Source of the DNA: Pedobacter sp. Leaf170
GTDB taxonomy: Bacteria > Bacteroidota > Bacteroidia > Sphingobacteriales > Sphingobacteriaceae
Direction of reading: 5' to 3'
Assembly: GCF_920984665.1 (NCBI RefSeq)
Contig: NZ_CAKLBP010000003.1
Span: 186,001 to 250,000 of the forward strand
Length of the DNA: 64,000 nucleotides
Every line of letters begins with the position of its first letter. The first letter of the stretch is position 1. The notes under the pieces were generated by a model, which was not told the DNA's origin, made no database searches, and saw only the letters and a program-made list of their open reading frames with translations. The position numbers were made by a program, and so were the translations under genes. Positions 1-64,000 of this stretch are shown here, in pieces.

Positions 1-44
1 AATGTTTTCTATAACGCTCAAGCTTTTTTTTTAAAATCAGATTT

Positions 45-287
45 TTAAGAAACCTGAGGTGTTATTGAAATTCTACTAATGATTTCATCGAGTGCATCAG
101 CCTCGATAGCTACATTTTTAGAAGCGCACCATTTTTCATTTTTATTATCTAGCCAGACACAAAAAGAATGGTAACCATCTAAAACAACAGCATAAGTTTC
201 ATGAAAGTCGTCGTGTATTCGCATGCAAAAACCTTTAAAAATCTTGCCTCGAACAATAAATTGCAGAGTTGAATAATTTTCTAACAT
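45..287 (-). CDS. small hypothetical protein (80 aa)
   Basis: I do not recognise this family. The 80-residue product has no signal peptide or membrane segment and is a mix of hydrophobic beta-like stretches and charged residues with two Cys and two Trp, which suits a small soluble globular protein. It reads from ATG at 287 to a stop at 45 and is followed on the minus strand by an AT-rich tract at the window edge. The upstream neighbour on the same strand is the hotdog thioesterase, about 100 bp away, so co-transcription is possible but not shown. Coding status rests on a clean ORF of plausible composition only. Confidence 0.55.
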   Translation of the reverse strand: MLENYSTLQFIVRGKIFKGFCMRIHDDFHETYAVVLDGYHSFCVWLDNKNEKWCASKNVAIEADALDEIISRISITPQVS

Positions 288-387
288 GGCTCATTATATT
301 TTTGGTTAATTTATAACATTGAGATAAGGAGAATGTTTTGTTAATTTAAAGGAATTGATAAATTTTCTCAAAACCAATAAGAATAGC

Positions 388-828
388 TTAACCTATATTT
401 AACATGTTAGAATAACCTTTAGCAATTAAGCGATTTTTTGAGGGCAAAAAAACTTCACATTGAAGATTTAAAATGGTTTTTCCCTTTTTTACGATAGCCG
501 TTTCTGCAATAATTTCTTCACCTTCGTTTACCGGTGCAAAATAGTCGATGTAATTGTTTACGGTTGTAAAACGATCATTTAAACCCATTGTAAATACTGT
601 GGCTCCTATTAAATCATCAATTATGCCAGCAGTAACACCGCCGTGCAAAATTTGAAAAGGATTTGTCATTTCCTTTCTAACCGTGTATTTACAAACAAGA
701 ATGCCGTATTCTGCCTTTACCAAAACCGGCGCCAGCCAATTCATATAATTAGATGGCGAATTCGAAATCACTGCACCTATTGATGACCTTAAAAAATTAA
801 GTCGCTGTTCGCTTAAAGATTCTTCCAT
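388..828 (-). CDS. PaaI-type hotdog thioesterase
   Basis: The 146-residue protein has the length and pattern of a single hotdog-fold acyl-CoA thioesterase of the PaaI/4HBT group. The HGG motif near residue 62 starts the central helix, followed by a GIIDDLIGATVF helix, then the beta strands ending in KGYSNML. These enzymes hydrolyse acyl-CoA thioesters in the cytoplasm; the substrate cannot be read from sequence. It is a single gene between a small unknown gene and the TonB receptor, all on the minus strand, with 147 bp separating it from the receptor stop. Confidence 0.85.
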   Translation of the reverse strand: MEESLSEQRLNFLRSSIGAVISNSPSNYMNWLAPVLVKAEYGILVCKYTVRKEMTNPFQILHGGVTAGIIDDLIGATVFTMGLNDRFTTVNNYIDYFAPVNEGEEIIAETAIVKKGKTILNLQCEVFLPSKNRLIAKGYSNMLNIG

Positions 829-975
829 AAAGTAAAGATAATGAAAATGGATAAGGGATGATGTAAGAAGGATAATGAGAAGTGAATTAGGTGTAATTAG
901 CTATTTAATCTCCCAATACCAGCAAAACATCAACCAGCTCAACTCGGTTACAGCTCATCCATCATCCACTTTACA

Positions 976-3435
976 TTAAAAAGGTATAATGGCTTTAAAA
1001 CTAAAATTTCTGCCCATGTTAAAAATACCGTTTTTATCATTTGGAGAATCCGTGTAATATTCAAAATATTTTAAGCGATTTAAATGAGCCTGGTAAGCTG
1101 TGTTAAAAATATTATCGCATTGAATGAAAACATCAAGAACTGTTTTATTAGACTTTGATTTTATCCCTGTGCCAATTCCGGCGTTAATTAAGGTATAGCC
1201 CGCAGTAAAACTTTCGGTATCATCTAAAGCATAAAATTTATTCTGATTCGCAGCAATAACGGCATCTATCTTAAAATAAGGTTTGCTAAATAAAATGTGC
1301 TGTGTTGTTGAAGTCAGCTTAATCTCCGATCGAATTTGCAATGGCGGAATAAATGGCAAATACTTAGCTTCATTGCCATATTGATTTAAAAGAGCTTCAT
1401 TTTTATTCAAACCAACTACGTAAGCAATGCTATTATTAAAACTTAGCCATTTTAAATTTGAAGGATGAATATTTGCACTAAACTCTGCACCATAAAGTCT
1501 GGCTTTAGATTGTTGATACTGATACGTTAAATTTCCAGGGACTACCACAACTGGATTTCCATTTTCATCAGTTAACCTGGATTGATAAATGTAATTTTGT
1601 ATATCATTATTAAAAACTTCAAGATTCAAATCTGCATCTTTAAAATAGCTGATAATGCCTAAATCTTGCTGAAGGTTAAATTCTGGTTTAAAAGTTCGGT
1701 TACCTAAATAAACGATGTGTGCTCCCGGATCTAAGCCATTAGATCCAATTTCTGTAATATTTGGCGCCCGATAACCCCTTGCAAGGTTCGCCTTGATTAA
1801 AAATTTTTCTGAAATATTGTAAGTTAAGCCCAAACTTCCCGATAGGCCATAATAATTTCTTTTAAAGTGAGGAAATTGCAGCGTTGCATTTGGCGCATTA
1901 GAATCAACTTTTTCACCAAAACCTGTTTGAGAATTTGTACCTACATAAAAATTATTCCAGCTAATGTTCCTCCTATCCAATCTTACGCCTCCAGATACAT
2001 CTACCTTTCCAAAACTTTTCTTGGCAAAATAAAATGCACCAATATCAAATAAATCATAATCAGGTATAGGGAAATCTGTTGCATTTTTACTCCTGTTTCC
2101 TTGCAACATACCATTAATACCAATTGTACTTTCCATGTCTTTAATGTCAGGCAAATTATATTTAATATCATAGTTTAAGGTATTTAAAACCACATTTAAG
2201 CCCGCCTGACTTGGGAAGGTTGGATGGTTATATTCTCTGCGAACGCTTTGCTGCCCACCAATTAAAAAGTTTAAATCGCTGTTTGCAAATTTTATCTGGC
2301 TCGTATTGTAAAATCTAAAATGTTGAATATGTTGATGGAGCGGATTTATAACGTAGCTTTTTAATTGATTATCAGCAACAATCGGTCGGTTTTTTATATC
2401 ATCTCCAAAATCGAATATTTGCTTTGTAAACTGTCTAGTTAAAGAATCTCTGCTACCATCCGGAATTTCCATTAAGTTGTCGTAATAAGTAACCGCAGTT
2501 TTTGAATAACCCCATTTTTTATCAATCCTTGCTGAAGCAGATAGATTAAATTCCTGAAAAGCAGTACCGAAAACATATCCATCAACCTTATTATAATAAT
2601 TATGGGCAGCTTTTCCTGTAGCCCTAAAAGCATATTTCCAATCATTTTTTGCATAAAGCAAACCTAATGATGTGCCAACCATCCCATTATTGCTTTGATA
2701 ATTTATTGTTACATCGCCTTTTAAAGTATTATCTGAAATATCAATACTGCCTGGAATCATATTTATTACGCCCGCCAGTGCATCAGAACCATAAGTTAAA
2801 CTTGCCGGACCTTTAACTACTTCTGCTCTTGATATCCCGTATTCATCAACTTCAATTCCATGCTCATCACCCCATTGTTGACCTTCTTGGCGCAAACCAT
2901 CATACAATGTTAGTACGCGATTATAGCCTAAACCTCGTATAAAAGGCTTTGAAACATTCGGACCTGTTGTAACTGCCGAAACGCCGGGAATACCTTTAAC
3001 AATAGCATCAATAAGATTTGTATTTACATTTTGATCCATATTTCTTTTAGAAAGCACTGCAATCGGTACAGGGCTCTTCCTTAATTCAGTTGCCCTGCTC
3101 ATGCCTGTTATCACCACATCATTTAAGTTTGATGTATTTTCAGTTAGTTCGATTTTCACTGTCGAATCAGATTTTAAGTCAACCTTGTATTTTAAGGACT
3201 GATAACCAATACCTGAACAGATTAATTGATAGCTTCCTGCAATGAGTTCGCCAATTTTAAATATGCCTGATGAATTTGTTTTTGATGTTATCGTTCCGGG
3301 ATATAGCTTGACCGTAATGCCCTCAACGGGTAAATTTTTGGAAAGAATTGAACCTTGTAAAGTTAATTTTTGCCCTAAGACTATATTCGGAATAAAAGAA
3401 ATTAGTAATGCAATAAATAGGGATTTAAAAGACAT
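976..3435 (-). CDS. TonB-dependent outer-membrane receptor
   Basis: The 819-residue protein starts with a Sec signal peptide (hydrophobic stretch to about residue 21), then a CarboxypepD_reg-like beta-sandwich (about 25-105), a TonB plug with DVVITG and the plug-end motif KGPASLTYGSDALAGVINM (about 110-230), and a beta-barrel ending in aromatic FSFKAIIPF, as expected for BAM-inserted barrels. It imports a ligand through the outer membrane with TonB energy. The ligand is not evident; a His/Asp/Glu-rich plug stretch (QQWGDEHGIEVDEYG) could bind a metal or metal complex, which is inference. It is not a SusC/SusD pair: no SusD lies nearby. A good Bacteroidota promoter lies just upstream. Confidence 0.9.
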   Translation of the reverse strand: MSFKSLFIALLISFIPNIVLGQKLTLQGSILSKNLPVEGITVKLYPGTITSKTNSSGIFKIGELIAGSYQLICSGIGYQSLKYKVDLKSDSTVKIELTENTSNLNDVVITGMSRATELRKSPVPIAVLSKRNMDQNVNTNLIDAIVKGIPGVSAVTTGPNVSKPFIRGLGYNRVLTLYDGLRQEGQQWGDEHGIEVDEYGISRAEVVKGPASLTYGSDALAGVINMIPGSIDISDNTLKGDVTINYQSNNGMVGTSLGLLYAKNDWKYAFRATGKAAHNYYNKVDGYVFGTAFQEFNLSASARIDKKWGYSKTAVTYYDNLMEIPDGSRDSLTRQFTKQIFDFGDDIKNRPIVADNQLKSYVINPLHQHIQHFRFYNTSQIKFANSDLNFLIGGQQSVRREYNHPTFPSQAGLNVVLNTLNYDIKYNLPDIKDMESTIGINGMLQGNRSKNATDFPIPDYDLFDIGAFYFAKKSFGKVDVSGGVRLDRRNISWNNFYVGTNSQTGFGEKVDSNAPNATLQFPHFKRNYYGLSGSLGLTYNISEKFLIKANLARGYRAPNITEIGSNGLDPGAHIVYLGNRTFKPEFNLQQDLGIISYFKDADLNLEVFNNDIQNYIYQSRLTDENGNPVVVVPGNLTYQYQQSKARLYGAEFSANIHPSNLKWLSFNNSIAYVVGLNKNEALLNQYGNEAKYLPFIPPLQIRSEIKLTSTTQHILFSKPYFKIDAVIAANQNKFYALDDTESFTAGYTLINAGIGTGIKSKSNKTVLDVFIQCDNIFNTAYQAHLNRLKYFEYYTDSPNDKNGIFNMGRNFSFKAIIPF

Positions 3436-3462
3436 ATCAATTTATCTAAATATTTTTTTAGA

Positions 3463-3493
3463 CAAATCTAAATTTTAATTTAAATAAATCAAA
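3463..3493 (-). promoter_or_regulatory. Bacteroidota promoter of the TonB receptor
   Basis: Read on the minus strand, TTTG (3490-3493) is followed after 19 nt by TAGATTTG (3463-3470), matching the Bacteroidota -33/-7 consensus TTTG...TAnnTTTG. Transcription would start near 3457, leaving a leader of about 20 nt before the ATG at 3435. Confidence 0.6.
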
Positions 3494-3653
3494 TTATTTT
3501 TATTTAGATTATTGAAGTATGATGATTAGATTAAGGATATGGCTTCCATAAGATAAAATTCTTAAGCTTGAATAAAAAACAGAATAAAAGCAAAAATTAA
3601 ATAACTAATAATTAAAGGGTTAAATGATAGTTAAGAAATTATTCAAAATTATT

Positions 3654-3683
3654 TCTGCTTATTCGTAAGAACTTCTATATTTG
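3654..3683 (+). promoter_or_regulatory. promoter of tRNA-Arg
   Basis: TCTG at 3654-3657, an 18-nt spacer and TATATTTG at 3676-3683 match the Bacteroidota -33/-7 elements, the -33 with one mismatch. The -7 box ends 17 nt before the mature tRNA 5' end. Confidence 0.6.
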
Positions 3684-3700
3684 CACACACAAAAAAATGG

Positions 3701-3774
3701 GCCTCGGTAGCTCAGTTGGATAGAGCAACGGTTTTCTAAACCGTGGGTCAGGGGTTCGAATCCCTTCCGGGGTA
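3701..3774 (+). tRNA. tRNA-Arg (anticodon TCT)
   Basis: A 74-nt cloverleaf can be folded by hand: acceptor GCCTCGG pairs with CCGGGGT (two G-U pairs), D stem GCTC/GAGC, anticodon stem ACGGT/ACCGT enclosing loop TTTCTAA with anticodon TCT (3735-3737), T arm AGGGG-TTCGAAT-CCCTT and discriminator A. It reads AGA arginine codons. A promoter precedes it and an intrinsic terminator follows. Confidence 0.97.
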
Positions 3775-3780
3775 CTTTTT

Positions 3781-3813
3781 AAAGGCTTTCAGTGCAAACT
3801 GGAAGCCTTTTTT
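3781..3813 (+). terminator. intrinsic terminator after tRNA-Arg
   Basis: AAAGGCTTTC at 3781-3790 pairs with GGAAGCCTTT at 3801-3810 and is followed by a T run. Its 3' edge touches the stop codon of the convergent histidine kinase gene, so it may serve both directions. Confidence 0.8.
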
Positions 3814-4588
3814 AATTTATAATATTTTCTTCATTCGAAAGGCTTATCAGAGGAATCTTTACCGTAATCATAGTTCCGTTACTATTATCCAGCATAATGC
3901 TAGCCTTTAGTTGTTTTACACGCTCTTTTGCATTGTTTAAACCGGTAGAGTTTGATTTGATAATATTTGGATTAAAACCTACCCCATTATCCTTAATTAA
4001 AAAAACAATAGCACCTTTATAAATAGAAATTGCCAGCAGCACTTGTTTTGCCTTAGAGTGCTTAAGCGAATTATGTATTAATTCTTTAATTAATAAATAA
4101 ATGTCTCTTTTAGATTGATTATTTATTTGAACTGTTGGAATTACTTTAGGAAATGTAACTTTTAAAGATATATCCGAATAGGCGAAAAGCTTTCGAGATT
4201 GTTCGTAAATAAAGTCTATTAAATTTTCCAGTGTATCACCTTCAAGATTTAAATTCCAAGTTACCTCAACAATTTTTTCGCTCAGCTCATTTACCATTAG
4301 AGAGATTTGTTTTATCTCATCAGCACTGTTTCCATTTTTGAGCGCCAGTTCACAATATAATTTTAAGGCAGACAAATTCGGGCCTATTTCATCATGCATT
4401 TCTAAACTTATACGCTTACGTTCTGTATAAATTGCATTTTCATTTACAGAATCAATAAGGTTATTTTTTTTTCTCTGATTAAAAATTCTACGTAAAGAGT
4501 AGTAATGGATTATCCATAATAAACAAATAAAAATTACGAATATTGACCAATAACTATGTGGTGATTCTAAGATTAGGTATGCTTTCAC
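3812..4588 (-). CDS. minimal membrane sensor histidine kinase (HisKA_3/NarX-like)
   Basis: The 258-residue protein has one N-terminal membrane segment (about residues 14-30), a HisKA_3 dimerisation box with ERKRISLEMHDEIG (phospho-acceptor His65) and a HATPase_c domain with N box KELIHNSLKHS, G1 box KDNGVGFNP and G2 region STGLNNAKERV. This is the LiaS/NarX/UhpB-type kinase that pairs with NarL-type regulators, and one lies divergently 120 bp away. The protein has almost no sensory region: no TPR, 7TMR or periplasmic loop. Sensing must use the membrane segment or a partner. Confidence 0.9.
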   Translation of the reverse strand: MKAYLILESPHSYWSIFVIFICLLWIIHYYSLRRIFNQRKKNNLIDSVNENAIYTERKRISLEMHDEIGPNLSALKLYCELALKNGNSADEIKQISLMVNELSEKIVEVTWNLNLEGDTLENLIDFIYEQSRKLFAYSDISLKVTFPKVIPTVQINNQSKRDIYLLIKELIHNSLKHSKAKQVLLAISIYKGAIVFLIKDNGVGFNPNIIKSNSTGLNNAKERVKQLKASIMLDNSNGTMITVKIPLISLSNEENIIN

Positions 4589-4708
4589 TTAGTATAATAA
4601 TTACATATTTAATAAATATAATACTTATGCAAATGTAGTATTAAAAATGCATTATTATAGTATATTGTTTAATTAATGTATATCTTAGTACAAGTTAAAT
4701 TTGCAGTT

Positions 4709-5371
4709 ATGATTTCAATTTCTATTGTAGAAGATCACGATAAATACCGTAAAGCTTTGGTTTCGGCAATTGAACAGAACGACCTATTTAGCATTTCGGG
4801 AATTTATGTTAACGCCGAGGAAGCGATTGAGGGTTTGATGATACATACACCAAATATCGTAATTATAGATATAAAACTTAAGATGCTCAGTGGTATTGAC
4901 CTAATTAACCAAATAAAGGCCTTACTACCTGATACACAGTTTCTTATTTGTACTGGATATCAAAACGATGAGCATGTTTTTAGCGCACTTAAAGCTGGCG
5001 CTTCAGGGTACATTGTAAAAGGTGCAAGCTATTTAGAAATCCAGAACGCAATTGTAGAATTATATAACGGTGGCGCACCTATGAGCCCTTACATTGCAAG
5101 AAAAGTTATTGGCATGCTCCAACAGAAAACTGATGAAAATAAATTTGGATTAAGTCATCGGGAATTGGAAGTTCTGTCATCATTAAGCGAAGGACTTTTG
5201 TATAAAGAAATTTCGGAGAAGTTGAATATTAGCCAAAATACTGTCAAAAATCATTGCAAAAACATTTACAAACGCTTGCACGTTCAAAATAAGATTGAAG
5301 CACTGAATAAATTTGCCCAGTATAATTTTAATGGTTTTCTTTTGGAGAGCAATATTAACCTTGCTAATTAG
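4709..5371 (+). CDS. NarL/FixJ-family response regulator
   Basis: I place the start at ATG 4709 (MISISIVEDH), because an upstream in-frame ATG at 4676 would add 11 residues before the first receiver strand. The receiver has E8/D9, phospho-acceptor Asp54 in IIDIKL, Thr82 and Lys104; the C-terminal LuxR-type helix-turn-helix has LSHRELEVL...EISEKLNISQNTVKNHCKNIYKRL. It is therefore a complete phosphorylatable DNA-binding regulator, probably the partner of the divergent kinase. Its targets are unknown. Its stop overlaps by 4 bp the stop of the convergent small gene at 5368-5601. A TAAATTTG box at 4696-4703 lies very close to the start, so it is a doubtful promoter. Confidence 0.92.
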   Translation: MISISIVEDHDKYRKALVSAIEQNDLFSISGIYVNAEEAIEGLMIHTPNIVIIDIKLKMLSGIDLINQIKALLPDTQFLICTGYQNDEHVFSALKAGASGYIVKGASYLEIQNAIVELYNGGAPMSPYIARKVIGMLQQKTDENKFGLSHRELEVLSSLSEGLLYKEISEKLNISQNTVKNHCKNIYKRLHVQNKIEALNKFAQYNFNGFLLESNINLAN

Positions 5372-5601
5372 GCATCTTCACCATTCCAAATATCGTCATC
5401 TGCATGCTTAATCTCATCATGGCTATCCGTTAAAGAATGAATTTCTTCATGGTGATAATTTCTCTCCGGATTCTCAGGTAGCATATCCTCATCAGATGTA
5501 GAATGTTTTCTTAAATGCTCCGGTTTTTTAACTTCAGGTAAATCATCATGGATAACCGAAGGTTTTAATATTCTTTTTCCAGTATTCGACTGTTCTTCCA
5601 T
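5368..5601 (-). CDS. small hydrophilic His/Asp/Glu-rich protein
   Basis: This 77-residue protein is not recognised. It is highly charged, with no hydrophobic core or membrane segment and many His, Asp and Glu residues (for example NYHHEEIHS and HADDDIWNGEDA), so it is probably intrinsically disordered and could bind metal ions, which is inference from composition. It is convergent with the response regulator, with a 4-bp stop overlap, and is separated from the uxuA terminator by about 90 bp. No function is proposed. Confidence 0.65.
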   Translation of the reverse strand: MEEQSNTGKRILKPSVIHDDLPEVKKPEHLRKHSTSDEDMLPENPERNYHHEEIHSLTDSHDEIKHADDDIWNGEDA

Positions 5602-5689
5602 AATTACGATTTAAAATTTTTACTTAATTAAAGTAGAACGTTTAAGTGATGATTGATAACAAAGGTACACTATGGATGTTTTATATGCT

Positions 5690-5728
5690 AACAAAAAAGG
5701 TTCTGTTTGAAAATAAACAGAACCTTTT
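5690..5728 (-). terminator. intrinsic terminator of the glucuronide operon
   Basis: A 14-bp perfect stem (AAAAGGTTCTGTTT at 5695-5708 with AAACAGAACCTTTT at 5715-5728) has a 6-nt loop. Read on the minus strand it runs into six T residues, and it begins 2 nt after the uxuA stop codon. Confidence 0.9.
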
Positions 5729-5729
5729 G

Positions 5730-6905
5730 TTAATAATTACCAGTTACTCCAACTTCTAAGCCTCTCAATTCGGCTAAACCTCTCAAACGACCGATAGCTG
5801 AATAGCCGGGATTGGATTGTTTCGCCAAATCATCGAGCATTTGATGGCCATGGTCTGGTCTGAATGGAATTGATTTATCACGGAGGGCATTCTCTTCACT
5901 TAAAGCCTTCATAATTTCATACATATTTACATCGCCACCTAAATGATCTGCTTCATAAAAACTGCCATCTTCATCTTTCGTTACGTTTCGTAAATGCGCA
6001 AAATAGACTCTTTCTTTTACCACATTAAAAATCTGCAAAGCATTATTATCAACGCCTGCGCCTAAAGAACCTGTACAAAAACACACACCATTAAAAGGTT
6101 TGTCTACATTTTGCAAGATGTAATTAAAATCATCAATTGTACTGGCAATACGTGGTAAACCTAAAATCGGATATGGAGGATCATCAGGATGGATGGTCAT
6201 TTTTATGCCTTCATGCTCGCAAACATCAGCAATAGCAGATAGAAAATAAACCAGATTTTCTCTTAAACCATTGAAGCCGATTTTTTCGTATTCGCTGATG
6301 CTATTCCTTAAAGTTTCCAATTCAATTTCTTTTTCATTTGGAATTCCCATTAAAACATTAATCCTCAAATCATCTAATTGCTGCTGATTTAATGTTGAAA
6401 ATTTTGCCGCTGCACGTTCAAGAACAGATTTTGGATAATCGGTGTCAGCTCGTGGTCTTTTCAATATATAAATATCAAAAACAGCCAAATCAATCCAATT
6501 AAAATACAAAGCTTTAGAGCCGTCGGCCATTTCTAAATCCAACTGTGTTCTTGTCCAATCTAACACCGGCATAAAATTATAGCAAACGATTTTAATCCCA
6601 CATTGAGCTAGATTTTTTAAAGAAACCTTATAATTTTCTATGTATTTATCTGCATCAGCTCTTCGGGTTTTAATAGCCTCATGCACAGGAACACTTTCTA
6701 CAACAGACCATGTTAAACCAGATGATTCAATTATCGCTTTGCGTTCCAGAATATCTTCTAATGGCCAAATTTCTCCGTGAGGAATATGATGTAAAGCGGT
6801 AACAATTCCGGTTGCGCCAGCCTGTTTTACATCTTGTAATGAAACCGGGTCGTTCGGACCATACCAACGCCAGGTTTGTTCTAATTTTTTATATTTTTTT
6901 TCCAT
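5730..6905 (-). CDS. uxuA: mannonate dehydratase
   Basis: The 391-residue product has the full length and hallmark N-terminus of UxuA (TWRWYGPNDPVSLQDVKQAGATGIVTALHHIP, here described as residues 11-42 in two parts: TWRWYGPNDP and GATGIVTALHHIP). It dehydrates D-mannonate to 2-keto-3-deoxygluconate using a divalent metal, in the cytoplasm. Conserved His, Cys and Asp metal-ligand regions are visible (MTIHPDDPP, GVCFCTGSLGAG, AHLRNV, RPDHGHQML). It is the last gene of a minus-strand operon after the SDR gene (3-bp gap) and the GH2 gene, and is followed by a strong terminator. Confidence 0.96.
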   Translation of the reverse strand: MEKKYKKLEQTWRWYGPNDPVSLQDVKQAGATGIVTALHHIPHGEIWPLEDILERKAIIESSGLTWSVVESVPVHEAIKTRRADADKYIENYKVSLKNLAQCGIKIVCYNFMPVLDWTRTQLDLEMADGSKALYFNWIDLAVFDIYILKRPRADTDYPKSVLERAAAKFSTLNQQQLDDLRINVLMGIPNEKEIELETLRNSISEYEKIGFNGLRENLVYFLSAIADVCEHEGIKMTIHPDDPPYPILGLPRIASTIDDFNYILQNVDKPFNGVCFCTGSLGAGVDNNALQIFNVVKERVYFAHLRNVTKDEDGSFYEADHLGGDVNMYEIMKALSEENALRDKSIPFRPDHGHQMLDDLAKQSNPGYSAIGRLRGLAELRGLEVGVTGNY

Positions 6906-6908
6906 AAA

Positions 6909-7730
6909 TTATACTCCAGAATATGCTCCAAATCCACCATCAACAGTTAAGGTTTCTCCATTAACAAATTTCGATGCATCGCTTAACAGATAAACCAAAG
7001 CCCCAATTAATTCATCGGGGTTTCCAAACCTTTTAAAGGGTGTTTTATAAATAATCGCCTCTCCCCTTGCTGTTAAGGTTCCGTCTTGGTTGGTTAGCAA
7101 TTGTCGGTTTTGGTTTGTAATAAAAAAGCCAGGCACAATGGCATTCATGCGTAATTTTTCGCCATAACGGTTAGCCAATTCAACAGCCATCCACTTTGTG
7201 TAACTATCTATAGCAGATTTTGCCAAAGAATAGCCTAAAACCCTAGTAACCGCCTGCGATGCTGAAACTGATGAAATATTTACGATGCTACCGCCTTGCT
7301 TTGCAAGTTCTTTGCCGAATATTTGAGTTGGCAAAATGGTACCAAACAAATTTAAATCAAATGCCTGCTTTAAAGCGTCAATGTTTAAATCAAAAATATC
7401 TTTACCAGGTTGAACTACGGCTTCTGCAACATTTCCTCCCGCTGCATTTACTAAACCATCAATTTTTCCAAATTCGTTTGTTATTTTCGCATTTGCTTTT
7501 AGCAAATCTTCCTCGTTAAGTACATCAGCAATTATATAAATTGCTTTCCCACCGCTTTTAATAACTTCATTAACTCGTGCTTGGGCAACTTCTTCATTTC
7601 TACCAATAATAACAACTGTTGCATCAGCAGCTGCGAGTCCGTTTACAAATGCCTCTCCTAGTACGCCAGTAGCACCGGTTACAACAATTACTTTGTTTTT
7701 TAAGGAAAAGATATTCAATTCTTCAGTCAT
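6909..7730 (-). CDS. SDR-family D-mannonate oxidoreductase (fructuronate reductase)
   Basis: The 273-residue short-chain dehydrogenase has the TGATGVLG cofactor motif near residue 18, NAAGG, catalytic Ser in NISSVSA, and YSLAK with the catalytic Tyr and Lys, then the C-terminal GFFITNQNRQLL and GETLTVDGGF. Position between a glucuronidase gene and uxuA argues that it reduces D-fructuronate to D-mannonate, taking the place of the classical long-chain UxuB. That assignment is from context; the fold is clear. The gene is 32 bp downstream of the GH2 gene. Confidence 0.85.
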   Translation of the reverse strand: MTEELNIFSLKNKVIVVTGATGVLGEAFVNGLAAADATVVIIGRNEEVAQARVNEVIKSGGKAIYIIADVLNEEDLLKANAKITNEFGKIDGLVNAAGGNVAEAVVQPGKDIFDLNIDALKQAFDLNLFGTILPTQIFGKELAKQGGSIVNISSVSASQAVTRVLGYSLAKSAIDSYTKWMAVELANRYGEKLRMNAIVPGFFITNQNRQLLTNQDGTLTARGEAIIYKTPFKRFGNPDELIGALVYLLSDASKFVNGETLTVDGGFGAYSGV

Positions 7731-7762
7731 TAATAAATTTTAAATTGATAAAAATAATGCGG

Positions 7763-9592
7763 TTATTTATATTTCGTCTGCATCTGATCGTAAAATGATT
7801 TAAGCACATAAAATGCCTTTTTTCGTTTTCCGGTTTCACTAATTAATCCTTTCCTGTTCCAAAAATTCTGATAAACAGGATGTTGCCTTCTTGGCGAACG
7901 AAAATCGGCTAAAATCCAGGGTGTCATCCCGCGTAAGGCAGATATTTTACTTAGCATGGTAATTTGATTTTTATACAATGCTTCCTGATATTCTTCGCTC
8001 CATCTGGTATTTTCATCAGCATGAAAACCGGCTAAGGCATCGCCGCCAAACTCTGTTACTACAACAGGTTTTTTGTATTTGATATTGAAATCATATTTTG
8101 TGATTTCGCTAGGTGTGCCGCCGAAATACCAGCCAGCATATTCATTAAAACTTACCAAATCAATTTTTTCACCTAATGGATCATTTAAAATCATGGTATT
8201 ACCTTCTCTGTGCACTTCTAAAGCCGCAGCAATTAATCTTGTATCATCTAAACTTCTTGCCGTTTCTGCTAAATTGCTCATAAAACTTAACCGTGGAGCG
8301 CTTAATGGGGTTTCATTTCCAATAGACCAAACAATTACACTTGCCCGGTTTTTATCTCGCTGAATTAAATCTGTTAATTGCTGTTTTGCATTGGCATAAG
8401 TAACTGGATTTTCCCAACTAATGGTCCAGTAAACCGGCACTTCTGCCCAAACCAACAAACCCATTTCATCGGCTAAGCGAAGCATTTCTTCGTTATGCGG
8501 ATAATGCGCCAGCCGAACATAATTACAGTTTAAATCTTTAGCCCATTGAAGCATCATTCGCATATCACCCTCACTTCTTAATCGACCTGCTAAAAGTGGA
8601 TTTTCATCATGCAGGGAAATTCCGCGAAGAAAAACAGATTTACCATTTAGCATGATGCTATCTCCTAAAACCTCAATCGTTCTAAAACCTATTTTGTCAT
8701 CTATGCTTTCATTACCAGATTTTATATTAACCGTATATAGTTTAGGGTTTTCGGGCGACCAAAGATTAAGATTATTCCAAACAAACTGGTCACTAATTCT
8801 TCCTTCATTATCGGTTTTATATTTCTTTTCTAAATTAAGTTCTGGTATAGATACAGAAACCTCCTGACCTGAAAATGAATCATTTAGCTTTAAATTAAAA
8901 TTTAATAAATTGTTACTCCCTTTCTCTAGTTGAAGTTTGTAATCTGTGATAAAATGCTCTGGCAATTCTGCCAAATACACATCACGGGTAATCCCACCAT
9001 AATTCCACCAATCTGTATTTACCGTAGGGATTTCATCTTGCTTGCGTACGTTATCTGCCTTAACAACCAATGTGTTATTACCAGCTTTTAGCTTACCTGT
9101 AACGTCAAACTGAAAGGGTGTAAAACCTCCTTTATGAACGCCTAATTTTTTACCGTTGAGATAAACGTGGGCCTCATAGTTTACTGCACCAAAGTAAATA
9201 AGATAGCGCTTTGCTTTTTCTGGTTGTGCATTAAATTTCTTGCGCAACCAAACAGTTCCTTCGTAGAGCTCCAGTTTTTCCGATTGAGAATTCCAATCGC
9301 CTGGAACATTCATTTGCGGCGAACCATCAAAATTATATTCAATTAGTTCCGTTTTATCTTTTTGTTCTTTATCGTCAAAGAAACCCCCGGTCGCCGTTTT
9401 TGACTGATCGTATGGTTGATGCCGATAGTCATAAAATCCATTTTCGTAAGGATCTATAATATAATTCCATTTACCATTTAAACTTTGAATTTTACGAGCC
9501 TGAATGTTTTGAATAGAGCTAACCTGGGCATGTGTTACCGAGTAAACAAGCGAGAAGAATATTATAAAGGCTCTAACTTTAAAATTTGGCAT
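7763..9592 (-). CDS. secreted glycoside hydrolase family 2, probable beta-glucuronidase
   Basis: The 609-residue protein has a signal peptide (to about residue 22), a GH2 sugar-binding domain (about 35-200), an immunoglobulin-like domain (about 205-305) and a TIM barrel with RLAHYPHNEEML, acid/base Glu in VWSIGNE and nucleophile Glu in VVVTEFGGD. These features and its length match bacterial beta-glucuronidases of the UidA type; beta-galactosidase members are usually longer. Context with uxuA and the mannonate oxidoreductase favours release of glucuronic acid from glycosides in the periplasm. It is the promoter-proximal gene of the operon. A uronate isomerase (UxaC) is not present in the window. 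Confidence 0.88.
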   Translation of the reverse strand: MPNFKVRAFIIFFSLVYSVTHAQVSSIQNIQARKIQSLNGKWNYIIDPYENGFYDYRHQPYDQSKTATGGFFDDKEQKDKTELIEYNFDGSPQMNVPGDWNSQSEKLELYEGTVWLRKKFNAQPEKAKRYLIYFGAVNYEAHVYLNGKKLGVHKGGFTPFQFDVTGKLKAGNNTLVVKADNVRKQDEIPTVNTDWWNYGGITRDVYLAELPEHFITDYKLQLEKGSNNLLNFNLKLNDSFSGQEVSVSIPELNLEKKYKTDNEGRISDQFVWNNLNLWSPENPKLYTVNIKSGNESIDDKIGFRTIEVLGDSIMLNGKSVFLRGISLHDENPLLAGRLRSEGDMRMMLQWAKDLNCNYVRLAHYPHNEEMLRLADEMGLLVWAEVPVYWTISWENPVTYANAKQQLTDLIQRDKNRASVIVWSIGNETPLSAPRLSFMSNLAETARSLDDTRLIAAALEVHREGNTMILNDPLGEKIDLVSFNEYAGWYFGGTPSEITKYDFNIKYKKPVVVTEFGGDALAGFHADENTRWSEEYQEALYKNQITMLSKISALRGMTPWILADFRSPRRQHPVYQNFWNRKGLISETGKRKKAFYVLKSFYDQMQTKYK

Positions 9593-9610
9593 ATCAATTT
9601 AAATTTTTAG

Positions 9611-9637
9611 AAACATCATTTCCAAATAATGATGTTT
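9611..9637. repeat. perfect inverted repeat in the GH2 leader
   Basis: AAACATCATT (9611-9620) and AATGATGTTT (9628-9637) form a perfect 10-bp stem around a 7-nt loop, 18 nt upstream of the GH2 start codon. It could be a leader hairpin in the operon mRNA or a protein-binding site. It has no T run, so it is not a terminator. Confidence 0.6.
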
Positions 9638-9701
9638 CAAGGGATAAAACAATAAATAAAGGTTCAAAAAGTTCATTCTTATTATTGAGGATGAACGATT
9701 T

Positions 9702-9709
9702 CAAATATA
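9702..9709 (-). promoter_or_regulatory. candidate -7 box of the glucuronide operon
   Basis: On the minus strand this reads TATATTTG, an exact match to the Bacteroidota -7 element, about 110 nt before the GH2 start. No convincing TTTG is found at the expected -33 distance, so the promoter may need an activator or may be elsewhere. Confidence 0.4.
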
Positions 9710-9893
9710 TTGATTTATTCCTAATGGCTAGATTTACATTGCTGGTTAATATGTTTTGTAGCTTATTAATTATTTTAAAAAAATCCATTTCAGTTGAATA
9801 TCTAAAATGATTTAACTACAAACGAATGTAAAAAATGACTGGTAATAAAATTTACGACTTGCGTTAAAAAACCTTTAATACGGATTGTACAAG

Positions 9894-9913
9894 TATTTCA
9901 AACGTTTGAAATA
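9894..9913. promoter_or_regulatory. LacI-type operator palindrome
   Basis: TATTTCAAACGTTTGAAATA is a perfect 20-bp palindrome with a central CG, the geometry of LacI/GalR-family operators. It lies 43 bp before the LacI-family start and about 300 bp before the divergent GH2 operon, so it is most simply an autoregulatory operator that may also act on the catabolic operon. Confidence 0.75.
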
Positions 9914-9956
9914 ATTAAGCATTTTTCTTAACTATGCACATTTGAAGGAAATGAAG

Positions 9957-10979
9957 ATGAACAATAGCCCGATTACTTTAAAATTTTTGGCCGAAAGGTT
10001 AAAAATGTCTGTTTCTACTGTATCAAAAGCTTTAAATAACTACCCTACAATTAACGAGTACACAAAAAAGCGTGTACAAGAAATGGCGAAGGAACTTCAT
10101 TTCACACCAAACAAATCTGCTATTAATTTAAAGGAACGGAAATCGAGAATAATCGGAATTATCTTAACTAATCTGCTCGACCATTTTTTTACCAGAAGCA
10201 TTTACGGTGTTGAACAATTTGCTATGGCAAATGGCTATAATGTAATAATTGCTCAATCTCATGATGATTTCGACAAAGAAATTCAACTTGCTAATATGTT
10301 ACTAAAGAGCAGAGTTGATGGCTTGATTGTTGCCATTTCTAAAAATACCCAAGATTTTGCTCATTTTGAACAATTTGAAGGCATTGGTACTCCTGTGGTT
10401 TACTATACCCGCAATCCGAGTTTCAATATCAAATGCCATAAAGTTTTAGGAAATACTTTTCAGGGTTGTTACGAGGCAACGAAGTTTTTGATAGATAGAG
10501 GGCATACAAAAATTGCCTACCTGGGTGGGCCTAAGATGATTAATTTTACCCACGACCGCTTTAATGGCTACATAAATGCCTTAAAGGATAGTAATGTTTC
10601 TTTCGATGCAGAATTAGTTGCCTACACCGATTTTGATAAAGAAAATACCATATCGGCGATAAAAAAACTATTCGGAAACAGTGAAAATATACCCACTGCT
10701 TTAGTTGCTTTTAAAGAACCAATTTTATTTGATGCGATAAAATATTTAAGGAGTATCAATCATCCAGGCGTAAATGAGATTGAATGCATAGGTTTTGGAA
10801 ATAGCTCTTTTATAAATTATTTAGATTTACCCCCAATTGCATCGGTTGAGGAAAACCCTGAATCTGTTGGTGAAAACGCCATCCATCTACTTTTAAAACT
10901 AATAAACAGAGAAATTGAAATGGAAGATTATCAAAAAATCATGATAGAATCTAAACTTATTGTACATAAGGCATCTTAA
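9957..10979 (+). CDS. LacI-family transcriptional regulator of the glucuronide operon
   Basis: The protein has a LacI helix-turn-helix at the N-terminus (TLKFLAERLKMSVSTVSKALN), the hinge region with NLKERKSRIIGIIL, and a periplasmic-binding-protein-like effector domain to about residue 340. I choose ATG 9957, which has GAAGGAA at a 6-nt spacing; ATG 9951 is also possible and an upstream TTG is unlikely. Divergence from the GH2/SDR/uxuA operon and the perfect operator palindrome upstream suggest control of glucuronide use with an intermediate such as glucuronate as inducer (inference). Confidence 0.92.
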   Translation: MNNSPITLKFLAERLKMSVSTVSKALNNYPTINEYTKKRVQEMAKELHFTPNKSAINLKERKSRIIGIILTNLLDHFFTRSIYGVEQFAMANGYNVIIAQSHDDFDKEIQLANMLLKSRVDGLIVAISKNTQDFAHFEQFEGIGTPVVYYTRNPSFNIKCHKVLGNTFQGCYEATKFLIDRGHTKIAYLGGPKMINFTHDRFNGYINALKDSNVSFDAELVAYTDFDKENTISAIKKLFGNSENIPTALVAFKEPILFDAIKYLRSINHPGVNEIECIGFGNSSFINYLDLPPIASVEENPESVGENAIHLLLKLINREIEMEDYQKIMIESKLIVHKAS

Positions 10980-11039
10980 ATATTTTGGTTGATAAAATTC
11001 TTTGTCTGCATTTTTTATTTGCCGTAACTTGCAAACGCA

Positions 11040-11876
11040 ATGGCATTATACTTTTCTTCGATAAATTCTGGCAGCAATGGCAATTGTTATTACATCGGTA
11101 ATGAAATAGAAGCCGTATTAATTGATGTTGGCATTTCTTGTAAAGAAGTAGAAAAACGAATGTATCGTTTGGGCCTAGATATTAGAAAAGTTAAAGCTGT
11201 TTTTATTTCTCATGAACATAGCGACCATATAAAAGGGCTTGCTGTTTTTTCCAAAAAATATAATCTGCCAGTTTACATCACACCAAATACCTTATACAAC
11301 AGCCGATTAGTTTTAGATTCGAATAACACCTACCCTTTTAATGATTTGCAGCCAGTTAAAATTGGCAATTTAAGTATTACTGCTTTTGCAAAGCATCATG
11401 ATGCGGCAGACCCATACAGCTTTACTATAGAGCATAAAAACACTCGGGTGGGCGTATTTACAGATATCGGAAGCGTTTGCGATAGATTAATTAAACATTT
11501 TAAAAATTGCCATGCAGCATTTTTAGAAGCCAATTATGATACTGAAATGCTAAATAATGGAAGTTATCCCTATTATTTAAAGAGAAGAATAACTAGCGGC
11601 AAGGGCCACTTATCAAATACCGAAGCCTTAAACTTATTTGTAAAACATAAGGCTGATTATATGAGTCATCTTTTATTAAGTCATTTATCAAAAGATAATA
11701 ATTGCCCGTTATTAGTTGAAAATATTTTTAAGGCTGCAGCCGATAAAACCTTTGTTAAAGTTGCTTCCCGAAATCAGGAAAGTGAAATTTACTACACCAG
11801 CAATGAGCTTTTTACTGAAGAAAAGTATAGCTTCAATCCTCTACTTCATCAGCCCGCAAAATTAAACTTATTTTAA
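11040..11876 (+). CDS. WalJ/YycJ-type MBL-fold metallo-hydrolase
   Basis: The 278-residue protein opens with FSSINSGSNGNCYYIG and has the metal motif HEHSDH near residue 59, later His in KHHDAADPYSF, Asp in TDIGS and LLLSHLSKDN. This is the YycJ/WalJ group of metallo-beta-lactamase-fold proteins, proposed in the literature to be cytoplasmic exonucleases linked to DNA replication or mismatch processing. It stands alone, 60 bp after the LacI gene and before two terminators. Confidence 0.9.
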   Translation: MALYFSSINSGSNGNCYYIGNEIEAVLIDVGISCKEVEKRMYRLGLDIRKVKAVFISHEHSDHIKGLAVFSKKYNLPVYITPNTLYNSRLVLDSNNTYPFNDLQPVKIGNLSITAFAKHHDAADPYSFTIEHKNTRVGVFTDIGSVCDRLIKHFKNCHAAFLEANYDTEMLNNGSYPYYLKRRITSGKGHLSNTEALNLFVKHKADYMSHLLLSHLSKDNNCPLLVENIFKAAADKTFVKVASRNQESEIYYTSNELFTEEKYSFNPLLHQPAKLNLF

Positions 11877-11966
11877 AAATACTGAATATTTAGTATTGTT
11901 TAATCGACCGCAAATTGTCAGGTTTGTGTAGTTATATAAATCAACGGGACGATTTAAATTACGCTT

Positions 11967-12000
11967 AAAGAGATTAATTAATTTTAATCTCTTTTTTTTA
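11967..12000 (+). terminator. intrinsic terminator after the MBL gene
   Basis: AAAGAGATTAA (11967-11977) pairs perfectly with TTAATCTCTTT (11984-11994) around a 6-nt loop and runs into a long T stretch. Confidence 0.8.
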
Positions 12001-12060
12001 AAACAAATTATTTTGTTGTGGGTTATATATTCACTTCATAAATAGTTTGTTTGGTTTATT

Positions 12061-12088
12061 GGGGCTTATGGATTTAAGCCCCTTTCTC
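12061..12088 (+). terminator. second terminator-like hairpin
   Basis: GGGGCTTA (12061-12068) pairs with TAAGCCCC (12075-12082) around a 6-nt loop, followed by TTTCTC, a weaker U tract. It lies 67 nt beyond the first terminator and may be a back-up that insulates the NRPS promoter. Confidence 0.55.
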
Positions 12089-12259
12089 ATTTCCAAATCA
12101 TTATAAAGTTCTTTCCTAGAGATGAAATACATATAACTACAATCAAAATTTAAAGCATTTGTTGATTAACTTGCTACTATTATAAGCATACAATAAAAAA
12201 ATTGTTGATTATGGTTAATAGTAACACAATTCGTACAGGTTTTAAATATCTTTTTTTAT

Positions 12260-12267
12260 TATATTTG
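12260..12267 (+). promoter_or_regulatory. candidate -7 box of the NRPS-PKS operon
   Basis: TATATTTG matches the Bacteroidota -7 element. The -33 region (GGTTTTAAA around 12238) is only a weak match. Transcription would start near 12275. Confidence 0.4.
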
Positions 12268-12532
12268 GAATGTATTTATACGCACAAAAAATTATATCTA
12301 CCCTAAAAAAACTAAGATTATAGCTTAAATTTTTCACATCTAAAACTCTCAAGCCATGACAATAAAAACACACCGGGATATACCATTCAAAAGGAAACAC
12401 AGATAAGCTACAACTGTAATCTATACAGTTTTAATAGCAAATAATTATTTAATAGTTCCCTGCTGCTATATTAAGTTATACAGAATAATTTATAAATAGT
12501 TGCATTTAATATTCCACAAATTATCACTCTAT

Positions 12533-15500
12533 ATGAGTAATAAGAATACAATAATTGATTTATTTACTGAACAGACTGAAATATATCCTGATAGAATTGC
12601 TATAGTTTTTGAAGACATTCAAATCAATTATAAAGATTTGGATCTACTAACAAACCAGATTGCAAATCATTTAATATCTATTGGTGTTACAGAAAAGTCG
12701 TTGGTACCGATTTGCCTAAATAAATCTGTGGATATGGCGATTGCAATACTTGCAGTTCTAAAATCAGGTGCTGCGTATATTCCAATTGACCCGGAATTTC
12801 CAATTGAAAGAGTCGAGTTTATGCTTGAAGATTCTGGTGCGGATGTTGTAATCTCAGATAACCATTCAGATCATTTTTTTTCAGCTGCAAAAGGAAAGGT
12901 AATTATAAATCCATCTGATAATTGGACTGAATCATTAATGTTCTCTAATAGTTTACCTGCTTTAAATGCTCAAGCTGATAATCTTGCTTACGTTATTTAT
13001 ACGTCTGGCTCAACGGGCAAACCCAAAGGTGTACTCATTGAGCACAGAAATTTACTAGATTATTTTGAGGGTTTAGAAAATAGTCTATCCTTGTCTGCTT
13101 GCAACTCCTTCGCTATTGGCGCTACATTAGCTACTGATTTAGGAAATACCGTATTATTTGGTTCTTTATTGTATGGTAAAACACTACATCTGTTTACCAA
13201 AGAAAAATTTAATGATGTTGATTATATTCATCAATATTTTAAAAACAATGAAATCGATTTTTTAAAAATCGTTCCATCTCACTGGAAATCTCTTAGTCTA
13301 AAAAGGTTTGAATTGCTCCCCAAAAAAATATTAATGTTTGGAGGAGAAGCTCTTTACACAGCACTAATCAAGGACATTATTATAGATGCTGATAGAACAT
13401 ATCAGATAGTAAACCACTATGGCCCTACAGAAACCACGATAGGGAAATTAATTCATATAGTTAAAAGAGAAACAGAATATGGCCATATAGTGCCGATAGG
13501 TAAAGCTTTCACCGATGCCAGATTGCACATTCTGGATGAAAACGGAGCTTTGGTTAAAGAAGGTATGCAAGGCGAACTGCACATTGGGGGTTCCGGCCTT
13601 GCCAGGGGTTACTTAAACCGACCTGACCTAACGCAAGAGCGGTTTATTGCAGATTTGTTTAGCTATGATGGCAATGAAAGACTTTACAAAACCGGTGATA
13701 TAGTTAAGCGATTAGCTGATGGCAATATTGAGTATCTAGGTCGTACAGACGATCAGATAAAGATTAGGGGTTATAGAATTGAATTAGGCGAAATTGAGAG
13801 CACACTTCAAAAAGCACCAGGTGTTAAGCAAGGGGTAGTGTTAGCAAGGGATACACAATTAGGCGATAAGCGACTTATTGGATATGTTGTGGTAGACGGT
13901 AAATACGACAAGAAAGAAATAATTAGTTTCTTGGAGCGTAGCCTGCCAACCTTTATGGTTCCTCAGTTATTGGTTCAGCTTCAGGAAATTCCATTAACAC
14001 TTAATGGTAAAATTGATAAAAAAGCTCTCCCAGATCCTGATGCTTCAACCCTTCTAACCAACCCATACCATGCACCTAACTATGAAACAGAAACTAACAT
14101 TGCAAATGTTTGGAAAGAACTTTTAGTAGTAGAACGAGTTGGTGTTGATGATAACTTTTTTGAGCTAGGCGGCAATTCCTTGCTTGCTCAAAAGTGTGTG
14201 GCAATATTAAAAGAACGCTTTGGATTAACATTAGGCGTAACTAAAATATACCAGTTTCCAAAGATTGTTGATTTAGCCGCATTTTTAGATGGTCGAGATT
14301 TATCTCGAAAACTTAAAAGAAAAATCATCAAAAGAGAAAATACCGATGTTGCCATTATTGGCATGTCTGGTAGATTTCCTGGTGCTGACAGTATAGACGA
14401 ACTTTGGAAAAACCTTAAGGAAGGGAGGGAAACTACCCGGTTTTTTAAAGATGATGAATTGGATGCCAGTGTTCCAGAAAGTTTAAAAAACGATCCGGAT
14501 TATATTAAAGCAAGAGGAATAATTGATAATATTGCTGATTTTGATGCAACTTTCTTCGGTATAAATCCAAAACTTGCAGAATTAATGGACCCACAGCAAC
14601 GGGTGTTTCTTGAAATTGCATGGGAAGCATTAGAAAAAACAGGTTATATTCCAGATAAATATGCTGGCAGAATAGGTGTATTTGCCGGTGTTAGAGTAAA
14701 TACATACTATGCTAATAATGTTATTTCGAACACAGAATTAATACAAAACGCTGGTAAATTTCAAGTTGTAACAGTTAATGATAAGGATTATGTTGCAACA
14801 AGAACGGCTTACACATTAAATCTTACCGGTCCGGCGGTAAATGTTCAATCAGCTTGCTCTACATCTCTATTAGCCGTTGCGCAAGCGGTACAAAGCATAC
14901 GCAGTGGCCAATGTGAAATGGCATTAGCTGGTGGTGCAACTATCAATTCACCTGTTAATGTTGGGCATTTATACGAAGAAGGTGCTATGCTAAGTAATGA
15001 TGGGCATTGCAGACCTTTCGATTCGGGTGCTGAAGGAACGGTTTTTAGCGACGGAGCTGGCGTGGTTCTTTTAAAAGATAAAGAAGAAGCTATTAAAGAC
15101 GGTGATTTTATCTTTGGAGTTATTAAAGGTATTGGCATAAATAACGATGGAGGGAATAAAGCGAGTTTTACCGCTCCAAGTGCAGAAGGACAAGCTGCAG
15201 CTATTTCTATGGCCATTGAAGATGGAAACATAAATCCTGCTGATATTAGCTATATCGAAACTCATGGTACAGCAACACCTCTTGGAGACCCAATTGAAAT
15301 TGAGGGGCTAAATCTTGCTTTCGGTCCTCAAGATAAAAAACAGTATTGCGCAATTGGCTCGGTTAAAAGTAATTTTGGCCACTTAACTTGTGCCGCTGGC
15401 GTAACAGGATTAATTAAAGCTAGCTTAGCTTTACATCATAAGCAAATTCCTGCATCCATTAATTACAAAACGCCTAACCCAAACATAGATTTTGAAAACA

Positions 15501-18500
15501 GCCCCTTTATTGTAAACGCTGAGTTAAATAACTGGGAATCAGACAAAAGAAGAATTGCTGGGGTAAGTTCTTTCGGTGTTGGCGGCACAAATGTTCATAT
15601 TGTTTTAGAGGAATTTGAAAATGTTGTGCAAACCAGTACTGCAGCAAAGCCACTACAACTTATAACCTGGTCTGCAAAAAATGAAAATAGTTTAAATGGC
15701 TATTCATACAGCTTAAGTAAATATTTAAAACAAGCAAAAGATGTATCATTTGCAGATATTGCTTACACATTAAATGGTTCTAGACATAACTTTAATCATA
15801 AAACATTTGCAATCGCCGGTAATGCTGAAGACGTTATTAAGCAAATTGATAATTTATCGGGTTTAGTAAGCCCATCCAAAAAAAGTTTAAAAAACATAAG
15901 AGAAGTTGTTTTTATGTTTCCAGGACAAGGCTCTCAATTTTTAAACATGGGAAGAGCATTGTATGAACATGAGCCTGTTTTTAAAAACTCAATGGATGAA
16001 TGTAATGCTCTACTAAAACATCAAATTGGGGAAGATTTATTAGCAATTATTTATCCGGAGGAAATTAACGAATTATCCGAGAGTAAAATAAAAAACACCA
16101 GATATAGTCAGCCGGCATTATTTATGGTTAGTTATTCGATAGCTAAATTATGGATGAGCTGGGGCGTTTTTCCTACTGCTTTTATTGGCCATAGTATTGG
16201 TGAATTTGTTGCCGCTTACTTTTCCGGAATATTAAATCTTCAGGATGCACTGAAAATTATTTCGACCAGAGGCAAGCTTATGAGCGAGTTACCAGGCGGA
16301 ACAATGCTTTCTGTTAGGGCAAAAATTGATGAAATAGAAAAGATATTACCTGAAAGAGTATCTATTGCAGCTATAAATTCTGCTGATTTATTAGTTTTAG
16401 CTGGAGATAATTGTAGTATTGAGCTATTTTCAGAAAAATTAAATCAATTAGAAATCCCGAACAAACAATTACAAACCAGCCATGCATTTCATTCTTACAT
16501 GATGGATGCTGTGGTTGAGCCTTTTAAACTTTCTTTAAAAGAAATAAACCTTAATAAGCCATCCATACCAATATATTCTACCGTAACTGGAACTATTTTA
16601 ACAGATGAAAATGCTTTAGATATATGTTATTGGTCTAATCATTTAAGAGCAACGGTTAATTTTGACAAGGCCGCGGCACAACTTCTTCAAGAAAATAGTG
16701 AAAAAGCTTTTGTAGAGATTGGCCCGGGAAATGCTACAAGTACATTTATCCGTCAGCAAAATCTTGGAAAAAACTGTACAATTATCACTTCTCTGGATTT
16801 TCCCAAAACGGACCAAACAGCTTATCATTCTATATTAAAAGCTGTTGGTAATTTATGGCTGAGTGGTTTTGATTTTAAATGGGAACTATTTTATCAAAAC
16901 CAACAACGAATTAAAGTATACGATATACCTACCTATTCATTTAACAAAACACGGTATTGGGTCGAACCAATGCAAAATACATATCAACCCGTAAATGCAA
17001 TTAGCCCATTTACACCAAATATAATTCTCGAACAAAACAAACCTCAACCAGTAATGAGAAAGCAAGCATTAATTAAGCAGCTCAAAGAAATATTGGAAGA
17101 TGCATCAGGTATTGAAATGAACGATGCTACACCGGAAATGACTTTTATTGAAATTGGATTAGACTCATTGTTACTTACACAGGTTGCGCTAATTTTAAAG
17201 AAAAAATTCTCTCTACCTATCACTTTCAGGCAGTTAAATGAAGAATTTGGAACTTTAGATTTGCTAACCGACTATCTGGATGCTAACTTACCTGCTGACG
17301 CGATTTCAGTGGCGCCTGTTTCACAACAAAGCCAAAATATTTCAAATTTCAGCCCGTCAAATTCAGGTCAGCCCATTTCGACTAATACAGCTATAAATGG
17401 TTCTGCTTTAGATTTAATTGGTCAGCAATTGCAACTTTTGGGCATGCAAATATCATTACTGCAAGGTGGTACACAGAATCAAATTATTCAAAATAATAAT
17501 CAACCAAGTATTACACCTCAGTTGTCAAATCTAGTTGCATCAGCTGTTCCTAAAGCATCATCAGATTTAACACCTGAGGAAGAAATAGAAATAAAAAAAC
17601 CTTTTGGTGCTGCAGCCAGAATTGACAAACAGTCTGCTGCATTAAGTGATGCACAAGCAAAATACCTCACTGATTTAACTAAAAGATACAACGAAAAAAC
17701 TAAAGGAAGTAAAGCTTATACTCAGCAGCATCGCCCACACATGGCCGATCCAAGAGTTGTATCTGGCTTCAAGCCGGCAACTAAAGAGCTTGTTTATTCA
17801 ATCGTAATTAATAAATCTAAAGGAAGCCGTGTTTGGGATATTGATGGTAATGAATACATTGATGCCTTAAATGGCTTTGGTTCTAATATGCTAGGCTATC
17901 AACCTGATTTCATCAAAAATGCTTTAATCGAGCAAATTGAAAAAGGTTACGAAATCGGGCCTCAACATGAATTGGCTGGAGAAGTTTCAAAGTTAATCTG
18001 CGAGTTTACAAATTTTGATAGAGCGGGTTTATGTAATACAGGTTCTGAAGCCGTGCTGGGTGCTATGCGTATAGCCAGAACAGTAACCGGGCGTTCTACC
18101 ATTGTTGCATTTACAGGTTCTTATCATGGCATTACTGATGAAGTAATTGTTAGAGGAAGTAAAAAATTGAAAACCTTCCCTGCAGCACCAGGAATTATGC
18201 CTGAAGCAGTACAAAATATGCTTATCCTGGATTATGGAACAGAAGAATCTCTTAAAATTATTGAAGAGCGTGCCAACGATATTGCAGCTGTTTTGGTAGA
18301 ACCTGTACAAAGCAGAAGGGCAGACTTTCAACCTATTGATTTCTTAAAAAAGCTACGAAAAATAACGGAAGAATCAGAAACTGTTCTCATCTTTGATGAA
18401 GTAATTTCAGGCTTCAGATTTCATCCTGCAGGTGTACAAGGCTTATTTGGCATTCAGGCCGACCTAGGAACTTATGGTAAAGTTGCAGGTGGCGGTATTT

Positions 18501-19132
18501 CAATTGGAATAATTGCAGGTAAGAAGAAATATATGGATGCTCTTGATGGCGGTTTCTGGCAATTTGGCGATGATTCTATTCCAGAGGTTGGAGTAACCTA
18601 TTTTGCGGGTACCTTTGTTCGGCATCCATTAGCTTTAGCTACAGCAAAAGCATCTTTGAATTATCTGAAAGAAATGGGACCTCAGTTGCAAGAAAACCTA
18701 AATGCCAACGGTTTATATATTGCCAATACAGTTAATGCACTTTGCAGAAGACTGAGTGTGCCAATGTATGTGGCTCAATTTGGGTCGCTATGGAGAATTA
18801 AATTTATTGAGGAATATCCTTACACTGAATTATTTTTCACATTAATGCGATTAAAAGGCATTCACGTTTTGGAAGGTTTTGCATGTTTTTTAACAACAGC
18901 TCATACAAATAGCGACATTAATCAAATTGTTAAATGTTTTGAAGAATCTCTAATTGAGTTAAAGGAGGTAGGATTTATACCTGAATACAAACATCCCGAC
19001 GAGAATAACTTTTTAGATGATTTAAATCAGCCACCAGCTCCAAATGCAAGATTAGGGAAAGATAAAGATGGAAATCCTGCGTGGTTTGTAAAAGACGAAG
19101 CAAATCCAGGTAAATACCTTCAGGTAAATTAA
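12533..19132 (+). CDS. hybrid NRPS-PKS with in-line aminotransferase (A-PCP-KS-AT-ACP-AMT)
   Basis: I start at ATG 12533 (MSNKNTIIDL); an upstream TTG would only add 11 odd residues. Approximate domains of the 2199-residue enzyme: adenylation 1-500 (YTSGSTGKPKG near 155), PCP with LGGNSLL near Ser548, ketosynthase 600-1025 (ACSTS Cys near 774, HGTATPLGDP, KSNFGHL), acyltransferase 1120-1420 (GHSIGE near 1220, HAFH near 1315, malonyl type), ACP with IGLDSLLL near Ser1544, Gln/Asn-rich linker, and a class III (GSA-like) aminotransferase 1720-2150 (FDEVISGFR, PLP Lys in GKVAGGG near 1982). There is no condensation, ketoreductase or dehydratase domain, so it is a loading plus one-extension enzyme leaving a beta-ketone for transamination. 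My reading of the A-domain pocket is D-L-T-K-M-G-H-I-G, one change from the aspartate code. Similar ACP-AMT order occurs in iturin/mycosubtilin synthetases. Confidence 0.95.
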   Translation: MSNKNTIIDLFTEQTEIYPDRIAIVFEDIQINYKDLDLLTNQIANHLISIGVTEKSLVPICLNKSVDMAIAILAVLKSGAAYIPIDPEFPIERVEFMLEDSGADVVISDNHSDHFFSAAKGKVIINPSDNWTESLMFSNSLPALNAQADNLAYVIYTSGSTGKPKGVLIEHRNLLDYFEGLENSLSLSACNSFAIGATLATDLGNTVLFGSLLYGKTLHLFTKEKFNDVDYIHQYFKNNEIDFLKIVPSHWKSLSLKRFELLPKKILMFGGEALYTALIKDIIIDADRTYQIVNHYGPTETTIGKLIHIVKRETEYGHIVPIGKAFTDARLHILDENGALVKEGMQGELHIGGSGLARGYLNRPDLTQERFIADLFSYDGNERLYKTGDIVKRLADGNIEYLGRTDDQIKIRGYRIELGEIESTLQKAPGVKQGVVLARDTQLGDKRLIGYVVVDGKYDKKEIISFLERSLPTFMVPQLLVQLQEIPLTLNGKIDKKALPDPDASTLLTNPYHAPNYETETNIANVWKELLVVERVGVDDNFFELGGNSLLAQKCVAILKERFGLTLGVTKIYQFPKIVDLAAFLDGRDLSRKLKRKIIKRENTDVAIIGMSGRFPGADSIDELWKNLKEGRETTRFFKDDELDASVPESLKNDPDYIKARGIIDNIADFDATFFGINPKLAELMDPQQRVFLEIAWEALEKTGYIPDKYAGRIGVFAGVRVNTYYANNVISNTELIQNAGKFQVVTVNDKDYVATRTAYTLNLTGPAVNVQSACSTSLLAVAQAVQSIRSGQCEMALAGGATINSPVNVGHLYEEGAMLSNDGHCRPFDSGAEGTVFSDGAGVVLLKDKEEAIKDGDFIFGVIKGIGINNDGGNKASFTAPSAEGQAAAISMAIEDGNINPADISYIETHGTATPLGDPIEIEGLNLAFGPQDKKQYCAIGSVKSNFGHLTCAAGVTGLIKASLALHHKQIPASINYKTPNPNIDFENSPFIVNAELNNWESDKRRIAGVSSFGVGGTNVHIVLEEFENVVQTSTAAKPLQLITWSAKNENSLNGYSYSLSKYLKQAKDVSFADIAYTLNGSRHNFNHKTFAIAGNAEDVIKQIDNLSGLVSPSKKSLKNIREVVFMFPGQGSQFLNMGRALYEHEPVFKNSMDECNALLKHQIGEDLLAIIYPEEINELSESKIKNTRYSQPALFMVSYSIAKLWMSWGVFPTAFIGHSIGEFVAAYFSGILNLQDALKIISTRGKLMSELPGGTMLSVRAKIDEIEKILPERVSIAAINSADLLVLAGDNCSIELFSEKLNQLEIPNKQLQTSHAFHSYMMDAVVEPFKLSLKEINLNKPSIPIYSTVTGTILTDENALDICYWSNHLRATVNFDKAAAQLLQENSEKAFVEIGPGNATSTFIRQQNLGKNCTIITSLDFPKTDQTAYHSILKAVGNLWLSGFDFKWELFYQNQQRIKVYDIPTYSFNKTRYWVEPMQNTYQPVNAISPFTPNIILEQNKPQPVMRKQALIKQLKEILEDASGIEMNDATPEMTFIEIGLDSLLLTQVALILKKKFSLPITFRQLNEEFGTLDLLTDYLDANLPADAISVAPVSQQSQNISNFSPSNSGQPISTNTAINGSALDLIGQQLQLLGMQISLLQGGTQNQIIQNNNQPSITPQLSNLVASAVPKASSDLTPEEEIEIKKPFGAAARIDKQSAALSDAQAKYLTDLTKRYNEKTKGSKAYTQQHRPHMADPRVVSGFKPATKELVYSIVINKSKGSRVWDIDGNEYIDALNGFGSNMLGYQPDFIKNALIEQIEKGYEIGPQHELAGEVSKLICEFTNFDRAGLCNTGSEAVLGAMRIARTVTGRSTIVAFTGSYHGITDEVIVRGSKKLKTFPAAPGIMPEAVQNMLILDYGTEESLKIIEERANDIAAVLVEPVQSRRADFQPIDFLKKLRKITEESETVLIFDEVISGFRFHPAGVQGLFGIQADLGTYGKVAGGGISIGIIAGKKKYMDALDGGFWQFGDDSIPEVGVTYFAGTFVRHPLALATAKASLNYLKEMGPQLQENLNANGLYIANTVNALCRRLSVPMYVAQFGSLWRIKFIEEYPYTELFFTLMRLKGIHVLEGFACFLTTAHTNSDINQIVKCFEESLIELKEVGFIPEYKHPDENNFLDDLNQPPAPNARLGKDKDGNPAWFVKDEANPGKYLQVN

Positions 19133-19149
19133 ATTATAAAATAGAAGTT

Positions 19150-22100
19150 ATGCTCAACTTTACTCCAGTTGATTTTGATCCTTTTGGAGAGGTAAAGATA
19201 ATTGAAAAAATCACCCCCACTAACGAGCCCCAAAGAGAAATTTGGCTGTCTTGTATTATTGGTGGTGAGGATGCAAATCTATCTTACAATGAATCTGTAT
19301 CGCTAGAAATAACTGGCGAATTAAACTTTAATGCCCTAAATAAAGCTGTAAATGATTTAGTTTTACGTCATGAGGCTTTGAGATCTACCATTAGCCCCAA
19401 CGGAGAATCTTTAATTATATATAAAAATTTACCGGTTGATTTTGAACTTGTAGATATAAGTGATTTAGATTCAATAGCGCAAAAATCACTTTTAAAATCT
19501 TTCATCAGAAGGGTTCTCGACACTCCACTGGATCTATATGAAGGACCATTATTTAAGGTTTATTTACATAAATTACATACTGCCGAACATTTTCTAACCA
19601 TCGTGAAGCATCATGCCATAGGCGATGGCTGGTCTACTGGTGTGATATTAGAAGATTTAAGTAAAATGTATAATGCTTACAGCAACGGTGAAAACTTAAA
19701 TTTGGACCGCCCTGCACAAATAAGTGATTATGCGATAGCACAAGCCAAGTTTAAAAAATCTGATGATTTTAGAAAAACTGAGAACTTTTGGCTGGATATT
19801 TTTAAAAATAATGTACCGGTTTTAGATTTACAGACAGACTATCCACGTCAATCTCCGAGAACTTATAAAGGAAATCGAATCGATTATCCATACGATAAAG
19901 ATTTTATAAATAAAGTTAAAAGTGTTGGTGCAAAAGCCGGTTGTAGTCTGGTTACCACATTGTTATCAGCATTTGAAGTTTTCCTATATCAAAAAACCAA
20001 TCAAAAAGAACTTGTTGTAGGCCTACCCTCTTCTGGTCAATCGGCAACCGAAATGTGTGATTTGGTTGGTCATTGTGTTAATCTGTTGCCTTTAAAAACT
20101 ACTATAAATACCGAAAAGGACTTTATCGATTATTTAAAAAAACGTAAAGGAGAAGTATTAGATGCCTATGATAATCAAAGATTAACCTTCGGTGAACTTA
20201 TAAAAAAATTATACATCCCCAGAGATCCTTCTAGAATTACATTGGTACCTGTCGTTTTCAACATCGACATGGGCATGGATAATTCAGTAAAATTTGATGG
20301 TTTAAACTATAAGCTTATCAGTAATCCGAGGGCGTATGAAAACTTTGAAATATTCTTAAACGCTACCAGTTCAAAAGATGGATTAGTGCTTGAGTGGTCT
20401 TACAATACCGGATTATTTAAAGAAGAAACAATTGAATCATTTAATAGCACCTTAAAAACTCTTTTAGAGAAAATTATATTAAATCCGGAAAGTAGTATAG
20501 CCCAACTTACCGATAAAGAAGATGTATTTTTTGAAGCGGCCGATGAAGTTTTTATAGCTGAGCATGAATCAGTAAATACATTAATAGCTCAATCCGTAAT
20601 AAGTTATCCTGATAAAACTGCATTTAGCTTTGAAGGTATAAAGCTGAGTTATCAACAATTGGATAATAAAGTAAATCAACTTGCATCTTATTTAGTAGAG
20701 AAAGGCATTGGAAAGGGAGATATTGTTGCGATTTCTGTAGACCGATCTACCGAAATGCTGGTTTCTTTGTTAAGCATATTAAAAACCGGCGCAGTTTATT
20801 TACCCCTTGATCCTGAATATCCTGTAGATAGAATTGAGTTTATGCTCGAAGATTCTAATGCGAAGCTCTTATTGCTTTCTGATGATTATTATACCAAATA
20901 CCAAAGTAATGTTGAAGAAGTTGTTATAAATGAAATTTGGCCACAACTTCAATCTTACTCAAAAACATTTGAAGAAAAGGAAATAAAGGGAAGTGATTTA
21001 GCCTATATCTTATACACGTCAGGCTCAACCGGCAAACCAAAAGGTGTAAAAATTACCCATAGGAATCTGGCTAATTTTTTAATTAGCATGAAAACAAGTC
21101 CTGGTATAAAAGGCTCGGATAGATTATTGGCAATTACAACCATCTCTTTTGACATTGCAGGTTTAGAACTCTATTTGCCTTTAATTTCTGGTGCTGAGCT
21201 TGTTTTAGCTAATACAGAGTCTACCAAAGATGGCCGTATCCTTTTAAAAGTTTTAGAAGAAGAAAAAATCACGATGCTTCAGGCTACTCCATCAACTTTG
21301 CAGATGATTTTAGATTCTGGTTGGGATAGTAAATTCGATTTAAAAATACTTTCTGGCGGAGAGGCTTTGCCAAAAGATCTAGCGATAAAACTACTTAATC
21401 TATCGACTGAGCTATGGAATATGTACGGCCCAACCGAAACCACAATCTGGTCTACCGTAAAAGAGATTGAAGCAGAAGACAAGATAGTATCGATAGGTTG
21501 GCCAATTAACAATACACAAGTATATATTGTTGATGAAAATGGAAACAGATTGGCAAATAATGAAGTTGGAGAAATTTACATTGGCGGAGAAGGCGTTGCG
21601 GCAGGTTATTTAAACAGACCTGAACTTACAAACGAAAAATTTGTTCCCGATAATTTTAGCAAGAAAACCGGCAAAAAATTGTACAGAACCGGAGATTTAG
21701 GTAAAATTCTTGATAATGGAGAAATCCAATGCTTAGGCAGAATAGATCATCAGGTTAAAATTCGCGGTCATAGAATTGAATTAGGTGAAATTGAATCGAT
21801 TATATCGAAGCAAAATGGTGTTAAGCAAGCTGTTGTTTTAGCTCGTGAAGATATTCCGAATGATAAACGTTTAATAGCATATTTAACGCTTGAAAATAAA
21901 AATGACGATGTAAATGACTCAGCCTGGAAAGCACATTGGGATACCTTATATGAAATTGGAGCTGAAAATAAGTCATCTCTTGATGTTTCTGACCAAAATA
22001 TAGATGGAACGCTTCTTGAACACCTCGCAAATAGTGAAGATTTAAAAAAACAAGCAGCAGAATGGATAGAAACTTCTGTTGAAAGGATAAAAGAGCAAAA

Positions 22101-24360
22101 ATCAAAACGAATTTATGAAATTGGAAGTGGTGCCGGACAAATTTTATATGAGTTAGCTCCGGAAACAGAGTATTACATTGCTACCGATTATGCTCAAGCA
22201 GCTATAGATAATATTAACCTCCATTTAAATTCAGAACCTGAAAAATGGAGCAATGTTAAGGCATTAGCAGCATCGGCTGATGACTTCTCTGCAATTGGAA
22301 ACACTCCGGTTGATTTGGTTTTGATCCATAGTGTGGCTCAATATTTCGCAGATGCTGATTATCTTTTAAATGTTATAAAACAATCCCTTAAATCGATTAC
22401 AGATGGAGGTTGTATTTTTATTGGGGATATGCAAGGCAAAAATTCGTTAAGAATGTGCCATGCGATGGACCATTTACCAAGAGATTCAGACTCAAACACT
22501 GTAGAGATTTTTAATAATACTGTTGATAATCGAGTAAGAATTGAAGAAGAATTTGTTGCAGACCCTGCATTTTTCTACGCTTTACCAAAGCTCTTTCCAC
22601 AAATAAAGGGTGTAGATGTTCAGTTAAGAAAAGGTTCGTCTTTAAACGAAACTACAAAATACCATTACGATATCTGGCTGTATGTAAATAAGCCTGTAAG
22701 TAAAGTGAAATCGCAAATTCTTAAATATTGGAGCGATGTTAAAGAAGTTGAACAACTGGAGCTTTTATTAAATGAAAATCCAGATAATAATGTTATTGAA
22801 ATAAGAAATATTTTCAATTCAAGAACAGCAAAAGATTATCATTTGATAAAATTTTTGGAAAAAGTTAGTGTTGACACACGCATTAGGGATGTAAAAGCTA
22901 AAATTAATTCTATTGATGAAGGATTGAGTCCTGATTTATTTTGGGCTTTAGGTGAAAAAATCGGCTACAATGCACATGTTAGGTGGACAAGCGATGGAAC
23001 AGATGGACTATTTGATGTAGTTTTCATTCCTATAACTGATGAATTGGTTATTCCAGAATTTGCATTTCCTGATGAACTTAAAAAGAACATATATGACTTT
23101 GCTAGAACACCGATTTCTCAAAATGAAATCCATCTTGAAAAAGAAATTGTTCAACATTGGAAGCAAAATCTGAGTGAGCATTTACCAGCTTACATGATTC
23201 CTGAAGAATTTATAGCGCTTAAGACTTTTCCCTTAACACCAAACGCCAAAATTGATAGAAAAGCATTACCAAAACCAAGTTCTAAAAAGGCAGTAAACAC
23301 TTCTGAAAAACAAAGCAGACCATTTTCAGAGAACGAGAAATTAGTTGTAGAAATCTGGAAAGACATTTTAGGTTTAGATAATTTAAAACCAACTGACGAT
23401 TTCTTTGAATTAGGAGGTCATTCGCTGTTGGCGGTAAAGGTTATGGTAACCATCGAAAAATCGACAGGTAAACGCCTTCCACTTGCAACGCTATTTAATA
23501 ATTCTACGATTGAAAAATTAGCCAGACAACTTTCAGACGGGAAAACAGAATCTAAGTGGGATGCCTTAGTGCCGATTAAAACAGATGGAGGTAAAACGCC
23601 GCTATTTTTAATTCATGGAGGTGGCTTAAATATTTTACTTTTTAAATCAATTAGCACTTATTTCGATAAAGACCAACCAGTTTATGGCTTGCAAGCGTTA
23701 GGCTTAAATCATCCTACGGATGTACCAACAACAATAAATGAAATTGCAAAAAGATACATTAAAGAGATTTTAGAGGTTAATCCGAATGGCCCTTATGCAT
23801 TGGCGGGTTATTCTCTCGGCGGATTTATAGCATTTGAAATTGCAAAAGAATTAAAGTTATTAGGAAAAGAGATTAAGCTCTTGGGCATTATGGATACTTA
23901 CGCCGGAAATAATGAGGTAGTGGATGATAAGGCAAATCATTTATTTAAGAAATTTAAACGTCAGTTTCACAAGGTTCCATTCTTCACAAAATCTTTTATA
24001 AGTAATCCAAAAGAAACGATAGATTATCAACTTACAGTTACTAAAAATAGGATAGAAAAAATTAGAACGAATAGTGTTGCAACTAAAGATGTACTAACAG
24101 AATATGAAACTGAGATTTATAAAAATTATAATATTGCACATAATAATTATTATTTAGCACCAGCAGATTTGAAAGTTACCTTATTTAGAGTAGCAAAAAG
24201 ACTGTATTATCTGGATGATTTAATTCATTTAGGTTGGGGTAAATTTGCTAAGCAAGGTGTAGAAGTGCACGAAATACCTGGCGACCACAAAACATTTTTA
24301 TTTCCGCCAAACGACAAGGAGTTTGCAGAAATACTTCAGAAAAAGCTTAATTCTATTTAA
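19150..24360 (+). CDS. NRPS, C-A(methyltransferase)-PCP-TE termination module
   Basis: The 1736-residue enzyme follows the first megasynthase by 17 bp. Condensation domain about 15-445 with intact HHAIGDG near 153; adenylation from about 460 (YTSGSTGKPKG near 623, KIRGHRIELGEIE near 875); a SAM methyltransferase of about 400 residues inserted before the final A motif (YEIGSGAGQ near 992, DLVLIHSVAQYF), the usual site of NRPS N-methyltransferases; the last A motif NAKIDRKALP; PCP LGGHSLL near Ser1424; thioesterase with GYSLGG (Ser near 1553), Asp in MDTYAG and His in GDHKTF. The A pocket reads D-I-L-Q-L-G-M-I-W, one change from the glycine code, so N-methylglycine (sarcosine) is predicted as the last residue. 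The thioesterase hydrolyses or cyclises the product. Confidence 0.95.
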   Translation: MLNFTPVDFDPFGEVKIIEKITPTNEPQREIWLSCIIGGEDANLSYNESVSLEITGELNFNALNKAVNDLVLRHEALRSTISPNGESLIIYKNLPVDFELVDISDLDSIAQKSLLKSFIRRVLDTPLDLYEGPLFKVYLHKLHTAEHFLTIVKHHAIGDGWSTGVILEDLSKMYNAYSNGENLNLDRPAQISDYAIAQAKFKKSDDFRKTENFWLDIFKNNVPVLDLQTDYPRQSPRTYKGNRIDYPYDKDFINKVKSVGAKAGCSLVTTLLSAFEVFLYQKTNQKELVVGLPSSGQSATEMCDLVGHCVNLLPLKTTINTEKDFIDYLKKRKGEVLDAYDNQRLTFGELIKKLYIPRDPSRITLVPVVFNIDMGMDNSVKFDGLNYKLISNPRAYENFEIFLNATSSKDGLVLEWSYNTGLFKEETIESFNSTLKTLLEKIILNPESSIAQLTDKEDVFFEAADEVFIAEHESVNTLIAQSVISYPDKTAFSFEGIKLSYQQLDNKVNQLASYLVEKGIGKGDIVAISVDRSTEMLVSLLSILKTGAVYLPLDPEYPVDRIEFMLEDSNAKLLLLSDDYYTKYQSNVEEVVINEIWPQLQSYSKTFEEKEIKGSDLAYILYTSGSTGKPKGVKITHRNLANFLISMKTSPGIKGSDRLLAITTISFDIAGLELYLPLISGAELVLANTESTKDGRILLKVLEEEKITMLQATPSTLQMILDSGWDSKFDLKILSGGEALPKDLAIKLLNLSTELWNMYGPTETTIWSTVKEIEAEDKIVSIGWPINNTQVYIVDENGNRLANNEVGEIYIGGEGVAAGYLNRPELTNEKFVPDNFSKKTGKKLYRTGDLGKILDNGEIQCLGRIDHQVKIRGHRIELGEIESIISKQNGVKQAVVLAREDIPNDKRLIAYLTLENKNDDVNDSAWKAHWDTLYEIGAENKSSLDVSDQNIDGTLLEHLANSEDLKKQAAEWIETSVERIKEQKSKRIYEIGSGAGQILYELAPETEYYIATDYAQAAIDNINLHLNSEPEKWSNVKALAASADDFSAIGNTPVDLVLIHSVAQYFADADYLLNVIKQSLKSITDGGCIFIGDMQGKNSLRMCHAMDHLPRDSDSNTVEIFNNTVDNRVRIEEEFVADPAFFYALPKLFPQIKGVDVQLRKGSSLNETTKYHYDIWLYVNKPVSKVKSQILKYWSDVKEVEQLELLLNENPDNNVIEIRNIFNSRTAKDYHLIKFLEKVSVDTRIRDVKAKINSIDEGLSPDLFWALGEKIGYNAHVRWTSDGTDGLFDVVFIPITDELVIPEFAFPDELKKNIYDFARTPISQNEIHLEKEIVQHWKQNLSEHLPAYMIPEEFIALKTFPLTPNAKIDRKALPKPSSKKAVNTSEKQSRPFSENEKLVVEIWKDILGLDNLKPTDDFFELGGHSLLAVKVMVTIEKSTGKRLPLATLFNNSTIEKLARQLSDGKTESKWDALVPIKTDGGKTPLFLIHGGGLNILLFKSISTYFDKDQPVYGLQALGLNHPTDVPTTINEIAKRYIKEILEVNPNGPYALAGYSLGGFIAFEIAKELKLLGKEIKLLGIMDTYAGNNEVVDDKANHLFKKFKRQFHKVPFFTKSFISNPKETIDYQLTVTKNRIEKIRTNSVATKDVLTEYETEIYKNYNIAHNNYYLAPADLKVTLFRVAKRLYYLDDLIHLGWGKFAKQGVEVHEIPGDHKTFLFPPNDKEFAEILQKKLNSI

Positions 24361-24367
24361 TAATTAA

Positions 24368-25054
24368 ATGAAAAATTTATTTATTGATAATATTAACTGG
24401 GAAATTACAGACTGGAATTTAGACAACAGCCATACACATATTTTTAAAATAAATATTGCCGAAAAATTTAAAGATATCTATTCTAAGTATGAAGATGTTT
24501 TATCTGATAACGAGATTTTAAAATCAGAAAAATATCTTCAGGTAAGGGATAGGAAACGATTCATAACCAGTAAATATTTTCTCAGGTTAATCTTATCAAA
24601 AATTTTATATACTACGCCTTCCGAACTACAGTTTAGTCAGCACTACAATAATAAACCAAAATTAAGCGGTATTGAATTTAATGTTTCGCACAGCGGAGAT
24701 AAAATTTTAATTGCCATTAGCCCTAAGCCAATAGGCATTGATGTAGAATCATTAACTAAGCCATTTGATTTCGAATCGATAATAGAAACGTGTTTTCATC
24801 CAGATGAAAAAAAATATTTAATTAAGGCAGACAGACAAAACTTTTATACATTTTGGACCAGAAAAGAAGCCGTTTTGAAAGCAACAGGCGAAGGGTTAGT
24901 TGATAATTTAGAATCCATAAATACTTTTCAAAATCGAATAGAGCGTAATACGGAATATTTTGAGCTTAAAAGCTTTTTAATTGACAATGATTATGTTGCA
25001 AGCTTGGCTTTCAAGTCTTCGGTGCACAACGCTATAAAATTCTGGATTATTTGA
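24368..25054 (+). CDS. Sfp-type 4'-phosphopantetheinyl transferase
   Basis: The 228-residue protein has the Sfp/HetI family motifs: FNVSHSGDKILIAIS, IGIDVESL with the metal-binding Asp and Glu, and FWTRKEAVLKATGEGL. It transfers phosphopantetheine from CoA to the serine of carrier proteins. It starts 7 bp after the NRPS stop, so it is surely co-transcribed and activates the two PCPs and one ACP of this locus. Its stop abuts the stop of the convergent glycosyltransferase gene, marking the end of the biosynthetic operon. Confidence 0.95.
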   Translation: MKNLFIDNINWEITDWNLDNSHTHIFKINIAEKFKDIYSKYEDVLSDNEILKSEKYLQVRDRKRFITSKYFLRLILSKILYTTPSELQFSQHYNNKPKLSGIEFNVSHSGDKILIAISPKPIGIDVESLTKPFDFESIIETCFHPDEKKYLIKADRQNFYTFWTRKEAVLKATGEGLVDNLESINTFQNRIERNTEYFELKSFLIDNDYVASLAFKSSVHNAIKFWII

Positions 25055-26221
25055 TTATTTTCTTTTAGATTTTTCCCAGGCTGCACTTTGGTTTTTACCT
25101 AAATATCTAAAGATACCTGCAATTACTGCGTAATTCATTACACAAAAATAATATGGAATAAAAAACACTTTAATCTTAATATTCTTACTTTCAAAAAACC
25201 AACCTGCTAAGCTTAAAGTGTAAAATAAAATTTGAGCTATTAGTAGAATCTTGTACAAAAACAACCCGGTTTCAGCCACAATAAAAATATTTAAAAGAAA
25301 AGCAATTATAAGTAAGAATGGTGTAACAGTCCAGCGTAATACGCGGTGAGAAATGTATTGAAACGTTAATACCGGATAATAAAATGGATTTGCAGCCTTT
25401 TTCAGTCTCAATGTAGATTGTAAACCACCTGCTGCAATTCTAATTTTACGTTTCAGTTCTTCCTTCGTATTGGCTGATGCAGTTTCCATTGCATAAGCTT
25501 CAGCTTCATAGGCAATAATATAACCCTTTTCTGCAATACGCATTGCAATCATGTGGTCATCAATAATTGAATCAGATTCAACCGGCTGATATAATTTAGC
25601 CCGTATGCTAAAAAGCTCTCCGGCGGCGCCAACGTTCGAATATAATTCGTAATCCCATTTTTTCAAATATGATTCGTATTTCCAGTAAAAGCCCTCTCCT
25701 GCCGAACTTGCATCGGCTAATTCTTCAACCATAATACGTTTTTCGCCAGCGACAGCGCCAACCTTATCATTCTGGTAATGCTTTACCAATTCCTTAATTG
25801 CAGCCTTGTTCAAAAATGTATTGGCATCCGTAAAAACGATAATATCATTTTTTACCATAGGCATAGCTCTTTTAATAGCAGCCATTTTACCGGTGCGAGC
25901 ATTTTCATGCATTAAAGTAATTTCAGTAAAAGGCTTAATTTTATCCGGAGTAGCATCAGAGGAACCATCTGTAATAAAAATGATTTGTATTTTATCCTTT
26001 GGATAATCTAACTCAAGCGTATTTTTAATTTTATCTTGTATAATATCTGCTTCGTTGTAGGCTGCCACTAAAATGGTAACGGTTGGCAGTTCATACTCTC
26101 TATTAAAAACGATTTTTTTTACAAAAAGCCTCTTTAACTTAATTAACAGAAAAAGTAAAAATCCATAACCAACAAATGTGTAAACAACAATAAATAAAGA
26201 AATCCAAAAAACTAAAATCAT
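25055..26221 (-). CDS. membrane glycosyltransferase family 2
   Basis: The 388-residue protein has an N-terminal membrane anchor (1-30), a GT2 domain (about 45-270) with TVTILVAAYNEAD, ITDGSSD and FTDANTF, and two to three C-terminal membrane segments (about 295-370). The layout matches processive or polyprenyl-linked GT2 enzymes of exopolysaccharide loci. It adds sugar from a nucleotide donor at the inner face of the membrane; donor and acceptor are unknown. It lies 8 bp downstream of a second GT2 gene. Confidence 0.88.
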   Translation of the reverse strand: MILVFWISLFIVVYTFVGYGFLLFLLIKLKRLFVKKIVFNREYELPTVTILVAAYNEADIIQDKIKNTLELDYPKDKIQIIFITDGSSDATPDKIKPFTEITLMHENARTGKMAAIKRAMPMVKNDIIVFTDANTFLNKAAIKELVKHYQNDKVGAVAGEKRIMVEELADASSAGEGFYWKYESYLKKWDYELYSNVGAAGELFSIRAKLYQPVESDSIIDDHMIAMRIAEKGYIIAYEAEAYAMETASANTKEELKRKIRIAAGGLQSTLRLKKAANPFYYPVLTFQYISHRVLRWTVTPFLLIIAFLLNIFIVAETGLFLYKILLIAQILFYTLSLAGWFFESKNIKIKVFFIPYYFCVMNYAVIAGIFRYLGKNQSAAWEKSKRK

Positions 26222-26229
26222 ACAGGAAG

Positions 26230-27144
26230 TTAAATATTAATACCAAGCTTTTTACTATCAATACGATTAGTAAAATTCCAAAGAACACCCTTTAAAACCC
26301 ATTTTATGAGGTCTTTTCTACCTTTTAATAAGTAAGTTATAATTTGCTTGCTACAGGCTATAAAAATATAATAAATAGTAAATAATAAAGTATTCAAAAA
26401 ACCGGTATTTCTACGGATAAACAGCATCCTGTTCCTTGTCATAAAATAAGTTTTAATAGCGCTCTCTTTACCAACACTCATAGATTCTTTGTGGTAAATT
26501 TTAGCTTTCCCAGTAAACCAGATTTTTTTACCCGACTTTTTGAATTTTTCACACCAATCTAACTCTTCATAATAAAGAAAAAATTCATCTGCCATTAATC
26601 CTACAAGTTGCAGATCCGCTTTACGGCACATCATGGCGGCACCATGGCAAAATCCGGTTGAGCGGCTATCATTATCGAATTGACCGTTATCGACCTCCAT
26701 ACTACCTATACCACTATTTCTACAGGTTAAATAATTCATATCTGTAAAACCAGCGTATTGAATAATACTTGGTGCATCATGGTATAAAATTAATGGAGAG
26801 AGAAGACCAATTTCTGGCTTTTGTTCCATTTCATTTACCATAGCATCAATAAAGCCATCTGTGATCTCGGTGTCATTGTTAAGAAGTAAAAGGTAATCTC
26901 CGTTAGCAGCATCAATACCTAAATTGTTACCTCCGGCAAAACCCAAATTTTTATCTGAACGGATATACACCAGCTCAGGATAAACATCTTTGTATTCAGT
27001 TTGGTGCTGCAGGGAGCTTCCATTATCAACAAAAATTAACTCAACTTTACATTTTTTGGAGGGATATTCTATTAAAGATTTTAAAAATTCTAAGTTAACC
27101 TGGTGCTGATTAAAGTTAACGGTAATAATAGAGACATACTTCAT
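26230..27144 (-). CDS. glycosyltransferase family 2 (rhamnosyltransferase-like)
   Basis: The 304-residue protein has the GT2 start VSIITVNFNQ, IFVDNGSS, the LLLNNDTEI metal-binding motif and FFLYYEELDWCEKFKKSGKKI, the pattern of WbbL-like rhamnosyltransferases. A C-terminal hydrophobic stretch (about 250-275) probably associates with the membrane. It is the first of two minus-strand GT genes; the next one starts 8 bp later. Donor specificity is not certain. Confidence 0.88.
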   Translation of the reverse strand: MKYVSIITVNFNQHQVNLEFLKSLIEYPSKKCKVELIFVDNGSSLQHQTEYKDVYPELVYIRSDKNLGFAGGNNLGIDAANGDYLLLLNNDTEITDGFIDAMVNEMEQKPEIGLLSPLILYHDAPSIIQYAGFTDMNYLTCRNSGIGSMEVDNGQFDNDSRSTGFCHGAAMMCRKADLQLVGLMADEFFLYYEELDWCEKFKKSGKKIWFTGKAKIYHKESMSVGKESAIKTYFMTRNRMLFIRRNTGFLNTLLFTIYYIFIACSKQIITYLLKGRKDLIKWVLKGVLWNFTNRIDSKKLGINI

Positions 27145-27308
27145 TTATTGTAAAAGTAAATATTAGATATTTCATATCATAAGATATACAGTTTTATTAT
27201 TTCTAAACTCAATCTTATATTAGTGAATATTGTAACCTGAGTATCTTAAAAACTACACTAAGAATCAATTTATCGTATAATATTCGGGCTTTTTACGCTT
27301 AAAATTTA

Positions 27309-27316
27309 TACATTTG
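27309..27316 (+). promoter_or_regulatory. candidate -7 box for the plus-strand polysaccharide block
   Basis: TACATTTG fits the TAnnTTTG element and lies 90 nt before the first gene of a ten-gene plus-strand run. The -33 side is unconvincing. Confidence 0.35.
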
Positions 27317-27405
27317 AGGGGGTTAAAGTTTCTCATCAAATCTTCACCTAAATTAAATTTAAGAGTGCTCTAAATTTAATTACAATATCATACCGAAAAA
27401 ACTTT

Positions 27406-28278
27406 ATGCGGGTAGCTCATCTAATTTTAACGTACACAGATCCGAAACAAACTGAAAGAATGATTAAAAATATGGAGCACAAAGACTTCGATTTTTACAT
27501 TCACGTGGATAAAAAATTCGACATTAACCCTCATCTATTTTTAAAAAGTATACCTAACGTATATTTTATTAATAACAGAGTTGATGTAAGATGGGCTGGC
27601 TATAATACAGTTAAGGCTACTTTTGAGTGTATTAAAGAAATTGTGGATACAGGAATTAAATATGAATTTATCAATTTTCTAAGTGGACAAGATTATCCTT
27701 TGAAACCAGCCGAGGAGATGATGTCATTTTTCAAAGAGAATATTGGGAAAGAATTTTTAAGCTACCGGGATATTAAAAATGATTGGAAAGAAGGCTTAAT
27801 AAGGATGGAAAAATATTTTTTTTCAAATCACACCTTTAAAGGAAAAAGTACGCTTGAAAATATCGTAAATTACATAATGCCAAAAAGGAAAATACCATAT
27901 AATCTTCATCCTTACGGTAAATCGATGTTTTGGATGCTGAGCCCTGAGGTTGCAATGTACGTTGTAAACAAAGTTGAACAAGATAAAAAACTTATAAACT
28001 TTTTCTCACTGTGCTGGGCAAGCGATGAGTTTGTTTTTCAAACAATATTGCTTAACTCAGCTTACAAGGATAAAATTATAAATAATAATTATCGTTACAT
28101 AGATTGGTCATTAGGTGGCGCAAATCCTAAAACTTTAGATGAATCTGATTTTGAAAAAATCATGAAATCAGAAATGCTTTTTATCCGTAAAGTTAATCAA
28201 AATGTAAGCGGTAAATTATTAGATATGATCGACGCAAAATTATTAACACTTCTCACATTTTTTACATGGGCCATATAA
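27406..28278 (+). CDS. GT14 (core-2/I-branching type) glycosyltransferase
   Basis: The 290-residue protein belongs to the branch family of beta-1,6-N-acetylglucosaminyltransferase-like enzymes: MRVAHLILTYTDPKQ, FYIHVDKK, FINFLSGQDYPL, FWMLSPEVAMYV and CWASDEFVFQTI. Bacterial members act in polysaccharide loci; the actual sugar is not known. It opens a ten-gene plus-strand run and overlaps the next gene by 13 bp. A paralogue of the same family lies at 36628-37476. Confidence 0.9.
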   Translation: MRVAHLILTYTDPKQTERMIKNMEHKDFDFYIHVDKKFDINPHLFLKSIPNVYFINNRVDVRWAGYNTVKATFECIKEIVDTGIKYEFINFLSGQDYPLKPAEEMMSFFKENIGKEFLSYRDIKNDWKEGLIRMEKYFFSNHTFKGKSTLENIVNYIMPKRKIPYNLHPYGKSMFWMLSPEVAMYVVNKVEQDKKLINFFSLCWASDEFVFQTILLNSAYKDKIINNNYRYIDWSLGGANPKTLDESDFEKIMKSEMLFIRKVNQNVSGKLLDMIDAKLLTLLTFFTWAI

Positions 28279-28640
28279 TTAACCTCACAACTTTTAAAGA
28301 TACCCGCGGAATTTTAACTGTTTTAGATAAGGTAGTTGATTTCGAAATCAAGCGGCTTTTTTACATATATGCAGTAGATGATTCTGCCCGTGGCGGACAT
28401 AGACATCATAATACTTATCAGGCGGCCATTTGCATTCAGGGTTCCTGCAAAATTTCTAATAATGACGGCGAAAAAAGAGAAGTTTTTGATTTAAACTCAC
28501 CTGAAAAATGTTTGATTTTAGAACCTAGAGACTGGCATGTGATGCATGATTTTTCTCCTGATGCAATTTTATTAGTGTTGGCTTCTACAGCCTTTGATCC
28601 TAAAGACTACATATATGAGCCATATCAGAATACCCTATGA
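28266..28640 (+). CDS. FdtA/QdtA-type sugar 3,4-ketoisomerase (cupin)
   Basis: The 124-residue cupin has DTRGILTVLD at the start, the histidine-rich GGHRHHNTYQAAICIQGSC and ILEPRDWHVM, as in FdtA/QdtA. These isomerise TDP-4-keto-6-deoxyglucose to the 3-keto sugar ahead of a 3-aminotransferase. The next gene, overlapping it, is exactly such an aminotransferase, which supports the assignment. The product of the pair would be a 3-amino-3,6-dideoxyhexose nucleotide. No RmlA or RmlB gene is in the window. Confidence 0.88.
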   Translation: MGHIINLTTFKDTRGILTVLDKVVDFEIKRLFYIYAVDDSARGGHRHHNTYQAAICIQGSCKISNNDGEKREVFDLNSPEKCLILEPRDWHVMHDFSPDAILLVLASTAFDPKDYIYEPYQNTL

Positions 28641-29712
28641 AAACCTAAAACTGCTTAATAAGCCATTTGAAAGTGCTTTTAAAGACAAGTTTAACGATTT
28701 TCTTAATAGTGGATGGTATATTTTAGGTAATGAGGTTGCAGAATTTGAAAAAGAATTTGCAAACTACCACAATGAAAAATATGTTGTTGGTGTTGCCAAC
28801 GGATTAGATGCCCTTATTCTATCCTTAAAATGTTGCAATTTTAAAAAAGGTGATGAAGTAATTGTTCCATCGAATACCTATATCGCTAGTATTCTTTCCA
28901 TTTTACAATGCGATTTAATTCCCGTATTTGTTGAGCCAAGAATTGATACTTATAACATTGACCCAGAAAAAATTAAAGAAGCTATAACCAGTAAAACCAT
29001 TGCTATTATGGTGGTTCACCTATACGGGCAATGCTGTGAGATGTTACCAATACAACAAATTGCTGATAATCATAATTTAAAAATTATTGAAGATTGTGCT
29101 CAGGCACATGGCGCCAAATATCAAAATCAATTGGCTGGTACCTTTGGTCAATTTGGTTGTTTCAGCTTTTATCCAACCAAAAACTTGGGTGCACTGGGTG
29201 ATGCAGGTGCTATCATTTGCAAATCAGAAGATGATTACATTAAACTCAAACAGTTAAGAAATTACGGTTCAGAGAAAAAATATCATAACGGAATAATCGG
29301 TTATAACTCTAGATTAGATGAAGTTCAGGCATCATTTTTAAGAGTTAAACTTCCTCACTTAGATGGCATCAATAATCATAAAAGAAAACTTGCAGAATTA
29401 TATCAAAACAATTTAACACAAAAATTCGTTAAACCAATAATTGACAAAAATTTTCATAACGTTTATCACATTTATAACATTAGGCATCCAGAGCGAGACA
29501 GATTAAAGAAATATCTATTTGAGCACGATGTTGATACTGAAATCCATTATCCGGTTGCTCCGAATAAACAGAAAGCGTTAATAAATTTTAACAGTTTATC
29601 TTACCCGATTTCTGAAAAAATACATGCAACAACATTAAGCTTACCTTGCTCTTTTGCCCATACTGAAGAAGACATTTTGAAAGTAATTGAAATTTTAAAC
29701 GAATTTAATTAA
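28615..29712 (+). CDS. DegT/DnrJ/EryC1 sugar aminotransferase (FdtB-like)
   Basis: I choose ATG 28615 (MSHIRIPYENLKLL), which overlaps the ketoisomerase gene by 26 bp; a start 21 nt further upstream is less likely. The PLP enzyme has GVANGLDALILSL, DCAQAHGAKY, the PLP Lys in FYPTKNLGALGDAGAI and RNYGS...GYNSRLDEVQA. Following an FdtA-like isomerase, it should aminate C3 of a dTDP-3-keto-6-deoxyhexose. Confidence 0.92.
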   Translation: MSHIRIPYENLKLLNKPFESAFKDKFNDFLNSGWYILGNEVAEFEKEFANYHNEKYVVGVANGLDALILSLKCCNFKKGDEVIVPSNTYIASILSILQCDLIPVFVEPRIDTYNIDPEKIKEAITSKTIAIMVVHLYGQCCEMLPIQQIADNHNLKIIEDCAQAHGAKYQNQLAGTFGQFGCFSFYPTKNLGALGDAGAIICKSEDDYIKLKQLRNYGSEKKYHNGIIGYNSRLDEVQASFLRVKLPHLDGINNHKRKLAELYQNNLTQKFVKPIIDKNFHNVYHIYNIRHPERDRLKKYLFEHDVDTEIHYPVAPNKQKALINFNSLSYPISEKIHATTLSLPCSFAHTEEDILKVIEILNEFN

Positions 29713-29721
29713 AAATTTACT

Positions 29722-30540
29722 ATGCATTATCTTCTTAAAGAGTTTGCCCCGCCCATCATAAATACTTTACGCTGGTATAGCTTTAAATACGGATGGAAAG
29801 GCAATTATAGCTCATTTGATGAGGCGCAGAAGAAATGTAAAGGTTATGATGAAAATCATATTCTAAACAGAATAATTGAAACAACTCAAAAGGTTAGAGA
29901 TAATGAAGCTGTTTATGAAAGAGATGGTTTAATTTATGATGAAATTTCTGTTAATCACCATCTTTTAAGCACACTTTTGCTAATTGCATCAAGAAATAAC
30001 AACAAACTTACTTTGATTGATTTTGGCGGTTCCCTTGGAACATCCTATTATCAAAATATAAACTATTTAAATCATTTAACAGAACTAAATTGGTGTATTA
30101 TAGAGCAAGAAAATTATGTTAAAATTGGGAAAGAGCAATTCGAAAACGAGCATGTAAAATTCTATTATACACTGGAAGAATGTCTTGCATCAAATTCTAA
30201 TCCTGATCTATTATTACTATCAAGTTCATTACAGTACATCAAAAATCCATATAATCTTTTACAACATATTCAATCATTTAATGTACCATATTTGATGTTA
30301 GATTTGGTTGGCTACAATCCTGATGAAGTGGATAGAATAACAATTCAGAATGTACCTCCGGTTTTTTATGGCATTGAAGCTTCATACCCTTGTACATTTT
30401 TTAGTAAGCATAAGTTAGAAGCGCAATTAAATACAAATTATAGTAAGGAATTTGAATTTATTTCTGAGCCTCAAAAATATTATATCAATCTTAAACCTTT
30501 CAGATATGAAGGTTCATTATGGAAATTAAAATCATCCTAA
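29722..30540 (+). CDS. TIGR04325-type putative methyltransferase
   Basis: The 272-residue protein fits the putative methyltransferase family seen in polysaccharide loci: an N-terminal YGWKGNYSSFDEAQK, a nucleotide-binding loop LIDFGGSLGTSYYQN and DLLLLSSSLQYIKNPYNLL. The glycine loop and following acidic residue agree with a SAM-binding Rossmann fold. The substrate is unknown; a sugar or a lipid-linked intermediate is likely from context. It lies 9 bp after the aminotransferase gene. Confidence 0.8.
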   Translation: MHYLLKEFAPPIINTLRWYSFKYGWKGNYSSFDEAQKKCKGYDENHILNRIIETTQKVRDNEAVYERDGLIYDEISVNHHLLSTLLLIASRNNNKLTLIDFGGSLGTSYYQNINYLNHLTELNWCIIEQENYVKIGKEQFENEHVKFYYTLEECLASNSNPDLLLLSSSLQYIKNPYNLLQHIQSFNVPYLMLDLVGYNPDEVDRITIQNVPPVFYGIEASYPCTFFSKHKLEAQLNTNYSKEFEFISEPQKYYINLKPFRYEGSLWKLKSS

Positions 30541-30571
30541 ATCATTCCAAATAAATCCAAATCATCCTAAA
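30529..30571. repeat. short degenerate direct repeat
   Basis: AAATCATCCTAAA occurs at 30529-30541 and 30559-30571, with a diverged copy between them (AAATCATTCCAAA). The array spans the stop of the methyltransferase gene and the gap before the ABC gene and looks like replication slippage. Confidence 0.6.
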
Positions 30572-30585
30572 ACATCCAATAATTA

Positions 30586-32400
30586 ATGATAGATTCTTTT
30601 GCCCAAAAGTTTAAAAAGCTAAAAACCAATCTTAATATTAAGCGCACATTAGGACTTGTTTGGTCAGTAGCACCAAAATCGACAGTAATATCTATTTCTA
30701 TGGTTATTGTTGAGAGTGCTTTATTTTTCTGCTCCCTTTACTTTTTAAAAATTTTAATTGATAAGCTTGCTAAAGTAGATGTTCAAAATGGTAAAGATAT
30801 TTTCATTTATGTTTTATTAGCCGCCATTTCTGCTGTTCTTTATGCTGTTTCCAAGTCAATTTCAGCATATACCACAGAAATTCAAGCAGCTAAAGTATCA
30901 GAATTTATCGATGATAAAATTCATGAAAGTGCAATCAAATTAGATCTATCATTTTATGAAAGTCCGGCGTATTTTGATATTCTTAAAAGAGCTAAAGAAG
31001 CCGGCCCAGAACGCCCAAATGCTGTAGTAACCAATTTAATAGAAACCCTAAAAAATTTAATGATGCTTTTGGCATTAGGTTCTGTGATATTATCTATCGA
31101 TTGGTTTCTATTCCCCTTACTTGTTCTTTTTGTGCTCCCTACAATGTTAGTTCGAATCAAATTTGCAGAAAAATTACATAGTTGGAGAATGAAGCAAACA
31201 TCTTTGGAGCGGAAATCTGTTTATTTGAGTGGCTTAATAACCTCAGATACTTCGGCCAAAGATGTTCGAAGCTTACGTATTGGAGATTACCTTAGAAAAC
31301 TATATTTAAACATTCGATTAATGCTGTTATCAGAAAAACTGACAATAAGCAAAAAGAGTATGTTAAATGAAATTGTAACCACGATTTTAGCCACAACAGG
31401 TTTTTTTGCATGTGTAGGTTATATTGCTAACGGAGTTATAACAGGCAAAACAAGTGTCGGTGATATTACATTATTTCTAGTAGTTTTTCCTCAATCTTTT
31501 AATCACTTGCAAGCTTTAGCAGCCTGTATATCAAAACTATATCAAAATAATATATTTGTTACCAGCATCTTTGATTTATTTGATTTAAAGCCCGTTATAA
31601 CTGATAAGGCTAATACAATAGCTATTCCAAAAGAGGCAACAAATATTTTGGTTAACAATGTTTCTTTTACCTACCCTCATGGAAAAAAGCCAGTTTTAAA
31701 GAATATTAACATCAATATTCCAAGTGGCAAAATAATTGCTATTGTTGGCCTGAATGGTGCAGGAAAAACAACTCTTATAAAACTTTTATCACGACTTTAT
31801 GACCCAACTCAAGGTTCAATCGATATAAATAATATCAATATCAAAAACTTTAGCTTAAATGATTATCACAAAGAGGTAAGCGTTGTTTACCAGGATTTTG
31901 GAAGGTATAATTTTTCTGCCGAGGATAACATTAAGTTTGGGAACATAGATGCAGAACATGATAAAATTAAAATTATTGAAGCTGCAAAAAACTCCGGAGC
32001 AGATTTATACATAAATAATTTTCCTGATGGTTATCAAACTATGATGGGAAGATTATTTGATGATGGACATGAAGTGAGTATTGGCCAATGGCAGAAATTA
32101 GCAATTGCCCGTGCTTTGTACAGCCCTGCTCGCCTTTTAATATTAGACGAGGCAACAAGTGCTTTAGATGCTTTTTCAGAACGAGAATTTTTCCAGTCTT
32201 TACGAACTAGAATAGGTGACCGGGCAGCTTTAATAATTAGCCACAGGGTTTCTGCAGTAGAACATGCAGATTACATATATGTTATTTCTGAAGGCGAGAT
32301 AAAACAAGAAGGTTCTCACAATAAATTGATAAATGAAGAAGGAGATTATGCCCTATTGTTTAAAAAAGATATTGATACTAAAAATCAAAAGAAAAACTAA
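30586..32400 (+). CDS. ABC exporter, fused permease and ATPase
   Basis: The 604-residue protein has an N-terminal six-helix exporter domain (about 25-320) and an ATPase domain with Walker A GLNGAGKTTL, a Q loop in VVYQDFGRYNF, a signature VSIGQ that departs from LSGGQ, Walker B LLILDEATSAL and switch His in ISHRVS. Such half-transporters dimerise and export lipids, peptides or glycans. In this setting it may move a glycolipid or, as inference, the product of the upstream NRPS locus. It is followed 10 bp later by a methyltransferase gene. Confidence 0.92.
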   Translation: MIDSFAQKFKKLKTNLNIKRTLGLVWSVAPKSTVISISMVIVESALFFCSLYFLKILIDKLAKVDVQNGKDIFIYVLLAAISAVLYAVSKSISAYTTEIQAAKVSEFIDDKIHESAIKLDLSFYESPAYFDILKRAKEAGPERPNAVVTNLIETLKNLMMLLALGSVILSIDWFLFPLLVLFVLPTMLVRIKFAEKLHSWRMKQTSLERKSVYLSGLITSDTSAKDVRSLRIGDYLRKLYLNIRLMLLSEKLTISKKSMLNEIVTTILATTGFFACVGYIANGVITGKTSVGDITLFLVVFPQSFNHLQALAACISKLYQNNIFVTSIFDLFDLKPVITDKANTIAIPKEATNILVNNVSFTYPHGKKPVLKNININIPSGKIIAIVGLNGAGKTTLIKLLSRLYDPTQGSIDINNINIKNFSLNDYHKEVSVVYQDFGRYNFSAEDNIKFGNIDAEHDKIKIIEAAKNSGADLYINNFPDGYQTMMGRLFDDGHEVSIGQWQKLAIARALYSPARLLILDEATSALDAFSEREFFQSLRTRIGDRAALIISHRVSAVEHADYIYVISEGEIKQEGSHNKLINEEGDYALLFKKDIDTKNQKKN

Positions 32401-32410
32401 CTAACGAGAA

Positions 32411-33316
32411 ATGAAAAAAGAAGACCTTTGGCAGATATACGATAATGGTTATGCTAGCGATTACAATGAAAGATACTTACTAAATCCTTTCTCGAAAGTT
32501 AGTTCGGATACGGAGGTTAATGTTTTTAAAAAACTTATTAATAAACAAACCGCTTGGCTAGATTTAGGTTGTGGAACTGGTTATTTTTTAAGTTTATTTC
32601 CACAAATAAAAAGAGCTGGATTAGATATTTCACCGAAAATGCTTGAGATTGCTAAGGTCGCAAATCCTGATGCTGAATTTTTTAAAGAAGGTGATTTTAG
32701 AGTTGATGTACCAGAATGGCATAATAAATGGTCGTTAATAAGTTGTATGTGGGGCGCTTATTGCTACGTAAATTGTGTTAAGGAAGTAGAAAGTGTTGTA
32801 AGCAATATAATATCATGGAATAGTGAAGGTGGAAATGTATTTTTACCAATTGTTGATTTGGAGGATGTTAGGCCAAATGTTACGATTCCTTATGAAATGC
32901 AAATCGATGTATTTGGCGGAAAATTAGATTTAACTAGTGTAACATGGTCATGGTTAGAGGCTGGTACAGGAATATTTCACGAACATTTAGTATCGCCGCA
33001 TATCGAACATTTTATCAAGTTGTTTCAACCATATTATGATGAGATAGAAATCATAAGGTATCCTCCTTATATGCAAGGTTGGGTATCAAGAAAAGCGATA
33101 CTTGCAAAATCAAAAAGAAAGATTGCAGATTTTACAAATCTTGGAAAAGTTGTATGGCAAGAAATACCAGAACCTGCAGTAGTAGACCCAAATATGCAAT
33201 TTGTGAGTCCGTTAGCCGGAATTACAAACAAAAATTTGCTTAAAGAATTCTTGTATAGAATAAAATCAGGAATTTTTCTTCGAGGATTAAAAAACAGAAT
33301 TAAATATAAATACTAA
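32411..33316 (+). CDS. class I SAM-dependent methyltransferase
   Basis: The 301-residue protein contains a classic SAM site WLDLGCGTGYFLSLF (near residue 55) and LDISPKMLEIAK, within a Rossmann methyltransferase domain of about 200 residues. The C-terminal 90 residues are basic and may bind the membrane or an acceptor. Methylation of a sugar or a glycan end is the likely role from context. The gene is part of the plus-strand run. Confidence 0.85.
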   Translation: MKKEDLWQIYDNGYASDYNERYLLNPFSKVSSDTEVNVFKKLINKQTAWLDLGCGTGYFLSLFPQIKRAGLDISPKMLEIAKVANPDAEFFKEGDFRVDVPEWHNKWSLISCMWGAYCYVNCVKEVESVVSNIISWNSEGGNVFLPIVDLEDVRPNVTIPYEMQIDVFGGKLDLTSVTWSWLEAGTGIFHEHLVSPHIEHFIKLFQPYYDEIEIIRYPPYMQGWVSRKAILAKSKRKIADFTNLGKVVWQEIPEPAVVDPNMQFVSPLAGITNKNLLKEFLYRIKSGIFLRGLKNRIKYKY

Positions 33317-33330
33317 TCAACCTAATAAGA

Positions 33331-34524
33331 GTGGTTAACAGCAACAATAGAATTAAAAAATTAGTAATTATCACGGCCTGTCTTGATGATTGGGGAGGAA
33401 GTGAAGAGCTCTGGGCAAAAAGTATTCCTCATTTTAAATCTAATGGAGTTGATAATGTTATTCTTTATAAAAACCGTGTTAACAAACAGCATCCACAATT
33501 TAAAAATCTCATTAAAGAAGGTTTACAAATTAGGGAGTTTGATGGGAAATTAAAAAGGCTCAAATCAATAACTGCGAAGGTAGGTCATGTAATTGGTAGA
33601 ATTGCTGATAAATTGGGTATTGCGGAATTTAGCTGGAATAAATCTGCGAAGAATATATCTAATTTTTTAGCAAAAGACAGTCCCGATTTTGCCATTATTT
33701 CTCAAGGTATAAATTTTGATGGTTTGAGCTTTGCCTACGAATGTTTAAAGCAAAACATACCATATATTATTGTTGCGCACAAGGCAGTTGAGTTTTATTG
33801 GCCTAGCCAAGGTGACAGAAATTATATGAAGCAAACATTGCTAAAGGCAAAAAAATGTTTATTCGTTTCAAAACATAATTTAAAAATAACCGAAGAGCAA
33901 TTTGGGGTTAGATTACCCAATAGCGAAATTATTTTAAATCCGGTAAAAACAGAAGTTAACCCGCTACCTTATCCAACAAATAATGAAATTATAAAGTTAG
34001 CCTGCGTTGGTAGGCTTTTTGTAATTGATAAGGGTCAGGATATTTTATTGAGGATTTTAAACTCGCCTAAATGGCGGGAAAGGAATTTATCCATAACGTT
34101 TTTAGGAAAAGGTCCGGATGAACAGGGGCTTAAAGACATGGCCGAATTATTCGGTTTACGCAATATTTATTTTAAGGGTTATACAGATGACATTCGGGAA
34201 ATTTGGAAGGAACATCATGCCTTGATTTTACCTTCCCGAAGTGAGGGGCTTCCATTAACCATCATCGAAGCGATGTCTTTCGGCAGACCAACAATAGCAT
34301 CAAATGCTGGTGGAAATGCTGAAATTATTCAAGATGGTATAACTGGATTTATTGGAGAGGGTGATGAATATTCATTTGATTTAGCAATGGAAAAGGCATG
34401 GCAACGATCATCTGAATGGGAAGATATTGGTAGAAAAGCTGCAGAATATATTAAACAGGTTTTGCCTCCAAACCCAGAAAAGATTTTTGCAGACCTAGTG
34501 TTAAAGAGTTTGAAAACGGATTAA
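33331..34524 (+). CDS. glycosyltransferase family 4
   Basis: The 397-residue protein begins at GTG 33331; no nearby ATG is in frame. The C-terminal half has the GT4 pattern: KLACVGRLFVIDKGQDIL, ITFLGKGPDEQGL, LILPSRSEGLPLTIIEAMSFGRPTIAS and AGGNAEII. It is a GT-B retaining enzyme acting in the cytoplasm on a lipid-linked acceptor; donor unknown. The stop codon shares its last base with the ATG of the next gene, so translation is coupled. Confidence 0.9.
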   Translation: MVNSNNRIKKLVIITACLDDWGGSEELWAKSIPHFKSNGVDNVILYKNRVNKQHPQFKNLIKEGLQIREFDGKLKRLKSITAKVGHVIGRIADKLGIAEFSWNKSAKNISNFLAKDSPDFAIISQGINFDGLSFAYECLKQNIPYIIVAHKAVEFYWPSQGDRNYMKQTLLKAKKCLFVSKHNLKITEEQFGVRLPNSEIILNPVKTEVNPLPYPTNNEIIKLACVGRLFVIDKGQDILLRILNSPKWRERNLSITFLGKGPDEQGLKDMAELFGLRNIYFKGYTDDIREIWKEHHALILPSRSEGLPLTIIEAMSFGRPTIASNAGGNAEIIQDGITGFIGEGDEYSFDLAMEKAWQRSSEWEDIGRKAAEYIKQVLPPNPEKIFADLVLKSLKTD

Positions 34525-35534
34525 TGAAACTGCTAAAATTTACCAGATACAACGAATGGTGGGAATATAAATTAATTCCAATATTAAGTGTAGGCTACAG
34601 TACAACATTATTCTATAATTTGGAAGTTGAAGAGACAATACTATTTATTCTGAAAGTTTTACTGGCTGTAATTTTTGGGGCAGTTTATGTTAGTATAATT
34701 AATGATTTGGCTGATATAAAAGAAGATCAAATTGCTGGCAAAAAAAACAGAATGGCAACCATGTCAAAATTAGGTAGAACCCTTGTAGTTTTATTGAGTT
34801 TGATAATTGGTATATTCTTCGGTTACAATATCTGGCCAGATACGCTTTCATTGATATTCTTCACGCTATCCTATGTGGTATTTTCGGCCTATTCTCTTCC
34901 TCCATTTAGATTTAAAAAATCTGGTTTTATCGGTGTTTTATGTGATGCAAGCGGCGCTCACCTATTTCCATCTTTATTAATGAGTGCTCACATCCCCTTT
35001 GCAATTGGACATAAACAAAATATATTTTGGATGATTTCTATTGCTTTATGGGCATTATTTTATGGCATTAGAGGAATTTTGGTGCATCAATTTCATGATA
35101 GAGAAAACGACCTGATTAGTAAAACAACAACCTATGCAACCTCGGTAAATCCGCTCAACTTCCGTAAAACAGAATATTTTATTTTAGGAATTGAGATGAT
35201 TGGTACAATTTTAATATTATATAATATTTTAAATCTATACATAGCGCTAGCAGTTTTTGCGTATATATTGTTAACCCTTGGCAGATATTCTATATTAAAA
35301 TACCAAACTGGTTTAATAATTATCCCTACAAATAAGCCGTCTCAATTATTATTAAATGATTTGTATTTAGTTTTTATGCCACTTGCCGTATTATTAAGTT
35401 TATCTCTACATAACAAATTCGGTTGGTTAATGTTAATCTTACATATCATATTGTTTCCGAAAAATATTTGGATAGTTATTAAAGACTTTAAACTAATAAC
35501 AAAACAGATTATTAATAATAAACTTAAAGCATAG
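34524..35534 (+). CDS. UbiA-superfamily prenyltransferase
   Basis: The 336-residue integral membrane protein has the two Asp-rich motifs of UbiA enzymes: NDLADIKEDQIAGKKNR (near residue 66) and HDRENDLISKTT (near 192), with about eight or nine membrane segments. UbiA enzymes transfer prenyl groups or use polyprenyl phosphate as acceptor. The substrate is unclear, and its place among glycosyltransferases and methyltransferases is unusual. It is translationally coupled to the GT4 gene upstream and may supply or use a lipid-linked sugar (inference). Confidence 0.85.
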   Translation: MKLLKFTRYNEWWEYKLIPILSVGYSTTLFYNLEVEETILFILKVLLAVIFGAVYVSIINDLADIKEDQIAGKKNRMATMSKLGRTLVVLLSLIIGIFFGYNIWPDTLSLIFFTLSYVVFSAYSLPPFRFKKSGFIGVLCDASGAHLFPSLLMSAHIPFAIGHKQNIFWMISIALWALFYGIRGILVHQFHDRENDLISKTTTYATSVNPLNFRKTEYFILGIEMIGTILILYNILNLYIALAVFAYILLTLGRYSILKYQTGLIIIPTNKPSQLLLNDLYLVFMPLAVLLSLSLHNKFGWLMLILHIILFPKNIWIVIKDFKLITKQIINNKLKA

Positions 35535-35583
35535 AAGCACACATATTATACTTACTTTTGAATACCTTGAAAAGCATACCAAA

Positions 35584-36576
35584 ATGAACATCCCTACTCT
35601 TGTTACCATCATAATACCTACTTACAACAGAGAATCCAAAATTGGTGACGCTATCGAAAGTGCTATAAATCAAACCTATCCAAATAAACAAATTATTGTA
35701 ATAGATGATGGTTCTAAAGACAATACTGCAGAATTAGTCAAAAATAAATACCCAACGGTAGAATACTTTTACAAAGAGAATGGTGGCCAGGCTTCTGCCA
35801 GAAATTTGGGCTTAAGTAAATCGAATGGCGAAATGATTGCGTCCCTTGATTCTGATGATATTTGGTATCCTGAATTCCTTCAAAAGTGTATAGATAAGCT
35901 AACTACAGATAACTTAGATTTCGTTTTTGCTAATTGGGACCAGGATAAAAAGGTTGGAGATAGCTGGGATTTTTTAGTTAACGACCCTTATTTAAAAAAA
36001 TATAAAGATAACAGAAAAGGTGATTGGGTAAATTTAGACTATGCAGATCTGAGAGAACTTTACATTCAAGCTTGTCCTTCTCCATCATCATCTGTTGTAT
36101 TAAGAAAATCTTCAATAGTTTCTGGCTGGGCAGAAAATATAAATATTGGAGATGATTGGTATTTATATTTAGAGATGATTTTAAATAAACAGCCAAAGGC
36201 TGCATATTCTTTAGAAAGGTTATGGCGAAAACGTATTGATGATATTAATATTTTTGATGGCAGACATTGGCATGAGGTTTTAGAACATCTATACATTGCC
36301 GACTTAAGTTTAAAGATGGATAAATTCAATCATCTTTTAACAAAAAAAGAACTGTTGATAATGCAAAAAAGGTATATGGAAAGTTTGGTAGAGCTATCTA
36401 AACATCATCTCTTGCGAAATCACAACATCTCGAATTCAATAAAACTCCTAAAAAAATCTTTTAGTGTAAGCGTTCCCTACACATTAAAAACGATTCCAAA
36501 AATTTATATTGAGGCAATTGAGCGAGAAATTAATCGTAAAATGAAAAAAGATAAAGCTCAAAAAAAGATTTTATAA
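35584..36576 (+). CDS. glycosyltransferase family 2
   Basis: The 330-residue enzyme has TIIIPTYNRESKI, VIDDGSKDNT, GGQASARNLGLSKS and the DSDDIW metal motif, a textbook GT2 domain in the first 220 residues. The C-terminal 100 residues are basic and helical. It is the last gene of the plus-strand run and faces the convergent GT14 gene. Donor and acceptor unknown. Confidence 0.9.
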   Translation: MNIPTLVTIIIPTYNRESKIGDAIESAINQTYPNKQIIVIDDGSKDNTAELVKNKYPTVEYFYKENGGQASARNLGLSKSNGEMIASLDSDDIWYPEFLQKCIDKLTTDNLDFVFANWDQDKKVGDSWDFLVNDPYLKKYKDNRKGDWVNLDYADLRELYIQACPSPSSSVVLRKSSIVSGWAENINIGDDWYLYLEMILNKQPKAAYSLERLWRKRIDDINIFDGRHWHEVLEHLYIADLSLKMDKFNHLLTKKELLIMQKRYMESLVELSKHHLLRNHNISNSIKLLKKSFSVSVPYTLKTIPKIYIEAIEREINRKMKKDKAQKKIL

Positions 36577-36627
36577 AATTTCAACTTTAATCTAAGAAGG
36601 TCTTTATATTATAAAAGGAGGCTAATC

Positions 36628-37476
36628 TTAAGGCATTTTGTCAAGTTTATCTAAAATTTCAGCATCTACCGCAATATCAAACTTTCTTGCGAAAATCATC
36701 TCTGAATTAGTTATTGCATTTAAATCGCCTATACTTAGTATTCTTGGATGAGCACTATCTTCCGGCCATTCAATATATCGCAAATTATCATTTGTTGTAT
36801 TCTTGCCGTGTTCAGAATTCATGATTATACTAGCAATTACAAACTCATCAGAGCCCCAGCTATATTTAAAAAATTTTTTGAGCTCTTTATTGTTATGTAA
36901 TTTCGATGTTAAATATACTGCACAATCGTAACTAATCGTCCACCAAGACGATTTACTCCCTCCGTGAAACTCCATGCCATCAGGAAACTTACGCTTTTTA
37001 CTAACCAGATTAAGTATGTTTTGCAGAAAATATTTGCCTTTAAATTTGGCATCTGTAAAATGAAACTTTTCGTATCTGTCTAAAGCTTCACTAAACCAAA
37101 CCGAATCTTTTTCTTCTATGTGTAGGAAATTTTTGCCCAATCTTTTTGAAAAATACTCATAAATATATTCAGAAGAATGAATCGGATAATCTTGTCCACT
37201 TATTAGGTTAACAAAATCATAGTTTTGATTGTAATCTACAACCTCCTTTAAAGATTGAATTATTGCATTGGTAAAACTCCAGCCACCCCAGTTGCAGGTA
37301 ATTCTGGATTTTATAAACTTAACTCTTGGTATCTTTAGTAAGAATTCATATTCTAATATATCCACCTTATTATCTACGTGTATATAAATATCAAAAAATG
37401 GATGGTTCAAGCGTTCTACTAGTCGCAAAACTTGCCGTGGATTCTTATGAACCATTAAAATATGTGCAATACGCAT
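36628..37476 (-). CDS. GT14 (core-2/I-branching type) glycosyltransferase, second copy
   Basis: The 282-residue enzyme is a paralogue of the gene at 27406, with the same landmarks: MRIAHILMVHKNPRQ, IYIHVDNK, FVNLISGQDYPI, SWWTISYDCAVYL and SWGSDEFVIAS. The two share motif order but differ clearly between motifs, so they are old duplicates with perhaps different acceptors. It lies 24 bp downstream of the GT39 gene on the minus strand. Confidence 0.9.
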   Translation of the reverse strand: MRIAHILMVHKNPRQVLRLVERLNHPFFDIYIHVDNKVDILEYEFLLKIPRVKFIKSRITCNWGGWSFTNAIIQSLKEVVDYNQNYDFVNLISGQDYPIHSSEYIYEYFSKRLGKNFLHIEEKDSVWFSEALDRYEKFHFTDAKFKGKYFLQNILNLVSKKRKFPDGMEFHGGSKSSWWTISYDCAVYLTSKLHNNKELKKFFKYSWGSDEFVIASIIMNSEHGKNTTNDNLRYIEWPEDSAHPRILSIGDLNAITNSEMIFARKFDIAVDAEILDKLDKMP

Positions 37477-37500
37477 TTAGGGACAATTTAAAATTGGCGT

Positions 37501-39126
37501 CTATTCTATCTTAAATAAATAAACGCTAATATCCAGTGTTTCCACTGACTTAATAATTTTTCCGGTTTTTGATAATTGACTTCGAAGATTTTCTGCTGGA
37601 ACGCTTTTATTGTTATAATACCATTTCGGTATATTAATGGGATCGCCAACGTTTGAAAGATATCGATTATTAAATATAACCCATACTCTTTTTTTCTTCT
37701 TAAATTTATTAAAATCCTGGGTTAAATTTACATTATAATCAGCAAGATTTTTAGAAATTCCCCGAAAATCCCTCCCCTTTATTGCGTAAAATTTATATTT
37801 ATTCAGTTTTTCAAATACGTTGTATCCTGAAAGTTCATTCCAATATACATAAACAGCATCACCATCCTTATATTCAGAATTTACCATATTAAATATTTCC
37901 TTTTGATATGATTTTTTATGAACGTAAAAGGTACTCTCATCTTCAACTGATTTAAATGATTGTATGCAAGGGGAAATTAATAATAGTACAACCAATGTTA
38001 TCTTTAAAAGTTTAGTTTTTTTACCAGAATTAATGTTATCAATGCAAATACCCACAAAAATTATAAATATTGGCGCTATAAATAACCAGAAGCGTTCTGT
38101 TAATGGATAATATTCTAAACCAGAGGCTAAAAATACCAGTAGCAAAGGCGTAATTAATAAAAAAAAATATTCTTTAGATGATTTAAAACAACAATAAATT
38201 CCACCTAAGATTAGTGTAAGTGGTATCCATGGCATTTTAACGATAATATTTAATAAATGTCCATCGCCACCATCGCTTGCAAAATTCCATAATAACCCAA
38301 GCGGATAGTCAAGCATGCGATAAAAACTTGTAAAAAACCATTTTAATTCAGATAATGATTTTGGTGGCAGAGGCATGAAATTATCGTAAAACCTAAACCA
38401 TGTAACAACCCACTCCGCATCAGGAGTTTTATTTATAAATAAAAAAAATAAAGTAATGAAGCTAATTAACCAGGTAAAAAAGGGAATAAAGCTTTTAAAT
38501 AAAAGCCGCCATTGTTTAGTTATCATGTAATAAAGCGATAAACCAATACCAATTCCACCTAAAATAAATACTGATGAGTAAGAAAACCATAATAAAATGG
38601 CCCCGGAAAAACTTAATATGATAGAATCAGATATATTTTCTAAATTTTTAAATCGTAGAATAACATAAAAAGCCAAAATTGAGCATAGTAATTCTGTTGA
38701 GTATTGTTTTATTTCTACTGAATGGTAAATAAATGCTGGAGATAGACATATAATGGCAATGGAAATAAACAGTCCCCATTTTTTAAGGAAAAATTTTGCA
38801 ACCGGAATAAATACAAAAATTGATAGAATACCTGTTAATAGAGGTAAAATCCTCAAGCTATACTGACTGTTTCCTAGCAACTTTAAAAAAAATTTAACAA
38901 CTAAAAGAAATCCAATAGGTGCTTTCTGCTGATAATCTAAAGGTTTACCAATAAGTTGCTTATAATCAAACCGCAATAAGCTAGAAACGAGGTAATCTTC
39001 ATCTAACCATAGTGATCTATCAGCTATATAATGAAAAAGTCTTAAGGAAGTGCCTAGAAAAACGACCAAAACAATTAGCCAATCGACTAATTTATAGTTA
39101 TTTAATTCTTTTTTTAAGAGCAACAT
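37501..39126 (-). CDS. GT39-type integral membrane glycosyltransferase
   Basis: The protein has about ten to twelve membrane segments with the family motif SLWLDEDYL near the first periplasmic loop, holding the catalytic Asp-Glu, as in PMT/ArnT-like enzymes. These use polyprenyl-phosphate sugars on the periplasmic side. I prefer ATG 39126 (MLLLKKELNN), but ATG 39153 is open. A hydrophilic C-terminal domain of about 130 residues follows the last helices. The neighbouring HAD-UbiA pair on the other strand could make its lipid-linked donor. Confidence 0.85.
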   Translation of the reverse strand: MLLLKKELNNYKLVDWLIVLVVFLGTSLRLFHYIADRSLWLDEDYLVSSLLRFDYKQLIGKPLDYQQKAPIGFLLVVKFFLKLLGNSQYSLRILPLLTGILSIFVFIPVAKFFLKKWGLFISIAIICLSPAFIYHSVEIKQYSTELLCSILAFYVILRFKNLENISDSIILSFSGAILLWFSYSSVFILGGIGIGLSLYYMITKQWRLLFKSFIPFFTWLISFITLFFLFINKTPDAEWVVTWFRFYDNFMPLPPKSLSELKWFFTSFYRMLDYPLGLLWNFASDGGDGHLLNIIVKMPWIPLTLILGGIYCCFKSSKEYFFLLITPLLLVFLASGLEYYPLTERFWLFIAPIFIIFVGICIDNINSGKKTKLLKITLVVLLLISPCIQSFKSVEDESTFYVHKKSYQKEIFNMVNSEYKDGDAVYVYWNELSGYNVFEKLNKYKFYAIKGRDFRGISKNLADYNVNLTQDFNKFKKKKRVWVIFNNRYLSNVGDPINIPKWYYNNKSVPAENLRSQLSKTGKIIKSVETLDISVYLFKIE

Positions 39127-39197
39127 GAGAATAAGCCATCGGGAATTCTGCAATATCGGAATTTTTAATAATTTTACACTAATTAATCTCCCCCTAG

Positions 39198-39875
39198 GTG
39201 AAAAATGTATCCCTTAATAATTTGGAATTAGTAATTTTTGATGTTGATGGCACTTTATATAACCAAAGCCAACTCAGAAAAAAAATGCTTTTTGCTTTAG
39301 TTTCATATTTTTTGCTTCACCCATGGAAGATTAATGAGCTTCAAATACTCTATCATTTTAGAAAAGAACGAGAAAAGAAGCAGGGCTTAAGCGCACCAGA
39401 GCTAGCCGAGCAGCAATATCTGTGGTGTAAGGAAAAGGTTAATAAACCGATTGATCACATTAAAAGAGTTGTAGATAAATGGATATTTAACTTTCCCAAT
39501 CGTTTTTTAAAAGAGTGTAGCTATCCTGGTATTAATTTATTTTTCGAAACCTTAGCTCAAAAAAACATTCAAATTGCAATTTATTCTGATTACGATTCAT
39601 TGAACAAACTTAAAGCAATGGACTTGAAAGCAGATTTATTAGTAAGCTCAACTGACTCAAATATCAATGCCATGAAACCAAATTCTGCTGGTTTAAATTT
39701 TATCAAATCGAAATTTAATATAAATGACACTAGCAGGTGCTTGTTTTTTGGGGATAGAAAAGAATTGGATGGAAAATGCGCCGAAAATGCGAATGTGCCA
39801 TTCTTTCTTGTTGAAAAAGAAGCTGCATCTACCTCATTATATAAGCACCTTGCTAAGAAATTGCTCAATCCCTAA
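39198..39875 (+). CDS. HAD-family phosphatase
   Basis: The 225-residue protein has FDVDGTL with the nucleophile Asp, IYSDYDS and the C-terminal LFFGDRKELDGKCA, the four-motif pattern of HAD phosphatases. It starts at GTG 39198, with no in-frame ATG near. It is 2 bp upstream of a UbiA gene of the phosphoribosyl-transferase type, which suggests that it removes the 5-phosphate from polyprenyl-phospho-ribose-5-phosphate. That substrate is inference from context. Confidence 0.85.
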   Translation: MKNVSLNNLELVIFDVDGTLYNQSQLRKKMLFALVSYFLLHPWKINELQILYHFRKEREKKQGLSAPELAEQQYLWCKEKVNKPIDHIKRVVDKWIFNFPNRFLKECSYPGINLFFETLAQKNIQIAIYSDYDSLNKLKAMDLKADLLVSSTDSNINAMKPNSAGLNFIKSKFNINDTSRCLFFGDRKELDGKCAENANVPFFLVEKEAASTSLYKHLAKKLLNP

Positions 39876-39877
39876 AC

Positions 39878-40933
39878 ATGATCGATAAAATTACCATCCC
39901 CGGAAACTCCACATCTGATATTAATTTCGAGGAAACCGAACTTCGTCCAGCAGGCTTAAAAGAATATATAGCAATAGCCAGACCAGACAATTGGGTGAAG
40001 AACCTATTTATGATACCCGGAATGCTTTTTGCCCTATCTATATTTAACACCACTTTAAATGGCTCTATTTTTTTAAAGATTTTTTTCGGTTTAACGAGTA
40101 TTTGTCTTATTGCATCGGCAAATTATGTAATTAATGAATATTTAGATGCTAGCTTTGATAAGTACCATCCACTAAAAAATAAGCGATCGTCTGTAGTTAC
40201 AATTGTTAAACCTTCCATTGTATACACCGAATATGCATTATTAGCATTAATAGGCATTACCATTTCTTTTTTCGTTTCTATCAAATTTATGTCAGTCGCG
40301 ATATTCCTCTTAATAATGGGGATTATTTATAACGTTAAACCATTTAGAAGCAAGGATAGAGTATTTCTGGACGTATTGACCGAATCGGTAAACAATCCTA
40401 TTCGCTTTGCTGCCGGATGGTTCATTTTTAGTCCGGCATTAGGCATTCCAAGCAGTAAATGGGATTTAGATTGGATCAACACATTTCCGCCTGCAAGTAT
40501 AATTATTGCCTATTGGATGGGCGGTGCATTTTTAATGGCCACAAAAAGATTTGCAGAATACCGCTTAATTGGCGATCCTAAAGTTGCTAGTTTGTATAGA
40601 AAATCATTTAAATTCTACAGTGAAAACAGTTTGCTGGTTTCAATGTTTTTCTATGCTATAACCTGTGCGTTTTTTATGGGGATTTTCCTGATAAAAGATA
40701 GGATTGAATTATTAATAAGTTTTCCATTTTTTGCATTACTTTTTGCATGGTACCTTAAAATTGGTTTACTCGATGATTCGCCGGTGCAAGGTTCGGAGAA
40801 ATTGTACACAAGAAAATGGTTTATGTTGTACCTGGTATTATTTACCATTTTATTGTGTGTATTAATGTTTATCGATATACCTTGGCTACACTGGCTTTTA
40901 AGTAACGCAAATAATTATAAATACAGTAGATAG
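39878..40933 (+). CDS. UbiA prenyltransferase, decaprenyl-phosphate phosphoribosyltransferase-like
   Basis: The 351-residue membrane protein begins ARPDNWVKNLFMIPGMLFA, has NYVINEYLDASFDKYHP (Asp-rich motif, near residue 82) followed by KNKRSS, and KRFAEYRLIGD in place of the second Asp motif. This is the signature of the Rv3806c-type group, which moves phosphoribose from PRPP to polyprenyl phosphate at the inner membrane. Nine helices are visible. The HAD phosphatase before it (2-bp gap) and the GMC oxidoreductase after it (5-bp gap) form one cassette. Confidence 0.85.
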   Translation: MIDKITIPGNSTSDINFEETELRPAGLKEYIAIARPDNWVKNLFMIPGMLFALSIFNTTLNGSIFLKIFFGLTSICLIASANYVINEYLDASFDKYHPLKNKRSSVVTIVKPSIVYTEYALLALIGITISFFVSIKFMSVAIFLLIMGIIYNVKPFRSKDRVFLDVLTESVNNPIRFAAGWFIFSPALGIPSSKWDLDWINTFPPASIIIAYWMGGAFLMATKRFAEYRLIGDPKVASLYRKSFKFYSENSLLVSMFFYAITCAFFMGIFLIKDRIELLISFPFFALLFAWYLKIGLLDDSPVQGSEKLYTRKWFMLYLVLFTILLCVLMFIDIPWLHWLLSNANNYKYSR

Positions 40934-40938
40934 ATTAG

Positions 40939-42375
40939 ATGAAATACGATAAATATGATTTGATTATAGTTGGAACAGGATTCGCCTCATCATTTTTTCT
41001 GCAAAAATATCTATCCAAAAATGATTCAACAAAAAAAATTCTCGTGTTGGAACGAGGTTATTTATATAGTCATGCAGAGAAGTTAAAAGTTAGGCGAGGC
41101 GAAACTTTACCCAATTCAAAATACGAACCAAAATGGGATGACCTGGTAGAAAACTTTAATCCTAAAAAAGATTGGCATTTCACAACTGGTTTTGGTGGGA
41201 GTTCTAACTGTTGGTGGGGCTGCACACCGCGTTTTATGCCTTCTGATTTTAAAATGAAATCGCTATATGGTGTTGCTCAGGATTGGCCAATTTCTTATAA
41301 TGATATAGAATCATATTATGAGGAGGCTGAGCAGATTATGCAAATTTCAGGACCTGATGAAACCCCATTTCCAAAAAATGGTAAGTATCCACTGCCAGCG
41401 CATAAATTTAGTAAGGTTGATGATATATTGCATAAAAAATACGGTAATCAATACATAAGCCAACCCACAGCAAGAGCGAGCATGGCAACAAAATATCGTA
41501 ATGCGTGTATGGCATCAAGTACTTGTGGCACATGCCCGGTAGATGCTAAATTTAGTATAGAAAATTCTGGTATGACTATCTATCAGGATTCAAGGGTGGA
41601 AATAGTTTACGGCGCTGAGGTTTATAAATTAGAAATCGTTAATAACGTAGCAAGAAATGTATGTTATGTTAAATCAAATAAAGAATATAAAATAGAGGGA
41701 GAGGTTATAGCCTTAGGTGCAAATCCATTTTTTAACTCAAATATTTTACTTAATTCGGGTGACAAAAACCCCTTAACAGGTAAGGGTTTTGGCGAACAAC
41801 TAGGTGTACAGGTTTTAATTTATTTAGATGATTTAAGTAACGCTGGCGGTAGTACTTGGGTTAATGCAAATGGATACATGCTTTACGATGGACCGCATAG
41901 AAAAGACCACGCTGCATGCTTAATTGAAGTTAATAATGCTCCATTTTTAAGATTTGAAGATAAGAAGTGGTTGAATATCGCGAGTTTCAGACTTATTTTT
42001 GAGGATATTCCTGCTGATAATAATTACATTACCACATCTGATAACAAATTAAAACCGCAGGTTCATTTTAAAGGTAGATCTGAATACGTTGAAAAGGCAT
42101 TAGCAAATGCAAAAGAAAAATTACCAGACTTATTATCATGCTTACCAGTTGAAAAATTCAAATATTTAGATCCTTTTCCAAATGAGGGTCATATAATTGG
42201 TGGAACCAGAATGTCAAAAGATGCCGAATCTGGTGTAGTTGATAAACATTTAGTTCATCATAAATATAGAAACGTTTTTGTATTGGGTGCTGGTGCATTT
42301 ACAACATACAGCGCATCCAATCCAAGTTTAACATTATCTGCCCTTTCTCTACACGCTGCTGATAAAATGTTTTGA
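40939..42375 (+). CDS. GMC-family FAD-dependent oxidoreductase
   Basis: The 478-residue flavoprotein has the FAD loop IIVGTGFASSFFLQ at its start, a cysteine motif ACMASSTCGTCPVD near residue 194, and the C-terminal signatures GGTRMSKD and AFTTYSASNPSLTLSALS. GMC enzymes oxidise alcohols, often sugars. In this cassette it could oxidise a lipid-linked pentose or a polysaccharide residue; neither is shown. It has no signal peptide of its own, but the next gene encodes a small twin-arginine protein that could act as its exported partner. Confidence 0.9.
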   Translation: MKYDKYDLIIVGTGFASSFFLQKYLSKNDSTKKILVLERGYLYSHAEKLKVRRGETLPNSKYEPKWDDLVENFNPKKDWHFTTGFGGSSNCWWGCTPRFMPSDFKMKSLYGVAQDWPISYNDIESYYEEAEQIMQISGPDETPFPKNGKYPLPAHKFSKVDDILHKKYGNQYISQPTARASMATKYRNACMASSTCGTCPVDAKFSIENSGMTIYQDSRVEIVYGAEVYKLEIVNNVARNVCYVKSNKEYKIEGEVIALGANPFFNSNILLNSGDKNPLTGKGFGEQLGVQVLIYLDDLSNAGGSTWVNANGYMLYDGPHRKDHAACLIEVNNAPFLRFEDKKWLNIASFRLIFEDIPADNNYITTSDNKLKPQVHFKGRSEYVEKALANAKEKLPDLLSCLPVEKFKYLDPFPNEGHIIGGTRMSKDAESGVVDKHLVHHKYRNVFVLGAGAFTTYSASNPSLTLSALSLHAADKMF

Positions 42376-42376
42376 T

Positions 42377-42793
42377 ATGCAAAGAAGAAAATTTTTATTG
42401 ATAACAGGTGTCGCTGTTGGTATGGTAGCTATACCTCCTTCTTTATATTTTGTATCACCAAATATTAAAAAATATGCTGAAAAGCTTATTGAAAAAGAGT
42501 TGGGATATATGAAACTGGATAAAAAAGGAATAAACAATTATATTAATGATTACTTTGGAAGTTCTGCAAATAATGTTGTTGCAAATTTAAAGTGGAAAGC
42601 GCTATACTTCGGTAGATATAATTCGTTTGATTCTAATAATATTAATGATCTTTTAAAATATTATTTACTTTCAACAGATTTCTTTTTAAATAGAATGGAC
42701 ACTACCAAACCTGTAAAATATATAGGATTGTTTGACCCTTACAAAAGTCCTGTAGCAAATCCATACTCCTATTTATTTTTGCAGAATAGCTAA
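42377..42793 (+). CDS. small Tat-signal protein paired with the GMC oxidoreductase
   Basis: The 138-residue protein starts with QRRKFLLITGVAVG, a twin-arginine signal with a hydrophobic stretch, then a small alpha-helical domain with aromatic residues (KWKALYFGRYNSF, VKYIGLFDPYKSPVANPYSYLFL). It starts 1 bp after the GMC stop. The paired arrangement matches gluconate 2-dehydrogenase-like small subunits, but sequence similarity to that family is not obvious to me, so it may be a diverged or different partner. Confidence 0.75.
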   Translation: MQRRKFLLITGVAVGMVAIPPSLYFVSPNIKKYAEKLIEKELGYMKLDKKGINNYINDYFGSSANNVVANLKWKALYFGRYNSFDSNNINDLLKYYLLSTDFFLNRMDTTKPVKYIGLFDPYKSPVANPYSYLFLQNS

Positions 42794-42801
42794 TTTAGCC
42801 T

Positions 42802-43770
42802 TTAAACAATTTCCTGATAGATTTGCTTATAGATATCTTTCTGAAAAGGCCTTCTCAAAAAGAGCTTTAAAATCTGCTTAAATGCATAAAAATAATTATT
42901 TTGGACTTTAGCAATTTTTATCTGTTCTAGTGATAAATCATTTTCGATACGTATCAAAAGTTTTTTACTATTCTCGGTAAAATTTATAAAATATTGTGCG
43001 AGCTCAGATTTATCACGAAATAATTTAGTTAAAAATATATCCATCATTACTTTTTGCCTCTTGCCCCAATAATGGCAAACAATATTTTCAGCCGAACGGA
43101 TTTCTGTAACTTTTTGCAGAACTAAAGAGAATGCCAACTGTTCACTAACAAACCATCTGGAGTTTTCGTGAAATTGGATGGTCAAATCTGTAACATCATC
43201 CATCAAATTTGCAAAATCTTTATTCAAGGCCAAAACGCCCGTATTCCAGCTAAAATAAGTACCATCAAAAATAACTTCTTCACCCCCAACAATAAATTTT
43301 TTGCATGATATAAAATTCATAAAAGATTGAGGGAAATGACCCTGTCCAAAAGAAGAAAATTGCTCTACCGCATCACATAATTGATATTCTTTTTTATGCA
43401 AAAAAGATTTTCTACTATCAAAATTATTAAAAATATGAGCAGGATTTTGGATAAAGAAAGTATCGGTGTCAATAAAACATAGATCATCATTTGGATATTT
43501 CTGAAAAGTCATTTCAATAACTCCAACCTTTTTTAAATGTATATAGTCTGTATTTCTTTGTAGTTCTATAGAAAGTTCGGGAGTTAACAATATATATTCT
43601 ACAGCGGGATTATCAATATACTCAACAAAGAAAGATGGTGAATCTGTATAAACGATAATTCTTATATTCTCAGAGTCAAAATTCCATGCAAAAAAGCTAT
43701 GAATACAAAATAGGGCTCTTTTATATTCGGTTTCGCCGCCGTAAGACAACAGCACCAGGTTTTTATTCAT
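42802..43770 (-). CDS. GT-A-fold putative glycosyltransferase
   Basis: The 322-residue protein has a nucleotide-diphospho-sugar transferase pattern with a DxD-like FIDTDTFF (near residue 98), an N-terminal strand LVLLSYGGETEYKRAL and HYWGKR. No signal peptide is seen. It is a single minus-strand gene between the GMC cassette and the beta-helix lipoprotein. The family cannot be named with certainty. Confidence 0.75.
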   Translation of the reverse strand: MNKNLVLLSYGGETEYKRALFCIHSFFAWNFDSENIRIIVYTDSPSFFVEYIDNPAVEYILLTPELSIELQRNTDYIHLKKVGVIEMTFQKYPNDDLCFIDTDTFFIQNPAHIFNNFDSRKSFLHKKEYQLCDAVEQFSSFGQGHFPQSFMNFISCKKFIVGGEEVIFDGTYFSWNTGVLALNKDFANLMDDVTDLTIQFHENSRWFVSEQLAFSLVLQKVTEIRSAENIVCHYWGKRQKVMMDIFLTKLFRDKSELAQYFINFTENSKKLLIRIENDLSLEQIKIAKVQNNYFYAFKQILKLFLRRPFQKDIYKQIYQEIV

Positions 43771-44367
43771 GAATTCAATTATATATAGAGGGATAAATTT
43801 TCAATAAAATAATAAAAACTATTTCAGATTATATCAATTTTTCGGTAAAAAAATGATAATCTGCCAAACACCTACACTTTCGTGCCAAGGAAAACGAGAA
43901 ATAGTAACTATGTAATTGGTTGCTATTTATGCAAAAGATGAAATCTTTAATAAGATTATAAAAACTTAATGATTATTACATGATTAATCACATAAAATAA
44001 CATATATTGCAATATACTAAGCAAACCACTAAAAACATACCAATATTAGCTTTCGTGTATTATTTTTAATACGTAGACATTTAAGATACAACTACAAAAC
44101 ATAAAAATAGGGTTGAAATGCAATTAGAAAGCATTTACAAAATGCTTTTTGCTTTGTAATATTAGTGTCATAAAAGCAACGTACTAAAACAAAAACATAG
44201 CAATCATTATAAACAAAATACTGTGTTCAACCATAAACTAACAACTAAAATGAATAAAAGCTTGCCAAAAACTAAAACAAAGCAAGAATTTAATTGCACA
44301 ATAATCCAGCGTTATCCCGTTTTAAGGTCAACAAACAATTATTAGTTTATCTTTAAACATTAAGGAA
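43771..44367. other. intergenic region with orphan hairpin
   Basis: No gene of convincing length is seen in these 597 AT-rich bases. They hold a terminator-like hairpin at 44128, the palindromes TATATTGCAATATA (44003-44016) and TGATTAATCA (43981-43990), and a 31-codon ORF (44250-44345) I do not trust. Confidence 0.6.
44128..44152 (+). terminator. orphan terminator-like hairpin
   Basis: AAAGCATTT (44128-44136) pairs with AAATGCTTT (44140-44148) and runs into a short T stretch. No gene ends just upstream on the plus strand, so it could end a small unannotated transcript or be fortuitous. Confidence 0.35.
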
Positions 44368-45678
44368 ATGAAAAAGTTTAAAAAAATGCAAATTTTATTT
44401 GCGCTGGTTTTTCTCGTTTTTGCAACTGCTTGTAAAAAGAATGGTTTAGTTACTGAACCTGTAGCTGAAACACCAATAATCCCACCTACAGTAGCACCCA
44501 CACCAACAACTCCTGTATCAGTTACTCCATCATACCAAGTAGGTACCGGAAGTGGTGATTTAACAATTGATGGTAAAACTCTTGATTTATCAACTATTAA
44601 ATTAATCAAAATTAAAGGTGGAAATTATCTATCGGTAAACATTCAAAATATTAACGGTACTGCATCTCAGCCAATTTACATCGTAAACGATGGACAGGTA
44701 ACAATTACCAATGGTTTGATAACCAATAATATCACAAACGTCTCACTAGTTGGAGATTATAATGAAAGTCCTAAGTATGGAATTGCATTTAAAAATAATC
44801 CATTCAGAGCAATAAAAATGTATGGAAAAATGTCGGGTGTTACTCTACAAAGCCTGCGTTTTACAAATATTGGCGATTATTGTATAGCAGGCGAAAGCGA
44901 TAATGGAAGATCACTTGCCTATAACGGAACTTCATCTACAAGAACCGAAAACTTCAAAATTTTAAACTGCATCTTTGAAAATACTGGTTCTATAGTTTTT
45001 GGTGGTTCTTTAAATGGTGCTGGTGAGGATACAGGTTTTTTCAAGGATGTTGAAATTGCTTATAATACATTTAAAAATTCCCCTGACATAGGTAGCGCTA
45101 TCAATTTCAGTAATGTACAAGATTACAATGTACACCATAACATAGTTGATAATGTTAATACTAGTAATAACAACCACAACGGAATTTTTTATATGCAAGG
45201 AAATGGTAAATTTCACGATAATAAGCTAACTAATTATCAAGGAAATGCAATCAGAATGTGGGTTTACTCTCGGGGATCAACTCCTGCCACTGTTGAGATT
45301 TATAATAATATCTGCTACAATACGCGTAAATATGGCGCATTTGAGATACAAGAGTTTTCTAGACAGATCGTTTCAGGTAAAACTACTTACGTAAATGCTA
45401 AGGTATATAATAACACCGTTGGAAAAATGAATACCAACAGAGATTGGCAAGGTCAAATCTTAGATTTATATAATTATGGTGGTACGCTGGAATTTTACAG
45501 CAACATTGGTTTTGATTTAGTTAACGACAATGGACCTATTACCAGGATGATAAATAACATGAGCGATGTTAAAATAGTGAAAGAAGAAAACAATAAATAT
45601 TCTGCAAACTATTCTGGGGTTATAACTGACTTGGTAAATTTTAACACCTTATTCGCCGGCTTAGGCGCTTCATTGTAA
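44368..45678 (+). CDS. lipoprotein with right-handed parallel beta-helix
   Basis: The 436-residue protein begins with a lipoprotein signal ending FATAC (lipidated Cys22), a Pro/Thr-rich linker (about 32-60) and then beta-helix coils with regular Asn ladders and repeats such as NCIFENTGSIVFGG, IAYNTFKNS, VHHNIVDNV and VEIYNNICYN. Such folds are found in polysaccharide lyases, epimerases and glycan-binding proteins. Inside a polysaccharide locus it is likely an outer-membrane or periplasmic protein acting on the polymer, but no catalytic residues can be assigned. Confidence 0.85.
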   Translation: MKKFKKMQILFALVFLVFATACKKNGLVTEPVAETPIIPPTVAPTPTTPVSVTPSYQVGTGSGDLTIDGKTLDLSTIKLIKIKGGNYLSVNIQNINGTASQPIYIVNDGQVTITNGLITNNITNVSLVGDYNESPKYGIAFKNNPFRAIKMYGKMSGVTLQSLRFTNIGDYCIAGESDNGRSLAYNGTSSTRTENFKILNCIFENTGSIVFGGSLNGAGEDTGFFKDVEIAYNTFKNSPDIGSAINFSNVQDYNVHHNIVDNVNTSNNNHNGIFYMQGNGKFHDNKLTNYQGNAIRMWVYSRGSTPATVEIYNNICYNTRKYGAFEIQEFSRQIVSGKTTYVNAKVYNNTVGKMNTNRDWQGQILDLYNYGGTLEFYSNIGFDLVNDNGPITRMINNMSDVKIVKEENNKYSANYSGVITDLVNFNTLFAGLGASL

Positions 45679-46186
45679 TAGTAAAATAAAGGCCTTTAAA
45701 ATTTTAAGGGCCTTTATTTTTACATCCGATTTATCTTAAAGTGCATTAAGTAACTTATCTAAAAGCATTAATATCCCAGCACAATTCTCAAAATTGATTC
45801 ATTTTACTTAAAAAAGAATGCCGTGCAATAATCTACCAAATACTAACGTAGTTATTAAACTAATGCCTTTATCGAAACGTTTCACTTACACAGAAAAATG
45901 TTTTTGGATGGGGTTTACAAATTATCCTCAACTTAACTATGCTCCTTTCAAATAATAAACTTCTACAATCCTGATGTTAGATTATTCCAATTGATTTTAA
46001 GAACTGTTAGTACATCATTAGTAATTTGCTATCCCATTTATTACAACAAACTTATTTTATTTTCTATTCTAACAAAATGATTATCCATCTAAACTGAAAT
46101 TCCAAACAAGATTAATTTCTAAAAAAAATCATGATGCTATTATTAGTTTTTGCATTATTTGTAATGTGTAAAGTTATTATGCCTAA
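45679..46186. other. intergenic region after the beta-helix gene
   Basis: Apart from the terminator at 45683, these 508 bases hold no gene that I can support. A 10-bp palindrome GAAACGTTTC lies at 45874-45883. Confidence 0.55.
45683..45722 (+). terminator. intrinsic terminator of the beta-helix gene
   Basis: AAAATAAAGGCC (45683-45694) pairs perfectly with GGCCTTTATTTT (45709-45720) around a 14-nt loop rich in A and T and ends in T residues, 5 nt after the stop codon. Confidence 0.85.
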
Positions 46187-47542
46187 CTAACCAATTTTAA
46201 AGATTTTCTTCTTTTGAGTATGATATAATAACATTAACTCTTTAAAGCCAACTTTATAAATGTCGAAAAAATTAAACTTATAGAATTTATTTAAGGGTTT
46301 GTAGGTAATCAGAATTGCTACAATAACCGGCACTACTGATGCAATAGCTATAGAATATATTGACTTATAAATCCACACTCCTAAAAAAACAGCCAATAAA
46401 TTCATAATGGACATGATTATAATCTTGTAAAAATTAATTTTAGGTTGATGAATTACATCCACTCCAATTGCAAAAAAACTATCAGCTGGGTACAGCAAGG
46501 CAATAATCATAAATATTCTAAATAAATTTGGAGCTTCATTAGCAACATAATTTTTACCACCTAATAAGTGAATTATAGGATTTGCAAAAATCAAGGCCAG
46601 GATAACCAAGGGTATTAAACCTAGGGTAAGCATTCCTATAAATTTTTTAAGCGTGTAAATCATTTCGGCCTTTTCCCCTTTATTATAATTTGCTGATATT
46701 ATTGGCATACCACTAGTTACCACACTTATCAAAGGGACTTGAACAATTTGAATAAGTTTACCACCTAAATTATACATGGCCAACGCTGCAGGACCCATTA
46801 GAAAATTAATTATAAAAGTATTCGTAACACTAAATAAATTTGAACTAATATTAGTCCCCATGCTGTATTTACCGAAGTGAAAAAGCTCAATAACAGTTTC
46901 TTTTTTAGCATTGTAAATAGTAGATATCATTGTCCATCTTAAAACCAATACCATTACACTCGCAAAAAGGTTCGATGCTACGTATGAATACATTAGCGAT
47001 TTCAGCGTTAATTGTTCTAAAAAAGCTAATACAAAGACCATCAAAGTGAAAGAACCCTGATTTAAAATCCTTAGCCACAACATTCTATCAAAACGTTTCT
47101 CTGCTTGCACAATACAATCAGCCATAAAACATGGTAAAGTGGCAATTGAAATGACGGAGAAAAATCTTAAAATTAAAACCATGCCCTGATCAGATACATA
47201 ATCAGCGATAAAATAAGTGGGAATATTAATCACTAAAAATAGAACTGCTATAATCACAGATAATAGCCATGCAGACCCCGTTATTTCTTTTCCTCTTTCA
47301 ACTGTTGTACCTGAAAAAAATTTTACGATAGTTATGGTTAAGAAACCCGCCCGTAAATTATCTATTAACCCAATAATACTTAAGAAAAAGATGTAAATTC
47401 CTAAATCGATTGCTGATAAGGTACGATATAAAATTGATAATGTAACTACACCAAAAACCGACATTAATCCATTTGCAATTAGAGATTGTAAATGGATATT
47501 TGAAAAAATAGAAAATAACTTCTTTAAAGATTTAACCATCAA
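46187..47542 (-). CDS. Wzx-type polysaccharide flippase
   Basis: The 451-residue integral membrane protein has about twelve hydrophobic helices and the MATE/MVF-type flippase pattern (IFFLSIIGLIDNLRAGFLT, GPAALAMYNLGGKLIQI). It flips lipid-linked repeat units across the inner membrane. It is the last gene of the long minus-strand block, 26 bp after the GMC gene, and complements the Wzy-like and Wzz-like genes further upstream. Confidence 0.9.
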   Translation of the reverse strand: MMVKSLKKLFSIFSNIHLQSLIANGLMSVFGVVTLSILYRTLSAIDLGIYIFFLSIIGLIDNLRAGFLTITIVKFFSGTTVERGKEITGSAWLLSVIIAVLFLVINIPTYFIADYVSDQGMVLILRFFSVISIATLPCFMADCIVQAEKRFDRMLWLRILNQGSFTLMVFVLAFLEQLTLKSLMYSYVASNLFASVMVLVLRWTMISTIYNAKKETVIELFHFGKYSMGTNISSNLFSVTNTFIINFLMGPAALAMYNLGGKLIQIVQVPLISVVTSGMPIISANYNKGEKAEMIYTLKKFIGMLTLGLIPLVILALIFANPIIHLLGGKNYVANEAPNLFRIFMIIALLYPADSFFAIGVDVIHQPKINFYKIIIMSIMNLLAVFLGVWIYKSIYSIAIASVVPVIVAILITYKPLNKFYKFNFFDIYKVGFKELMLLYHTQKKKIFKIG

Positions 47543-47568
47543 AATTGGTTGTTAAATTATATAATATA

Positions 47569-49251
47569 CTATAAGTTTCCGTCTTTTAATTGCTGAACAG
47601 CGAAATCACATGCTCTTGCTGTTAGGGCCATATAAGTTAAAGATGGGTTTTGACATGCAGACGAACTCATGCAGCTGCCATCAGTTACAAATACGTTTTT
47701 AACTGAATGAATTTGGTTATGTTTATTTAAAATTGATGTATTAGGATCATTCCCCATACGTGCCGTACCCATTTCATGTATTGTTGATCCTCCTGGCTTT
47801 TGATAGTTGAAAGAATTTACCTCCTCGAAACCAGCATTTATTAGCATTTCTTTACAAGTATCTTGAATATCTTTCATCATTCTCTCTTCGTTTTCTCTAA
47901 ATGAAAAGTCTATCCTTACTTGTGGTAATCCCCATTGATCTTTTGCATGCTCATCCAGTGATATTTTATTATCATGATAAGGAAGGCATTCCCCCCAACC
48001 TGCCATCCAGACTGTCCAAGGCCCGGGTGTTACAAGGTTCGATTTAAAATCAACTCCAAAACCTTCGTTATTTTTTTTATCTTCCCACTCTTGACGTTCG
48101 CCGTCGCCCTGAATATTATATCCACGAATAAAATCGAATTCACTTTGAGCTTTTAAATTTCTATATCTTGGAATTAAAAAACCACATGGTCTTCTACCTT
48201 CGTAATATTTGTCTTTAAAACCATTAAAGGTTCCAAACGCACCGGCTGATGAATGGTGATCCATAAGATTATGACCCAACTCGCCACAATCGTTGCCCAA
48301 ACCATTGGGAAATCTTTTTGATTTCGAATTCAGCAAAATTGAAGTAGTAGAAATCGTGGATGCGTTAACGAATATAATTTTTGATTCGAATATAAAATTT
48401 TCATTGGTTTGGGCGTCAATAACCCTAACCCCCGAAGCTTTTTCTGTTTTATCATTATACAATATCTCGGCCACTACAGAAAAAGGTCGTAATGTTAAAT
48501 TCCCTGTTGCCTCTGCAACCGGTATGGTAGAACTGTTGCTGCTAAAATAACCTCCGTATGGACAACCTCTGTTACACAAATTCCTGTATAAACACGGACC
48601 CCGATTATCCCATCCCTTGGTTAAATTTGCTACTCTTGCAATAGTAAGTGTCTTTCCTTCCTTTTTTATTGAACTTCCTAAGTGCTTTTCAACACAATTT
48701 AATTCCATTGCTGGAAGAAAATTACCATCTGGCAAGTGCGAAAGATTTTTTCTTTCTCCGCTTACACCAACAAATGATTCAACATAATCATACCAAAATT
48801 CTAAATCCCTATATCGTATTGGCCAATCTACACCATAACCATCATTTTTATTTGCTTCAAAATCTAAGTCACTTAAGCGATAACATTGCCTACCCCATGT
48901 TAAAGACTTACCGCCAACCTGATATCCCCTAAACCAATTGAAGGGTTTCTCCTGAATGTAAGGTTGAGCCTTATCACTTGCATAAAAATGCTTTATTGCC
49001 GGATTGTAGGCTATACTCTGAACCGGATCTTCTAGTTGATCTTGAAGTGTATTATTTAAACCATTTTTAAATTCCCAAGGTTTAAGGTTTGCTGTTGGAT
49101 AATCAATAATATGTTTAACATCTCTCCCTCTCTCCAATAATAAGGTTTTTAAACCTTTCTTACATAACTCCATAGCAGCCCAGCCGCCACTGATGCCAGA
49201 TCCTATAACAATAGCATCATAGAAATTTGAAGTGTTTTCAGAATTTTGCAT
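47569..49251 (-). CDS. GMC-family oxidoreductase with gluconate-dehydrogenase-type partner
   Basis: I start at ATG 49251 (MQNSENTSNFYDAIVIGSGI), 2 bp after the small-subunit stop; an ATG at 49299 would lie inside that gene. The 560-residue flavoprotein has the GSGISGGWAAMELCKKG FAD loop, LLLERG, the Cys-rich GPCLYRNLCNRGCPYGGY, and C-terminal STIHEMGTARMG and VFVTDGSCMSSSACQNPSLTYMALT. It belongs to the GMC enzymes paired with gluconate 2-dehydrogenase subunit 3. Substrate unknown, probably a sugar. Confidence 0.92.
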   Translation of the reverse strand: MQNSENTSNFYDAIVIGSGISGGWAAMELCKKGLKTLLLERGRDVKHIIDYPTANLKPWEFKNGLNNTLQDQLEDPVQSIAYNPAIKHFYASDKAQPYIQEKPFNWFRGYQVGGKSLTWGRQCYRLSDLDFEANKNDGYGVDWPIRYRDLEFWYDYVESFVGVSGERKNLSHLPDGNFLPAMELNCVEKHLGSSIKKEGKTLTIARVANLTKGWDNRGPCLYRNLCNRGCPYGGYFSSNSSTIPVAEATGNLTLRPFSVVAEILYNDKTEKASGVRVIDAQTNENFIFESKIIFVNASTISTTSILLNSKSKRFPNGLGNDCGELGHNLMDHHSSAGAFGTFNGFKDKYYEGRRPCGFLIPRYRNLKAQSEFDFIRGYNIQGDGERQEWEDKKNNEGFGVDFKSNLVTPGPWTVWMAGWGECLPYHDNKISLDEHAKDQWGLPQVRIDFSFRENEERMMKDIQDTCKEMLINAGFEEVNSFNYQKPGGSTIHEMGTARMGNDPNTSILNKHNQIHSVKNVFVTDGSCMSSSACQNPSLTYMALTARACDFAVQQLKDGNL

Positions 49252-49253
49252 AA

Positions 49254-49829
49254 TTATTTTGTTGCCCAAGCTTTTTGGTTTCGTTGTAATACTGTACATC
49301 CATTGTACCTTCCTGGTACAAAATTAAAGGCCAAACCTTGTGTAGCACCCAATTCTGACATACAGTAACCCTCAACTGTCATTCTTTTTAGGCTAGTAAA
49401 AAACGGTGGGCCAAATACTTTCTTATGTACACGATTCATAAATGGAATGATATACTCATCTTTCGACTTGAAAAAATTTAATATCTCAATTCTTTCATTA
49501 GCAGAACAATCAATAAATGAATTATCATAAGCCGTGAGGGCATAACTTTCAACTTCTTGCAAGCCATTTAAGAATCGATTTTGTTCTACAACACTAGAAC
49601 AGTTCGACAAAATATTGATAATGTATGTAGAAACTCCTGCTCTGGCAGCTCCGGGCGTATCGGTTTCTGGAATTATAGTTTCTGCCAGCTCACTAATCAA
49701 TGTTTTGCTTTTTTGCAGAGATTTTAAATCGATAGTCTTATGTAGCCTACGCCATTCAAAAGTGGAAAACGAAAAGATCCCCATCAAGCCTAAACCCAAA
49801 GCATACTTAATTGAGACTCTTCTATTCAT
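49254..49829 (-). CDS. gluconate 2-dehydrogenase subunit 3 family protein
   Basis: The 191-residue protein starts NRRVSIKYALGLGLMG, a twin-arginine-like signal, followed by LISELAETIIPETDTPGAARAGVSTYI, the typical opening of the subunit 3 family, and later FNFVPGRYNGC. It guides and anchors the GMC flavoprotein encoded 2 bp downstream in the periplasm. The pair lies between a GT2 gene and the flippase gene. Confidence 0.9.
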   Translation of the reverse strand: MNRRVSIKYALGLGLMGIFSFSTFEWRRLHKTIDLKSLQKSKTLISELAETIIPETDTPGAARAGVSTYIINILSNCSSVVEQNRFLNGLQEVESYALTAYDNSFIDCSANERIEILNFFKSKDEYIIPFMNRVHKKVFGPPFFTSLKRMTVEGYCMSELGATQGLAFNFVPGRYNGCTVLQRNQKAWATK

Positions 49830-49956
49830 TTTATTTGTAAGGTATTTCTAAAAATACGATTTATTGACGATGATGCTATGAAATCAGAATTTAGAATTGA
49901 TATTTTTACTCAAAAATACTCTAATTTATTTCAATTTATCGAAATAGTAGACAAGT

Positions 49957-50754
49957 TTAGCTGAAAAAACTTTTCAATTTTTTCATCAATCTTTGTATTA
50001 ATGAGCCGTCTTCTAAAAATTTCCTGCTAGATGTCCATGCATAGGATTTTTTTCTGCTTACTTTGTGCATTAAGCCAAACTTGTCTCTCAATTTAACCGC
50101 CAAATAACCATCTTCATTTAAGCCAATTGGGTGTTCATATCCGTTTACTGCAATAACATGTTCTCTGCGGTAGGCCGATGAACAACCATAAACGTACATC
50201 GCTTTATCTTTATTTATTACATTTAATCTCTTATAAAGATCGCTAATAAGTTCGTAAATATAAAGGGTTAATCGGCTGTAGTGCTGTGGAGTAAATGCAA
50301 ATTTACCGTAGGAAATTGCAACTTTATCATTTTTTTGAAGTGGTAAAATTAGTTCGTCTATCCATTTTGGCGAATATATCGTATCAGCATCGGCGCTTAT
50401 TATATATATACCACTTGCATGGCTTAAGCCAGCTGTTCGTGCATTATCTACGCCTGGCTTTTTTTCGTGAACGTAAGTTGCACCAGATTTAATTATGTAA
50501 TCTTTTGTTAAATCAGAAGAATTATTATCGACTACAATTATTTCTACACTAAAATTGCTTATTGTATTTGATATTGAGGATATGGTGCTAAGGATACTTT
50601 CCTCTTCATTAAATGCAGGTATAATTACAGAAACATCGATTTTATCCTTTTTTAACGCCTGTATCTTTTGCCGGACATCGCTAATGTTTTCTAAGATCAA
50701 TTTCGCCGATTTTTGATGAGCCAGAATATACTTAGGAACTAATAAAGGTCGCAT
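49957..50754 (-). CDS. glycosyltransferase family 2
   Basis: I use ATG 50754 (MRPLLVPKYIL), 2 bp after the upstream GT4 stop, rather than ATG 50808 inside that gene. The GT2 domain has SVIIPAFNEEESIL, VVDNNSSDLT, GVDNARTAGLSHASG, ADADTIYSPKW and NEDGYLAVKLRDKFG. It is a complete inverting GT2 of about 265 residues; donor unknown. Confidence 0.9.
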   Translation of the reverse strand: MRPLLVPKYILAHQKSAKLILENISDVRQKIQALKKDKIDVSVIIPAFNEEESILSTISSISNTISNFSVEIIVVDNNSSDLTKDYIIKSGATYVHEKKPGVDNARTAGLSHASGIYIISADADTIYSPKWIDELILPLQKNDKVAISYGKFAFTPQHYSRLTLYIYELISDLYKRLNVINKDKAMYVYGCSSAYRREHVIAVNGYEHPIGLNEDGYLAVKLRDKFGLMHKVSRKKSYAWTSSRKFLEDGSLIQRLMKKLKSFFS

Positions 50755-50756
50755 AT

Positions 50757-51893
50757 CTATAAAATGTTTGAATAAATAGCCAACGACTCTTCTGCTGCCT
50801 TTTTCCATGAGAATTGCTCAACTCTCTTTAAGCCCAATTTAGATAAAGTTTGCCTTAAATCAGCATTGCTTATTACAGATAATATTTTTTCTGCAATATC
50901 TGCAGGCTCTGCTGGGTTTATCAAAATTGCAGCATTTGATGCGATTTCTGGCATGCAAGAAGTATTAGAAGTTATAACCGGTGTATTACAACTCATCGCT
51001 TCAAGTATTGGCAAGCCGAAACTTTCTCTCAATGATGGATATATAAATAACATTGCTGCATTGTACATTTTGGGCATTTCGCCGGAAGGAACAAAGCCTG
51101 GAAATTTTATGTTTTCAATTGCAGAAACTTTATTAATTTTTCGTAAAATATCTAAAACAAGCTCTCGACTGTAATCTAAAATAACAAGTGGTGTTACAAC
51201 CTTTGCCGTTTCACAATATATAGCGTAAGCTTTAACTAAATTAGGTGTATTTTTTTTTGGCGCAGTGTTACCTAAAAAAAGAATAAAATCATCAGGAAGA
51301 CCATAATGGCTTTTAAAATTACTTATTTGCTCTGAAGTAAAATTTGAGTTAAATTTTTTACTTACTCCATTATAAACTACTTCTAACTTATTGGTAGCAA
51401 TAGGTAACCGTTTAGATATAACCCCAGCTTCAAATTTTGAAACTGTTATAACTAATCTGGCTTTTTTCACAACCTTAGGAACAACCAATTTACGATAAAT
51501 GTTTCCAAAATTTTGGTAGGCAGTTCCTTTAAAATCAAGCTTCTCTAAATAAATAATATCGTGAAGTGTTAAAATAAGTGGTACTGAAATATTTAAGGCA
51601 GATGTATTACAGGTTGAATGTAGAAAATCAAGTTTGTATGATTTGACAGCCTTTGGTAATGAAACCTGTTCCCAATCAAAATATGTTTTACCGTGTAATT
51701 TTACTATTTTAAAGTTTTCGGTTTCTTGTAAACATTCCGAATCCTTGTCGTCTTTAACAAAAATAAAATAATGATTTATAGTATCCAGCTGTTGAAGTTC
51801 TCGAAGTATTTCTAATGCAACAACCTCCATTCCATGTTTTTTAACTCTGAATAAACGCTGTACTTCTATACCAATCCTTAAAGGTTTTTTCAT
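50757..51893 (-). CDS. glycosyltransferase family 4
   Basis: The 378-residue GT-B enzyme has GIEVQRLFRVKKHGMEV at the start, LTLHDIIYLEKL, ITVSKFEAGVISKRL, VVYNGVSKKF, ILFLGNTAPKKN and the C-terminal IYPSLRESFGLPILEAMSCNTPVITS. This is a typical mannosyltransferase-like GT4; donor not proven. It is 6 bp from the upstream GT2 gene and overlaps none. Confidence 0.92.
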   Translation of the reverse strand: MKKPLRIGIEVQRLFRVKKHGMEVVALEILRELQQLDTINHYFIFVKDDKDSECLQETENFKIVKLHGKTYFDWEQVSLPKAVKSYKLDFLHSTCNTSALNISVPLILTLHDIIYLEKLDFKGTAYQNFGNIYRKLVVPKVVKKARLVITVSKFEAGVISKRLPIATNKLEVVYNGVSKKFNSNFTSEQISNFKSHYGLPDDFILFLGNTAPKKNTPNLVKAYAIYCETAKVVTPLVILDYSRELVLDILRKINKVSAIENIKFPGFVPSGEMPKMYNAAMLFIYPSLRESFGLPILEAMSCNTPVITSNTSCMPEIASNAAILINPAEPADIAEKILSVISNADLRQTLSKLGLKRVEQFSWKKAAEESLAIYSNIL

Positions 51894-51899
51894 AATACT

Positions 51900-53084
51900 C
51901 TAAGATTTTTTAACGCTTTGGTTGTCAATAATTTGATAATGTTCGGTTGCTACAGATATCTTGTTAGCATTCTTTGATTTGAAAAGGGATATAATTTGGA
52001 AGAAGATGAATAAAGGTATGCTTATTAAAGATTTATATATTTCTTTAGGCGCTTTAAAATATACAAGCGACAATAAAAATGTAAATATAAAAATAACAAA
52101 GCTTCCAATCCAAAACCAAGAAGTTAATGGGAATAAAATAATATCAGTGATAAAAAATAATATTGATAGTATACCTAGTAAAAAAAGAGGAGGCCTAACA
52201 AAAAATACTCCATAAATAAATTGATTCCAGCTCAGATTTTTTATACCCATTGATATTAGGCTTAAACCACCACTAGCATATTTAAACCAAGTGAACATCC
52301 ATCTGGAGCGTTGTTTTACTAATTGATCTGATTTAGATGTCTTTTCATCATATACAATAGCTTTTTCGGCGAAGGCAACCCTCAAATCCCGGTTTTGAAT
52401 CTCTAGTTGAAGTACTTTATCAAAACCAGCTCCGTCTATAACCAAATGTTCTAAACACTCCCTATATAAAGTTGTAGTAAAAGCCATTCCAGAACCAGAT
52501 AAAGCTGCAGACGAGCCGACAGAATATAGTAATTTACGGTCAATAAATCTATAGAAAATATCGCTTGCTGCATCTAAACATGCATAAGCTGTGTTAAGAT
52601 TTTTTGCAGCCCTTACACCCTGAACTGCTTGAAATCCCTTATTGAAATAGACATTGAGTTCATTTAAATATTCTCCATCAACTAAATTGTCACTATCAAT
52701 TATGGTCAAAATTTCATGCGGTCTTACAAATTTATTTATAGCATAAAAGTGTGATTTTGTATTTCCAGCTAATGTTTCCTCCGGTCTTAGTAAAATAACT
52801 TTATCACTATTAAAGTGTAAATTGGATATATCGCAATTATCTGCAACTACGTAGACAATATAATTGCTATAATTCAGATTTAATATGGAGTTAACAACGT
52901 TATTTAATAGTGTTGTTTGCTGATATGCAGTTACAATTATTGCGTAATCCTTGTCGCTATTTGAACTAGATGTTAAATTTTCTCGACCATTAAATATATC
53001 TACAATGAACATCAAAAACGGTACAACTAAAAAGCTTGCAATAATTGTCTGTATAATGAAGAAAAGTATAATGAGTATTTGCAT
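51900..53084 (-). CDS. membrane glycosyltransferase family 2
   Basis: The 394-residue enzyme has an N-terminal membrane helix, a GT2 domain with AIIVTAYQQTTL, YVVADNCD, TIIDSDNLV and QRSRWMFTWFKY (QxxRW-like), and three C-terminal membrane segments. Such enzymes are processive or flanked by membrane segments to push glycan outward. It lies 2 bp after the upstream glycosyltransferase gene. Confidence 0.9.
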   Translation of the reverse strand: MQILIILFFIIQTIIASFLVVPFLMFIVDIFNGRENLTSSSNSDKDYAIIVTAYQQTTLLNNVVNSILNLNYSNYIVYVVADNCDISNLHFNSDKVILLRPEETLAGNTKSHFYAINKFVRPHEILTIIDSDNLVDGEYLNELNVYFNKGFQAVQGVRAAKNLNTAYACLDAASDIFYRFIDRKLLYSVGSSAALSGSGMAFTTTLYRECLEHLVIDGAGFDKVLQLEIQNRDLRVAFAEKAIVYDEKTSKSDQLVKQRSRWMFTWFKYASGGLSLISMGIKNLSWNQFIYGVFFVRPPLFLLGILSILFFITDIILFPLTSWFWIGSFVIFIFTFLLSLVYFKAPKEIYKSLISIPLFIFFQIISLFKSKNANKISVATEHYQIIDNQSVKKS

Positions 53085-53086
53085 AA

Positions 53087-54316
53087 TTATTTTGATTTAT
53101 TACTTACCTCATTAATTGCGCTGTAGATTTCGAGAACACTATTCTCCCAAGTATGCTTAAGAGCAAAGGCTCTTCTTTCCACTTTTAAACTTTGGGGATC
53201 TTCATTTAACGCCTTTTCGATAAGTAGAACATAATCTTCTTTATTTTTCGCGAGATAAACAAAATCTTTAAAAGTTTCCATGGCTTTTGTTGCTGTTGCT
53301 ACAACTGGCTTTCCTATGGCAAGATACTCATCAATTTTTCTAGGGTAATTTCCAATGGTAACCAAATTAATTAGTTGTGGATTTATGCATACGTCAAATA
53401 TGTTTATAAAATCGGGTAGACTATCTATGGGTTTTATTCCGGTAAAAAATACATTTTCCAATAAATGCAATTCGCTATTTTTAAATTCTTCATCTTCTGG
53501 TCCAACCAAAACTACACTCCACTTTGGCCTTGCTTTCGCTAAGTAAACTAATAGCTCAATGTCTAACCTTATACTTTGCAATGCTCCAACATAACCTATA
53601 ATTGGTTTTTTAACATTTAAAATTTCAGGCATATCTTTCTTATCTTCTTGCTGATAAAAAATATCCAAATCGCAGCCCTGACCTACGTAGAATGAATTGG
53701 GATTATATTTTCTGCAATAATCTGCTAAGAAAGATGAATTAGCTACACATAAATCATTTTTAGCAATTAATTGCGGTTCTAACTTCTCACCATGTTTTTT
53801 CCAATAATCTACCGCTACCATATAATCTCTTGAATAATAAATACTCAAACTTGGTTTTAAAAAATCGTTTAAATAAAATCCTTTAAAAATCTCATTATCA
53901 TTAAAGAGTATGAAATCTTTAAATCTTATAACCTTTAATGTTTTTTGTATTGATTTAGCCAGCTTTCGGTTATTTATTTTATTTAAAATACTAAACACTT
54001 TCGTACTGCCTATCCAATTTATAGATTCGACCATGCAATCAGGATATAGATTCCAAAGATTATCTTGAATTTTTATTAAACCGCTTTCTTTACCTTGAAT
54101 AATGTTTAGCCTTTTTTTTATTTTTTCATTATTCTTGCTTCTGTAGAGCGTAATCCTATCTAAAGGAGAATTAACATATAATACCCTATTATTCTTACTA
54201 AATTCTAAGGCAATATTTTTACAATTACTACCAATTTCCGTATCCCATGGCTGTTGCCCTACAATGATTATATCTCTATTTTTAAGCTCTTTAATATCAC
54301 CAAATTTACTATCCAT
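53087..54316 (-). CDS. TuaH-like glycosyltransferase
   Basis: The 409-residue enzyme starts IIIVGQQPWDTEIGSNCKN, which resembles TuaH-type teichuronic-acid glycosyltransferases, with GQGCDLDIFY, KPIIGYVGALQSIRLDIEL and KIDEYLAIGKPVVATATKAM in the GT-B C-terminal half. It acts in the cytoplasm on a lipid-linked acceptor; the sugar is unknown. Confidence 0.85.
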   Translation of the reverse strand: MDSKFGDIKELKNRDIIIVGQQPWDTEIGSNCKNIALEFSKNNRVLYVNSPLDRITLYRSKNNEKIKKRLNIIQGKESGLIKIQDNLWNLYPDCMVESINWIGSTKVFSILNKINNRKLAKSIQKTLKVIRFKDFILFNDNEIFKGFYLNDFLKPSLSIYYSRDYMVAVDYWKKHGEKLEPQLIAKNDLCVANSSFLADYCRKYNPNSFYVGQGCDLDIFYQQEDKKDMPEILNVKKPIIGYVGALQSIRLDIELLVYLAKARPKWSVVLVGPEDEEFKNSELHLLENVFFTGIKPIDSLPDFINIFDVCINPQLINLVTIGNYPRKIDEYLAIGKPVVATATKAMETFKDFVYLAKNKEDYVLLIEKALNEDPQSLKVERRAFALKHTWENSVLEIYSAINEVSNKSK

Positions 54317-54339
54317 CTATCGCTACTTGAAGTTACAGC

Positions 54340-54954
54340 TTAAACTTTTTCCCAAATCATTGAGGTTCCATTATACCTCTTTATTACTTTTGCTGGGTTA
54401 CCCACAGCTATAGAAAACGCAGGCACATCTTTTGTTACTACGCTGCCAGCACCAATTATACAGTGTTTCCCTAAAGATACACCAGCAGTAATTACACTAT
54501 TTGCTCCTATCCAAACATCATCAGCAATATTTATCTCTTTACAAGAAACTTTTTGCACTGATGGTGAAATATTAATATCCTCATAGCCATGATTTAAACC
54601 AGAAATTACTATGTTTTGAGCAAGCATAATGTCATTTCCTATAATAACCGGGCCAATGATCACACATCCCATACCAATTATTGTTCTATCACCAATAAGA
54701 ACATCTCCAACACCATTATTTATAGTTGCAAAATCCTCAATAACAGAACTAATTCCTAAACTAAATTTATTAAAGGGAAATACATCTAACCGAGAACTAA
54801 ATCTAACAATTGAGTTTTTACCTTTTTTATGCTTAAAAGGATTTAACAATAATCTAACCCATAGGCGAGGACGATTGTCGTTGCTGGGAATTAGCATTTT
54901 TAATGCTAAAGTCTTCAATTTTGGGTTAGATTTTATTTTATCAATTATAGACAT
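54340..54954 (-). CDS. left-handed beta-helix acyltransferase (WcaF-like)
   Basis: The 204-residue protein carries hexapeptide repeats ([69 protein letters not shown]) with a His in SGLNHGYED, as in serine/maltose O-acetyltransferases. It probably acetylates a polysaccharide residue. It is in the minus-strand block next to glycosyltransferases. Confidence 0.9.
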
Positions 54955-54963
54955 TTGGAAAAA

Positions 54964-55056
54964 TTATTTCTGATTTGGACTTATAATCTTCAATCCCTTT
55001 ACAAAACCAAGAATAAAGCATATAAGTACTGGAAGCGCTAAAATTTCAAAAGGCAT
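54964..55056 (-). CDS. possible 30-residue membrane micro-protein
   Basis: A 30-codon ORF reads MPFEILALPVLICFILGFV then KGLKIISPNQK. It has one hydrophobic helix and a basic tail. It fills the gap between the Wzy-like gene (10 bp away) and the acyltransferase gene (9 bp away) almost exactly, as expected for a real operon member. No family is recognised, and length alone cannot prove coding. Confidence 0.45.
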   Translation of the reverse strand: MPFEILALPVLICFILGFVKGLKIISPNQK

Positions 55057-55066
55057 ATATTCTAGT

Positions 55067-56332
55067 TTAATTTAACAAATTGCTTTTAGGTAACGATTGT
55101 AATTTATAGCTATTGAATATGAATACCCAAGATAAATAAACCACTATTGATGATGGCATGGTATTAATTACTTCATTACCATAGCTACAAAACAAAACAC
55201 CTGCATAACCTGAAGCCAGGGCAATCATTTTTATCTTCAAGTTACCGTCTTCAAGCTTCCATATTATACCCATAGATTTACCCATTATAAACATCATAAT
55301 GCCTAACCAAATGGTTAAACCTATAATACCATACATCGCCCAAACTTTAACAAAATAACTATCGGGCTGTACGGTTGATAAATACCTATCTTGATTGTAT
55401 TTGGTACCATTAGCACCAATTACACCTAAACCACCACCAAAAGGATGCGAACTCATATACGCTCTCAAATTTCTTTGATTCATTAGTCTTACGCTCAATG
55501 ATGGATCATTAGGGTCGAGTGCGGACCTTAAGCGGTATATTTGATAATTTCCATTTCCGATGTAGGTAAATTTTAATACAAATAAAAAACTCAGTGCAAT
55601 AATACCGCCAAATACCAAAACCTTAAATTTTTTACTTAATAAAACAGCGACAAAACCTCCAACAATTATTGCAAAAAGAGCACCTCTAGTACCAGAAATA
55701 AGCATACCATAAATCATCAACCCAGAACATCCGAAAAGTAAAAGTTTCTTCCAAAGTTTGATGTCCATTAATGCCAGTACTAAGGTCAATAACCCGATGT
55801 GAGCCTGAGAGGCACCAAACTGACCAGCATCACTATAAAAAGAAAATACTCTTAATCTACCCCAAAGAACATGCGTTACATTACCTCCTGAATCTAAAAA
55901 ATATTGTTCACCTCTGGATGGTCCAATATATAATTGCTTAACACCATTTATTGAGGCTAATGTAGAAAATACTATTATTAAAATTAAAAAAGTATCAAGA
56001 TGTTTATTTTCTTTAAATATTAAAAACCCTAATGGAACTATTAAGAATGGATATAATGCTGTTGATCTTATTTCTTGTAACCATCCTCGTGGCGATGCGC
56101 CCGGGTTGATGACCTGTATGATGCTATATATAAACCAAAACATCAACAAATAAACAACATCTTTATTAGCCCCTTGCCAATCTTGCTTGGGTGTTGTAGC
56201 CATTACAACAATCCAGGTAAGCAAAAGCAAAATCTCAATAAATATGCCGTAAGGCAACCCTCCTATTTCACGCGATAAGATTCCAAAAGTAAAACAAAAA
56301 GCAATTAATATATATAAAAGTGCAGTACGCAT
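55067..56332 (-). CDS. O-antigen ligase/polymerase (Wzy-like) membrane protein
   Basis: The 421-residue protein has about eleven hydrophobic segments and the Wzy_C/O-antigen-ligase landmarks FSFYSDAGQFGASQAHIG, GTRGALFAIIVGGFV and a large loop with NPFGG-like SSHPFGGGLGVIG. It polymerises or ligates lipid-linked repeat units in the periplasm. It is 24 bp downstream of the Wzz/BY-kinase-like gene, with which it forms the Wzy-dependent core. Confidence 0.9.
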   Translation of the reverse strand: MRTALLYILIAFCFTFGILSREIGGLPYGIFIEILLLLTWIVVMATTPKQDWQGANKDVVYLLMFWFIYSIIQVINPGASPRGWLQEIRSTALYPFLIVPLGFLIFKENKHLDTFLILIIVFSTLASINGVKQLYIGPSRGEQYFLDSGGNVTHVLWGRLRVFSFYSDAGQFGASQAHIGLLTLVLALMDIKLWKKLLLFGCSGLMIYGMLISGTRGALFAIIVGGFVAVLLSKKFKVLVFGGIIALSFLFVLKFTYIGNGNYQIYRLRSALDPNDPSLSVRLMNQRNLRAYMSSHPFGGGLGVIGANGTKYNQDRYLSTVQPDSYFVKVWAMYGIIGLTIWLGIMMFIMGKSMGIIWKLEDGNLKIKMIALASGYAGVLFCSYGNEVINTMPSSIVVYLSWVFIFNSYKLQSLPKSNLLN

Positions 56333-56356
56333 ATTAGCTTAATCGAAGTAAGAAAA

Positions 56357-58492
56357 CTAAATTACCTGCATCTTATTTAAAACCCATCCTAAAAATCCAG
56401 GTGTTTTTTTAATATAATCTACAAGTTCTTTATCATTATCACTTAATTCTTTACCATATTCAAAAACAGCTATGTTTTTTTCGGTAAATAGTAACCACTC
56501 TTTAGCAATATTAATATCTCTTAAACTATTTACATCAATAATTATCATGTCAAACTGGTTACGCAGTACGTCGAAACCTGCATGCAGATTTTTAATACTC
56601 TGCATTTCTAACAAAGAATTACCAGATGTATTTTTATTCATTATGGTGATTAAATCTTCCGTTTGAATCTCTTTCTTAATTAAAAACGTTTGAAAATTCT
56701 GACTTACAGCTAATGCTTTGCTATCAGATTTAACAACCGGGGCATCATCTGCAATTAGTAAAATCTTTTTACCAGTCATAGCAAAGCCGTAGGCTAAACT
56801 ATAGGCTACAAAAGTTTTTCCTTCTCCAGATACTAAACTTGTGATACCTAAAATTTTACTATCATCGGCCGACATTAAGCGGTCCACTTCGAATCGAAGT
56901 GACCGAAGCATATCTCTATAAAGGTCGTAATTTAGATTATCAGATTTATCATTCCAGATTTCGCGGATGCTTCTTTCATTACCCTCTATCCTATTAAGTA
57001 CACCAAGTGATTTCGAATTGGTAGCACTTGCAAGTTGTCTTGATGATACAATCTTATTATCCAGAAAAAATACCAATCCTACAAAAGCAAGGCATAGAAA
57101 AAAACTACCAAATCCAGAACCTGCTAAATAAATTATCTTTTTTGATGGCTCAGCGTTACCTGGTAAACCTAATTGTTCAATTTTAAGTTGCAAACCTGAT
57201 ATTTTTCCTGCTTCATTTTGATGATACTGATCCAAAGCAGTCATGTATTCTTTAGTAGCCAAATCTGCCTCTCGCTGGTAATTTTGAATATCCGCATCAT
57301 AGGGAACCATACTATTATATCTAGCTCTTAAAACTGATAACTGTCTATCTATAGTACTTACACCTGCTTGAGCTTGTGCTAACTGAAGCTCTAGTGCTGT
57401 TTTTTGAGTACCTAAAGCCTGTTTAGATGCTCTTGGGTCATAAACGTTTTCATCATAATTACTATTACTCTTATCTTGAATAATGCGTGTTAACGAATCT
57501 ACCTTTGATTGGTCGCTTGACTTAAAACCGTTACTGACCCATACACTTGTCGCATTTTCACGCTCCTTTTTTAACCTCACAATTTCCCTGTTATCTGCTC
57601 TCGAACTTCCAGCCGTTAATGGATCATTACCCCTAAGTTTACTATTAATTACTGATAAAGCACTTTGAGTAGATTGTATAGAACGGAGCAATTCGGTCCG
57701 TTGAGCTTCATAGGTATTTATTTGAGCATATACAGTTGCCGATTGCTCATCAAGATTCAAAACACCTTTGTTTCTTTTAAAAGATGCCAGTGAATTATTC
57801 TTTGTGTTCATGATAGATTCCTTCTGTTTTAAAACGGAATCCAATAAACCCATAGAATTATTTTGATTTACAGAAACTTCACCACTGTAATTCGTTATAA
57901 AATCAGCCGCAAAATTATTTACAACATAAGCAGATAATTCTGGATTTTCTGAAACATATTCTATATTAATATAATCACTATTCTCTAGATGTGAGATATC
58001 AATATTTTTCCTCAGAGCTTCTTCGCCATAACCCATCGATTCAACTAAATCATGTAGTTTATACTTACCCTTATTATCAGCTAAAGTTAATATAGATTTA
58101 GTTGCTAATTTTTCCTGAAAAAGTTTGATTACTTCAGTTCTTTGACTTGCATTCAAAGAGTCAATTTTATCACTATACTTTCGAAAACTTTTATTTGAAT
58201 TTTGAAGATCATGTAAAATCAAATTATAAGAAAGCAAATTAATGTTTCTTTTCATTTTAAATTTTTCGATGATATTGTTAAATTGTTGACTTACCTGAAA
58301 TAAGTCAGTGTTTTCATTAGTAATCACCTTTTTTGAAGGATCAAGCAGCCCTGTTGAGATTTGAACTCTTGAACTGTATTCTTTTGGTAAATTTTGTACT
58401 AAAAAATAGGTGATAACTACAACAGTTATTGGAACTAAAATTAGCAGCCATTTGTATTTTTTAACTACTCTTAGGAAAGATTTGATATCCAT
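56357..58492 (-). CDS. Wzz-type chain-length protein fused to BY-kinase-like domain
   Basis: The 711-residue protein has an N-terminal membrane helix (about 15-33), a Wzz/GNVR-type periplasmic region with coiled coil (about 200-440), a second helix near 455-475, and a cytoplasmic ATPase domain with P-loop SLVSGEGKTF near residue 554. It controls polymer length in Wzy-dependent export. The Walker A' is degenerate (LLIADDAP instead of a DxD) and there is no C-terminal tyrosine cluster, so kinase activity is doubtful. Confidence 0.9.
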   Translation of the reverse strand: MDIKSFLRVVKKYKWLLILVPITVVVITYFLVQNLPKEYSSRVQISTGLLDPSKKVITNENTDLFQVSQQFNNIIEKFKMKRNINLLSYNLILHDLQNSNKSFRKYSDKIDSLNASQRTEVIKLFQEKLATKSILTLADNKGKYKLHDLVESMGYGEEALRKNIDISHLENSDYINIEYVSENPELSAYVVNNFAADFITNYSGEVSVNQNNSMGLLDSVLKQKESIMNTKNNSLASFKRNKGVLNLDEQSATVYAQINTYEAQRTELLRSIQSTQSALSVINSKLRGNDPLTAGSSRADNREIVRLKKERENATSVWVSNGFKSSDQSKVDSLTRIIQDKSNSNYDENVYDPRASKQALGTQKTALELQLAQAQAGVSTIDRQLSVLRARYNSMVPYDADIQNYQREADLATKEYMTALDQYHQNEAGKISGLQLKIEQLGLPGNAEPSKKIIYLAGSGFGSFFLCLAFVGLVFFLDNKIVSSRQLASATNSKSLGVLNRIEGNERSIREIWNDKSDNLNYDLYRDMLRSLRFEVDRLMSADDSKILGITSLVSGEGKTFVAYSLAYGFAMTGKKILLIADDAPVVKSDSKALAVSQNFQTFLIKKEIQTEDLITIMNKNTSGNSLLEMQSIKNLHAGFDVLRNQFDMIIIDVNSLRDINIAKEWLLFTEKNIAVFEYGKELSDNDKELVDYIKKTPGFLGWVLNKMQVI

Positions 58493-58507
58493 TTAATTTG
58501 TAATAGT

Positions 58508-59191
58508 CTATTTTACGTCAGTAAGTTTAACTCCAATTATTTCTTCCAATGAATCTTTTGCCTTTAAAAAAGTAGATTCGGCCTGGATTTTTCCTTGTGC
58601 AGAATTAAACTGATTAATGCGTGATTGATTATATGCATCAATGGTAATCTCACTTTTTTCAAATCTATTTCTCAAACTTTCTGCAACACCCTTATTTTCT
58701 TGTGCCATTTGCGTAGTAAGTTTTACAAGTGTCATTGCTTGAATGTAATCGTAATAACGCTTTTTAACCTCAACCCCGATGGCTAAATTATATTCTTGCG
58801 CTTGTAAATCAGCAATTTTAGCATCAGCCTTTGCCTTTTTTAAGATAAAAGGTTTTTGTAAAAATGTACCCACATTAACATTAACACCAAATTGAAAGCC
58901 ATTTACGTTATAAGGATTAAGCGGATCTAAAACAGCTCTACCTTGTGGTCTATAAAAATAAGATCCACTAAATGGGTCTAAAAAAGATAGGGCTGCAACA
59001 GGTACGGCAGTTTTAGCAGATTCTCTTTGCTCGTCATAGATTTTTTTCCTTGGAAAGTTTTGCTTAGCCAATTCAATATATTTTTCTAAATCAGAATATT
59101 TAATTTCCGGAATGATTGTTTCTTGTGCTGCAGCGTTCACACTGAAAAATACCAAGAGACCAAGCGTAATTTTTTTTAGAGTTTTCATCAA
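58508..59191 (-). CDS. half-size TolC-family outer-membrane-factor-like protein
   Basis: The 227-residue protein has a signal peptide ending AAAQE, a YSDLEKYIELAKQNFPRKK opening like OEP repeats, FGVNVNVGTFLQKPFILKKAKADAKIADLQAQEYNLAIGVEVKKRYYDYIQA and a helical end. TolC proteins carry two such repeats over about 420 residues, while this has one. It is 15 bp upstream of the Wzz-like gene. It could be a shortened OMF relative forming the outer-membrane part of export, or only structurally related. Confidence 0.8.
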   Translation of the reverse strand: MMKTLKKITLGLLVFFSVNAAAQETIIPEIKYSDLEKYIELAKQNFPRKKIYDEQRESAKTAVPVAALSFLDPFSGSYFYRPQGRAVLDPLNPYNVNGFQFGVNVNVGTFLQKPFILKKAKADAKIADLQAQEYNLAIGVEVKKRYYDYIQAMTLVKLTTQMAQENKGVAESLRNRFEKSEITIDAYNQSRINQFNSAQGKIQAESTFLKAKDSLEEIIGVKLTDVK

Positions 59192-59262
59192 TAATAGGGT
59201 TGTTTTAATTTTTTTTTATTTTGATAAATTTGGAATGAAACAAAAAACGCATAAATATACAA

Positions 59263-60339
59263 TTAAACTTCTTCCTTTTGAATTAGTGCAGTGAAAGTTT
59301 TCACAATTATTTCAATATCAAGAAAAATACTGTAGTTTTTTGAGTAAAAATTATCTAATTCTTTACGCTCCAATTCAGACATTTCTTCCTTTCCACGTCT
59401 ACTAATTTGCCATAAACCTGTTAATCCGGCCGGCCCTAAAAACCTTGTAGACCATTCATTCGTGGTTAAATTTTCTGCTTCATAGAGTGGCAGTGGTCTA
59501 TTTCCTACTAAAGACATATCTCCGATAAGAATATTAAATAATTGCGGCAACTCATCAATACTGGTCTTTCTCAAAAACGATCCAAACTTTGTTATACGTG
59601 GGTCGTTCTTGAACTTAACAAAAGTACTTTTAAATTGTTTACAACCTGGGGTTGTTTGATATTGATTTAAGTCAGATATGGTATCTATCAATTTATCGGC
59701 ATCATTACACATTGACCTAAATTTATAAAAATCAAATATTTTGTAACCAGCGCCTACGCGCTGGCTTTTGTAAAGAACAGTGCCTTTTGATTCTAATTTT
59801 ATTATTAAGCCGATAAGCAAAAATAATGGTGAGAGCACAAAAAGAGATAAGCCAGAAACCACTACATCAAAAATCCTTTTTTGAATGGGTATTTTATATC
59901 TTTGGTCAAATCTGTCAGTTAAATCTACAAGCGTAGGTCTAATCAATTTAAATTTAACCAAAAAATTAATTCGCTCTATTAAATGAGCAGTTTGAAAAGG
60001 ATAATAGTAATAGTCATCAACATGAAGTTCCATAGCTGCTTTTCTCATTGCCTTATCATCTCTAATGCCAAGCAGTATTATAATTAAACCACGTAGAAAT
60101 GGGTGATTACGGATATAATCAATTTGATCAAAACAATCATCATTTTCATCAGCTTCAATAATGATTACATCTGGTAAGCTGAGTAATGGCTCATTATCAA
60201 AGTAATGTTTAAAATTTTCAACATAGATGATATTGTTTAGATATTGATTGAGTTCATCTTTAATTAAACTTTTTAATAGATGTCCAAAATAAACAACCTT
60301 TGTGTTTATTTGCGAGGGATTAATTGTAGAAATTACCAT
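59263..60339 (-). CDS. initiating sugar transferase (PHPT/WcaJ-PglC type) with N-terminal pseudo-receiver
   Basis: The C-terminal 200 residues are a polyprenyl-phosphate hexose-1-phosphate transferase: KRIFDVVVSGLSLFVLSPLFLLIGL helix, YKFRSM, TSIDELPQLFNIL, GDMSLVGNRP and AGLTGLWQ. It loads the first sugar on undecaprenyl phosphate. Residues 1-130 look like a receiver domain with Glu62 in PDVIIIEADEN where the phospho-acceptor Asp is expected, and Tyr near the conserved Lys position. The usual multi-helix N-terminal region of WbaP is absent. Confidence 0.88.
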   Translation of the reverse strand: MVISTINPSQINTKVVYFGHLLKSLIKDELNQYLNNIIYVENFKHYFDNEPLLSLPDVIIIEADENDDCFDQIDYIRNHPFLRGLIIILLGIRDDKAMRKAAMELHVDDYYYYPFQTAHLIERINFLVKFKLIRPTLVDLTDRFDQRYKIPIQKRIFDVVVSGLSLFVLSPLFLLIGLIIKLESKGTVLYKSQRVGAGYKIFDFYKFRSMCNDADKLIDTISDLNQYQTTPGCKQFKSTFVKFKNDPRITKFGSFLRKTSIDELPQLFNILIGDMSLVGNRPLPLYEAENLTTNEWSTRFLGPAGLTGLWQISRRGKEEMSELERKELDNFYSKNYSIFLDIEIIVKTFTALIQKEEV

Positions 60340-60359
60340 AGAGCAGAATTTATGGCCTA

Positions 60360-60764
60360 CTAAGCTGTCAAATGTTCAATATTGTATTTAAGGGTAATCG
60401 GATTAAATGGTTTTCCCATATAGGACTCAACCTTAAAAGAAAAGGATTTGACAATACTTTCCAGGTTTTCATCACCAGAAATAATTATAACAGGTGTATT
60501 TCTGTAATAACCACTAATTTTTAGATTCTTAATAAAACAAGAGCCATCTAAATATGGCATGCGCAAACTAGAGATAATTAAATCTGGATCATTACCATCT
60601 GCAAGCCAGTGGAATGCCGCAATTGCATTTGTTTTAATAGCTAAATCATAATCTGGCGCTAGAATATATCCTAAAAGTTTTAATATATTTATCTCATTAT
60701 CAACGATTAAAATTTTTTTCCTAATTCGTTTAGCAATAGTATTTTTTCTCTCCATGTTCTTCAA
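60360..60764 (-). CDS. stand-alone receiver protein lacking the phospho-acceptor Asp
   Basis: The 134-residue protein is one receiver domain: ILIVDNEINILKLLGYIL, PDLIISSLRMPYLDG, VIIISGDENL and YMGKPFNP. The Asp expected in IISD is Ser66, while the other conserved Asp, Ser and Lys positions are kept, so it is a pseudo-receiver. It is the first gene of the minus-strand polysaccharide block, 20 bp from the sugar transferase. It may regulate by binding rather than phosphorylation. Confidence 0.88.
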   Translation of the reverse strand: MKNMERKNTIAKRIRKKILIVDNEINILKLLGYILAPDYDLAIKTNAIAAFHWLADGNDPDLIISSLRMPYLDGSCFIKNLKISGYYRNTPVIIISGDENLESIVKSFSFKVESYMGKPFNPITLKYNIEHLTA

Positions 60765-60834
60765 ATAAAAAAGGCGTGATAAGAGCTAATAAGGAGAATA
60801 ACTTAAAAATGACTGCTTTTTAGGATGCTAAATA

Positions 60835-60862
60835 CAAATAAAAATGTCTTGTTTTTTTCCAA
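60835..60862 (-). promoter_or_regulatory. candidate promoter of the minus-strand polysaccharide block
   Basis: On the minus strand TTG (60860-60862) is followed after 17 nt by TTTATTTG (60835-60842), one base off the TAnnTTTG element. The start would lie about 65 nt before the pseudo-receiver ATG. Confidence 0.4.
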
Positions 60863-60916
60863 TTCACGCTTACATAACTCATAATATAAAATTGAAGTTT
60901 ACCGTAAGCGCAATCA

Positions 60917-60934
60917 ATAGCCCGATAGGGCTAT
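60917..60934. repeat. short inverted repeat with GATA loop
   Basis: ATAGCCC (60917-60923) pairs with GGGCTAT (60928-60934) around GATA. It overlaps by two bases the larger palindrome to its right. Confidence 0.5.
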
Positions 60935-60952
60935 AATTAAACGTTTAATTAT
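60933..60952. promoter_or_regulatory. 20-bp CG-centred palindrome, possible operator
   Basis: ATAATTAAACGTTTAATTAT is a perfect 20-bp palindrome with the AAACGTTT core also found in the LacI-type operator at 9894. It is 71 bp upstream of the candidate -33 element of the polysaccharide operon. Confidence 0.55.
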
Positions 60953-61300
60953 TATTTAAACTACTAAATACTAGATAAATAACCATTATGTAATGGTATT
61001 ATAAGACAGATAACTTAGTAATCTTAAAACTACATACCTAATGATTATTGATTAATTCTACACATATAATGTAGTGAAGGTATAATCTTAATAAAGCAAC
61101 ATGCATTACGCAGTAAAAAATGTTTTTGATATATTTTAATAAATTCTGAATATGATTCATTAGAATTTCTGAAATAGAACTGAAAATTATTATTTAAAAG
61201 TATTCTCTTTTTAAAAAATCATCATTGATTTACAAAGTAGAAATCAAATTTTAAGGCAGACACAAATGAGATGTAGATATAAAGAATTAAAAGCAAAAGA

Positions 61301-61336
61301 AAACCCTTTAAATTTATTATTTAAAGGGTTCTTTTA
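61301..61336 (-). terminator. intrinsic terminator of the tRNA operon
   Basis: AACCCTTTAAAT (61302-61313) pairs perfectly with ATTTAAAGGGTT (61319-61330) with a 5-nt loop. On the minus strand it runs into T-rich sequence, 20-odd bases after the last tRNA. Confidence 0.8.
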
Positions 61337-61354
61337 AACATCAATAATGTTATG

Positions 61355-61428
61355 TCGGGGTGGCAGGATTCGAACCTACGACCTCCTGCTCCCAAAGCAG
61401 GCGCGATACCGGGCTACGCTACACCCCG
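61355..61428 (-). tRNA. tRNA-Pro (anticodon TGG), copy 2
   Basis: On the minus strand CGGGGTG pairs with CACCCCG, the D and T arms fold normally, and the anticodon stem CTGC(T)/GCAG encloses loop TTTGGGA with anticodon TGG. It is identical to the copy at 61485-61558. Confidence 0.97.
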
Positions 61429-61484
61429 AAAATGGCATCGATCTTTTTTTGTAAAACATTCGCAAGTGCATCTGCAAATTTTTG

Positions 61485-61558
61485 TCGGGGTGGCAGGATT
61501 CGAACCTACGACCTCCTGCTCCCAAAGCAGGCGCGATACCGGGCTACGCTACACCCCG
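61485..61558 (-). tRNA. tRNA-Pro (anticodon TGG), copy 1
   Basis: Same 74-nt gene as the one at 61355-61428, 56 bp upstream of it on the minus strand. Both sit in an operon behind tRNA-Ser. Confidence 0.97.
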
Positions 61559-61644
61559 AACTTGGTATCTGTTTCCCTTTTTACAAGGGGTGGCAAAGTA
61601 ACGGTTTTAAAATGATAATTCCATTTATTTGCCAATTTAATTTT

Positions 61645-61732
<88 letters not shown>

Positions 61733-61775
61733 TTTTTCCTTTCAACTTGTCATACCGACCTTGTTTTGAGGTCTG

Positions 61776-61805
61776 CAAATATAGTAAAACAAGTTATTCC
61801 ACAAA
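61776..61805 (-). promoter_or_regulatory. promoter of the tRNA-Ser/Pro/Pro operon
   Basis: On the minus strand TTTG (61802-61805), 18-nt spacer, TATATTTG (61776-61783): an exact match to both Bacteroidota elements, 43 nt upstream of the tRNA-Ser gene. Confidence 0.8.
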
Positions 61806-61811
61806 AAAAAA

Positions 61812-63890
61812 TTATAAAACTTGTTGATAATCTATACGCACATGATAGATACTCATCAGCATCGTCTTGAAAATCAATTTGATAGTTTCTATATCTTTTA
61901 ATGTTAAATCGCAATTATCTAATTGATTTTGCTCCAATTTGTAGTTAATTATCCGTTCAACCAGGTCATTTATGTTCTGAGCATCCGGAATTTTAAGCGA
62001 TCTTGAGGCTGCTTCTACCGAATCGGCTAACATTAATACACCAGTTTCTTTACTAAAAGGAATTGGTCCTGGGTAACGGAAGATATTCTCATCAACAAAT
62101 TTTTCAGGAGAATTTTTCAGAAATGATTGATAAAAATAATCAACTCTGGTATTGCCATGATGCGTTCTGATAAAATCGATGATAGCTTCTGGCATTTGAT
62201 TTCTCCTTAAAATCTCTATCCCCTTATGCACATGCTGAATAATAATCTGAGCGCTTTGTTCATAGGGTAGTTTATCATGAGGACTAATTGCAGTATTTTG
62301 ATTTTCTATAAAATATTGCGGGTTATCTACTTTGCCAATATCGTGATATAAAGCCCCTGCCCTTACCAAAACAGAATTACCACCAATTTTAAATATAGCA
62401 GCTTCGGCAAGATTAGCCACCTGAAGCGAGTGCTGAAAAGTTCCTGGTGCTTTAAAAGCAAGCTCTCGAAGTAATTTATTATTGGTATTGGTTAATTCTA
62501 TCAAAGCTACATCCGAAGTGATACCAAAAACACGCTCAAAAATGTAAATTAATGGATAAGCCAATAAAGAAAGTAATACACTGAATATAAATGGAACAAA
62601 ATTAATCCATTCAATCTCATTAAATGTACCCTCCCGTAATAGCGCTATACCTACAAATGCAACAAAGTAGGCAGAAAGAATAAATAAAGCTGAAACCAAA
62701 AACCGCTCCCTTTTTACAAAGTTTTTTATGCTAAATATTGCAACCATACCAGCTGTAACCTGATAAAAAACAAATTCGAAACTATTTGCAACAAAAAAGC
62801 CTGCAATTAAAATAACGAGCATATGTAAATAAAGCGCTAGCCTGGTATCAAATAAAATCCGGATAATTATGGGTACAACGCAGAACGGTATGTAATACAA
62901 ACTGGCGATATTCATTTTTAACGCCCAGGTAAGGGAGAGCAACATACCCGTTGTAACAATTAAAATAAGGGATAGCTGTCTGTTATCAGAAAAAATATCC
63001 TTCCTAAATAAAAAGAGGAACGACATTAATATTGCTAGCACAAAACTAACTAAAACAACCTGACCTAAATATACAAGCGTTCGGCTGCCAATCGTTTTGG
63101 TCTGAGCATCGTATGTAGCTTTGTACGACTCAAGTTTTTGATAAATTTCTTCGTCGATGATATCGCTTTTGGCTACAATAAGTTCGCCCTTTTGCACCAT
63201 TCCTTTAGTGGTAGAAACATTTTTAACAGTATTGTTTCTTATAATTTCAGTTAACCTTTCATTAAATATTAAATTTGGCGTAATGTGATCTTCCGCCAGG
63301 TTATCTATTAAATCTTTTATAACTTGATTCGTAACCTTAAAATTCTGCTTAAAATAAAGCAAAGCGCTTTCTGCTGTATAAACATCTTGTGTGTTTTGAA
63401 GTTTTGAAATATTATTCTCCAAAAGAGAAAAATCATAATTCTTTCCGGCAGTTTGGTGTTTTACATTTAAACCGATTATCCCCTTGGTGTAAAGAAAATC
63501 TAATAACTTATAAGAATTAGTTCTGTAAGTCAATTTCTCTTTATCATCTAGCCCGGTTGAACGCCATTTTATATCGAACTCATTTAAATAGGCTTCTAAA
63601 GCATCCTTTTTAATGTCGTTATCAAACTGATAAACTGGCAGAATATCTCTTAAAGCATCCTTTTTATCTGAATTAATTTGCGGATTGGTTTTAAGAATTG
63701 CGAAAGGAAAAGGAGATATCAAATCCTTATTCATCCAAACTTTTCCCTTTTCAAACTCATAACGAAAGCGTGGTTGCTTAGGTAAAAATAAGGTTATAAT
63801 GAAAACCGTAACCATCATCATTAAATATTTAAAGCTCGATGAATACTTACGGTACAGAATTTTATGTGAATTTTTCTTGATTTTAGCCAA
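61812..63890 (-). CDS. 7TM-HD phosphohydrolase (PgpH/YqfF-like)
   Basis: The 692-residue protein has an N-terminal membrane helix (about 20-40), a 7TMR-HDED extracellular region (about 45-280), seven membrane helices (about 280-470) and a cytoplasmic HD domain with AGALYHDIGKVDNP, QHVHKGIEILRR and RTHHGNTRVDYFYQ. PgpH-type relatives degrade cyclic di-AMP. The gene's stop lies 6 nt beyond the -33 element of the tRNA promoter, so tRNAs may also receive read-through from it. Confidence 0.93.
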   Translation of the reverse strand: MAKIKKNSHKILYRKYSSSFKYLMMMVTVFIITLFLPKQPRFRYEFEKGKVWMNKDLISPFPFAILKTNPQINSDKKDALRDILPVYQFDNDIKKDALEAYLNEFDIKWRSTGLDDKEKLTYRTNSYKLLDFLYTKGIIGLNVKHQTAGKNYDFSLLENNISKLQNTQDVYTAESALLYFKQNFKVTNQVIKDLIDNLAEDHITPNLIFNERLTEIIRNNTVKNVSTTKGMVQKGELIVAKSDIIDEEIYQKLESYKATYDAQTKTIGSRTLVYLGQVVLVSFVLAILMSFLFLFRKDIFSDNRQLSLILIVTTGMLLSLTWALKMNIASLYYIPFCVVPIIIRILFDTRLALYLHMLVILIAGFFVANSFEFVFYQVTAGMVAIFSIKNFVKRERFLVSALFILSAYFVAFVGIALLREGTFNEIEWINFVPFIFSVLLSLLAYPLIYIFERVFGITSDVALIELTNTNNKLLRELAFKAPGTFQHSLQVANLAEAAIFKIGGNSVLVRAGALYHDIGKVDNPQYFIENQNTAISPHDKLPYEQSAQIIIQHVHKGIEILRRNQMPEAIIDFIRTHHGNTRVDYFYQSFLKNSPEKFVDENIFRYPGPIPFSKETGVLMLADSVEAASRSLKIPDAQNINDLVERIINYKLEQNQLDNCDLTLKDIETIKLIFKTMLMSIYHVRIDYQQVL

Positions 63891-64000
63891 AACGCTCCCT
63901 TTATGATGTTTTCAAAAATAACATTTTTATCTAATATACATTTTACTGATTTTGTTTGCAATTACCAATATTTATATTTTAATTTATGATATCAAATTAA

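Follow-up and report, generated by a model that had tools for sequence, protein, structure and literature searches.

The closest described relative of the locus studied here is the three-component pentofuranose pathway published by Kelly et al. 2024 (PMC11127046), whose prototype is that of Citrobacter youngae O1/O2. According to the accessible text of that paper, these systems comprise a UbiA-family polyprenyl-phosphate phosphoribosyltransferase, a HAD phosphatase, a GT-C glycosyltransferase and a MATE flippase, with an SDR epimerase or DprE1/DprE2 as optional sugar-modifying enzyme. The Rv3806c/DPA pathway, in the available part of its description (PMC10994848), also relies on a UbiA-family enzyme and a lipid-linked pentose donor for GT-C enzymes, together with a PAP2-type phosphatase and DprE1/DprE2. 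A third point of comparison is provided by the Burkholderia FAD-dependent glucose dehydrogenase (FAD-GDH) complex and by fructose dehydrogenase (FDH). In the portion of text available for these enzymes (PMC6719666), a GMC subunit without apparent signal peptide carries a cysteine triad and is encoded next to a small Tat-signal partner.

We analysed a 64,000-nucleotide stretch of the Pedobacter sp. Leaf170 genome (the window), where what is probably a known pathway is found with a new UbiA clade and a new redox accessory. A gene for a GT-C fold glycosyltransferase (37501-39153, minus strand) is divergent from four plus-strand genes encoding a HAD phosphatase (39198-39875), a UbiA protein (39878-40933, after a 2 bp gap), a GMC flavoprotein (40939-42375, after 5 bp) and a small twin-arginine protein (42377-42793, after 1 bp). 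HAD_2, the UbiA domain and GMC_oxred_C all score above their Pfam cut-offs. Coordinates and domains thus confirm the layout described in an earlier note on this DNA, with HAD and UbiA genes 2 bp apart followed by a GMC flavoprotein and a small Tat protein. Judged from their sequences, the UbiA, HAD and ArnT/OST-like GT-C proteins match the three-component pathway. The locus differs from those systems, as far as the accessible text describes them (PMC11127046), in that HAD and UbiA are separate genes, the UbiA clade has NE in place of ND, the block lacks a dedicated flippase where theirs is of the MATE type, and the role of optional enzyme falls not to an SDR epimerase or DprE1/DprE2 but to a flavin (and probably iron-sulphur) dehydrogenase accompanied by a Tat-signal protein. 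Elsewhere in the window, PKS/NRPS genes are located at 12.5-24.4 kb.

The co-occurrence search suggested by the earlier note was carried out on 80 loci of NE-clade UbiAs, window included; L123, one of the original 81, was excluded as no UbiA ORF was called. The five-gene block is intact in 18 of these loci, of which 17 (the window among them) are Pedobacter-like and the other is from a Niabella MAG, and GMC/Tat genes lie at most 10 kb from an NE-clade UbiA in loci of four Bacteroidota families. The arrangement is therefore more than chance, and the five genes form one module. Thus the Bacteroidota version with a GMC flavoprotein, presented as a novelty in that note, is real and recurrent. In Pedobacter cryoconitis (L072), the six neighbours of the block that were tested include SusC/SusD, phosphoesterase, redoxin and YceI genes and no polysaccharide gene. 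Around the NE-clade UbiA, a HAD gene is present within three ORFs in 59/80 loci, a GT-C gene in 44 and GtrA in 13. The HAD family of the window was not found within three ORFs of UbiA in 21/80 loci, nor the GT-C family of the window in 34/80 within the DNA fetched, some contigs being short in both cases; some of the loci without the window-type HAD or GT-C carry another HAD or PMT_2 protein. GMC/Tat genes are present in 25/80 loci, in five of which they are apart from UbiA, several of these distant pairs adjoining another membrane protein and another flavoprotein. Since no GMC/Tat genes were seen in the remaining 55/80 loci, they are not required for the UbiA/HAD/GT-C core.

The UbiA protein is a candidate polyprenyl-phosphate phosphoribosyltransferase of this NE clade. 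At E ≤ 1, its only PDB relatives are structures of Rv3806c (8j8j, E 2e-9; 8j8k), and it shares 26% identity over 62% of the query with an actinobacterial (Tsukamurella) DPPR synthase. Scores against the NCBIfam decaprenyl-phosphate phosphoribosyltransferase models NF008976/7/8 are 59.9, 57.1 and 55.4 bits, below the cut-offs of 474, 234 and 207. Comparison with the 11 PRPP contacts of Rv3806c given in the accessible text of PMC10994848 shows that nine are kept in 32/32 clade rows: R22, K28, Y70, N73, D77, K87, R90, Y138 and K143. The corresponding motif, N86-E87..D90...D94..H97-P98.K100..R103 (40133..40186, plus strand), is conserved across all 32 aligned rows of the clade; the residue table as a whole also contains Bact_L036, which is in the wrong frame, and the truncated Bact_L046, and Nocardia locus L151 was left out because its frame is unusable. 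Among 8 other UbiA-family rows, K28 is absent throughout (with a gap at this position in two), and Y70 is present in a single, poorly aligned row. The two contacts that differ are both ribose-side residues: Q135 and Y157 of Rv3806c are replaced by G and N in every clade row (n=32), whereas other DPPRS-like rows mostly have N or Q, and F, at these positions. Moreover, the D74 position is occupied by E in all 32 rows. Because of the differences at these three positions, the donor could be altered.

The HAD protein, a candidate polyprenyl-phospho-(5-phospho)ribose phosphatase, matches HAD_2 with 51 bits and has invariant D15, D17, K160, G185-D186-R187 and D191 (21 rows). Its gene is beside UbiA, as in three-component systems, with the specificity being a prediction. 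A mycobacterial-type pair of UbiA and phosphatase had been put forward; the pairing holds, but the likeness is functional only, the mycobacterial phosphatase belonging to another family according to the available text of PMC11127046. The GT-C protein, the third component of such systems, is a candidate periplasmic pentosyltransferase acting on a lipid donor. It matches PMT_2 weakly (28 bits, cut-off 26.1), and D51 and E52 are invariant in 28 rows. Its AlphaFold model (pLDDT 89, residues 1-18 low) predicts a GT-C fold, with OST, ALG12, ArnT and PMT as best solved matches, followed by AftA/AftB/Emb. The true start of the gene is probably downstream of the TTG. The earlier label of GT39 rests on the 28-bit PMT_2 match, and the fold is common to many families; "GT-C enzyme" is the safer name. 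As for the flippase, candidates are GtrA, encoded beside UbiA in some relatives but by two genes unlinked to it in the Leaf170 genome, and a Wzx/MATE-type protein of the same polysaccharide locus (46187..47542, minus strand; Polysacc_synt_3, MatE), which is a possible flippase of the lipid-linked pentose and has homologues within three ORFs of UbiA in four relatives (L070, L094, L096, L102). Replacement of GtrA by the GMC protein is unsupported, GtrA being present in 4/25 loci with GMC/Tat and 5/29 without (L058-L110 and the window).

By its sequence, the GMC protein resembles the large subunit found in FAD-dependent glucose dehydrogenases and in fructose dehydrogenases. The family profile matches 8hdd/6a2u (E 2e-52) and 7w2j (E 2e-45) in the PDB. 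H418, N461, C190, C196 and C199 are invariant in 17 rows, and the family was aligned to 6a2u and the fructose dehydrogenase large subunit; H418 and N461 are the His/Asn pair of FAD-GDH/FDH type large subunits. The cysteines form a C190-x5-C196-x2-C199 motif (41506..41535, plus strand) of candidate 3Fe-4S ligands, and their conservation fits such a cluster. In its GMC sequence, its His/Asn pair and its cysteine triad, with a predicted cluster, the protein agrees with an FAD-GDH/FDH large subunit. The triad aligns with C212/C213, C218 and C222 of Burkholderia cepacia FAD-GDH, with a last spacing of x2 instead of x3; like that enzyme and FDH, the GMC protein has no apparent signal peptide and a small Tat-signal partner next door (PMC6719666, accessible text). 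Another GMC gene, likewise paired with a Tat-signal protein, is found 5 kb from the first.

As a candidate Tat hitchhiker, the small protein would escort the GMC protein. Its gene is directly 3′ of the GMC gene in 25/25 loci having it, all 25 family members (window included) have an N-terminal twin arginine, and TatC is encoded in the genome. Neither Pfam nor NCBIfam yields a match to it; the best E value of a profile search against the PDB is 1.3, and a fold search, for which the model was of moderate quality (pLDDT 70), found no hit at E ≤ 0.001, the best Z among 16 chains being 4.5. Its identity as gluconate-2-dehydrogenase subunit 3 was rejected, as the profile comparison pairs the twin-arginine start only (probability 2.9). 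Profile, PDB and fold comparisons thus give no sequence or fold link to the known hitchhiker subunit. Compared with the Burkholderia FAD-GDH complex and FDH (PMC6719666, available text), the small partner is not detectably related and the window has no c-type cytochrome gene, i.e. no CxxCH in its stop-to-stop frames of at least 100 aa, although such a gene may lie outside the window.

The reading that we favour, tentatively and at slightly less than even confidence, is a self-contained module for glycosylation outside the cytoplasm, which feeds lipid-linked ribose to a surface polymer and in which GMC/Tat oxidises a lipid- or glycan-linked pentose in the periplasm. UbiA would transfer 5-phospho-ribose from PRPP to undecaprenyl phosphate, and HAD would remove the 5-phosphate to give undecaprenyl-phospho-ribofuranose. 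The lipid-pentose would then be turned to the periplasm by a flippase (in several relatives GtrA, here the Wzx/MATE protein or an unlinked GtrA), and there the GT-C enzyme would transfer the pentose to the exopolysaccharide of the surrounding Wzx/Wzy locus. Once folded in the cytoplasm with FAD and a 3Fe-4S cluster, the GMC protein would be exported by the twin-arginine protein and would oxidise a hydroxyl of the lipid- or glycan-linked pentose, electrons passing to the respiratory chain. The evidence is all comparative: the order and homology of the genes, the conserved residues of the donor site, the cysteine triad and the GMC protein, the GT-C fold of the model, and co-occurrence. Substrates, direction, oxidation site, cluster, electron acceptor and export are inferred. 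More specifically, and doubtfully, GMC, iron-sulphur cluster and Tat escort might constitute a dedicated periplasmic redox step acting on polyprenyl-phospho-ribofuranose or a glycan ribofuranosyl, with a persistent keto- or aldehydo-pentofuranose as product, or an epimer if re-reduction follows. The protein scaffold would have no relation to that of DprE1, and it would be coupled to respiration rather than to a cytoplasmic reductase. In mycobacteria the corresponding oxidation step is performed by the drug target DprE1. If the GMC enzyme acts on the pentose, DprE1-type oxidation would have been reinvented with a different scaffold, one that probably works outside the membrane, and these polymers would be worth searching for oxidised pentofuranoses. 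No paper on a GMC/Tat enzyme in such a pentose pathway was found in the literature searched, most subscription journals lying outside it. A recently described furanose-pentose glycan decoration is now placed in Bacteroidota, where the presumed lipid-pentose synthase belongs to a clade that is uncharacterised.

It is also conceivable, if rather unlikely, that UbiA/HAD/GT-C adds plain ribofuranose and that GMC/Tat oxidises a different sugar or alcohol on the same cell surface, with envelope-glycan tailoring as the only link. The optional nature of GMC/Tat, its separation from UbiA in five loci and the second GMC/Tat pair 5 kb away are consistent with this. However, GMC orthologues (E ≤ 1e-60) are confined to genomes with this UbiA in two samples, which also links GMC to the pathway in the favoured reading: 4/151 family genomes and 3/395 phylum genomes, which share the query genome and one other; UbiA itself, at ≥60% identity, is found in just 8/151 and 4/395. 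The intact block of P. cryoconitis, with no polysaccharide gene among the neighbours tested, also argues against separate substrates. A mirror-tree comparison of GMC and UbiA (n 25) gave r 0.83, against a maximum of 0.44 in 5000 shuffles; it does not take out the species phylogeny and carries little weight.

The arabinose donor proposed in the earlier note as end product is unsupported. A DprE1-like query (L153) has no match at E ≤ 1e-10 in the Pedobacter sp. Leaf170 genome, although it finds 58-60% matches beside UbiA in G101 and G116. Neither L153 nor its neighbouring DprE2-like SDR has a match in the window or the 80 relatives' loci. Beside ND UbiAs, DprE1-like genes are found in 4/30 loci and DprE2-like genes in 3/30 (26 of the 30 with 1.5 kb flanks). 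In the lack of DprE1- and DprE2-like matches and the HAD instead of a PAP2-type phosphatase, as in its separate UbiA clade, the locus departs from the Rv3806c/DPA pathway (PMC10994848, available text). From these negative searches, ribofuranose is taken as the default product. A cytoplasmic GMC enzyme might still stand in for DprE1 at C2 of polyprenyl-phospho-ribose, with a reductase elsewhere completing epimerisation to arabinose. Pyranose 2-oxidases, which oxidise C2, are among the weaker PDB matches of the GMC protein, over its C-terminal part, and the five GMC-bearing genomes searched have no DprE1-like match. This route is nevertheless improbable: a DprE2-like partner was not detected in the loci, 55/80 of them show no GMC gene, and the closest solved GMC relatives are sugar dehydrogenases, the glucose enzyme being exported with a Tat hitchhiker (PMC6719666, accessible text), with a partner here that starts with a twin arginine.

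Phylogeny, called for to place the Rv3806c-like UbiA among the DPPR synthases, gave a divided answer. The NE clade is distinct in both trees (support 97/97 and 99/99), but the second joins NE with ND/DPPRS against 7 other UbiAs at only 62/82. In the first, larger tree NE is paired with a long-branched UbiA of the same genome, OWN_C2_L006 (99/81), and the other UbiAs are not one group. Bact_L036 was omitted from both trees; the second was also built without Bact_L046, 21 thinned rows and OWN_C2_L006, which took away the row paired with NE in the first. The Rv3806c-like character stands on the PDB match, model scores and donor-site residues, although the trees tie it only weakly to the Rv3806c group. 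That enzymes of the clade attach prenyl groups to an aromatic compound or another small molecule, their kinship with phosphoribosyltransferases being merely distant, is very improbable: many UbiA enzymes are prenyltransferases, the tree link is weak and PKS/NRPS genes are present in the window, but the PRPP contacts K28 and Y70 are kept and HAD and GtrA partners occur on plasmid stretches without annotated PKS. A quinone/haem UbiA identity was rejected on donor-site residues and score pattern, which the trees alone do not settle. Fusion of HAD and UbiA is not claimed for the NE clade: the extra N-terminus of L111 has no match to the HAD profile and that of L097 looks, by eye, like out-of-frame read-through. 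Finally, members of the NE clade are also carried by Rhizobium plasmids and by MAGs of Lachnospiraceae and Gammaproteobacteria; the annotated gene orders are UbiA-HAD-GtrA on a plasmid of Rhizobium and HAD-UbiA-GtrA on one of Rhodobacter.

A membrane enzyme with a weak Pfam match to PMT_2 (37501–39153, minus strand) lies divergent to four ORFs on the plus strand: HAD (39198–39875; HAD_2), UbiA (39878–40933; UbiA), GMC (40939–42375; GMC_oxred_C) and a small protein with a twin-arginine start (42377–42793), for which the Pfam search gave no match. The ORF call reproduced the positions of all five genes in the earlier note, and the 2 bp spacing it reported between HAD and UbiA (39875 versus 39878); UbiA and GMC are 5 bp apart, GMC and the small protein 1 bp. 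The setting is a Wzx/Wzy exopolysaccharide locus with numerous glycosyltransferases, a Wzy-type protein, a weak Wzz-type protein and an initiating sugar transferase. We read the block as a probable module for pentofuranose glycosylation, of a kind already known, in which the clade of the putative synthase and the GMC protein as a candidate redox accessory are new.

Six UbiA-family matches were found in the window's genome, one of them under the cut-off. The sole PDB match of the block's UbiA was the mycobacterial DPPR synthase Rv3806c (8j8j, E 2e-9). Its top-scoring models were PRK08238, a HAD-UbiA fusion family, and decaprenyl-phosphate phosphoribosyltransferase, all under their cut-offs. The nearest named relatives, among the best 80 of 399 confirmed matches, are from Pedobacter. 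The alignment took in relatives, DPPR-synthase-like proteins, E. coli UbiA, MenA, CyoE and the genome's other UbiAs. Nine of the eleven PRPP contacts of Rv3806c named in PMC10994848 are kept in all 32 rows of the window's clade, where D74 is uniformly changed to E, Q135 to G and Y157 to N (Rv3806c numbering). Among the eight other UbiA rows, K28 occurs in none (two are gapped there) and Y70 in one, which is poorly aligned. Two trees give this clade support values of 97/97 and 99/99, and we take it to be a new clade of probable synthases. The grouping with DPPR synthases expected in the earlier note was recovered against the other UbiAs in the second tree, with a joint support of just 62/82 and long branches; in a larger tree, OWN_C2_L006, another and very long-branched UbiA-family protein of the same genome, was instead paired with the clade (99/81), a join flagged by the tree program as possibly false. 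Members also occur on Rhizobium, Rhodobacter and Paracoccus plasmids and in Lachnospiraceae, Methylococcales, Nitrospirota and one cyanobacterium. A second, distantly related UbiA-family protein of the same locus (34524–35534), weakly homogentisate phytyltransferase-like, is present in 10 of 81 loci.

Partner genes were compared across the 80 named loci, the best of the 399 confirmed matches (81 with the window; UbiA called in 80). The window-type HAD gene lies within three ORFs of UbiA in 59/80 loci; the GT-C enzyme accompanies UbiA in 44/80 and GtrA, a flippase candidate, in 13/80; GtrA after UbiA was Pfam-confirmed in four of these genomes and in locus L118. Some loci lacking the window-type HAD carry another, and PF12710 was matched by both tested members (L118, L065) of a four-locus cluster. 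Annotated plasmids show the orders UbiA-HAD-GtrA and HAD-UbiA-GtrA. The model of the window's divergent enzyme (pLDDT 89) found its best solved matches in oligosaccharyltransferases, ALG12, PMTs and ArnT (Z up to 24), and scored Z 11–17 against the AftA, AftB and Emb arabinosyltransferases. GT-C enzyme is a safer name than the earlier label GT39, which goes back to the weak PMT_2 match. UbiA, HAD and GT-C of the window and GtrA of its relatives have the same layout as the three-component pentofuranose pathway described in PMC11127046, in which undecaprenyl-phospho-ribofuranose is the product of a UbiA/HAD protein, export falls to a flippase and transfer of the sugar to a GT-C enzyme; neither "Bacteroid" nor "GMC" occurs in the main text of that paper. 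It is quite probable that the module core handles a lipid-linked pentose. In Pedobacter sp. MC2016-15 (L065:2549–6356), a second set, comprising a PF12710-type HAD, a 561 aa protein, a UbiA of the DPPR-synthase (ND) type and a GtrA-cluster protein, adjoins a first set without its own HAD. In P. paludis (L088), none of these HAD, GT-C, GMC or Tat families adjoins UbiA, as if the module were decaying.

The arabinose donor at the end of the pathway proposed earlier found no support. Our DprE1-like query, a Flammeovirgaceae plasmid flavoprotein annotated just as FAD-binding oxidoreductase, is encoded between DPPR synthase and SDR genes. At E <= 1e-10 it had no match in the window's genome. Nine further genomes carrying the window's UbiA clade were searched; eight were likewise without a match, and the ninth (G048) gave a weak 24% match. 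In control genomes it matched at 58–60% adjoining an ND-type UbiA in two (G101, G116) and was unmatched in two other ND genomes. Because neither this query nor its neighbouring SDR matched anything at E <= 1e-10 among the 80 loci, or at E <= 1e-3 in the window, the pentose would, on sequence grounds, by default be ribofuranose. Arabinose could still arise through an epimerase unrelated to DprE1-type enzymes.

A profile of the GMC family hits FAD glucose dehydrogenase at E 2e-52 and, at E 2e-45, large subunits of fructose dehydrogenase. Residues C190, C196, C199, H418 and N461 do not vary across 17 rows, and the cysteines align on the C212/C213, C218, C222 cluster of Burkholderia GDH, where C212, C218 and C222 hold a 3Fe-4S cluster according to PMC6719666. 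The small protein directly follows the GMC gene in every locus having it, with a twin-arginine start in 25/25, and TatC is encoded in the window's genome. The cysteine triad is common to both systems, whereas sequence, profile and fold comparisons showed no homology of the Tat partner to the known hitchhiker; no cytochrome c gene was found in the window. The stretch 47569–49829 holds another GMC dehydrogenase, in which a C-x5-C-x3-C motif was noted by eye, together with an overlapping gluconate-2-dehydrogenase-3 partner that has a Tat signal and occurs in 13/81 loci.

GMC orthologues (E <= 1e-60) were found in 4/151 genomes of a family sample and 3/395 of a phylum sample, two genomes, including the window's own, being common to both; UbiA at >=60% identity was counted in 8/151 and 4/395. 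All genomes with a GMC orthologue carry the window-type UbiA within 10 kb, and the whole block is intact in 18/80 loci, which bears out the co-occurrence sought in the earlier note. Of the 25 GMC/Tat loci, 20 have the UbiA, GMC and Tat genes in direct succession. The block stands among different neighbours in two P. cryoconitis strains, and these neighbours are similar in size between both strains; the six tested in one (L072) were SusC, SusD, a phosphoesterase, two redoxins and YceI, with no polysaccharide gene among them. It speaks against a place of GMC in the module that GMC/Tat was not seen in 55/80 loci and stands apart from UbiA in five, several of these near a second flavoprotein and a conserved membrane protein of 471–491 aa (about 485; L077:16448–17911, L079:11090–12565, L103:7427–8881). 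This protein, which looks HTTM/VKGC-like by eye, had no Pfam match (three tested) and no match in the window's genome; it lies near GMC/Tat outside Pedobacter, and once, at L080:11060–12475, without GMC/Tat. Given a lipid-linked pentose core, the balance tips slightly towards GMC acting on that pentose; combining the two judgements leaves the whole statement a little short of even.

A 436 aa protein with a lipoprotein-like start (by eye) and no Pfam match (44368–45678) is present in 13/81 loci. Adjoining the exopolysaccharide genes, a two-protein PKS/NRPS line with a phosphopantetheinyl transferase occupies 12500–25054; the first protein carries AMP-binding, KS, AT and class-III aminotransferase domains, and the second condensation, AMP-binding, methyltransferase and thioesterase domains. 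In P. paludis (L021) there is part of a homologue, from its C-terminal end, with 52% identity over 404 aa.
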